DNA of 28,737 nucleotides from the NCBI GenBank assembly GCA_946482295.1, contig CAMLRB010000012.1:1-28737 (forward strand), in the 5' to 3' direction. The notes beneath the pieces were generated by a model. It was given only the letters and a program-made list of their open reading frames with translations. It had not been told where the DNA came from and did no database searches. The translations under genes were made by a program, and so were the position numbers. This stretch comes from an uncultured Bacteriovorax sp. Lineage in GTDB: Bacteria > Bdellovibrionota > Bacteriovoracia > Bacteriovoracales > Bacteriovoracaceae. Below are positions 1 through 28,737 of the stretch, in pieces; the first letter of the stretch is position 1, and the number at the start of each line of letters is the position of its first letter.

Positions 1-825
1 ATCAGCAAAATCTAATTCATGGTGAACAGTATCGTGCATATCTTGAACAGTAGAAGTGCGAATGAGTTTGTAATTGGGGTGTTTAGACAATAAATCCAAC
101 TTCATCGTCGAGTGTAATCCAGCGATGACTATAACCTTATGTCCAAGAGCGAGTGCCTGTTGGGCAAGGTAGTATCCTGTAATTCCAGATGATGAGTTCG
201 TTAAGTAGCGGACAGGATCAAGAGGAACGATCGTCGCACCTGTTGTGATTAAAAGTGTTTTTTGATCTGCTTTGTGAAGTGGTTTCGTCATGAGAGGAAT
301 CAATTCGATAATTTCATCTACATTGGGAAGTTTTCCCAGACCTACTTCTTCACAAGCGAGAATACCAGAGTCAGTTGGAGACACGAATAAATTATTAAGC
401 GTCTTCAGTTTTTTAATTTGTTCAATGTTGTCCTTAGTGAATGGATGAAGAAGCATGTTTGTGTTCATTGCTGGAAACAAGAGAACATTTTTTGAAGGTT
501 CCAGCGCAAGAAATACAGAACTCAAAAGATCCGAGGCTTCTCCGCGAGCAAGCTTTGAAAGTGTATTAGCGGAAACAGGAGCGATGGCAAAAACATCACA
601 CCATCTTGCGAGATCGACGTGTAAAACATTTTTATGAGTAAAATCATCCATGCTGTTATAAACATCACTCACACCTAAATAGGTGAACACTTCAGGCACT
701 ACAAATTTAAGTGCACCTGATGTTAAAATGACCTTAACTTCATGGCCGTTTTTTACCAATCCTCGAGCAAGATCGAGCGACTTGTAAGCAGAAATAGACC
801 CACTAACTCCCAATAGAATTTTCAT
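1..825 (-). CDS. coaBC: Bifunctional phosphopantothenoylcysteine decarboxylase/phosphopantothenate-cysteine ligase (CoaBC), 3' end cut by window edge
   Basis: Coenzyme A synthesis: joins cysteine to 4'-phosphopantothenate, then decarboxylates the product. I translated the minus strand from the ATG at 825; the frame stays open to base 1, giving 275 codons without a stop. The N-terminus has the flavoprotein signature GVSGSISAYK, then HVDLARW with the probable catalytic histidine, APVSANTLSKLA, and PAMNTNM around residue 135, all typical of the CoaC half. After about residue 190 the CoaB half begins with TTGATIVPLDPVRYLTN, the nucleotide-binding start of the ligase domain. The domain order is the usual bacterial CoaC-CoaB fusion. 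The remaining CoaB part lies beyond the left edge. The ribosome-binding site is weak. Identification is firm. Confidence 0.93.
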   Translation of the reverse strand, partial: MKILLGVSGSISAYKSLDLARGLVKNGHEVKVILTSGALKFVVPEVFTYLGVSDVYNSMDDFTHKNVLHVDLARWCDVFAIAPVSANTLSKLARGEASDLLSSVFLALEPSKNVLLFPAMNTNMLLHPFTKDNIEQIKKLKTLNNLFVSPTDSGILACEEVGLGKLPNVDEIIELIPLMTKPLHKADQKTLLITTGATIVPLDPVRYLTNSSSGITGYYLAQQALALGHKVIVIAGLHSTMKLDLLSKHPNYKLIRTSTVQDMHDTVHHELDFAD

Positions 826-862
826 TTGGAATTTATTTCATAAAAATGAGGAGTTTGCAATT

Positions 863-1129
863 TTAAGGCATCACCATCGCGACGAGAAATTTGGTTTTTG
901 GCAGGTAACTAAAGATAAATAAGAAAGAAAAAATAACGAGAAATACCGCTTGTGTCGCGATGATTGTCCAGCCGAATGGCCCTAAGGTCGTCACAACTTT
1001 CTTGCGTGTATAGTTCGTTTTGAGTGTTTGTTGGCGATACTCGGCCGCGGCACTGTATTCAGTGATTTTCGACATCACTTCTTGATCTCTGAATTCTTGG
1101 CGCTTGCGTTGGAGTTCTTCTTCTGTCAC
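863..1129 (-). CDS. Small single-pass membrane protein of unknown function
   Basis: Not a family I recognise. The 88-residue form starts at GTG 1129, preceded by AGGAT at a good Shine-Dalgarno distance. The frame can be extended to a TTG at 1180, directly after the stop of the radical SAM gene, but no ribosome-binding site supports that start. An N-terminal charged stretch rich in Glu, Arg, Lys and Gln (TEEELQRKRQEFRDQE) looks helical. It is followed by a basic patch (NYTRKK) and one hydrophobic segment of about 25 residues (TIIATQAVFLVIFSFLFIF). The gene follows the radical SAM gene in the same direction with coaBC downstream, so the three may be cotranscribed. It could be a membrane-tethered adaptor; nothing shows a catalytic role. 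Confidence 0.6.
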   Translation of the reverse strand: MTEEELQRKRQEFRDQEVMSKITEYSAAAEYRQQTLKTNYTRKKVVTTLGPFGWTIIATQAVFLVIFSFLFIFSYLPKTKFLVAMVMP

Positions 1130-1183
1130 CGGTATTATCCTGCAAAAGGTATAGCTCTCTTGTCGGATATTATACGGCAAAGT

Positions 1184-2080
1184 TTAGAAGGGAAGTTCTG
1201 GTCTTTTAACTTGTTGAAATCGCTTTATATAGGTGCAGCGCTGGCAGAGATCTTCGACCAGTTTTTTTTGCGCAAACCCCTTTTTCATGGCCCGGGCCCT
1301 TTGACCCTCGAGAATCTCACCTAAACTTTTTTCGGGAAGTTTTCCCAGGTCGAGGCGCGCTTCTTTGTCCAGGCAGCAAGCGACGACTGTACCATCAGCA
1401 TGAATGCCTATGTGAGAGGTTACAGCGTGGCAGAAACCGCTTTCAGATTGTTTAGGCATTAGTGGAGAAGGCCATTCAAAACGTGAATCAAAATGGAGAT
1501 AAACACGATTATAAATGCGTTTACTTTTAATTGAGCTCACATCAATGCTCTCACTGATAGTTGTCTCGAAAAAATCGCCAATAGTTTTTAAGATGTCTCC
1601 GTTGGAGTCATTCATTGTGCGCGTTTCGAATATATTCCAGAGGCGGTAGTTAATATAGAGTTCAGGTCTTCGCTCTTGGGACATCTTAGAAAATTTAAGA
1701 ATGTCGAGCAGGTAAGGATTAATATCTCTGTCTTTAAAATTGTCTTTAAATGAGTGAATCGAAAAATTGATCTGATGAAATACAGGAGAGGTGGAAAGAA
1801 GCTCGCTATAGCGATTGAGTAGAATTCCGTTTGTCGTTAAATTGATTTTAACGTTTGCAGCTTCGCACGCCTTGATGATTGCATGAAACTCGGGGTGAGC
1901 AAGGGGTTCACCCATAAGGTGTAAACAAACCTGTTCGGTATGAGGGGCCACTTCATTTACAATACGCTCGAACATTTGCACACCCATAATTTTCTTGTCT
2001 CGTTCAACGACCGGACAAAAAGAACATTGGAGATTGCAAATATTACTGATCTCAATATAAACGCGTTTAAATTTGTTCAT
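1184..2080 (-). CDS. Radical SAM protein with SPASM-like C-terminal cysteines
   Basis: A probable [4Fe-4S]/S-adenosylmethionine radical enzyme. The cluster motif CNLQCSFC (CxxxCxxC) lies about 15 residues from the ATG at 2080. A GEPLAHPEF segment matches the family's SAM-binding GGEP region, and KINLTTNG follows. The C-terminal third carries further cysteines (GFCHA, VVACCLD, DLCQRC), resembling a SPASM or twitch auxiliary-cluster domain. A GTG at 2098 is in frame but adds only six residues; an in-frame TAG lies immediately upstream of it. I prefer ATG 2080 because the protein then begins MNKFKRVYIEISNICN, a typical start for this group. Neither start has a clear ribosome-binding site. No precursor peptide is visible nearby, so the substrate is unknown. 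Confidence 0.87.
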   Translation of the reverse strand: MNKFKRVYIEISNICNLQCSFCPVVERDKKIMGVQMFERIVNEVAPHTEQVCLHLMGEPLAHPEFHAIIKACEAANVKINLTTNGILLNRYSELLSTSPVFHQINFSIHSFKDNFKDRDINPYLLDILKFSKMSQERRPELYINYRLWNIFETRTMNDSNGDILKTIGDFFETTISESIDVSSIKSKRIYNRVYLHFDSRFEWPSPLMPKQSESGFCHAVTSHIGIHADGTVVACCLDKEARLDLGKLPEKSLGEILEGQRARAMKKGFAQKKLVEDLCQRCTYIKRFQQVKRPELPF

Positions 2081-2103
2081 TTTAATGATATCTAGCACAT
2101 TCT

Positions 2104-3012
2104 ATGAAAGAAACTCCAGCGACCTTTTACTATTTTCTCTGTAATCCAGGCTCAGAAAAATTCTTGAAAGAAGAAATACGCCTTATTTATCCTGAGCTCG
2201 TCTTTGCTTTTTCGACGGAAGGGTTTGTGACTTTCAAAGAAACTAGGACGTTAGGGAAAACTCTGAGACCTGTGTTTTGTCGTCATTTCGGAAGATTTAT
2301 CAAACGCGGATCTTATGAAGAAGTTTCACAAGGCTTAAGTAATTTTCACTATTACTCGCTTGCGGGAGAAATTTTTAAAAAGGCCGCCTATAAAGATGGG
2401 GACTGGGTTAAAGAAATCATCAAAGTTAGTGAGACTCAATATTATTTAGGCGAGTTCCGAGCTTCCATTTTAAATGCTCCTACTCCTGGCGGATTTTCTG
2501 AAGAAATTCTTCCAACTGAATCACCATCACGCGCTTACATGAAAGTAATTGATGGAATGAACTATATGGGAATCAGTTTTACTCCAGGTGAAACAGCACT
2601 AGAGATTGGTTCGAGTCCCGGAGGAGCGACGTACGCACTTTTAAAAAAAGGATTAAAAGTAGAGGGCGTTGACACGGGAGAAATGCATCCCATCTGTCTG
2701 GAAAACCCTTATTTCACTCACCACAAACAATCGATTCAAGATTTTCATGTCTCTTCACTGAAAGATCATGTGCAATGGTTATTCGTTGATATGAATCTTG
2801 CTCCTGAAGGAAGCCTGCGTGAAATTGAAAAAGTTGTTGAGGCCATTCGTCCTTCATTAAAAGGGGCCTTCATCACTTTAAAGATGACGAAGTTCGAACT
2901 TGTTTCGCGAGTCCCAATGTATTTATCCATTGCTCATAAAATGGGACTTAACGTAAAGATGGCCACCCAACTTCCTTCACATAAACAAGAATTCCTTCTT
3001 TACGCCGAATAA
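2104..3012 (+). CDS. RlmM-like FtsJ-family rRNA 2'-O-methyltransferase
   Basis: A SAM-dependent RNA 2'-O-ribose methyltransferase, probably acting on 23S rRNA. The SAM-binding loop EIGSSPGG is at residues 167-174. The FtsJ/RlmM catalytic K-D-K-E set can be placed at K147 (SRAYMK), D229 (LFVDMN), K260 (FITLKM) and E296 (HKQEFL). The N-terminal 130 residues precede the Rossmann domain, as in RlmM where that part is THUMP-like and binds RNA. At 302 residues it is somewhat shorter than E. coli RlmM, and the exact target nucleotide (C2498 in RlmM) is not proven. It is divergent from the radical SAM gene, with start codons only 23 bp apart. No Shine-Dalgarno is visible before the ATG. Confidence 0.85.
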   Translation: MKETPATFYYFLCNPGSEKFLKEEIRLIYPELVFAFSTEGFVTFKETRTLGKTLRPVFCRHFGRFIKRGSYEEVSQGLSNFHYYSLAGEIFKKAAYKDGDWVKEIIKVSETQYYLGEFRASILNAPTPGGFSEEILPTESPSRAYMKVIDGMNYMGISFTPGETALEIGSSPGGATYALLKKGLKVEGVDTGEMHPICLENPYFTHHKQSIQDFHVSSLKDHVQWLFVDMNLAPEGSLREIEKVVEAIRPSLKGAFITLKMTKFELVSRVPMYLSIAHKMGLNVKMATQLPSHKQEFLLYAE

Positions 3013-3094
3013 GTTTTTGAAATTCCTCAATTGTTGATTTATTTGCTCAATTAAATAAAGTTTTTTGCCGATGAGCCCTCTTAAGAGGTGATCT

Positions 3095-5185
3095 ATGAGA
3101 AATAAACTCCATTGGCTGATGCTTTCATCGCTTGTTCTCTCTGCATGTCAGACGAGTCCAACACGCAATTCTTCGCGATATCCCAGCTCTGAATCAGATA
3201 ATAAAAAATGGGATGAACTAAGAGTTTTGCAGCAAAAGAAATTCGAGTTGCATGCGGAGTACATGAATCTCGAAAAGAAAAAGAGATTTGAAGAAATCGA
3301 AAAGGTGAAAGGCGAAATTAAAATCGTCGATTCGCAAATTGCAAAATTATCGGATCAAATACAGCCGCTTGAAGCTGACGGTGGATTGTTCTATCACTCT
3401 AAAAAAGACTGGCGAGTTGAAGATGAAGAGATTACGCTCAACGATCTTCCTCTCTACCGCACAGACAAAAAAGTAAAACTTTCTTTTTCAAGTTATGAAG
3501 CGAAATCAACGACGATTGAGCTTACTCATAATTTAATTTCTAATAGTGGTTATACACATTTTGAACACGATAAAGAGCCACCTAAATTAAATTTTACCAT
3601 AAAATGTGATGCTCCATTTTCCATCAAATATGGCCTGACAAGAAATATTAAGGCCAATGAAGAGTATGAGTTCAAACTGGGAGATAAAAAACTCAGCAAT
3701 GACAGAACAACTCTTACGATGAATTCCAAAGTCAGTAATTGTGATGTGAAATTCGTCAGTGATCTCGATGAAAAAACGCTATATGGGTTTACGCTTGAAA
3801 ATGAATCAAAAAGATTCAAAGCACTCGAAACTATACTTTCTACGACTGAAAAATGTTCTCTTTTAAAAGGATCAGAGAATTTCATCGATTCGACATTCTT
3901 TCCTAATATGACTTGTCCTGTGAAATATGAATCGATTCAACTTCTCCCAGAGCCAGAAGATAGTTTACATGCGAGAGTCGTGGCCCTGTTAGGTCAAGAC
4001 CTTCCAAAAGATTTTGTGAAAAATGCAAATCCCTATGCTCCACTAGATTTTAGTAAAGCTCCTAAATACGATGCGCTATTAGTTTCGTATCTCGTCTTTC
4101 GCGCTGATTTTTACGGAACATTGATGGCGAGACTTCTTTCACATCACGCTGACAAAGGTGCTGTCGTGAGAGTGATTGTATCGGACGTAATTACGCTTAA
4201 AAAAGATGAGGCCATGTATGAACGAATGATGGCCAGACATCCAAATATGAAATTTATTAAGTATCGTTTCGATTCTGATCAAGGCGGAGGAGCGAAATTT
4301 TCTCAGCTTCACAGAACAAATCACGTAAAATTATTCCTCGCTTACTCTAAAGACGATGCAGAAAAGTCTATTGCAATCGTTGGTGGACGTAATATTCACG
4401 ATGGGTTTGTTTTCAAAACACCTGTTGATGTTTCTGCTCATCCAGAAATTGTCAATTATGTATCCGGCGATGAATCTTGGGCCTACTGGCGCGACTTTGA
4501 AATGGTCATTCGCGGACAAGATTTTGTTGAAAGTGCTGTTCGTCACTACATGAACTTCTATCACATCAATAAAGAAAATCTAGTGATGAAGCTCTCTAGT
4601 GTAGCTGCTGCCAATGAAAATGCCGTGCAGACAGATAAAGGGTCGATGAGACACATGGTTTCGATTCCTTTCAAAGACGATCCAAACTTAAATCTTTTCT
4701 ATGCCAAAATGATTGATACAGCAAAAAAGAAGATTCTTATTTCTTCTCCTTATTTCAGACCAGTTAAAGAAATTGGAGAGGCCCTCGATCGTGCAATTGA
4801 AAGAGGAGTTGATATTACAATCGTCACTCGCCTGGATCTAGAAGGAGATACGGCCGACTTTATTTTAGGTGCTGTTAATAAAGACGGTGTAAATCGTTAC
4901 TTGAAAAAAGTAAAAGTATACGAGTACATCGAACCCAAGGTTATCCTTCACTCAAAGTTGTTGATGGTGGATGATGAGGTTTCATTTATTAGTTCGGTTA
5001 ACCTGAATAAGCGTAGCTTTTACCACGATTTGGAAAATGGTGTTGTCGTTCACGATAAAGAATTTACTCTGAAGATGGATGCTCTCTACAAGGACTACTT
5101 AAAACTTTGTACTCCATTAACAGAAAAGCAGAAAATTATTTTCTGGAAACGTTGGTTGATCACTCTTCTTGATAAAGTCTTTTAA
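3095..5185 (+). CDS. Phospholipase D/cardiolipin-synthase-like lipoprotein
   Basis: A 696-residue lipoprotein with two HKD half-sites, so probably a phosphatidyl-transferring or hydrolysing enzyme acting in the periplasm or outer membrane. The signal peptide ends in the lipobox LSAC (Cys18). Residues 35-95 are charged and coiled-coil-like. A beta-rich region with no clear family match follows to about residue 300. The first catalytic site begins at H410 (HVK...D...GGRN), with seven rather than four residues between the lysine and the first aspartate. The second site begins at H619 (HSKLLMVDD) with normal HxKx4D spacing. The ATG follows AGAGGTG at a good distance. The PLD fold is firm; cardiolipin synthase, phosphatidyltransferase or nuclease activity cannot be separated here. 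Confidence 0.88.
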   Translation: MRNKLHWLMLSSLVLSACQTSPTRNSSRYPSSESDNKKWDELRVLQQKKFELHAEYMNLEKKKRFEEIEKVKGEIKIVDSQIAKLSDQIQPLEADGGLFYHSKKDWRVEDEEITLNDLPLYRTDKKVKLSFSSYEAKSTTIELTHNLISNSGYTHFEHDKEPPKLNFTIKCDAPFSIKYGLTRNIKANEEYEFKLGDKKLSNDRTTLTMNSKVSNCDVKFVSDLDEKTLYGFTLENESKRFKALETILSTTEKCSLLKGSENFIDSTFFPNMTCPVKYESIQLLPEPEDSLHARVVALLGQDLPKDFVKNANPYAPLDFSKAPKYDALLVSYLVFRADFYGTLMARLLSHHADKGAVVRVIVSDVITLKKDEAMYERMMARHPNMKFIKYRFDSDQGGGAKFSQLHRTNHVKLFLAYSKDDAEKSIAIVGGRNIHDGFVFKTPVDVSAHPEIVNYVSGDESWAYWRDFEMVIRGQDFVESAVRHYMNFYHINKENLVMKLSSVAAANENAVQTDKGSMRHMVSIPFKDDPNLNLFYAKMIDTAKKKILISSPYFRPVKEIGEALDRAIERGVDITIVTRLDLEGDTADFILGAVNKDGVNRYLKKVKVYEYIEPKVILHSKLLMVDDEVSFISSVNLNKRSFYHDLENGVVVHDKEFTLKMDALYKDYLKLCTPLTEKQKIIFWKRWLITLLDKVF

Positions 5186-5188
5186 GAT

Positions 5189-5689
5189 TTAAAGCAGCTT
5201 AAGGCCACGAGTATCTACCTTGTGGCCTTCTAATTGAAGCAAGAAAACCTTCATGTCCATACCACCGCTAAAACCAGTTAACTTTCCAGTCGAACCAACA
5301 ACTCTGTGACAAGGAATGATGACAGGAATCGGATTTTTACCATTGGCCCCGCCAACAGCTCGTTGAGCGTTGGGTGCTTTTAGATATTCGGCCTGTTTTC
5401 CATAGCTCCAAACTTTCCCATAAGGAATTTTGGTAAGAGCTTTCCAGGCTTTGTTTTGAAAATCCGTTCCGTTAGGAGCGAGTGGCAAATCAAAGTCTTT
5501 TCTTTCGCCTTCAAAATATTCTCTAAGTTGTTTTTTAGTCATCTCAAGCACTGGATGCTTATCAGCTTTTTTTGCATCAGCAAGCATAGGCTTCATTTCA
5601 TCACCAACATAAAGAGCAATGAGGTGAGTGGCGTTGGCAACAAGAGTGATTTTACCAATAGGAGAAGAGAGTGTTTGGTATGCTTTCAT
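5189..5689 (-). CDS. ogt: Methylated-DNA-protein-cysteine S-methyltransferase
   Basis: Suicide repair protein that removes the alkyl group from O6-alkylguanine or O4-alkylthymine onto its own cysteine. The acceptor motif PCHRV is present with the nucleophile at Cys127, within IIPCHRVVGSTGKLTGFSGG. The helix-turn-helix recognition segment (KIPYGKVWSYGKQA, with RAVGGANGKNP) precedes it. The length of 166 residues is typical of the Ogt type without an Ada N-terminal domain. AAGGAT precedes the ATG. It converges with the PLD lipoprotein gene, separated by 3 bp with no obvious terminator. The N-acetyltransferase gene lies upstream on the same strand, 23 bp away, so the two are probably cotranscribed. 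Confidence 0.95.
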   Translation of the reverse strand: MKAYQTLSSPIGKITLVANATHLIALYVGDEMKPMLADAKKADKHPVLEMTKKQLREYFEGERKDFDLPLAPNGTDFQNKAWKALTKIPYGKVWSYGKQAEYLKAPNAQRAVGGANGKNPIPVIIPCHRVVGSTGKLTGFSGGMDMKVFLLQLEGHKVDTRGLKLL

Positions 5690-5712
5690 AAAAATCCTTA
5701 TAACTTACTTAT

Positions 5713-6504
5713 TTAGAATAACCTAGCAAAATTTGAATTTGAAGGTAATGTCAGTTTAAATTTATCCTTCAGTATATTTTTCAAATCAGTTTCTGTTTCA
5801 ATATCCATAGAATGAATCTCGCCATTGTTTTTCGTTGAAGTGAATTTACGATTGAGCAATGTATAACGTCCTTCATCGGTAAAAAGAGCAGCAATAAGGT
5901 TACTTCTGAAGTGTGATGTCGGAAGCTGTGAAGTGTAGAAATTCGACATTTCAAGATCGGCCGGATAGACGAGATCTTCAGTGAAAGCATATACATTGTT
6001 CCAGACACCAGGCTCACTTTCTTTCTTCAGAATGAAACCAAATTCAGAATCAGTTTCTAATTTAAAATTTCCGTTTAATTGTTTATCAACGCGATTTAAT
6101 TCAAAAGGCATAGGTGAATAGAGACCCGGACCACCGAAACCAGCATCGACCAGATATTTCATTGAATTTAATTCGGCCAAAAGGAGTATATGGGTTTTAG
6201 GATTGATACCAACTCCCCTGTACATAACTCTTGAGAGAAGGGGACGAATCTTAAATCCTAAAGTCTTGAGCGCTTCTAAAATCATTTGGTTGAGTTCAAA
6301 ACAGTAGCCACCGCGTTCAGAATCGATGAGCTTTTGTTGAAGATCCTGAGGCGTTAACCGGATTTCTTGTTGGTGAAAACAATCGATATTTTCAAAAGGC
6401 ACTCGTTTGAGCTGTTTGGTCTGAATATCATAGAGGCCTGATTCTGTTATGGCCGGCGTACTTAAACCACATTTTGCGAGATATTTTTCAATATTTATCG
6501 TCAT
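5713..6504 (-). CDS. nat: Arylamine N-acetyltransferase family protein
   Basis: NAT-family enzyme that transfers an acetyl group from acetyl-CoA to arylamines or similar amines through a cysteine thioester. The catalytic triad is visible: Cys68 in RGGYCFELN, His105 in KTHILLL, and Asp120 in VDAGFGG. PFENIDC near residue 37 is another family hallmark. At 263 residues it has the usual prokaryotic NAT length. The ATG at 6504 is preceded by AGGAC. The downstream gene is ogt, so both could serve chemical detoxification. In some bacteria NAT paralogues close macrolactams in natural-product synthesis, but no polyketide synthase is nearby, so I favour general acetylation. Confidence 0.93.
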   Translation of the reverse strand: MTINIEKYLAKCGLSTPAITESGLYDIQTKQLKRVPFENIDCFHQQEIRLTPQDLQQKLIDSERGGYCFELNQMILEALKTLGFKIRPLLSRVMYRGVGINPKTHILLLAELNSMKYLVDAGFGGPGLYSPMPFELNRVDKQLNGNFKLETDSEFGFILKKESEPGVWNNVYAFTEDLVYPADLEMSNFYTSQLPTSHFRSNLIAALFTDEGRYTLLNRKFTSTKNNGEIHSMDIETETDLKNILKDKFKLTLPSNSNFARLF

Positions 6505-6567
6505 TTTTAAGTCCTGATCGAGATTAACCCAGGCTTAAGTTTAGCTCTTTTATGACGATAAAAAAAC

Positions 6568-7449
6568 ATGAGTTCAAAAAAGTTTACCTTACTTTTAATT
6601 CTCCTTTTTACAACAGCTTGTTCAACTTCTCCGGTGAGAACATTTCAAGCGGATAATCCTGTTTACAGTAGAGATCCCGCCAATTTTCAAAGCTGTTTTC
6701 AGATGATGAATGCGGTAATCAATTACAGACAGATAACTTCGCAAGATGAATCCCTCCTGACAAAAGCAAAAGATTTAAATGAACTTGAACTTGCTTATGG
6801 TGATGAATCGTTAATTGATCTTCAGCGCCGACTTGATAATGAATCGATAAAAGCAGCGACAAAACATGCTCAAGCTCTTCTTACAAAACCTGTAAAGTTT
6901 GACAAAAAAATGAAGAAGGCCACGTACGTAACGACAGAAGAAGCACAAGACATTCTCAACTCTATTGAGAATTCAAAAGTTAATCAAAACCATTATTGTT
7001 ACGATCCAAATAACACGACTGGTTTTTGCTTCGGAAGAGCAGTCATTGGTCACATGGAAGCTCTCGCTCGTGGGGTTCATCCTGATGCCATTAAAAAAAT
7101 ATGGATTGCCGGAGATATGAAAGAATGGGGACATCACGTTGCTCCAATGGTTAAATCGGAAACGGGATGGCTGGTGCTTGATACAAATATCGGAAAACCA
7201 CTAACACCAGAAGCTTGGTATAAATACTACACGCCAATGAAAGCTGCAAAAGCTAAAAACATCATGTTATTTGTAACCCAAGGAGGACGCTTTGGTCCTT
7301 ATGATGATGAAGCCTACAGTGCGGTTAACTTATTTAATACAACAGGTGATACTTTTGATCGTGCGAACGATTTTTACAAAGGGTATTTCCACGATTACTT
7401 CGAAGCTCTTGAACAAGACAAATCATTTAAGAAAATTCCTGCACGTTAA
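6568..7449 (+). CDS. Lipoprotein with transglutaminase/protein-glutaminase-like Cys-His-Asp triad
   Basis: A 293-residue predicted lipoprotein; the signal peptide ends TTAC with the lipidated residue at Cys18. The C-terminal half has a pattern consistent with a papain/transglutaminase-type fold: Cys154 in GFCFGRA at a helix start, His190 in WGHHVAPMV, and Asp205 in WLVLDTN. This order and spacing resemble bacterial transglutaminase-like cysteine peptidases and protein glutaminases. I infer an envelope-anchored cysteine hydrolase or amide-modifying enzyme; this is a motif-level call, not a named family. There is no clear Shine-Dalgarno before the ATG. It is divergent from nat, and its stop overlaps the converging universal stress protein gene by 4 bp. 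Confidence 0.72.
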   Translation: MSSKKFTLLLILLFTTACSTSPVRTFQADNPVYSRDPANFQSCFQMMNAVINYRQITSQDESLLTKAKDLNELELAYGDESLIDLQRRLDNESIKAATKHAQALLTKPVKFDKKMKKATYVTTEEAQDILNSIENSKVNQNHYCYDPNNTTGFCFGRAVIGHMEALARGVHPDAIKKIWIAGDMKEWGHHVAPMVKSETGWLVLDTNIGKPLTPEAWYKYYTPMKAAKAKNIMLFVTQGGRFGPYDDEAYSAVNLFNTTGDTFDRANDFYKGYFHDYFEALEQDKSFKKIPAR

Positions 7450-7883
7450 ACAGGTCGCATGACAAAGACGTTGCATGGTGAATATTTCACCAAAAAATCT
7501 GCAAGCGAGCTGGAGAAGAGACCTTCAATTCCATGTTGCCCACGTGTCGCCACTACGGTCATGTCAGCATTCACAGCATGGAGATATTCTTTAATTTTTT
7601 CTTCCCGCGAATGAGTGAAAAAACATTCGCAAGTCATGTTTCGTGGGTCTAATCCTAGATCTGCACCCAGTTGATTAAGAATTCCCACCGTACTTCTTTC
7701 AATTTCAGGATATTGCTCTTCCGTCGGATAAATGACTGGCAACAAATCGATGTTATAAAAATGTATCTCGAAAGCATGAATGAGATGAATTCTACAATTA
7801 TTTAAATCGATTGATTTTGTAATCGTTTTAAGAGTGTCTAGACACTTTTGATTCAAGTCTACACAGAGGACAATATTTTTCAT
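7446..7883 (-). CDS. Universal stress protein (UspA family)
   Basis: A 145-residue single-domain Usp protein. The N-terminal strand KNIVLCVDL, the central DMTVVATRGQHG and the terminal CNVFVMRP strand are characteristic. The nucleotide-binding signature GxxG-x9-G(S/T) is only partly kept: after GQHGIEGLFSSSL the expected Gly-Ser/Thr is Ala-Asp, so ATP binding is doubtful. I place the start at ATG 7883, which follows GAGGAG at ideal spacing; an upstream in-frame start at 7961 lacks such support and would run through the shared control region. The gene is divergent from the flavoprotein gene at 7985. Neighbouring Hsp20, class II reductase and regulator genes suggest a stress or low-oxygen response. 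Confidence 0.9.
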   Translation of the reverse strand: MKNIVLCVDLNQKCLDTLKTITKSIDLNNCRIHLIHAFEIHFYNIDLLPVIYPTEEQYPEIERSTVGILNQLGADLGLDPRNMTCECFFTHSREEKIKEYLHAVNADMTVVATRGQHGIEGLFSSSLADFLVKYSPCNVFVMRPV

Positions 7884-7917
7884 AAGAAACTCCTCGCTGT
7901 TGTTTAAAACAGTATGA

Positions 7918-7968
7918 TTGATGAACTCATGATTCAAGACGCAGTGGCATTTCTCATGCATTCATCAA
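7918..7968. promoter_or_regulatory. Imperfect inverted repeat in the Usp/flavoprotein divergent control region
   Basis: Arms of 15 bp, TTGATGAACTCATGA at 7918-7932 and TCATGCATTCATCAA at 7954-7968, are inverted copies matching at 13 of 15 positions across a 21-bp spacer. They lie centrally between the two start codons. This could be a pair of operator sites for one dimeric or tetrameric regulator controlling both genes, or a leader hairpin for whichever transcript spans it. Confidence 0.5.
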
Positions 7969-7984
7969 TGGAGGGAGAGTGAAG

Positions 7985-8944
7985 ATGATGGAAACATTAT
8001 ACGATGCAGTTATCATTGGTGGAGGACCTGCAGGACTAAGTTGCGCTTTAACGCTTGCAAGAGGTGGTCGCATTGTAGCTGTATGCGATGACGGACATCC
8101 TCGCAACGCGAGCGCAAAAGTAATGCATAATTTTCCGTCCTTGGATGGAATTAATCCTTCCGATTTTCTAAAAAACGTCAGAGCTAATTTGGAAAAATAT
8201 GAAGAAGTGTCCTTTATTCCTCTAAAGGTCCTGGATGTAGAAAAATGTGATAAGACATTTATGACAACATTGAGTGATCAATCAAAACTTCAAAGTAAAA
8301 AAATTGTTCTTGCTGAAGGATTAAAAGATGAACTTCCTTGTATTGAAGGAATTGAAGAGGGCTGGGGAAAAAGCGTTTTTCAATGCCCTTATTGCCATGG
8401 ATACGAATATAAAGGTCAATCAATAGGAATACTTGCTCATGAGAAATCGCTCTTTCACACACTCAAGCTTCTTTTAAGTTTCAGTAGCGACATCATCATT
8501 TTTACAGATGGAAAAAAGTTCATCACTCATGAAGATCTCGCTATCTTTAATGTGAAAGGGATTCAACTCTTTGAAGAAAAAGTTGATTCACTCATTATTG
8601 ATAAAGAAAAACTTAAGGGCATTTGTTTATCTACCGGTGAAGTTATCCCCATTGATGTCCTTTTTCTACGGCCTCAATCTAAATTAAAGTCAGATATCGG
8701 TCAAAGATTGGGTTGTCATCTGACAGAAAATGGAACCTTCAATACTGATGAAAACTGTAAAAGTTGTGTGAGCGGAGTCTACATAGCAGGGGATGTGAGT
8801 AGTAAAATGCACTCAGTACTATTGGCCTGCGCCGAAGGTTCAAAGGCAGGGCTCAATTTAAATTTAGAAATTATGGAGGAAGAGTTTTATACACAAGTTG
8901 CGCCTGTGTTGATTGCAAGACAGTCTCAAGTTCTTCATCCTTGA
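7985..8944 (+). CDS. Thioredoxin-reductase-like FAD-dependent oxidoreductase with CPYCHG redox motif
   Basis: A two-domain flavoprotein of about 320 residues. The FAD-binding GGGPAGL is near the N-terminus, the redox pair is CPYCHG around residue 135, and the C-terminal FAD motif is GVYIAGDVS. Canonical thioredoxin reductase has CATCDG; CPYCHGYE resembles the branch holding GliT/HlmI-type dithiol oxidases and related low-molecular-weight reductases. Where the NADPH-binding GxGxxA is expected the protein reads SIGILAHEKS, so pyridine nucleotide binding may be lost. GGAGGGAG lies upstream; the ATG at 7985 (or 7988) fits it better than the GTG at 7979. The 3' end overlaps the converging MocR-type gene by 10 bp. 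Substrate unknown. Confidence 0.85.
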   Translation: MMETLYDAVIIGGGPAGLSCALTLARGGRIVAVCDDGHPRNASAKVMHNFPSLDGINPSDFLKNVRANLEKYEEVSFIPLKVLDVEKCDKTFMTTLSDQSKLQSKKIVLAEGLKDELPCIEGIEEGWGKSVFQCPYCHGYEYKGQSIGILAHEKSLFHTLKLLLSFSSDIIIFTDGKKFITHEDLAIFNVKGIQLFEEKVDSLIIDKEKLKGICLSTGEVIPIDVLFLRPQSKLKSDIGQRLGCHLTENGTFNTDENCKSCVSGVYIAGDVSSKMHSVLLACAEGSKAGLNLNLEIMEEEFYTQVAPVLIARQSQVLHP

Positions 8945-10365
8945 GCAAGTTTCGCAATTTTTTCCACGGCCTTTTCAGTTCTTTCACCCCAAAGCGCTCC
9001 GGTATTCATGCGAATGAAATTTTGGTATTTCCCGTTACTGGAAAAGACTGGTCCTGGAATAATTCCAATTTTGTGCTTGAGGGCCTTTTGATGGAGCGTG
9101 AGTGCATTAACATTTTTTGGCAACTCAACCCATAAAAGACAACCGCCTTTAGGTGTTGTGATTCTGGTTCCTTCTGGAAATGTCTCCAGAATCTTTTTTG
9201 AATAGAGAATCATATTTTGAGAAAGAGTTTGTCTTAACTTTCTTAACAATCGTTCGTGGTTATTATTTTTCAAATGATCAGCGATCGCCATTTGAGCAGG
9301 AGAATTAGCCGTTACGGTTTGAGAAAATTTAATCATCTCGATTCGTTCCATATATTTAGATGGAGGGATGATCCACCCAATACGATATCCGGGTGCAAGT
9401 GTTTTAGAAAATGAAGAGCAATAGATGACATTTTCATGTTTATCAAAAGACTTTAAAGCAAGAGGTCGATTTCCTTCAAAGTTAAGTTCACCGTAAATAT
9501 CATCTTCAATTACGACAACGTTATATTTTCGACAAATTTCAACACACTTATGTTTACTTTCATCATCCATCAAACTTCCTAATGGATTTGAAAATGAAGG
9601 AGTAATGAGTAAGGCTTTCACTGGATATTTTTTTAATTTCTCTTCTAGGCATTCAAGATCAAGCCCTTTATCTGAAGAAGAGGCAAGTTCTAAAATTTTC
9701 AATCCCAAATTTTCGATAGCGTGTAATTGACCGTAGTAAGTAGGACTTTCCACTGCCACAATATCCCCAGGCTTAGTAACACATTTTAAAGCAAGGTTGA
9801 TGGCTTCCATGCAACCTGCAGTGATATTGATGGCATCTGCATGTGCATCGAATCCCATTTGCAATGTTCTTTTCGAAAGTTCCTGGCGAAGTGGCCAGTG
9901 ACCTGAGTTCACTTCGTAACGTATAAATTCTGGTCCGTGAAGCCTTGCCATTTTAAGTAATGAGCGCTGTAAACTTTCTGTTGGTAATAAACTTGGATCA
10001 ATGATGGCCGCACCTAGAGGAACAATAGATGTATTTCCACAGGATCGGATGACATCAAGAAAAGTATTGTTGCTACTTATATGTCGAGGGCCAGCTTGCG
10101 GACGTGATTTAATTCCCGCCTCTTCTAAGAATGGGCGGTGTTTTACATAATAACCAGATTGCGGACGAGCTTCAATGTAACCTGTTCTTTCTAACAATTG
10201 GTAAGTCTGAATGACTGTTGAAACACTCACTTTTAAATTAGAACTTAATTCCCGCATTGAAGGAATCTTAGTGCCAGGAAGATATGTACCTTCACTGATC
10301 CAGCTTTTAATTCTGTCAGCAATTTGAATGTAAAGATGTTCTTGATTGTCGAATATCATTTTCAT
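8935..10365 (-). CDS. MocR-family transcriptional regulator (GntR HTH plus class I aminotransferase domain)
   Basis: A 476-residue fusion. Residues 1-75 form a GntR winged helix (PGTKIPSMRELSSNLKVSVSTV, then LERTGYIEARPQSGYYV). The rest is a fold-type I aminotransferase domain with SNPLG, the segment VIEDDIYGE, and the PLP lysine at K321 in SFSKTLAPGYRIGW. MocR proteins such as PdxR and GabR use PLP or an amino-compound adduct as effector rather than catalysing a reaction. No vitamin B6 or GABA gene is adjacent, so the effector is open. The gene is divergent from a DUF2917 gene, with ACAGTT repeats between them that suit MocR operators. Start could be M1 or M3; the ribosome-binding site is weak. 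Confidence 0.92.
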   Translation of the reverse strand: MKMIFDNQEHLYIQIADRIKSWISEGTYLPGTKIPSMRELSSNLKVSVSTVIQTYQLLERTGYIEARPQSGYYVKHRPFLEEAGIKSRPQAGPRHISSNNTFLDVIRSCGNTSIVPLGAAIIDPSLLPTESLQRSLLKMARLHGPEFIRYEVNSGHWPLRQELSKRTLQMGFDAHADAINITAGCMEAINLALKCVTKPGDIVAVESPTYYGQLHAIENLGLKILELASSSDKGLDLECLEEKLKKYPVKALLITPSFSNPLGSLMDDESKHKCVEICRKYNVVVIEDDIYGELNFEGNRPLALKSFDKHENVIYCSSFSKTLAPGYRIGWIIPPSKYMERIEMIKFSQTVTANSPAQMAIADHLKNNNHERLLRKLRQTLSQNMILYSKKILETFPEGTRITTPKGGCLLWVELPKNVNALTLHQKALKHKIGIIPGPVFSSNGKYQNFIRMNTGALWGERTEKAVEKIAKLAQG

Positions 10366-10397
10366 AGTTTCTCATACCTGCAGAGTGAACTATAGAT

Positions 10398-10446
10398 ACA
10401 GTTTAGGGCCTCGCGGACCAGTACAGTTTAGCATGGTTTTAACTGT
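10398..10446. promoter_or_regulatory. Candidate MocR operator: two direct and one inverted ACAGTT element
   Basis: ACAGTTTAG occurs at 10398-10406 and again at 10423-10431, exactly 25 bp apart. The inverted form AACTGT follows at 10441-10446. All lie in the 157-bp gap between the MocR-type gene and the DUF2917 gene. Two direct repeats plus an inverted copy is the arrangement reported for some MocR regulators such as PdxR. A possible -10 (TACAAT, 10453-10458) for the plus-strand gene follows directly. Confidence 0.6.
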
Positions 10447-10522
10447 TATGGTTACAATTCATGCAAGCTGAATCTGTGTTGGTTTTAAACTTTCACCGAT
10501 AATGGAGTTACAAGGAGGCTTT

Positions 10523-10771
10523 ATGGAAGCCAAAGGTTTGAAAATTCTGGGGATGAATCATACACTAAGTCTAAGTGAGAGAAAAGACATAGAAGTTCTC
10601 TCTGGAACTGTATGGGTAACTTATGAAGGTGAATCTGAAGATCATTTTTATAAGGCCGGCGATCGATTCACTACACCGGCCTCAGGTTTAACAGTCATCC
10701 AGGCCTTAGAGACCAGTACACTTAAAGGGATTGTTCATGGAGAACATGCTTACATTCTTCAAGAAGCTTGA
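10523..10771 (+). CDS. DUF2917-type small protein
   Basis: An 82-residue protein matching the DUF2917 pattern: an early LSLSERKDIEVLSGTVWVTYEG segment, then DHFYKAGDRFTTPASGLTVIQAL, a short beta-rich cupin-like fold of unknown function. The start is set at ATG 10523, with AAGGAGG at ideal spacing; the ATG at 10502 is in frame but lies upstream of that site. The pairing with a divergent MocR-type regulator and shared repeats suggests it is the regulator's target. Its last 50 bp overlap the end of the converging phosphoribosyltransferase gene, an unusually long convergent overlap. No signal peptide or cysteine is visible. Confidence 0.8.
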   Translation: MEAKGLKILGMNHTLSLSERKDIEVLSGTVWVTYEGESEDHFYKAGDRFTTPASGLTVIQALETSTLKGIVHGEHAYILQEA

Positions 10772-11393
10772 GCACTTCTTTGTCTTCCACTTGATCGAAA
10801 TTCAAATAATGTTGGGCCACTGCTAAGAATTTAGTTGATTCACCAACCGTAATTACATCTATACCTCTACGTCTAAAATCGCTAGCAGTTTGTGCTGAGC
10901 AAACGGGAACTGCAAGTATTACTTGCGTGGCCCCTAGTGATTTGAGATATTCACATCCCACCTTAGCAGTTACACCAGTGGCAAGACCGTCATCAATCAA
11001 AATGATTTTTTTATTTTTTATCTCAGGAAGTTTCCGACCTCCTCTATAAAGATTTACACGGCGTTTGAGTTCAATCTTTTCTTTCTCAATTGATTTTTGA
11101 ATAAGTGAATCTATATCAGAATTCACATTTTTATAGAGAGGGTTGATCCAATAGCTTCCATCTTCCGTTAAGGCACCAATTCCAAATTCTTCGTTATGAG
11201 GGTGGCCTATCTTTCTGACGACGAGAATATCATAAGGTCGTTTCACTCGTTCAGACACTTTACTTGCAATAGGAACTCCTCCACGAGGAAGTGCAAGTAA
11301 GACAAACTCTTTTTCTCGACCTTTTATTAGAGGTTCAATCACAAGAGCGAGTTTTTCTCCAGCATCCTTACGATCTATGAATAACATTTCCAT
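10722..11393 (-). CDS. Phosphoribosyltransferase-domain protein
   Basis: A type I phosphoribosyltransferase fold of 223 residues. The PRPP-binding loop is IILIDDGLATGVTA, residues 131-143. The N-terminal LALPRGGVPIA and the VVRKIGHPHNEEFGIGAL region match the group of stand-alone PRTases found beside stress genes in many proteobacteria, whose substrate is not established. It is not a good match to Apt, Hpt, Upp or PyrE by motif context. GGAGG precedes the ATG at 11393 by five bases. It is divergent from hsp20, and its end overlaps the DUF2917 gene by 50 bp. The neighbours point to a stress role rather than standard purine salvage. Confidence 0.85.
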   Translation of the reverse strand: MEMLFIDRKDAGEKLALVIEPLIKGREKEFVLLALPRGGVPIASKVSERVKRPYDILVVRKIGHPHNEEFGIGALTEDGSYWINPLYKNVNSDIDSLIQKSIEKEKIELKRRVNLYRGGRKLPEIKNKKIILIDDGLATGVTAKVGCEYLKSLGATQVILAVPVCSAQTASDFRRRGIDVITVGESTKFLAVAQHYLNFDQVEDKEVLKLLEECKHVLHEQSL

Positions 11394-11450
11394 CTATACC
11401 TCCACTTAATTCATAACGAGCAAGATTGGGGCCCTGATTTTGCAATTTAT

Positions 11451-11478
11451 TTGTTTAGAACCTCACTGGTTCAATAAT
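11451..11478 (+). promoter_or_regulatory. Probable hsp20 promoter with operator-like inverted repeat
   Basis: A -35-like TTGTTT (11451-11456) and a -10-like AATAAT (11473-11478) are 16 bp apart. The spacer holds the perfect inverted repeat GAACC-TCACT-GGTTC (11458-11472). It matches neither CIRCE nor the HspR HAIR consensus. The position suggests repression by a protein binding between the promoter elements. The -35 match is weak. Confidence 0.45.
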
Positions 11479-11512
11479 ATTTCATCAAAATTTTTTTATC
11501 AGGAGATTGTTT

Positions 11513-12022
11513 ATGAGAAAAGATCTGACAGAAAATCAAAAAACAAATAACAAATATCCATCTGCTACACGTAATAATGGGCCTTTTTATTGGCCGGATG
11601 ATTTTACACCTGCGCGTTGGTTTGATGATTTTTTCGGTTCAAATTTATCACCATTTACTAGCGAAGATGCAAGATCACTTAGTCCCGCTATAGATATCGA
11701 TGAAACAGATGAAGAATATCAAATTAGTGCAGATCTTCCAGGCGTCAAAGAAGATGATATCTCAGTTGATTGCTCTGGCAATCTTCTGACAATTTCAGCA
11801 GAGAGAAGATCAGAAACAGAAGGAAAGAAGAGCGATCGACGTGAACGATTCTATGGTGTTTACCAAAGAACATTTACCCTTCCTCAAGGAGCAGATTCAG
11901 ATAGAATTGAAGCATCTTATGATAATGGTGTTCTTTCGATTCGTGTACCAAAAGCCGAACCAGTGAAACGTAGAAAAATCAATTTAACTAAAAAAGTGAC
12001 AGCACACAAAGAGAAACATTAG
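11513..12022 (+). CDS. Hsp20/alpha-crystallin small heat shock protein
   Basis: An ATP-independent holdase chaperone of 169 residues. The alpha-crystallin domain runs from about residue 58 to 150: SPAIDIDETDEEYQISADLPG, DISVDCSGNLLTISAERR, and the closing YDNGVLSIRVPKAE with the conserved G-x-L segment. The N-terminus has an aromatic, proline-containing stretch (GPFYWPDDFTPARWFDDFFG) typical of oligomerising arms. The C-terminus is basic and ends in KEKH. AGGAGA precedes the ATG at 11513; the TTG at 11507 is less likely. The stop codon lies inside a hairpin shared with the converging LuxR-type regulator gene. Neighbouring Usp and phosphoribosyltransferase genes support a stress regulon. Confidence 0.95.
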   Translation: MRKDLTENQKTNNKYPSATRNNGPFYWPDDFTPARWFDDFFGSNLSPFTSEDARSLSPAIDIDETDEEYQISADLPGVKEDDISVDCSGNLLTISAERRSETEGKKSDRRERFYGVYQRTFTLPQGADSDRIEASYDNGVLSIRVPKAEPVKRRKINLTKKVTAHKEKH

Positions 12023-12040
12023 TCATTTTTGTGACTAATG
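12017..12040. terminator. Hairpin shared by converging hsp20 and LuxR-type genes
   Basis: CATTAGTCA (12017-12025) and TGACTAATG (12032-12040) form a perfect 9-bp stem with a 6-base loop. Both convergent stop codons fall inside it. The minus-strand side is followed by a U-rich TTTCTCTTT; the plus-strand side has no T-run. It is probably a weak bidirectional terminator. Confidence 0.55.
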
Positions 12041-12496
12041 CCTGTGTTTGTATTGCTCGTACTCTGAAGGTAATTTTTTATATATATTGTTGAGATGTGT
12101 TTTAAGAGTTGTTTTACTAATAAACAACTCTTTTGCAATTTGAAAATTATTTTTTCCCTGCATGACCATTAAAAAAATATTAACTTCACTTTTAGTAAGG
12201 CCAAGTTCTATAAGATTTTCTTTTTCAGTTTCGACATTAAAATATGTTTCATCATGGGGGTAAACGAGTGTGGTTAATGTTTGACCATTGTTAATAACAA
12301 CAGCATCAACGATATTTTCTTCGACGGTGGAGTTTTTGATAAGAGTCATTCCAGGTATGCAGGCATAGGCCTTCATGCATCCTTTGTCGCATACCTGCCC
12401 CACTAGATTCCCACAGAGTCTGATAGAGAGATTATCTTGGAATAAGACTTCTTTATTTTGGTTCTTTATACAAGTAGCAATCTTTAATTCATCCAC
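12035..12496 (-). CDS. LuxR-type HTH regulator with N-terminal cysteine cluster
   Basis: A 153-residue protein. Residues about 97-145 form a LuxR/GerE helix-turn-helix (LTKSEVNIFLMVMQGKNN, IAKELFISKTTLKTHL). There is no receiver domain. The N-terminal half instead has five cysteines at 9, 28, 36, 40 and 46; the last four (C-x7-C-x3-C-x5-C) could bind a metal or Fe-S cluster or act as a thiol switch. I infer a redox- or metal-responsive regulator. The start is GTG 12496, preceded by AGGA at seven bases. An FNR-type palindrome lies about 41 bp upstream. The gene sits between hsp20 and the class II ribonucleotide reductase gene, likely members of the same response. Confidence 0.8.
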   Translation of the reverse strand: MDELKIATCIKNQNKEVLFQDNLSIRLCGNLVGQVCDKGCMKAYACIPGMTLIKNSTVEENIVDAVVINNGQTLTTLVYPHDETYFNVETEKENLIELGLTKSEVNIFLMVMQGKNNFQIAKELFISKTTLKTHLNNIYKKLPSEYEQYKHRH

Positions 12497-12525
12497 TCTT
12501 CTATCCTATGAGATAAAAGAGTGGA
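12494..12525 (-). promoter_or_regulatory. Inverted repeat over the start and ribosome-binding site of the LuxR-type gene
   Basis: Outer arms CCACTCTT and AAGAGTGG plus inner arms TATC and GATA form an interrupted 12-bp dyad. The GTG start lies at the edge of one arm, and its AGGA ribosome-binding site falls in the apical loop. This could be an mRNA structure limiting translation or a DNA operator for autoregulation. Confidence 0.45.
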
Positions 12526-12530
12526 ATAAC

Positions 12531-12544
12531 ATGATTTAGATCAA
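12531..12544. promoter_or_regulatory. FNR/CRP-type palindrome upstream of the LuxR-type gene
   Basis: ATGATTTAGATCAA contains TGAT-N4-ATCA and matches the FNR consensus TTGAT-N4-ATCAA at nine of ten positions. Its centre is about 41 bp upstream of the GTG start, in the gap between the LuxR-type gene and the end of the reductase gene. Confidence 0.55.
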
Positions 12545-12551
12545 GTGATCC

Positions 12552-14999
12552 TTACTTAAAATCAATGGGACAAGCGCCACTACCACAATCAACGTGCTCA
12601 AAAGAAACATCTTCTTCAGCACCTTCTTCGATCTCCCTCATAATCTGTTGATATCGTGAAGTGGTCATGACTTCTTCAGGTTGGTACTCATAAGCCGAAG
12701 TATCGGTCTGGGGCATTACTGAACAACACCGAATAGTTGACTGACCTTTTAAAAGTGTTCGCACAAAATCTTCATAAGAAACGGATTGAGGATTGTATTT
12801 TAAAGTGTAGCTGACTTGGTTTCCACTTTCAGGCAGTGGTGTGCAACCATCGACATCCATTCCTCGAATCCAATATTTTTCCAAAAGACGAAGATACTCA
12901 TATTGCTCTTCTGGTGTCGCTTCCGCAGCTGTTACGAGTTTATCTCCCATTCCTAATTTACAAATTTCTGGTTGAGTAGGGAAACCGACGACTGTTGTTC
13001 CGGAATAGGTTTTCAAAACTTTGATAGGGTATTTTTTAAGTTTGTACTCCTGAACAAGAGGATCATCATTTCGGAATTGTACCCAGCGAAGAAATTCACG
13101 CATTGACGGGAGATGAGCTCCTTCAGTGAGACCGAAAAGTTTGGAAGTAGTCCCAGCTGGTTTTATTGTAGTGTCAGTATGAGGGACGACAGTTCCTAAA
13201 ACTTTGGCGTAGTCTTCAGCTGTTTCTTTTACTACTCTTTTAAAACGGGAGAGCAACAACCACATTTCTAAAGATTTTTTCTCATCAACAATGTCTTTCC
13301 AGCCAAAGCCAAATCTTTTCCACGCCCATTCATGAAAGCCGGTGATACCCACACCTATGCGATTAGTTCTTTGAACTTCTTTTTTGTACATGCTGTCCAT
13401 GAGATTAACTCTCATTAAAGCTTTAGTTGCTGTGGCAAAAGCATCACAAGCGTCTTCATCGTTTTGAGCGTGATAAGGAACTACGTCAGCTATCACACAA
13501 TAACCACCAAGCAGGTTTAATGTAATTTCTCCGCAAGGGTTAGTAATTTGCTGATACTGCATATCCTTTGCGACAATTGCTAGCAGTTTAGTGAGTTCTA
13601 AAGTTTCGTCATCGAGTTTATATTTTTTACTTTCGGCGAATTGGCCGTCGAGATAGCCACTAAAACCGGAATCGTTATGGGTAAGCTTATCTTGATTAAT
13701 GAGTCCTGGTTCACCTGTTCCATCATAATAAGCTGCCTCCGTGATGGCGTTAAATACTTTGCGAGCATGTTTCGCCATATGAGTTTCAATCGCAGGATTG
13801 TTTACATAATTCCAAAATTCAGCATCAACAGTGACTGAATTATTTGAACTCCACAAAAATCCTCCACGTTTAAGATTGATGAAATCGAAAACTGTTGAAT
13901 CACGCCATGTTTTAGTTGCCATTCTAGCTGCTCGGCGTGCTCCACCTACTAAAACACATTCAGCGAGGTAATGATCAGCAAACATCGCGGCCCTCCAGGG
14001 CTCCATGGCCGCTTCTCTAAGTTTTGCAATTTTTTCAATGGCGAGAATAAGCGGACCTGGCCCAGAAGCAGGTCGATTTTGCATTCCTCCGATGGGTGCT
14101 CCTCGAGGACGCACTTTGGAGAAATCCAGCATTAAAACTGAGTTTTTATGTTTTTTCTCAAAGGCCATTACTTCCATTTTTTCAATGGCCTTCGCCCAAC
14201 CTTCTCGCGAGTCGGGGACTTCAAATACATGAATCGTTTTGAATTTATACATGTGATCAGCAGTTCGCCGCTCAAGTCTCTCTGAGATTTCTCCCGAGAG
14301 AACATCAGGATGAGAGCTATCAATAACAGGAACAACAATTGGAAGATTTTTGTAATCCACCAACATGAGCTCATCATCCATTGATCTTCCAACACCACTA
14401 CCATTTAAGAGAAGATAAAATTTCAAAAAACTCATCGCACTTGTCGCACAGTTGGTAAAGACTTCCATGTTGCGCGTGATTTGATTTTCATCTCCATGTT
14501 GAAGATGACGCCCCGACATAAGGAGCGAAGCTTGACGGAGATGGTGATGCATTTTCAGAAACTCAGAATCAGCGTCTTTCTCATGCAACATTGTATTTCC
14601 ATGCGCGACTCTAAAAGCGACATCCTTCCAATGTTCCATTTCTTGTTTTGCAACTATATGTAGGGCCACTGTGAGTGTTTTATTTAGCTCTTTGTCTTGT
14701 TCTAAAGTTTCGTAGTGAGAAATAATGTATCCCTTATTTTTACAATAGAGATCGATCTCATCATTTAACGAAATATTCTCGTGATACTGAATTTTAATTT
14801 TTAAAACTTCCGGAGAGCGAAGCTTGTGCAGAACCTTACGATTGATTGTTCGATCAGCTACAGCTTGCCCCATCCCTTTAGTGTAACGACGAGCGGGAGT
14901 ATAAGTGAGTGCGGGTAAATCCAGATCATTTTTTAAACTGGGAATTGGATGATTTTTTGTTTCTTTTAAGGCGTGTGTGTCTGTGTGGGAATGTGGCAT
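12552..14999 (-). CDS. nrdJ: Adenosylcobalamin-dependent (class II) ribonucleoside-triphosphate reductase
   Basis: Makes deoxyribonucleotides using a B12-derived radical, so it works with or without oxygen and needs no NrdB partner. The 815-residue protein has the substrate-site cysteine C184 in NCATS, the thiyl-radical cysteine C489 in NPCGEI with its N and E partners, and a C-terminal redox pair C805/C810 (CGSGAC). These correspond to C119, C408 and C731/C736 of the monomeric Lactobacillus RTPR, including the same five-residue step of the terminal pair. No nrdB or nrdD is adjacent. GAGGAGG precedes the ATG. The upstream gap has an FNR-type palindrome, suggesting induction at low oxygen. It is divergent from queD. 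Confidence 0.9.
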   Translation of the reverse strand: MPHSHTDTHALKETKNHPIPSLKNDLDLPALTYTPARRYTKGMGQAVADRTINRKVLHKLRSPEVLKIKIQYHENISLNDEIDLYCKNKGYIISHYETLEQDKELNKTLTVALHIVAKQEMEHWKDVAFRVAHGNTMLHEKDADSEFLKMHHHLRQASLLMSGRHLQHGDENQITRNMEVFTNCATSAMSFLKFYLLLNGSGVGRSMDDELMLVDYKNLPIVVPVIDSSHPDVLSGEISERLERRTADHMYKFKTIHVFEVPDSREGWAKAIEKMEVMAFEKKHKNSVLMLDFSKVRPRGAPIGGMQNRPASGPGPLILAIEKIAKLREAAMEPWRAAMFADHYLAECVLVGGARRAARMATKTWRDSTVFDFINLKRGGFLWSSNNSVTVDAEFWNYVNNPAIETHMAKHARKVFNAITEAAYYDGTGEPGLINQDKLTHNDSGFSGYLDGQFAESKKYKLDDETLELTKLLAIVAKDMQYQQITNPCGEITLNLLGGYCVIADVVPYHAQNDEDACDAFATATKALMRVNLMDSMYKKEVQRTNRIGVGITGFHEWAWKRFGFGWKDIVDEKKSLEMWLLLSRFKRVVKETAEDYAKVLGTVVPHTDTTIKPAGTTSKLFGLTEGAHLPSMREFLRWVQFRNDDPLVQEYKLKKYPIKVLKTYSGTTVVGFPTQPEICKLGMGDKLVTAAEATPEEQYEYLRLLEKYWIRGMDVDGCTPLPESGNQVSYTLKYNPQSVSYEDFVRTLLKGQSTIRCCSVMPQTDTSAYEYQPEEVMTTSRYQQIMREIEEGAEEDVSFEHVDCGSGACPIDFK

Positions 15000-15062
15000 G
15001 TGTTGTCCTCCTCAAATGCTCTTGATTTATTATCCGAGTGAGAACTTTCTATAGCCAGTGTA

Positions 15063-15087
15063 TTTCCATCCACCGGGGGGATGGAAA
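15063..15087. promoter_or_regulatory. Perfect 9-bp dyad in the nrdJ/queD divergent region
   Basis: TTTCCATCC (15063-15071) and GGATGGAAA (15079-15087) flank a 7-base loop containing a G-run. It lies between the FNR-type palindrome and nrdJ, next to a -10-like TATAGA on the minus strand (15053-15048). No T-run follows, so an operator or leader hairpin is more likely than a terminator. I see no match to the NrdR box. Confidence 0.45.
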
Positions 15088-15103
15088 AATATTTGTTGAA
15101 AAC

Positions 15104-15117
15104 ATGATTACGATCAT
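15104..15117. promoter_or_regulatory. FNR/CRP-type palindrome between nrdJ and queD
   Basis: ATGATTACGATCAT is a near-perfect dyad with the TGAT-N4-ATCA core, matching FNR except at the outermost base of each half. Its centre is about 41 bp upstream of the queD start and about 111 bp upstream of the nrdJ start, so it could act on either promoter. Confidence 0.55.
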
Positions 15118-15150
15118 TCACGCCCTGAACGGCATTTGTGAAGATAAGAT

Positions 15151-15588
15151 ATGGATACAAATATTAAAGCCGTTCGAAAAATACATTTCTGTTATGGACA
15201 TCGAGTTGTAGGACATGAAAACAAATGTGCGAGTCTTCATGGCCACAACGGAGTTTTGTGGATTTATGCCTCTCCTAAAAAATCACTGGATGAAATAGGA
15301 AGGGTCGTCGATTTTTCAGTGATCAAAGAAATCATTGGCGGATGGGTTGATGAACATTGGGATCATACAATGATCATCAAAGACACTGATTCGGAAACCA
15401 TCAATCTTTTAAAGCAAGCGCCAGGGACAAAACCCATTTTCTTACTGCCAGAAAATCCTACTGCAGAAAACATGGCGGCTTATTTGTTAAAAGTAATTTG
15501 CCCTAAGCTTTTAAAAGACGCTGACATCGTTATTGATAAAATTACTTTTTGGGAAACAGAGAACTGTTTTGTGGAAGTGAGTTTATAA
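15151..15588 (+). CDS. queD: 6-carboxytetrahydropterin synthase/6-pyruvoyltetrahydropterin synthase family protein
   Basis: A 145-residue PTPS/QueD-fold enzyme acting on 7,8-dihydroneopterin triphosphate, usually the second step toward queuosine. The zinc ligands are H17 (YGHRV), H30 and H32 (LHGHN), and the catalytic cysteine is C26. WDHTMII and NPTAENMA are the other family motifs. The fold assignment is firm; the exact product (carboxytetrahydropterin or pyruvoyl-tetrahydropterin) is not certain. No queC, queE or folE is adjacent. It is divergent from nrdJ and may share the FNR-type site. A purine-rich AAGATAAG before the ATG is at best a weak ribosome-binding site. Confidence 0.88.
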   Translation: MDTNIKAVRKIHFCYGHRVVGHENKCASLHGHNGVLWIYASPKKSLDEIGRVVDFSVIKEIIGGWVDEHWDHTMIIKDTDSETINLLKQAPGTKPIFLLPENPTAENMAAYLLKVICPKLLKDADIVIDKITFWETENCFVEVSL

Positions 15589-15656
15589 GGCCTTGCCGTA
15601 AGATTGAATGTTTCTATTTATAGTTGCCTGATTTTCTTCAAGACAAATATGCATTC

Positions 15657-15685
15657 TTGGCAATCATGATGATTTACTTTATCGT
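15657..15685 (+). promoter_or_regulatory. Candidate promoter of the plus-strand oxygenase operon
   Basis: TTGGCA (15657-15662, five of six to the -35 consensus) and TATCGT (15680-15685, four of six to the -10) are 17 bp apart. The expected transcription start falls at about 15692, the A of the ATG. No Shine-Dalgarno is visible, so a leaderless transcript is possible. Confidence 0.4.
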
Positions 15686-15691
15686 TAATGG

Positions 15692-16768
15692 ATGCAGGAC
15701 AAGGAATATCACATTCCCAATCAAAACACTCAACCAATACAGAGTTTTTCAGTTTTCAACAACTGGTCTGTGGTTGCAGAAGGGTGGTATTTTGTCTGCA
15801 AGTCTTCTGACCTTAAAAAAGTTAAAATAAAAAGTTTCAACATCTGCGGACAGGAGATCATTCTTTATCGCGGAGAAGATTCCAAAGTCAAAGCACTCGA
15901 TGCTTATTGCCCGCATATGGGAACACATTTTGGGGTCGGTAAGGTTGTTGGTAACAACATTCAATGCTTTTTTCATCATTGGAAATTTTCAGGAAGTGGG
16001 GACTGTGTGGACATTCCTTGTGAGACTAAATCCAAAGATATTGTCCAGAAGAAGGCCAAAGTCCAATCCTATGCAGTTACCGAAGCCTTTGGTGCCATCT
16101 GGATTTATCCTCATCATTCTCCAGAGTATAAACTATCCCGTTTTGCTGAGTTCGAATCGGATGATGTTATTTACGAATTCGGAGAACCATATGTCCGCAA
16201 TTGTCATCATCATGTCACAATGATCAATGGGATTGATCCTCAACACTTAAAAACCGTTCATAGAATTGACATAGAGATGAATGTGCAAATTGCAGAAGAA
16301 GGACAGATGATAGATATCATTTTGACGGGAAAAATTGGAGATAAGAATTCGCGAGAGAGATTCTTCAGAAAAATGTTAGGGGAATCATATTCATATGCAA
16401 TGAGATATGACTCTGCCAATAATGGTTTTCTTACTTTATTGAGAAACGTAAATCTTTTTGGTAAAGGGCCAAAACTACCTAGTCTGCATATGATCTTTGC
16501 TTATCGCCCGCTGGAAGTTGGTAAAACTCTAGTTCAACCCATTTATTTGAATAAAAAAAGAAAAGGCTTCAGAGGAAAATTAATTAATAAAGTTCTACTC
16601 TTTATGACAAAGAGAGCGTTCTATTCCCTTCAGGGGGAAGACGGAAAAGTTTACGAAAACATGCGTTTCTTTCCCGGGAATTTACTGGAGATTGATAAAC
16701 CGATTGGTACTTTTATCCAATATGTTAACAAACTTAAACCAAGCATCTGGAGCAGCTCATGGAAGTAG
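15692..16768 (+). CDS. Rieske-type non-heme iron oxygenase, copy 1
   Basis: A 358-residue terminal oxygenase of the Rieske family. The [2Fe-2S] ligands are C73/H75 (YCPHMG) and C92/H95 (CFFHHW). The mononuclear iron site is N179-D182-H185-H190 (INGIDPQHLKTVH), followed by a C-terminal catalytic domain. Such enzymes hydroxylate, desaturate or demethylate using electrons from a ferredoxin. The layout of the iron site and single-chain size resemble the KshA/Neverland-type group acting on sterol-like or lipophilic substrates more than the two-subunit aromatic dioxygenases; this is by overall look. It heads a four-gene operon, overlapping the next gene by 10 bp. It resembles the copy at 24811 more than that at 21909. 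Confidence 0.9.
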   Translation: MQDKEYHIPNQNTQPIQSFSVFNNWSVVAEGWYFVCKSSDLKKVKIKSFNICGQEIILYRGEDSKVKALDAYCPHMGTHFGVGKVVGNNIQCFFHHWKFSGSGDCVDIPCETKSKDIVQKKAKVQSYAVTEAFGAIWIYPHHSPEYKLSRFAEFESDDVIYEFGEPYVRNCHHHVTMINGIDPQHLKTVHRIDIEMNVQIAEEGQMIDIILTGKIGDKNSRERFFRKMLGESYSYAMRYDSANNGFLTLLRNVNLFGKGPKLPSLHMIFAYRPLEVGKTLVQPIYLNKKRKGFRGKLINKVLLFMTKRAFYSLQGEDGKVYENMRFFPGNLLEIDKPIGTFIQYVNKLKPSIWSSSWK

Positions 16769-17526
16769 CTGGCGAAGTTCTAGTTTCTCAGATAAAAAAA
16801 CGAAATACATTATTTGCGAAAGTGGTTCGACCAAAAGAAATTTCTACTGGTGAGTTAATTAGAATGCATCATTTGTTTTTGCATTATTATGATGATCATC
16901 CTTTTGAAACCTTCAAACGAGATCTGCTAGAGAAAGACGACGTTATTCTTTTAAGAGATTCAAAAACTCAAGAGTTACAAGGATTTTCTACGATTTTGAA
17001 AGTACAAATTAACAAAGACGGTACAATCTATCACGGGATTTACAGTGGAGACACTGTTGTAGCTTCTGAATATTGGGGATCGCCAGCTTTGGGAATTATG
17101 TTCCTAAAGTACCTCTGGTGGCACAAGATGAAGCATCCTTTTAGGCCGCTATATTGGTTTCTAATTTCAAAAGGCTACAAAACATATTTGTTGATGTCGA
17201 ATAACTTCAAGGTTCACTATCCACGATTTGAAATGCAGACAGATGTACACCATCAATCATTAATGGACGCCTTTTATTCAAAAAAATTTAAAAACACATA
17301 TTACCCTGAAAATAATCTCATTGTTCCTAAAGGCGAGTCTTGTCACTTGAAAATGGAAGTTGCTGATATCGATTACAAATTGTTAAAAATTCCTCGAATC
17401 AAATTTTTCCAGGATAAAAATCCAGATTGGCAAAAGGGGACGGAATTATGCTGTATAGCTGAGATGTCGCTGTTTATGCCGATGAAATATGCGCTGAAAA
17501 AGGCCCTTAAAGGATTATTAAAATGA
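16759..17526 (+). CDS. Conserved hypothetical protein, possible GNAT-like acyltransferase
   Basis: A 255-residue soluble protein I cannot place firmly. The segment from residue 25 to 135 reads like a GNAT N-acyltransferase: an early helix (GELIRMHHLFLHYYDDH), a strand pair (VILLRDSKTQELQGFSTIL), then GIYSGDTVVASEYWGSPALG leading into an amphipathic helix. PLYWFLISKGYKTYLLM follows. A clear pyrophosphate loop (Q/RxxGxG/A) is not obvious. The ATG at 16759 follows GGAG and overlaps the Rieske gene by 10 bp; its own stop overlaps the SDR start as ATGA. Tight coupling suggests it acts in the same pathway, perhaps acylating the Rieske/SDR product. Confidence 0.6.
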   Translation: MEVAGEVLVSQIKKRNTLFAKVVRPKEISTGELIRMHHLFLHYYDDHPFETFKRDLLEKDDVILLRDSKTQELQGFSTILKVQINKDGTIYHGIYSGDTVVASEYWGSPALGIMFLKYLWWHKMKHPFRPLYWFLISKGYKTYLLMSNNFKVHYPRFEMQTDVHHQSLMDAFYSKKFKNTYYPENNLIVPKGESCHLKMEVADIDYKLLKIPRIKFFQDKNPDWQKGTELCCIAEMSLFMPMKYALKKALKGLLK

Positions 17527-18368
17527 AAAGAACTATTGTTATTACGGGTGCAACTTCCGGATTTGGGCATGCACTTGTTAAAGAATTTCTGCACATGGGT
17601 GACAATGTCATTGCGACAGGAAGAAATCTTTCAAATAGAAAAGAAATCTTTGCTGAGGAAAGAGGGCAATTTAAAGATGCACTCATGGAAAAAGATCTGG
17701 ATGTCACGATTGAAAGCGAATGCTTAAAATTCGTGCAGGATCTAAATATGAACAAAACGAAAGTTGATATCTTAATCAATAACGCCGGATACGGACTTTT
17801 TGGCGCCCTAGAATCCTGCTCTTTGGAACAAATCAGACATCAGTTTGAAGTAAACTTTTTTGGACTGGTCCGTGTTACTCAGCTGCTTCTTCCCTCGCTT
17901 ATCCAATCAAAAGGTAAAATTTTTAATTTTTCTTCTGTTTTCGGATTTTCGGGATTTCCTCTGACAAGTGTTTATTGTGCCAGCAAGTTTGCAGTCGAAG
18001 GTTTTTCGGAGTCACTTGATTATGAACTTCGTCCACATGGAGTTCAGGTTTGTTTAATTGAACCGGGTGGTTATCGAACAAAGTTTGGAACAAGTTCCGT
18101 TTGGGGACAAACACCAGTTTCACTTTATGAAGTTCAGACTAAAAATTATCATGAACTTCGACATAAGATGATGACTAGAAAAAATTATCAAGACCCTCAG
18201 GATTTAGCTAGAGGCGTAGCTACTCTCTCCAGACGTTCAAGCCTTCCGCTAAGAATGCCGTTTGGAAAAGATGCAGTTTTGACTGCGACCATGAGAAAAA
18301 TTATGCCGGAGACAATTCTTCATCGAATGACTCATAAGATGTTCAATAAATTATTTTTGAGAACCTAA
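17523..18368 (+). CDS. Short-chain dehydrogenase/reductase (SDR family)
   Basis: A classical SDR of 281 residues that oxidises or reduces an alcohol/ketone with NAD(P)(H). The cofactor loop is TGATSGFG at residues 8-15. NNAG is at 86-89, the catalytic serine is in NFSSVFG (about 137-138), and the Y-x3-K pair is Y151/K155 (YCASK). EPGGYRTKF follows the active site as usual. R34 after the second strand (ATGRN) suggests NADP(H) preference. It overlaps the preceding gene by ATGA with AGGA upstream, and the diiron gene starts 1 bp after its stop. It may interconvert an alcohol made by one of the oxygenases. Confidence 0.92.
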   Translation: MKRTIVITGATSGFGHALVKEFLHMGDNVIATGRNLSNRKEIFAEERGQFKDALMEKDLDVTIESECLKFVQDLNMNKTKVDILINNAGYGLFGALESCSLEQIRHQFEVNFFGLVRVTQLLLPSLIQSKGKIFNFSSVFGFSGFPLTSVYCASKFAVEGFSESLDYELRPHGVQVCLIEPGGYRTKFGTSSVWGQTPVSLYEVQTKNYHELRHKMMTRKNYQDPQDLARGVATLSRRSSLPLRMPFGKDAVLTATMRKIMPETILHRMTHKMFNKLFLRT

Positions 18369-18369
18369 A

Positions 18370-19278
18370 TTGCAAATACCTAAAGAGAAACTTTTTTTAA
18401 ATTCCGCTGAATCAAGCAAGATTGGTCGACTTGCAAAAGTTTCTTTTGCAGCAAACGGTGTAAGGGACATCTCAGGATTAGTTTCCAGCACTCATCACTG
18501 GAAGGAAACTTTTTATGGATTGGAAAAATCATCGCTCTGGAAAAAGATTTCACTCCAAGATCAAAACAGCATTTTAAAGAATATGTCTGATCATCTCTTG
18601 CGCGAAGCTTATTATATCGAAAATGCGGGCATGTTATATGCCGCTAAAATGAATGTCATGGCCGAAACTCAGGAAGAGAGAACTTTTTATTCGATCATGG
18701 GATATGAGGAAGCCCGACATTTACAAAGTCTTCAACCTTATTTTTCAGCTGAGATACTTTCAGGACCAATTCCAGGATTTTCTGCACATATTGGAAAAAT
18801 AATTACGGAGGGTGATCGTCCTTCAAATCTTTTTCTGATTCAAATTTTGTTGGAAGGGTGGGGACTGACTTATTATCAGTCACTGGCCGATACGACTACT
18901 GATAATGGAATTCAGGATGCGTTCCAGAAGATTATTAAAGATGAGACCCGTCACCATTCGGCCGGGATGATATTACTGGAGCAGAAGCAAACGATTAATA
19001 ATAGTTTTCTCTTAGATGCCTTTCATGAGCTGCTCGAAATGGTTCGTATTGGACCTTACACCTTGGTTCAGGAAATCAAAAAGAAATACGATTTTTCTGA
19101 AAAAGAATTAAAAACGCTTTTACAGGATATAAATGCAGTTGCAGATACTAACAGAAAACTTGCACGACTACGTGACTTAACTGATAAAGCTCTGGGTGAT
19201 GATTTGATGAGAAAATTCGAGAAAAACAAAGTATGGGACTCTTACTCCCTGGAAGAGATGCTTAGGCCCCATTTATAA
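18370..19278 (+). CDS. Ferritin-like diiron protein (possible diiron oxygenase)
   Basis: A 302-residue four-helix-bundle-type protein with a full carboxylate-bridged diiron ligand set: E84 (YIEN), E114-x2-H117 (EEARH), E162 (LEGWG) and E192-x2-H195 (DETRHH). This E/ExxH/E/ExxH order is that of ferritin-like oxidases and oxygenases. The longer length and C-terminal helical extension are unlike storage ferritin, so a substrate oxidase is more likely. It starts at a TTG 1 bp after the SDR stop with a weak GAGA element upstream; no nearby ATG fits. Its 3' end overlaps the converging GH3-type gene by 37 bp. It is the last gene of the plus-strand operon. Confidence 0.8.
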   Translation: MQIPKEKLFLNSAESSKIGRLAKVSFAANGVRDISGLVSSTHHWKETFYGLEKSSLWKKISLQDQNSILKNMSDHLLREAYYIENAGMLYAAKMNVMAETQEERTFYSIMGYEEARHLQSLQPYFSAEILSGPIPGFSAHIGKIITEGDRPSNLFLIQILLEGWGLTYYQSLADTTTDNGIQDAFQKIIKDETRHHSAGMILLEQKQTINNSFLLDAFHELLEMVRIGPYTLVQEIKKKYDFSEKELKTLLQDINAVADTNRKLARLRDLTDKALGDDLMRKFEKNKVWDSYSLEEMLRPHL

Positions 19279-20576
19279 AGTTCATCAGCTACTTCTTTTC
19301 TTTTGATAATGACTGCATCTTTTTGATCCCCGAAATTCACATTGAGAGCAGCATAACACTGTTGTATTTTATTTCTTAAGCCTTTTACCAATACAGTCTT
19401 TGCAGGTAGCAGCTGATTCAGTTCTCTGGCCAGTTTGTAATGGTGAATATCCTGAAGGATGTCTTCTGCTTCTCTTTTATTTTTCAGTGAACTCTCATCG
19501 ACTAAAAAAACATAGTGACGTGGTTCTTCGACAGGCAGAACCACAAAATCACCGTAGTAAGAAGCACATAATTTCGTTAGCACTGGACCTGAAAGCTTTT
19601 CACCGACCATATCTGACTGATCACCCTTTCGCCCAGTAAACTCAAGCATAGGAGTTTTGCGGTAAAATCCCGTGCACTGAACCAGATCACCCATGGGATA
19701 AAAATTTTCATTGTTAGGAAACCATGGCGCAATTTCGTAAACCATTCCAGGCTCGAGCTCATCTAGATTTTTTGCACTACCATCTTGGCAGGAAAAACGA
19801 TATCCAATTTGATTAACGAGCGGAAGATAACTTCCGCTCATGATCCATGGAATAGTCATCGGTCCTTCTGTGGCCAGCAATCCTTTTCCCTGAAACCATA
19901 CATGCGGAAATATGTCTTTTAACATTTCAAAGGAGCGATGCGATTCACCGGAAGACCAAGCGCTTATAATTTTAAGTTTTGGCCAGTGGTCATTGAAATT
20001 TCCTCTGAAACCGAGACGAGTTTGATTCTGAATAATATAATCAAGAAGACTAAGAAAATAAGTAGGGCTCCAGATGGAAATGATCTCAAGATCCTTTCGG
20101 CTTAAAAGTTCTCGAGCAAGCTGGAAAAAAAATTCTTCTCCATTCTGCACCCTTTGCAGTGATGGATCGACAGCAAGAAATCTTCTAAGGATAGGACGAA
20201 TAAGAGGAGAAACATAAGCGCTGTCATCTTCCAGTCCTCCATGCTCTCCTAGGCGAGGAGATATGCTCATATAGAGAACACCCGTTTCTAATTTAACAGG
20301 AGCATGCCGGAGAATATCATTGGTCCACAGTATGAACATTGTAGAGAAAGATTTTTTTAATTCGCTGGTATAAGGAATGCTTTTTTTGGGTCCGCTGCTG
20401 CCTGATGTGAATTCATAACTCAAAGGAGCTTGCTGCCAAATTTTTAAAGTTTGCCATCGATAATAAAGCTGTTTTTGAGCTTTCATAGGATCATTAAGTG
20501 CTAACTCGAATTTACGCGTTTGATAGTTAGCGAAGGTTTTAAAGGCCGATGTTCCAAGTTTGAACATCAAACTCAC
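19242..20576 (-). CDS. GH3-type acyl-adenylating enzyme (ANL superfamily)
   Basis: A 444-residue enzyme of the adenylate-forming type. The ATP loop is TSGSSGPKKSIP near residues 57-68. Later motifs are LLATEGPM, FYPMGDLVQ and LEFTGRKGDQSDMVGEKL, the A5/A7-like elements of GH3 acyl-amido synthetases. Plant GH3 proteins conjugate acids such as auxin to amino acids; bacterial members are mostly uncharacterised. I set the start at GTG 20576, which overlaps the upstream stop as GTGA and has GGAGA at good spacing, rather than the TTG at 20597. No carrier protein is visible, consistent with direct amide formation by a GH3 enzyme. It probably activates an acid made by the cluster. Confidence 0.82.
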   Translation of the reverse strand: MSLMFKLGTSAFKTFANYQTRKFELALNDPMKAQKQLYYRWQTLKIWQQAPLSYEFTSGSSGPKKSIPYTSELKKSFSTMFILWTNDILRHAPVKLETGVLYMSISPRLGEHGGLEDDSAYVSPLIRPILRRFLAVDPSLQRVQNGEEFFFQLARELLSRKDLEIISIWSPTYFLSLLDYIIQNQTRLGFRGNFNDHWPKLKIISAWSSGESHRSFEMLKDIFPHVWFQGKGLLATEGPMTIPWIMSGSYLPLVNQIGYRFSCQDGSAKNLDELEPGMVYEIAPWFPNNENFYPMGDLVQCTGFYRKTPMLEFTGRKGDQSDMVGEKLSGPVLTKLCASYYGDFVVLPVEEPRHYVFLVDESSLKNKREAEDILQDIHHYKLARELNQLLPAKTVLVKGLRNKIQQCYAALNVNFGDQKDAVIIKRKEVADELYKWGLSISSRE

Positions 20577-21178
20577 AGGTATTCTCCACGCCACCAAATT
20601 CTGCTTTTCGGTTTTACCTTTGTTCCTGCCGTAATAATTGCACCAGGACCAAATTGAGAATCAGCGCCGATAAATGCTTTATCTCCAATACGAACCTTTT
20701 TGATAATGAGGTGAGGCTTACCGTCAATATCTGCAACCATATGTGAACTCATTGCCGTCAGGTGGCCAAGCACAACACCATTACCGATTTCAACTAAACC
20801 GCGATCCAGAATTTCTACTCGCGGAGTCCAGAAAACCTTTTTTCCAATTTTTGATCCCCAGGCCCTTAGCCAGATCGAAAAAAGGCCAGGCACGATGTGC
20901 AGAATATTTTCCAGTGGAGGAATGACGATAAACAGATATTGCAGCTGATGATTTCCCCACCAGGCAGAATATTTTTTTTCTGATAGATCAATGGAGGTTT
21001 CACTCAACGGAAAAAAAGCATTATGTATTTGCAAAAGAATTAGAGGTATTAAATAGAGCCAGGCAAGTGCCGCCAGAAAATATAGAGGATGGCACGCAAC
21101 GCTTAGATAAAGAGTAACGAGCAGTCCAGAAAAATGAAGCAGAGGAAAAAGGGTAATTAATCTTCCTAACAAAGTCAT
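20573..21178 (-). CDS. Membrane-associated hexapeptide-repeat (left-handed beta-helix) acyltransferase-like protein
   Basis: A 201-residue protein. The N-terminal part has two hydrophobic segments (about residues 1-25 and 30-55). The second half has hexapeptide-type turns: VEIGNGVVLGHLTAMSSH, IKKVRIGDKAFIGADSQFGPGAIITAGTKVKPKSR, as in LbH acyl- and acetyltransferases and the C-terminal domains of some NRPS-like proteins. I choose ATG 21178, which overlaps the upstream stop as ATGA and has GGAG at eight bases, over the ATG at 21202. The gene sits between a lipid-type hydroxylase and the GH3-type enzyme. It may O-acylate the hydroxylated product at the membrane. No CoA-binding or catalytic residue can be fixed with confidence. 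Confidence 0.7.
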   Translation of the reverse strand: MTLLGRLITLFPLLHFSGLLVTLYLSVACHPLYFLAALAWLYLIPLILLQIHNAFFPLSETSIDLSEKKYSAWWGNHQLQYLFIVIPPLENILHIVPGLFSIWLRAWGSKIGKKVFWTPRVEILDRGLVEIGNGVVLGHLTAMSSHMVADIDGKPHLIIKKVRIGDKAFIGADSQFGPGAIITAGTKVKPKSRIWWRGEYL

Positions 21179-21918
21179 TTGAGTCTCCAGGGGGTGAGCC
21201 ATTGAACCCAGAATGAACCATTAATTGATTCTCCAAACACAGAACATTTCTCTTTGTTTTTATAATAAGTGTTGTGCAGACGATCCCACCAGACAAAATT
21301 TGCGCCAAAATTTGTATCATATATTTCGCTGGAGTGATGCCATTCATGATCATGCGGCATGATCAAAAAGGTCCCTAAAGTTTTTTCAACATTACCTGGA
21401 AATCTCATTCCTGAATGTCTCCAGAGATCAAGTGCGTTCCCAATTGCAATGGCCATTAAAAATCCAGCAGCGTCGTTCAGTAGATAAATGAAAAAAGAAT
21501 GAATCCAAAGATAAATAATAAAAAAAGAGGACAAGAAACTATTGCGTGAACTCACCCAAACATCAAGCTTCTTAGCACTGTGGTGGATTCTATGTAAGGG
21601 CCAAAATATTTTTTTATGAAGTAATCGGTGATTCCAGTAATACATATAATCGATCAGTACAAATTGCAGAAGAAATGACCATGCCCAGGATAAGTGAAAA
21701 ATACCTTTGTAATCTGGAATAATCAGCTCAAAACATTTAAAAAGAAAATAGGTCTGAATCAGTGGGAATAAAAAACCCTGTTGAAGAAGTCCCAGTGTAT
21801 CCAGCAGCCACTCAGAAGCAGCTCTTTGCAAAGCACGTTCTCGGAACCTGAATAGGGTCCACAGACTAATGGACCAGAAAACGCACAAAACTATAAGAAG
21901 TTCGAACGTTATATCCAA
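21175..21918 (-). CDS. Fatty acid hydroxylase/sterol desaturase superfamily membrane protein
   Basis: A diiron integral membrane oxygenase of 247 residues. The three histidine boxes are HRLLH (97-101), HRIHH (109-113) and HDHEWHH (189-195), with RHSG (H168) as an additional ligand candidate. Four or so hydrophobic segments surround them. The superfamily includes C-4 sterol methyl oxidase, C-5 sterol desaturase, carotenoid hydroxylase and alkyl-lipid hydroxylases, so the substrate is probably hydrophobic. The TTG at 21918 has GAGGAT upstream and overlaps the Rieske gene by 10 bp. The stop overlaps the next start as ATGA. Family firm, substrate unknown. Confidence 0.9.
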   Translation of the reverse strand: MDITFELLIVLCVFWSISLWTLFRFRERALQRAASEWLLDTLGLLQQGFLFPLIQTYFLFKCFELIIPDYKGIFHLSWAWSFLLQFVLIDYMYYWNHRLLHKKIFWPLHRIHHSAKKLDVWVSSRNSFLSSFFIIYLWIHSFFIYLLNDAAGFLMAIAIGNALDLWRHSGMRFPGNVEKTLGTFLIMPHDHEWHHSSEIYDTNFGANFVWWDRLHNTYYKNKEKCSVFGESINGSFWVQWLTPWRLK

Positions 21919-22931
21919 AACTTTATCCTCGAAGATTTAATCGGAAGCTCCAATGGATTGCGTCCTTCCTGAATTTCTTTTTGTATTGATTCAATGTAAG
22001 TATGGATGATATCGCAGGGGGAGTAGGCAAATTGCGGACCAAATTTTTCAATTCCTTTCATTTGATCGCGCAGAATAACGATGTCTTGATCGATGATCGC
22101 TTGTCCGTGTTTACGAATAATGGGTCTTGATAGTTTCGTCCAGAATCCATAGTTATAAGTGAGGTCAGTATACACCAAAGTTTTTTTGTCTGTGAGGGGA
22201 ATGGACTGAGATGTGATAATAAAATGTTTACCATTGCCAAACCAATAGTTCACCGTTGTCACATTAGGCATGTAAAATTCATCGGTATGCTGAATTTCCA
22301 CTCCTTTGGGATTGAGAAACCAGCTGAAGAGGCCAAAGTTTTTCTTCTCTCCGATATATGTGACTTTTACATGGCCTGGTTTTCTTTCCACCTCTGCTTC
22401 AATTGCTTCATTTCCAGGATCACGAAAAATTTTAGGATGAACAAAAGTTGTATGCGGAATATCTACGAAATTTTCAGCGCAGTTTGTGACTGTGTTTTCA
22501 AATGTGTTTTGTAGCCTGATGGTCGTGTAACCTTTATCGCCGTAGTGGGGCATACTAAAAGGTTTTGTTTCAAATGCTGGATTGGAGTTTAAGCGGACAT
22601 AAATGTAGTCGTCCTGTTCGATAACTTCATAAGACTTTGCACACTTCTTCTTAGTAACCATCTGAGGACCTTCAGAAGGTATCGCTGTAACATCTCCTGA
22701 GCCCGCATAAACCCAGCCGTGATAGCTACATTGTAATTTTCCGTTTAGAACACGACTTTTAGACAGTTGAACAGTTCTATGCAGACAGCGATCTTCAAGT
22801 GCACATGCCCTTCCATTCTCATCGCGAAAAAGTACGATCCAATGATCGAATAATTCGCATGCCTTGAGTTGATCTCTTTTTAGCTCATTTGATTCTGCAA
22901 GAATGTACCAGAAGTTTTGGGCCGAAATCAT
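21909..22931 (-). CDS. Rieske-type non-heme iron oxygenase, copy 2
   Basis: A 340-residue ring-hydroxylating-type oxygenase. The Rieske ligands are C49/H51 (CLHR) and C68/H71 (CSYHGW), the classic CxH/CxxH pair. The mononuclear iron site is N154-D157-H160-H165 (ENFVDIPHTTFVH). The Rieske domain resembles that of aromatic or phenoxy oxygenases and differs clearly from the other two copies in the locus, which share CPHMG and an INxID iron-site motif; it probably performs a distinct step. It is directly downstream of the ferredoxin gene with an ATGA overlap, so that ferredoxin is its likely electron donor. The 3' end overlaps the hydroxylase gene by 10 bp. Confidence 0.92.
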   Translation of the reverse strand: MISAQNFWYILAESNELKRDQLKACELFDHWIVLFRDENGRACALEDRCLHRTVQLSKSRVLNGKLQCSYHGWVYAGSGDVTAIPSEGPQMVTKKKCAKSYEVIEQDDYIYVRLNSNPAFETKPFSMPHYGDKGYTTIRLQNTFENTVTNCAENFVDIPHTTFVHPKIFRDPGNEAIEAEVERKPGHVKVTYIGEKKNFGLFSWFLNPKGVEIQHTDEFYMPNVTTVNYWFGNGKHFIITSQSIPLTDKKTLVYTDLTYNYGFWTKLSRPIIRKHGQAIIDQDIVILRDQMKGIEKFGPQFAYSPCDIIHTYIESIQKEIQEGRNPLELPIKSSRIKFWI

Positions 22932-23224
22932 ATTTTCTCTTTATCAATTTTAATATTGGTTGTGAGTTTTATCTGGCATGCAAGGCGGAGAGTTTTATCG
23001 CCCGGAAACAGGCCTTCTAGGTATTCTGTTTCATCTGCACTTCTTTCATGTAATGGATGCGGATTTTCTTCATGCACACGGATGAGGCATGTTCCGCAAA
23101 TTCCCGTACGGCAACCGAATAGAATTGGAGAATTCTGAATATTCAATTTCTCAGAGAGCTTCGCGTTTTCGTCAAGCTCGATTGTACTATATTTTGAATC
23201 ACAAAAAGTTACATTATACTTCAT
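22928..23224 (-). CDS. Plant-type [2Fe-2S] ferredoxin
   Basis: A 98-residue electron carrier. The cluster cysteines are C38, C43, C46 and C83 (FGCRTGICGTC ... LACQIK), the C-x4-C-x2-C pattern of plant or oxygenase-reductase ferredoxin domains. It lacks attached flavin or NAD domains. Both neighbours overlap it by 4 bp (ATGA), so it is translationally coupled between the AurF-like gene and Rieske copy 2. It is the only dedicated carrier in the locus, so it may feed all three Rieske enzymes and perhaps the diiron proteins. No reductase gene is visible, so electrons must come from a reductase encoded elsewhere. Confidence 0.93.
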   Translation of the reverse strand: MKYNVTFCDSKYSTIELDENAKLSEKLNIQNSPILFGCRTGICGTCLIRVHEENPHPLHERSADETEYLEGLFPGDKTLRLACQIKLTTNIKIDKEKI

Positions 23225-24411
23225 GCGGCGTTGGGCCTGAAGTGCTTGAATGCTTCTTTGTTTGTCCTTAAATGTTTTTCGAGATTGTTTTTCGCCATGA
23301 TCGCCATGTCTTTGTTCTTTTTATTAACATACTTGAAGTCCGCCAGATAATGCTTGTAACTATCAATAGATTCCTGATGAGTTTTATGTGACAGCAACAT
23401 TCCTTCTGATTCTTCACAAAAACTTTTTTTAATGGCAATCATAGCTTCATCATGATTCATGTTAAAAACTTTTGAACGGAGAATTTTGTAAATCTGCTGG
23501 TAAAGGGCAGGATCATACCAATAAATTCCATTAATCGCAGTTGAGAAATTATAGTGATCGCGCTGACAGCCTTCCAGTGCCATGTTCGCTACAAATGTTT
23601 CAAATTTATTTGCAGGTGGAAGAGAGTTAATTACGTTCTGTGAGATTACGCATGAAGTATTAAAGTGAAAACTTTCGTCCATGAAATGATAAAAAGAAAT
23701 CTTCGATGGAATGGGTGCGTTTTCTTTGTCTGCATGTTCACTAAAATAGCGTGAAAGTTGATGCTGCACTATTTTTCCGTTCAATGTGCGAAGTCCACGC
23801 ACGGTAAAATACTGGCACCCAATAAAAGCACTATTTGAAGAAAGCATCGAATATGTTCTTAATTGCCATTTTCTTAGCCACTGAGATAGTTCAGATAAAT
23901 CTGAATACAGCATCGTTTTTACAAATGGTGTACGCATTGGATAAGTGAAAATGCGCTCGCCAAACATTTCCTCTTCGAATTTTTCAGAGACTGTTTTAAA
24001 AGCATTGATATGAGCACGTTCCTGTGCGGATTCCAGATCCAGAGTGTCGCAGACAATTCGGAAATCTTCCAGGCCGTACATGGCCGCTGCTGCTGTTTGA
24101 TTAAAGAAGATTGTCGCGATTTCCGCTGATGTGATCTGAGCGTAATAGGCGACCCAATAGAGCTGATTCAAAACCTTTTTTTGTTCAGGGGTTGAATTAT
24201 CCCAAAGCCATGTACCGTACATAAGGCTAAATTTTTCAGGATTCCACATCTCACCTTTGCAATCTTCAAGCTTAAAGAGTTTTGCAGAAAGATCCATATT
24301 TTCTGTCTGATCTAGTTCTTTACTTTTCTTAAGGGCCATTTCTATGCGTTTGAAAGTTTTTTGATCTTCAAGAAGAGTAGAGTTGTGAGTTTGTAATAAA
24401 TTTTTATTCAT
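23221..24411 (-). CDS. AurF-like diiron oxygenase
   Basis: A 396-residue helical protein with a ligand pattern like the p-aminobenzoate N-oxygenase AurF: E97 (AEIAT), E131-x2-H134 (ERAH) and the signature H242-x3-E246-x2-H249 (HFMDESFH). The spacing of the first two matches AurF (E101, E136/H139); the last is about 20 residues later. AurF has a further bridging glutamate that I cannot place securely. AurF relatives oxidise amines to nitro groups or act as alcohol/aldehyde oxygenases. I chose ATG 24411, within the end of the previous gene (8-bp overlap), over an upstream start at 24444. It probably performs an oxidation in the locus; N-oxygenation is one possibility only. Confidence 0.75.
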   Translation of the reverse strand: MNKNLLQTHNSTLLEDQKTFKRIEMALKKSKELDQTENMDLSAKLFKLEDCKGEMWNPEKFSLMYGTWLWDNSTPEQKKVLNQLYWVAYYAQITSAEIATIFFNQTAAAAMYGLEDFRIVCDTLDLESAQERAHINAFKTVSEKFEEEMFGERIFTYPMRTPFVKTMLYSDLSELSQWLRKWQLRTYSMLSSNSAFIGCQYFTVRGLRTLNGKIVQHQLSRYFSEHADKENAPIPSKISFYHFMDESFHFNTSCVISQNVINSLPPANKFETFVANMALEGCQRDHYNFSTAINGIYWYDPALYQQIYKILRSKVFNMNHDEAMIAIKKSFCEESEGMLLSHKTHQESIDSYKHYLADFKYVNKKNKDMAIMAKNNLEKHLRTNKEAFKHFRPNAA

Positions 24412-24814
24412 TGATCGTTCCCAGTTTTGTGAACATTTCTGCATCGGCTTCAGATTTTATTAAGCCATTTTTATAACTTTTCCATTTGTTATTTACGTAA
24501 GTGATTTCATCATTGTATCGTCCACAAACAAATAAAAGCGCCATCATTGAGCTGAACTGGACGACTTGAAGACTAGATGTGGCCTCTTTTGCATCGACTG
24601 TTCCATCGCGGAAAAAATAGTGACCGGCAGTTCCTATCAGTCCTGAAAGAAAAAATCCAATGATCCACCAAGGATTCACAACAATAGCTAGTAAAGGACA
24701 AAACCAAAAACATAAGAAACTCACAAAGTGTACGACAACGTTCTTCTTATTCTGGTGGCGTAATACGAACAAGTCCCAATTCACCAACGATGAATAATCT
24801 TTTGAAGTTTTCAT
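24404..24814 (-). CDS. DUF962/Mpo1-like integral membrane protein
   Basis: A 136-residue membrane protein matching the bacterial DUF962 layout: an N-terminal helix ending in RHQNKKNVVVHF, two hydrophobic segments around NPWWIIGF, and GHYFF at the end of the second. Yeast Mpo1, of the same family, is an Fe(II)-dependent dioxygenase that removes one carbon from 2-hydroxy fatty acids. The conserved histidines H19, H29 and the GH histidine are present; the usual FEKNRPA after the second is replaced by FRDGTVDAKEA. The start overlaps Rieske copy 3 as ATGA. In this context a lipid-oxidising role is plausible, but most bacterial members are uncharacterised. Confidence 0.72.
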   Translation of the reverse strand: MKTSKDYSSLVNWDLFVLRHQNKKNVVVHFVSFLCFWFCPLLAIVVNPWWIIGFFLSGLIGTAGHYFFRDGTVDAKEATSSLQVVQFSSMMALLFVCGRYNDEITYVNNKWKSYKNGLIKSEADAEMFTKLGTINE

Positions 24815-25815
24815 GCGCCTTTAGAATTCCAGTTTGCTGCAGGTTTTTGAGTTTCGTAATGTTCGATAAAGTCTATGATTGCTTTGTCCGCTTTTATCGG
24901 AGTTTTGAAATTGAATTTAATTTTTGAAAAGATAATCGTATCGCCTTTGGCAAAATAATCACCCACGAGTTTGGTGAGATAGAGAATAATCGGATTGATC
25001 AATCCGCCCAATTTTCTTTTTTCTGTTACTAATATTGTTTGCCCTTCTGCAAAGCCGTTGGTTGTTGGTTTAAGAGCAAAAATAATATAAAAATGAAGAA
25101 AGTCCGGTCCAACCATTACAGACCCGACATGTCCCCACCAATAAGTCATTTCATAAGTAAGTGCATTTTTGTAAAAACGCGAAGCCCACTTCAAAAGAAA
25201 ATTTTTATGTGGAAGTGGTGTTGTATTTGAAAGCTGAATACATCGAGGAGAGAGGATTTTTGGTTTCATCTCAAGATCAACAACCAGATTGTGAACAGAT
25301 CTGAAATGCTGAGCATCGATAGCATTAATCATAACAACGTTTGGGTGACAATTTTTTATAAATGTATTTCCAAGATGCCAATCGAGTTCTTTTCCTGCCA
25401 GCTCTGGAATGACTGGTACTTCTTCAATTGTTTCCATGGGACCAGTCCAGATCCATACTAGTCCATATTTTTCTGAGTGCTGATATGATTTTAATTTTTG
25501 AACATTCTTAACATCATTTTGTGCGGGAATATCAATGCAATCGCCGCGATCATTAAATTTCCAATAGTGAAAGGGACATCGAATATTATTACCTTCAACT
25601 GTACCATCGCAAAGATGAGCACCCATATGCGGACAGTGGGCATCCATAACCCGAATAACATTATCCTCTCCACGATACACGACAAAATTCTTGTCGAGCA
25701 GTTGAGCTGGTTTTGCTTTTCCCTTTTTTACTTCAGATGATTTAATAAGCCAGAACCAACCTTCTGGCAGAAATTTAGTGTTGGCAAAATTATGGAGCGT
25801 TTCATGATATGACAT
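24811..25815 (-). CDS. Rieske-type non-heme iron oxygenase, copy 3
   Basis: A 334-residue oxygenase that heads the minus-strand operon. The Rieske ligands are C61/H63 (CPHMG) and C80/H83 (CPFHYW), and the iron site is N164-D167-H170-H175 (INAIDAQHFRSVH). It looks like a paralogue of copy 1 at 15692: both start with an EGW(Y/F)(F/W) segment, have CPHMG(T/A)H and end the Rieske domain with WKF plus GDC(V/I)DIP. Two similar enzymes facing each other suggest duplication within the locus, acting on related substrates. The ATG at 25815 has GGGGA at ideal spacing; the upstream TTG at 25899 would run through the divergent promoter region and is rejected. Confidence 0.9.
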   Translation of the reverse strand: MSYHETLHNFANTKFLPEGWFWLIKSSEVKKGKAKPAQLLDKNFVVYRGEDNVIRVMDAHCPHMGAHLCDGTVEGNNIRCPFHYWKFNDRGDCIDIPAQNDVKNVQKLKSYQHSEKYGLVWIWTGPMETIEEVPVIPELAGKELDWHLGNTFIKNCHPNVVMINAIDAQHFRSVHNLVVDLEMKPKILSPRCIQLSNTTPLPHKNFLLKWASRFYKNALTYEMTYWWGHVGSVMVGPDFLHFYIIFALKPTTNGFAEGQTILVTEKRKLGGLINPIILYLTKLVGDYFAKGDTIIFSKIKFNFKTPIKADKAIIDFIEHYETQKPAANWNSKGA

Positions 25816-25837
25816 ACAATTTCCCCAATATATTATA

Positions 25838-25866
25838 TTGCCCTTTTCATTTTTATGTCTAATTAT
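25838..25866 (+). promoter_or_regulatory. Candidate promoter of the MMPL-type exporter gene
   Basis: TTGCCC (25838-25843) and AATTAT (25861-25866) are 17 bp apart, with the expected start at or near the ATG at 25872. No Shine-Dalgarno is visible, again hinting at a leaderless transcript. The divergent operon must be read from the same 56-bp gap or from within the exporter's 5' end. Confidence 0.35.
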
Positions 25867-25871
25867 TTTAT

Positions 25872-28070
25872 ATGACCAGAAATGTCCCACCACTCTCAAA
25901 AACAGAGGGAAACGAGAATTTTCTCACTCGCTTTTTTCATCGGATTTTATCGTTTTGTTACCACTATCCAAGAACAAACGTTATCCTGTTTGTCTCCCTA
26001 TTGGGCCTTTCATTCTATGGAATAAGCAAAATTCAGCTTGAACTCGATATTTATGACGTTAAAGATGTGAACTTTAGCTCGAGTTCAAATTGGTTCACTT
26101 TAAGATCTGAGTTTAAAGACCCTAATTCGCTCTACTTTATCTGGACGCCATCTGATCGTTCAAACACTAAAGCTCATTGTGAATGGCAGAATGTTCTGCA
26201 GAAAACGCTCAATGAAGAAATGTTAATTACTCGGATATTTCACGTTTATGGTTTAAGAGCTCCTCATAATGAAGAAGGAGATCTGCTTTATCGGAAAATA
26301 CTCCCTGATCCATGTGATCATAATTGGTCAGATGAAACGCTCCAACGAATCAGTTTCTCTTACTGGCGGCCAGTGATTGTAGACAAAAATCAAAAAAGTT
26401 TTATCACAGAAGTAAGTTTCGAAGGTGACATTGAAAATGATGAAGTCGTAGACATTAAAGAAATTGAAAGAATTTCTCAAACGTTGATGAAAGAAAATAA
26501 ACGCATCGATCCAGCTGGTGAAATTCGTTATCTCGGACCGCTAAGTTATCGTCTTGAATTCAAAAAAATTCTGGCAAAAGATGGTCTCTTGAATATCGGC
26601 CTTCTCGTTTTCATTATTGCTTTCTTCAGGGCATTTCTTGGGACATGGAGCAGTGGTCTTGTGTACAGTCTGGCCACTGTGCTGACAATGATACTTACTG
26701 TTGGACTATGCTCATTAATGGGCCATCCTCTTGATATCCTCAGCAACAATCTCATCTTAATGACTGCAATTGCTGGAACGGCAGATTTTCTTTTTCTAAC
26801 TCTGTCCTTCAAAAAAAATCCCGGAAGATCAGGATTTTATAAAATCATTACACCTGCTTTTTTTACGACGTTTACAACGATGGTGGGTTTTTTATCACTT
26901 TATACTTCTGATCTTGTCCTCATCCGCCGCTTTGGAATCACAGCTGCTATTGGAGCTTTCTTCGAATGGGCCGTACTCTTCATGCTTTTTCCTTCTCTCC
27001 GTGCAATTTTCAAAATGGAAAAAACCTGGATCAACGAAGAGAAAGCCTTCAAGATCACTACTTTAAAAAAGCTTCTCGAGTACACTCCTACTAAAAAAGT
27101 GACATATCTTTTTTTAACAATGGCAAGTCTGGCCTTTGTCTCATGGCCTTATCTCAATTATGCCGATGCCCCCAAAAACAATTTTCCAGAAAAGCATATC
27201 CTTCGCAGGACGATAGAATCATTTACCCAGCAGTTTGGATGGGAAGGAAACATTTCACTACTTTTTCATAAAAATGTTTCTCTGGAAGAACGTGAAAAAA
27301 TCCTCAACAAGCTGAAAAGTGATCCACTTGTATTTTACATTGAAGATAAAAAGTTATTGCTGGAAACATGGACGAAAGAATTCGAAGCAAAAGAAAGAAA
27401 AGAACTAATCACAAGAGACTTTGAGTCTTCGGCCCTGAACAAACGTTTTGAATCTCACGACTATTATCGATCTATTCTATATTTAAAAAAAATCCACACA
27501 AATGAACTGGAATTTTTTCAGAAATCAGTGGAGAAAATTTGCGGTGATAAATGCTTTTTGTCCGGACAGGTTTTGGTTTATTTAGAGCTCAACAAGAGGG
27601 TAAGTTACACTATGCTTGAAAGTTTTCTCACAAGCATTTTCCTTGTCTTGATCGTTTTGTTCACGCTCATGAAAATCCTAAAGGTGAAGGGAGCCAGATT
27701 TATAGAAATCGTGCTTTCAAGTCTTGTTGGTCCGCTGTTTATGTTAACCGTGATGGTTGTTCTGCAAGTTCCGGTGAACATTGTTACTTCAATTTTTTTT
27801 GCTGCCATGGTCGGATTAACTGGCGACAATGCCATTCAATATCTCTTTGCTGGTGTAGGACGCACTCTTGACGAAGGTATTGATGAAAGAGGAGATGGAA
27901 GTTTAATATTCGCCATTTTATTGGTAACAGGAAGTCTCTTTTTCATTGGGCAAACACTTATTCCGCTCAAATGGCTTGGATTCCTCCTTTCATTAGGATT
28001 TCTCATTAATTTTGTGGGAGATTACTGGATTCTTAAAGGCCTGAAGGAGCAAAAAAAAAGCGGCACTTGA
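25872..28070 (+). CDS. RND-superfamily MMPL-type exporter
   Basis: A 732-residue integral membrane protein with the duplicated RND layout. TM1 is at about residues 35-52, followed by a soluble loop to about 230 and then five segments to about 370. The second half repeats this: TM7 around 406-425, a shorter loop and TM8-12 from about 580 to 725. GTADFLFL in the first half and TGDNAIQYL in the second are MMPL/SSD-type motifs in the TM4/TM10 positions, where a conserved Asp carries protons. Relatives export lipids such as hopanoids, mycolates or polyketide lipids. Divergent placement beside the oxygenase operon suggests it moves the locus product out of the inner membrane. Confidence 0.88.
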   Translation: MTRNVPPLSKTEGNENFLTRFFHRILSFCYHYPRTNVILFVSLLGLSFYGISKIQLELDIYDVKDVNFSSSSNWFTLRSEFKDPNSLYFIWTPSDRSNTKAHCEWQNVLQKTLNEEMLITRIFHVYGLRAPHNEEGDLLYRKILPDPCDHNWSDETLQRISFSYWRPVIVDKNQKSFITEVSFEGDIENDEVVDIKEIERISQTLMKENKRIDPAGEIRYLGPLSYRLEFKKILAKDGLLNIGLLVFIIAFFRAFLGTWSSGLVYSLATVLTMILTVGLCSLMGHPLDILSNNLILMTAIAGTADFLFLTLSFKKNPGRSGFYKIITPAFFTTFTTMVGFLSLYTSDLVLIRRFGITAAIGAFFEWAVLFMLFPSLRAIFKMEKTWINEEKAFKITTLKKLLEYTPTKKVTYLFLTMASLAFVSWPYLNYADAPKNNFPEKHILRRTIESFTQQFGWEGNISLLFHKNVSLEEREKILNKLKSDPLVFYIEDKKLLLETWTKEFEAKERKELITRDFESSALNKRFESHDYYRSILYLKKIHTNELEFFQKSVEKICGDKCFLSGQVLVYLELNKRVSYTMLESFLTSIFLVLIVLFTLMKILKVKGARFIEIVLSSLVGPLFMLTVMVVLQVPVNIVTSIFFAAMVGLTGDNAIQYLFAGVGRTLDEGIDERGDGSLIFAILLVTGSLFFIGQTLIPLKWLGFLLSLGFLINFVGDYWILKGLKEQKKSGT

Positions 28071-28080
28071 GTGCCGCTTT
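28051..28080 (-). terminator. Intrinsic terminator at the exporter/right-edge gene junction
   Basis: AAAGCGGCAC (28057-28066) and GTGCCGCTTT (28071-28080) form a perfect 10-bp stem with a TTGA loop. The A-run at 28051-28059 gives an uninterrupted U-tract on the minus strand, so it terminates the right-edge gene well. In the plus direction only TTT follows. The exporter's TGA stop is part of the loop. Confidence 0.88.
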
Positions 28081-28094
28081 GAGAACTTGAAAAA

Positions 28095-28737
28095 TCATCT
28101 AACGAAAATTGCCGGAAGATTCATAACCATTGTTGTGCCTAAGCTATATCGCATAATACGTCTTGCTTCGGCCATGTAATTGACGCTCTGGCCTTTTGCA
28201 CTTGGAATATAATTTTTCCAGACGTCGTTGTTCCAGCCAATTGAGCGGCCTTTATAGTAATTGCGCACTTTAAGTGTTTCTCCCATTTTGTTTTTCAGGA
28301 TTTTTTCGTTTTCACCCACTTCAAATTTATTTGCCATTAAATCGCCTAAATTTTTTGGAGGATTAATGTAGAAAGCAGGGAGATTGACTGTTACTGATTT
28401 GCCAGAAACAGGATCTCTGACTTCAGTTACACCTTTAACAACGGCAAGCATGTTTTTAACACCTTTATCGAGGTGAGTTTTTGATTCAAGTGAGAAATCG
28501 ATTGGATTAAGTCCCATGGCCGGATTTGCATCTTTCCCCTGAAGGTATTGGTAAGCTCCATCAACATAGAAGACATAATTCACAAGAGCAGTGTAGGCCT
28601 GTTTCATAAGGTTAGCACCATATGAAGGATTGCCCTGCAGTGATCTAAGAGTTAAAAAATTTTTCTTCATAATTGCTTCGCGGAGGACACCGATTCTTTC
28701 TTCATCAGTGAGTCCAAGATCTTCTTTTTCTTTTCCA
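28095..28737 (-). CDS. Unrecognised protein, N-terminus cut by window edge
   Basis: The frame is open from the right edge to the stop at 28095 and shows 213 residues. An ATG at 28670 exists, but in-frame sequence continues upstream (KEKEDLGLTDEERIGVLREAI), so the gene very likely starts outside the window. The visible part is soluble, mixed alpha/beta with many Lys, Asn and Tyr, and has no signal sequence, metal motif or catalytic signature that I recognise. KTHLDKGVKNMLAVVKGV looks helical; NPPKNLGDLMANKFEVGEN and RNYYKGRSIGWNNDVWKNY follow. It ends NLPAIFVR. A strong terminator lies directly downstream. No function is proposed. Confidence 0.75.
   Translation of the reverse strand, partial: GKEKEDLGLTDEERIGVLREAIMKKNFLTLRSLQGNPSYGANLMKQAYTALVNYVFYVDGAYQYLQGKDANPAMGLNPIDFSLESKTHLDKGVKNMLAVVKGVTEVRDPVSGKSVTVNLPAFYINPPKNLGDLMANKFEVGENEKILKNKMGETLKVRNYYKGRSIGWNNDVWKNYIPSAKGQSVNYMAEARRIMRYSLGTTMVMNLPAIFVR

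What the first reader, a model, noticed from the sequence alone, without database searches (positions are those of the whole stretch)
15692..28070. Oxygenase-rich locus: a likely uncharacterised biosynthetic or lipid-tailoring system
The sequence shows two converging operons and a divergent exporter gene. They encode three Rieske oxygenases, two ferritin/AurF-like diiron proteins, a histidine-box membrane hydroxylase, a DUF962/Mpo1-like protein, a ferredoxin, an SDR, a GH3-type adenylating enzyme, a hexapeptide acyltransferase, a GNAT-like protein and an MMPL exporter. Nearly every junction overlaps, so the genes are selected to be coexpressed. I know no described pathway with this set. No polyketide synthase, NRPS or terpene cyclase is present, so the scaffold probably comes from primary lipid or isoprenoid metabolism and is oxidised, conjugated and exported here.
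Basis: partly seen in the sequence, partly recalled or inferred. Interest (0 to 1): 0.88.

Follow-up and report, generated by a model that had tools for sequence, protein, structure and literature searches.

The report
Carrier-free lipid oxidation–halogenation gene cluster
A predatory-type bacterium carries a tightly packed set of about a dozen iron-enzyme genes that is shared, nearly whole, with cyanobacteria and other distant bacteria and probably makes an oxidised, possibly halogenated, fat-derived molecule that nobody has yet identified.

Summary
Thirteen genes at 15692-28070 form two converging operons plus a divergent RND/MMPL-like gene: three Rieske oxygenases, two diiron proteins, a histidine-box hydroxylase, ferredoxin, Mpo1-like, GNAT-fold, SDR, GH3-like and hexapeptide proteins. 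Of 68 loci with at least 7 kb on both sides of the AurF-like gene, 57 hold nine or ten of ten core genes, in Bdellovibrionota, Cyanobacteria, Myxococcota, Elusimicrobiota and Gammaproteobacteria.

It is not an undescribed type. Eusébio et al. 2021 (PMC8406957) described orphan "Rieske-containing" clusters around homologs of the halogenase CylC in cyanobacteria. The "AurF-like" protein belongs to that family by motif (ExxQExxH in 199 of 199 sequences; HxxDExxH in 197). It has glutamine in 199 of 199 where AurF and the four other-context CylC homologs checked have glutamate; that residue was essential in the halogenase NocO (PMC12101540).

C30/C40 isoprenoid scaffolds are unlikely: squalene-hopene cyclase is missing from 31 of 42 and squalene/phytoene synthase from 18 of 39 cluster-bearing genomes searched.

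Best reading: a carrier-free fatty-acyl tailoring pathway. The product is unknown; halogenation is plausible but unshown.

The parts
15692..16768 (+). gene a: Rieske non-heme iron oxygenase 1 (358 aa)
   Evidence: PF00355 E 2.4e-22; CxH..CxxH and DPQHLKTVH motifs, both patterns in 60 of 60 locus ORFs
16759..17526 (+). gene b: GNAT-fold acyltransferase-like protein (255 aa), no clear Pfam family
17523..18368 (+). gene c: short-chain dehydrogenase (281 aa)
   Evidence: PF00106 E 4e-46; in 19 of 24 Bdellovibrionota but 1 of 39 cyanobacterial untruncated loci
18370..19278 (+). gene d: ferritin-like diiron oxidase (302 aa), likely ligands E84, E114xxH117, E162, E192xxH195
19242..20597 (-). gene e: GH3-like adenylating acid-amido synthetase-type protein (451 aa)
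   Evidence: PF03321 E 2.9e-10, 40 bits against cut-off 23.6
20573..21202 (-). gene f: hexapeptide (left-handed beta-helix) acyltransferase with N-terminal hydrophobic segments (209 aa)
   Evidence: PF00132 E 7e-8; hydrophobic segments
21175..21918 (-). gene g: histidine-box membrane fatty-acid hydroxylase (247 aa)
   Evidence: PF04116 E 8e-24; NCBIfam OlsE E 8e-16, below its cut-off; His-box patterns in 60 of 60 locus ORFs
21909..22931 (-). gene h: Rieske oxygenase 2 with VanA-type C-terminal domain (340 aa)
   Evidence: PF00355 E 1.6e-21, PF19112 E 7.6e-10
22928..23224 (-). gene i: plant-type [2Fe-2S] ferredoxin (98 aa)
   Evidence: PF00111 E 3.3e-10; cysteine pattern in 62 of 62 locus ORFs
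23221..24411 (-). gene j: CylC/AurF-type diiron protein of the dimetal-carboxylate halogenase family (396 aa from the start shared by homologs; the ORF runs to 24444)
   Evidence: 1139 homologs; ExxQExxH 199 of 199, HxxDExxH 197 of 199, Gln at the AurF E196 position 199 of 199; 4 of 4 CylC homologs from other contexts have Glu there
24404..24814 (-). gene k: Mpo1/DUF962-like membrane protein (136 aa), accessory
   Evidence: PF06127 E 0.0012, below cut-off; relatives pass; in 6 of 24 Bdellovibrionota and 16 of 39 cyanobacterial untruncated loci
24811..25815 (-). gene l: Rieske oxygenase 3, KshA-like C-terminal weak match (ORF runs to 25899; start at 25815 inferred)
   Evidence: PF00355 E 3.7e-24, PF19298 below cut-off
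25872..28070 (+). gene m: RND/MMPL-like (HAE3) membrane transporter (732 aa), lineage-specific
   Evidence: NCBIfam TIGR00921 E 6.5e-12, below cut-off; 10 hydrophobic segments; in 6 of 24 Bdellovibrionota and 0 of 39 cyanobacterial untruncated loci
28095..28736 (-). C-terminal part of a protein of unknown function that runs off the window; possible neighbour gene of the unit
   Evidence: beside the cluster in 11 of 24 untruncated Bdellovibrionota loci and none of the other 44; the L008 homolog starts with a hydrophobic, signal-like stretch

Best explanation
The locus is a Bdellovibrionota member of the orphan 'Rieske-containing CylC-homolog' cluster class. It encodes a carrier-free tailoring pathway on a fatty-acyl (central lipid) substrate. 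Shown: the gene set, intact cofactor motifs, conservation of the unit across phyla, membership of j in the CylC sequence family, and no PKS or NRPS motif in the neighbourhoods. Inferred: the GNAT (b) and hexapeptide (f) enzymes acylate a small acceptor; the membrane hydroxylase (g), Rieske enzymes (a, h, l) and ferritin-like oxidase (d) oxidise the chain or head, with electrons through ferredoxin i and a host reductase; j functionalises an unactivated C-H bond, most likely by halogenation; GH3 protein e adenylates a carboxylate and couples it to an amine; m exports or places the product in the envelope. The order of steps and the product are not known.
For: Neighbourhoods: 57 of 68 untruncated loci hold 9 or 10 of 10 core genes (39 hold ten, 18 nine), and the order j-i-h-g-f-e is kept in 56 of 68 (summed from the rows). 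Pairwise gene distances correlate (Spearman 0.59-0.93). Halogenase-family motifs as given in PMC12871659 are met by j. j aligns at 29% with L082, a Stanieria locus with P450 and sulfotransferase genes, a context that PMC8406957 counts among CylC homologs. No KS or A-domain motif and three doubtful carrier-like patterns in six-frame translations of 96 sources (patterns recalled). Lipid-type neighbours: FA_hydroxylase/OlsE-like, Mpo1-like, ADO-like fold of d. SHC and SQS/PSY are missing from many cluster-bearing genomes. PMC8406957 itself proposes central fatty-acid intermediates as substrates.
Against: No substrate or product is known, and no enzyme of this clade has been assayed in anything I read. 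The lipid assignment rests on family resemblance. The Gln at the AurF E196 / NocO E252 position departs from the characterised halogenase, where alanine there abolished chlorination (PMC12101540). Two of 68 loci hold only j plus one other core gene (L031, L051) and nine more hold five to eight. Correlated distances may partly reflect species relatedness. MMPL (by similarity to m) is absent from the 39 cyanobacterial loci, so export by m is not a general feature. Gene a itself is replaced by another Rieske type in the myxococcal and gammaproteobacterial loci.
Confidence: 0.6

Rival explanations
1. j is not a halogenase in this clade: with Gln in place of the E196/E252 glutamate it is a diiron hydroxylase, desaturase or other oxidase, so the pathway makes only an oxidised lipid.
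For: Gln in 199 of 199 sequences of this clade against Glu in 4 of 4 CylC homologs from other contexts; E252A kills chlorination in NocO; long branch between the two groups; no assay in this clade turned up in the paper searches.
Against: The halogenase-specific Gln of ExxQExxH is kept in 199 of 199, whereas AurF has Asp at that place (PMC12101540). The same paper says that a small subset of CylC homologs have Gln at the second position and reads that site as a possible open halide site.
Confidence: 0.4
2. A catabolic or detoxifying locus: Rieske oxygenases and hydroxylases open an external aromatic or sterol-like compound.
For: Rieske oxygenases of the KshA and VanA types often serve catabolism (recalled); VanA_C match of h and weak KshA_C match of l; a dienelactone-hydrolase-family gene flanks 5 loci.
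Against: GH3, GNAT and hexapeptide transferases are synthetic in character. None of the 13 cluster genes matches a ring-cleavage, CoA-ligase or beta-oxidation family. Of the recurring flanking families only ten were scanned with Pfam, plus ten other flanking genes, so this is not a full survey.
Confidence: 0.08
3. Tailoring of a sterol, hopanoid or carotenoid.
For: Rieske proteins match the sterol demethylase SdmA (E 1e-19 to 2e-22, far below its cut-off); the hydroxylase family includes sterol desaturases; HpnN-like weak match of m.
Against: SHC is absent from 23 of 34 and 8 of 8 further cluster-bearing genomes; SQS/PSY is absent from 18 of 39, including G074, which is essentially one 3.4-Mb contig.
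Confidence: 0.04
4. Sphingolipid-type modification (SDR like ketosphinganine reductase, Mpo1, membrane hydroxylase).
For: The SDR matches NCBIfam KdsR (E 8e-48, below cut-off); Mpo1 acts on 2-hydroxy fatty acids from phytosphingosine in yeast (recalled).
Against: The SDR is missing in 38 of 39 untruncated cyanobacterial loci, and none of the 13 cluster genes is a serine palmitoyltransferase-type PLP enzyme. Such an enzyme was not sought in whole genomes.
Confidence: 0.07

Closest known systems
'Rieske-containing' CylC-homolog clusters of cyanobacteria (Eusebio et al. 2021, PMC8406957; n = 36, no known product)
   Same: CylC/AurF-type diiron gene with two to four Rieske genes and a sterol-desaturase/fatty-acid hydroxylase family gene, no carrier protein; most cyanobacterial loci found here share the ten core genes of the window or nine of them.
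   Different: The window has an SDR and an MMPL-like gene and two converging operons; 38 of 39 untruncated cyanobacterial loci lack the SDR, and many have an amidohydrolase near Mpo1. The paper's main text does not mention GH3 or hexapeptide (0 occurrences); its supplements were not seen.
CylC / NocO-type dimetal-carboxylate halogenases of PKS and resorcinol pathways
   Same: ExxQExxH and HxxDExxH motifs, AurF-like diiron family.
   Different: 26-27% identity to the four plasmid-borne homologs found; no FAAL/ACP partner; Gln instead of Glu at the AurF E196 / NocO E252 position.
AurF, CmlI-type N-oxygenases
   Same: Diiron ligand pattern E, ExxH, HxxxExxH; Pfam AurF matches 18 of 23 aligned members at E 0.01.
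   Different: Gln instead of Asp before the ExxH glutamate, and Gln instead of the seventh ligand E196 (AurF residues as given in PMC12101540).
Cyanobacterial aldehyde-deformylating oxygenase (for gene d)

Membership tests
Rieske-containing CylC-homolog cluster class (PMC8406957) | CylC homolog in the clade tied to Rieske contexts | tested here: met
   j falls with 54 cyanobacterial rows apart from 4 CylC homologs of other contexts, support 100 (quick tree, long branches meet). My rows were not matched by name to the paper's sequences.
Rieske-containing CylC-homolog cluster class (PMC8406957) | two to four Rieske genes and a sterol desaturase family gene nearby | tested here: met
   three Rieske genes and PF04116 in the window
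Rieske-containing CylC-homolog cluster class (PMC8406957) | no substrate activation or carrier protein in the neighbourhood | tested here: inconclusive
   no carrier, KS or NRPS A-domain pattern in the window (patterns recalled, crude), but GH3 gene e is itself a likely acid-activating enzyme
Dimetal-carboxylate halogenase | ExxQExxH and HxxDExxH motifs (PMC12871659) | tested here: met
   both in the window protein; 199 of 199 and 197 of 199 in the set
Dimetal-carboxylate halogenase | second-sphere Glu (AurF E196 / NocO E252), needed in NocO | tested here: not met
   Gln in 199 of 199; PMC12101540 reports that a small subset of homologs have Gln. I therefore call j a member of the sequence family, not a shown halogenase.
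Dimetal-carboxylate halogenase | halogenation activity | not testable with these tools
   needs an enzyme assay
AurF-type N-oxygenase | Asp before the ExxH glutamate and Glu at E196 | tested here: not met
   Gln at both places in the window protein
Rieske non-heme iron oxygenases (a, h, l) | CxH..CxxH Rieske cluster and DxxHx(3-4)H iron site | tested here: met
   all three window proteins; 60 of 60, 63 of 63, 63 of 63 locus ORFs
GNAT superfamily (b) | GNAT fold | tested here: met
GH3 acid-amido synthetase (e) | GH3 domain above curated cut-off | tested here: met
   PF03321 40.3 bits against 23.6; TSGSSG-like pattern in 32 of 52 locus ORFs
MMPL/RND exporter (m) | MMPL domain above curated cut-off | tested here: inconclusive
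   14.1 of 20.5 bits; HAE3 E 6.5e-12 below its cut-off
Mpo1 2-hydroxy acid dioxygenase (k) | PF06127 above curated cut-off | tested here: inconclusive
   window protein 19.3 of 24 bits; relative L025 33.7 bits
Sterol/hopanoid tailoring | squalene cyclase in cluster-bearing genomes | tested here: not met
   absent in 23 of 34 and 8 of 8; some are incomplete MAGs; the window's own genome could not be searched

The most novel reading that the evidence does not exclude
A widespread, carrier-independent aliphatic C-H halogenation pathway is shared by predatory-type Bdellovibrionota, Myxococcota, Elusimicrobiota and filamentous cyanobacteria. Its diiron enzymes use a Gln-variant active site, a natural E-to-Q form of the position that matters in NocO, to halogenate a free or membrane lipid. 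The result is a new family of oxidised halolipids, conjugated by a GH3 enzyme outside plant-hormone biology.
Probability: 0.3. Interest if true: 0.85.

Novelty: new member of a known kind. Interest (0 to 1): 0.6.

Why it matters
I found no product in print for this class, described in 2021 (searches). This work gives a concrete core gene list, nine genes of which hold in five phyla and a tenth in Bdellovibrionota and Cyanobacteria, and links genome context to one active-site change. It also suggests that the non-cyanobacterial branch is not rare: j occurs in 30 of 368 genomes of the Bdellovibrionota search, 21 of 386 cyanobacterial and 6 of 282 myxococcal genomes, against 'rare' in the 2021 abstract. 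If j halogenates carrier-free lipids, it would widen the chemistry of diiron halogenases and offer biocatalysts for unactivated C-H bonds.

Tried and rejected
Sterol, hopanoid or carotenoid substrate: rejected as a general substrate, because SHC and SQS/PSY are absent from many cluster-bearing genomes. GH3 as a marker of the cluster: rejected, since PF03321 occurs in 128 of 368 genomes of the phylum while j occurs in 30; 28 of those 30 have a GH3 hit (my count over the rows). Sequence search of the j and b profiles against PDB: no match at E 10; d gave only weak matches to designed and natural diiron helix bundles. Plasmid search with j found only four distant cyanobacterial homologs. QueD/PTPS at 15151-15588 and the class II RNR as parts of the unit: rejected; neither appears in any of the 80 loci or 15 more. 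Halobacteriovorax extras (671-aa protein in three loci, SelO-like in four) are not core. First count corrected: one search labelled a distinct Rieske type as gene a in the myxococcal and gammaproteobacterial loci; one search separates it, which moves ten-of-ten from 42 to 39 and nine-of-ten from 15 to 18, the sum staying at 57 of 68. Carrier search: one search used ORFs of 80 aa or more, which can miss carrier proteins; one search repeated it on segments of 60 aa or more. Paper searches for a product of this cluster type found the 2021 orphan description but no product; the library holds only open-licence PMC papers, and most listed papers were seen only as listings. No aldehyde-deformylating role is claimed for d, as sMMO and R2 proteins follow within about two Z units.

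Full report
What is there. Ten of 12 junctions overlap; c/d has a 1-nt gap and l/m a gap of 56 nt if l starts at 25815, which I infer from homolog length. Pfam supports three Rieske proteins, SDR, GH3, hexapeptide, fatty-acid hydroxylase and ferredoxin above cut-off; Mpo1-like, MMPL, ferritin-like and AurF-like assignments of the window proteins are below cut-off and rest on relatives, models or other libraries.

Conservation. A search with j found 1139 homologs. A profile of 35 of them was used on one-genome-per-species contigs: 149 loci confirmed, the best 80 kept. To these I added 15 loci out of the 30 of 368 genomes of the phylum of L005 that hold j; the other 15 were already among the 80. 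Of these 95 loci, 68 have at least 7 kb on both sides of j. With Rieske genes typed against a, h, l and a further Rieske type, all ten core genes (a, b, d, e, f, g, h, i, j, l) are present in 39, nine in 18, eight in 3, seven in 2, six in 3, five in 1 and two in 2 (L031, L051). The order j-i-h-g-f-e on one strand, with or without a inserted, is kept in 56 of 68 (my sum over the rows, which counts labelled genes only). By group the 68 are 39 cyanobacterial, 24 Bdellovibrionota, 2 Myxococcota, 1 Elusimicrobiota, 1 Acidobacteriota (the L031 exception) and 1 gammaproteobacterial. All ten occur only in Bdellovibrionota and cyanobacterial loci; the two myxococcal, the elusimicrobial and the gammaproteobacterial locus have nine, lacking a. 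The loci were chosen by similarity to j, and the 80 best of 149 favour close relatives and cyanobacteria, so these are not frequencies in nature. The nearest relative, L114, has all 13 genes and the neighbour at 28095 in the same arrangement, j at 82% and m at 61% identity.

Co-inheritance. Pairwise distances among loci correlate between all gene pairs that could be computed (Spearman 0.59 to 0.93). Relatedness of species contributes to this, so it supports but does not prove transfer as a unit. In the j tree cyanobacteria form one group (support 91) and Bdellovibrionota need three changes; several branches are long and the method was the quick one.

Accessory genes. The SDR is in 19 of 24 Bdellovibrionota but 1 of 39 cyanobacterial untruncated loci; Mpo1-like in 6 of 24 and 16 of 39; MMPL (by similarity to m) in 6 of 24 and 0 of 39. 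A different MMPL protein lies beside the gammaproteobacterial locus L059. An amidohydrolase recurs in 18 of the 95 loci and is fused to the Mpo1-like domain in L017. A further Rieske type and a 2-oxoacid-dehydrogenase-type acyltransferase occur in the same 13 loci (9 Bdellovibrionota, 2 Myxococcota, 1 Elusimicrobiota, 1 gammaproteobacterial), including L114, but not in the window. There it is a fourth Rieske gene in five loci (L008, L009, L010, L114, L123) and stands in for a in L014, L047, L059 and L063.

What j is. The published marks of dimetal-carboxylate halogenases are ExxQExxH and HxxDExxH (PMC12871659, passages read). In 199 sequences of this clade (120 database proteins, 78 locus ORFs and the window; some are near-duplicates) the first is present in 199 and the second in 197. 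The Gln of the first motif is Asp in AurF (PMC12101540, passages read). At the position of AurF E196 the clade has Gln in 199 of 199. Four CylC homologs from other contexts have Glu there, 27 residues before the HxxDExxH histidine: two beside a fatty acyl-AMP ligase and a carrier protein (L128, L129), one beside P450 and sulfotransferase (L082), and one in an unannotated stretch (L081). In our clade the spacing is 26, so a one-residue gap is assumed (alignment). In NocO the equivalent E252 appears not to bind iron but its alanine variant lost chlorination, and the authors note that a small subset of homologs have Gln. I therefore place j in the family by sequence and leave its reaction open.

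What the pathway acts on. Six-frame translations of 96 sources (95 loci and the window) show no ketosynthase or NRPS adenylation motif and three doubtful carrier-like patterns, in L006 (two) and L075 (patterns recalled and crude). Squalene-hopene cyclase is absent from 23 of 34 cluster-bearing genomes, including all 14 named Bdellovibrionota-phylum loci in that list and L042, which the phylum search also places there, and from 8 of 8 more. It is present in 11, so it is compatible with the cluster but not required. Squalene/phytoene synthase is absent from 18 of 39 and present in 21; one of those without it, G074, is essentially a single 3.4-Mb contig. Some genomes are incomplete MAGs, so single absences mean little, but the pattern argues against a C30/C40 isoprenoid scaffold. 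What remains common to all carriers is fatty-acyl metabolism (established knowledge, not tested here), which fits the hydroxylase, the Mpo1-like protein, the transferases and GH3. PMC8406957 proposed the same for the cyanobacterial clusters.

Prior knowledge. PMC8406957 (passages, among them parts of the abstract, and section 19 read) describes 36 'Rieske-containing' clusters with no known product, five related 'PriA-containing' ones in Synechocystis, and a sequence-network cluster that mixes cyanobacterial with a few, mostly deltaproteobacterial, homologs. It calls non-cyanobacterial homologs rare. The present searches find j in 30 of 368 Bdellovibrionota-phylum genomes at E 1e-20 (all 30 hits are at 1e-164 or better), 21 of 386 cyanobacterial and 6 of 282 myxococcal genomes at E 1e-100; phylum names follow the record titles of the centre genomes. 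My paper searches found no product for this cluster type.

Verdict. The claim that nothing like it has been described is not. The locus is a new member of a known but orphan class, with a better defined core gene set and an active-site signature that makes its central enzyme a natural test of how diiron halogenases hold the halide.

Noticed in passing
L114:0.7-1.8 kb; L008:2930-4797; L065:17915-19806; L059:15712-17564: A distinct Rieske type paired with a roughly 255-aa 2-oxoacid-dehydrogenase-type (CAT-like) acyltransferase gene occurs in 13 of 95 loci of several phyla, but not beside the window's cluster.
   Followed up: partly
L017:7088-9421: Amidohydrolase fused to an Mpo1-like domain; separate amidohydrolase and Mpo1-like genes lie near each other in many cyanobacterial loci.
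   Followed up: partly
L029:4845-6551 and four more cyanobacterial loci (L033, L038, L056, L073): A SulP/STAS anion transporter gene lies inside the cluster in 5 loci (Pfam run on L029 only); it could supply an anion such as sulfate or halide, untested.
   Followed up: no
L031:15033-15980, L048, L068, L069, L080: A dienelactone-hydrolase-family gene flanks 5 clusters (Pfam run on L031 only).
   Followed up: no
28095-28736: Partial gene of unknown function, conserved beside the cluster only in Bdellovibrionota (11 of 24 untruncated loci).
   Followed up: partly
12552-14999: 815-aa B12-dependent class II ribonucleotide reductase-like protein, with a PTPS/QueD-like gene at 15151-15588 beside it; not tied to the cluster.
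   Followed up: no
L065:7988-9814, L075, L076, L122: SelO-like gene upstream of j in four Bdellovibrionota loci, three of them Halobacteriovorax (Pfam run on L065 only).
   Followed up: no
L031 and L051: Loci with j and only a ferredoxin (L031) or one Rieske gene (L051) nearby, so j can stand outside the full cluster.
   Followed up: no
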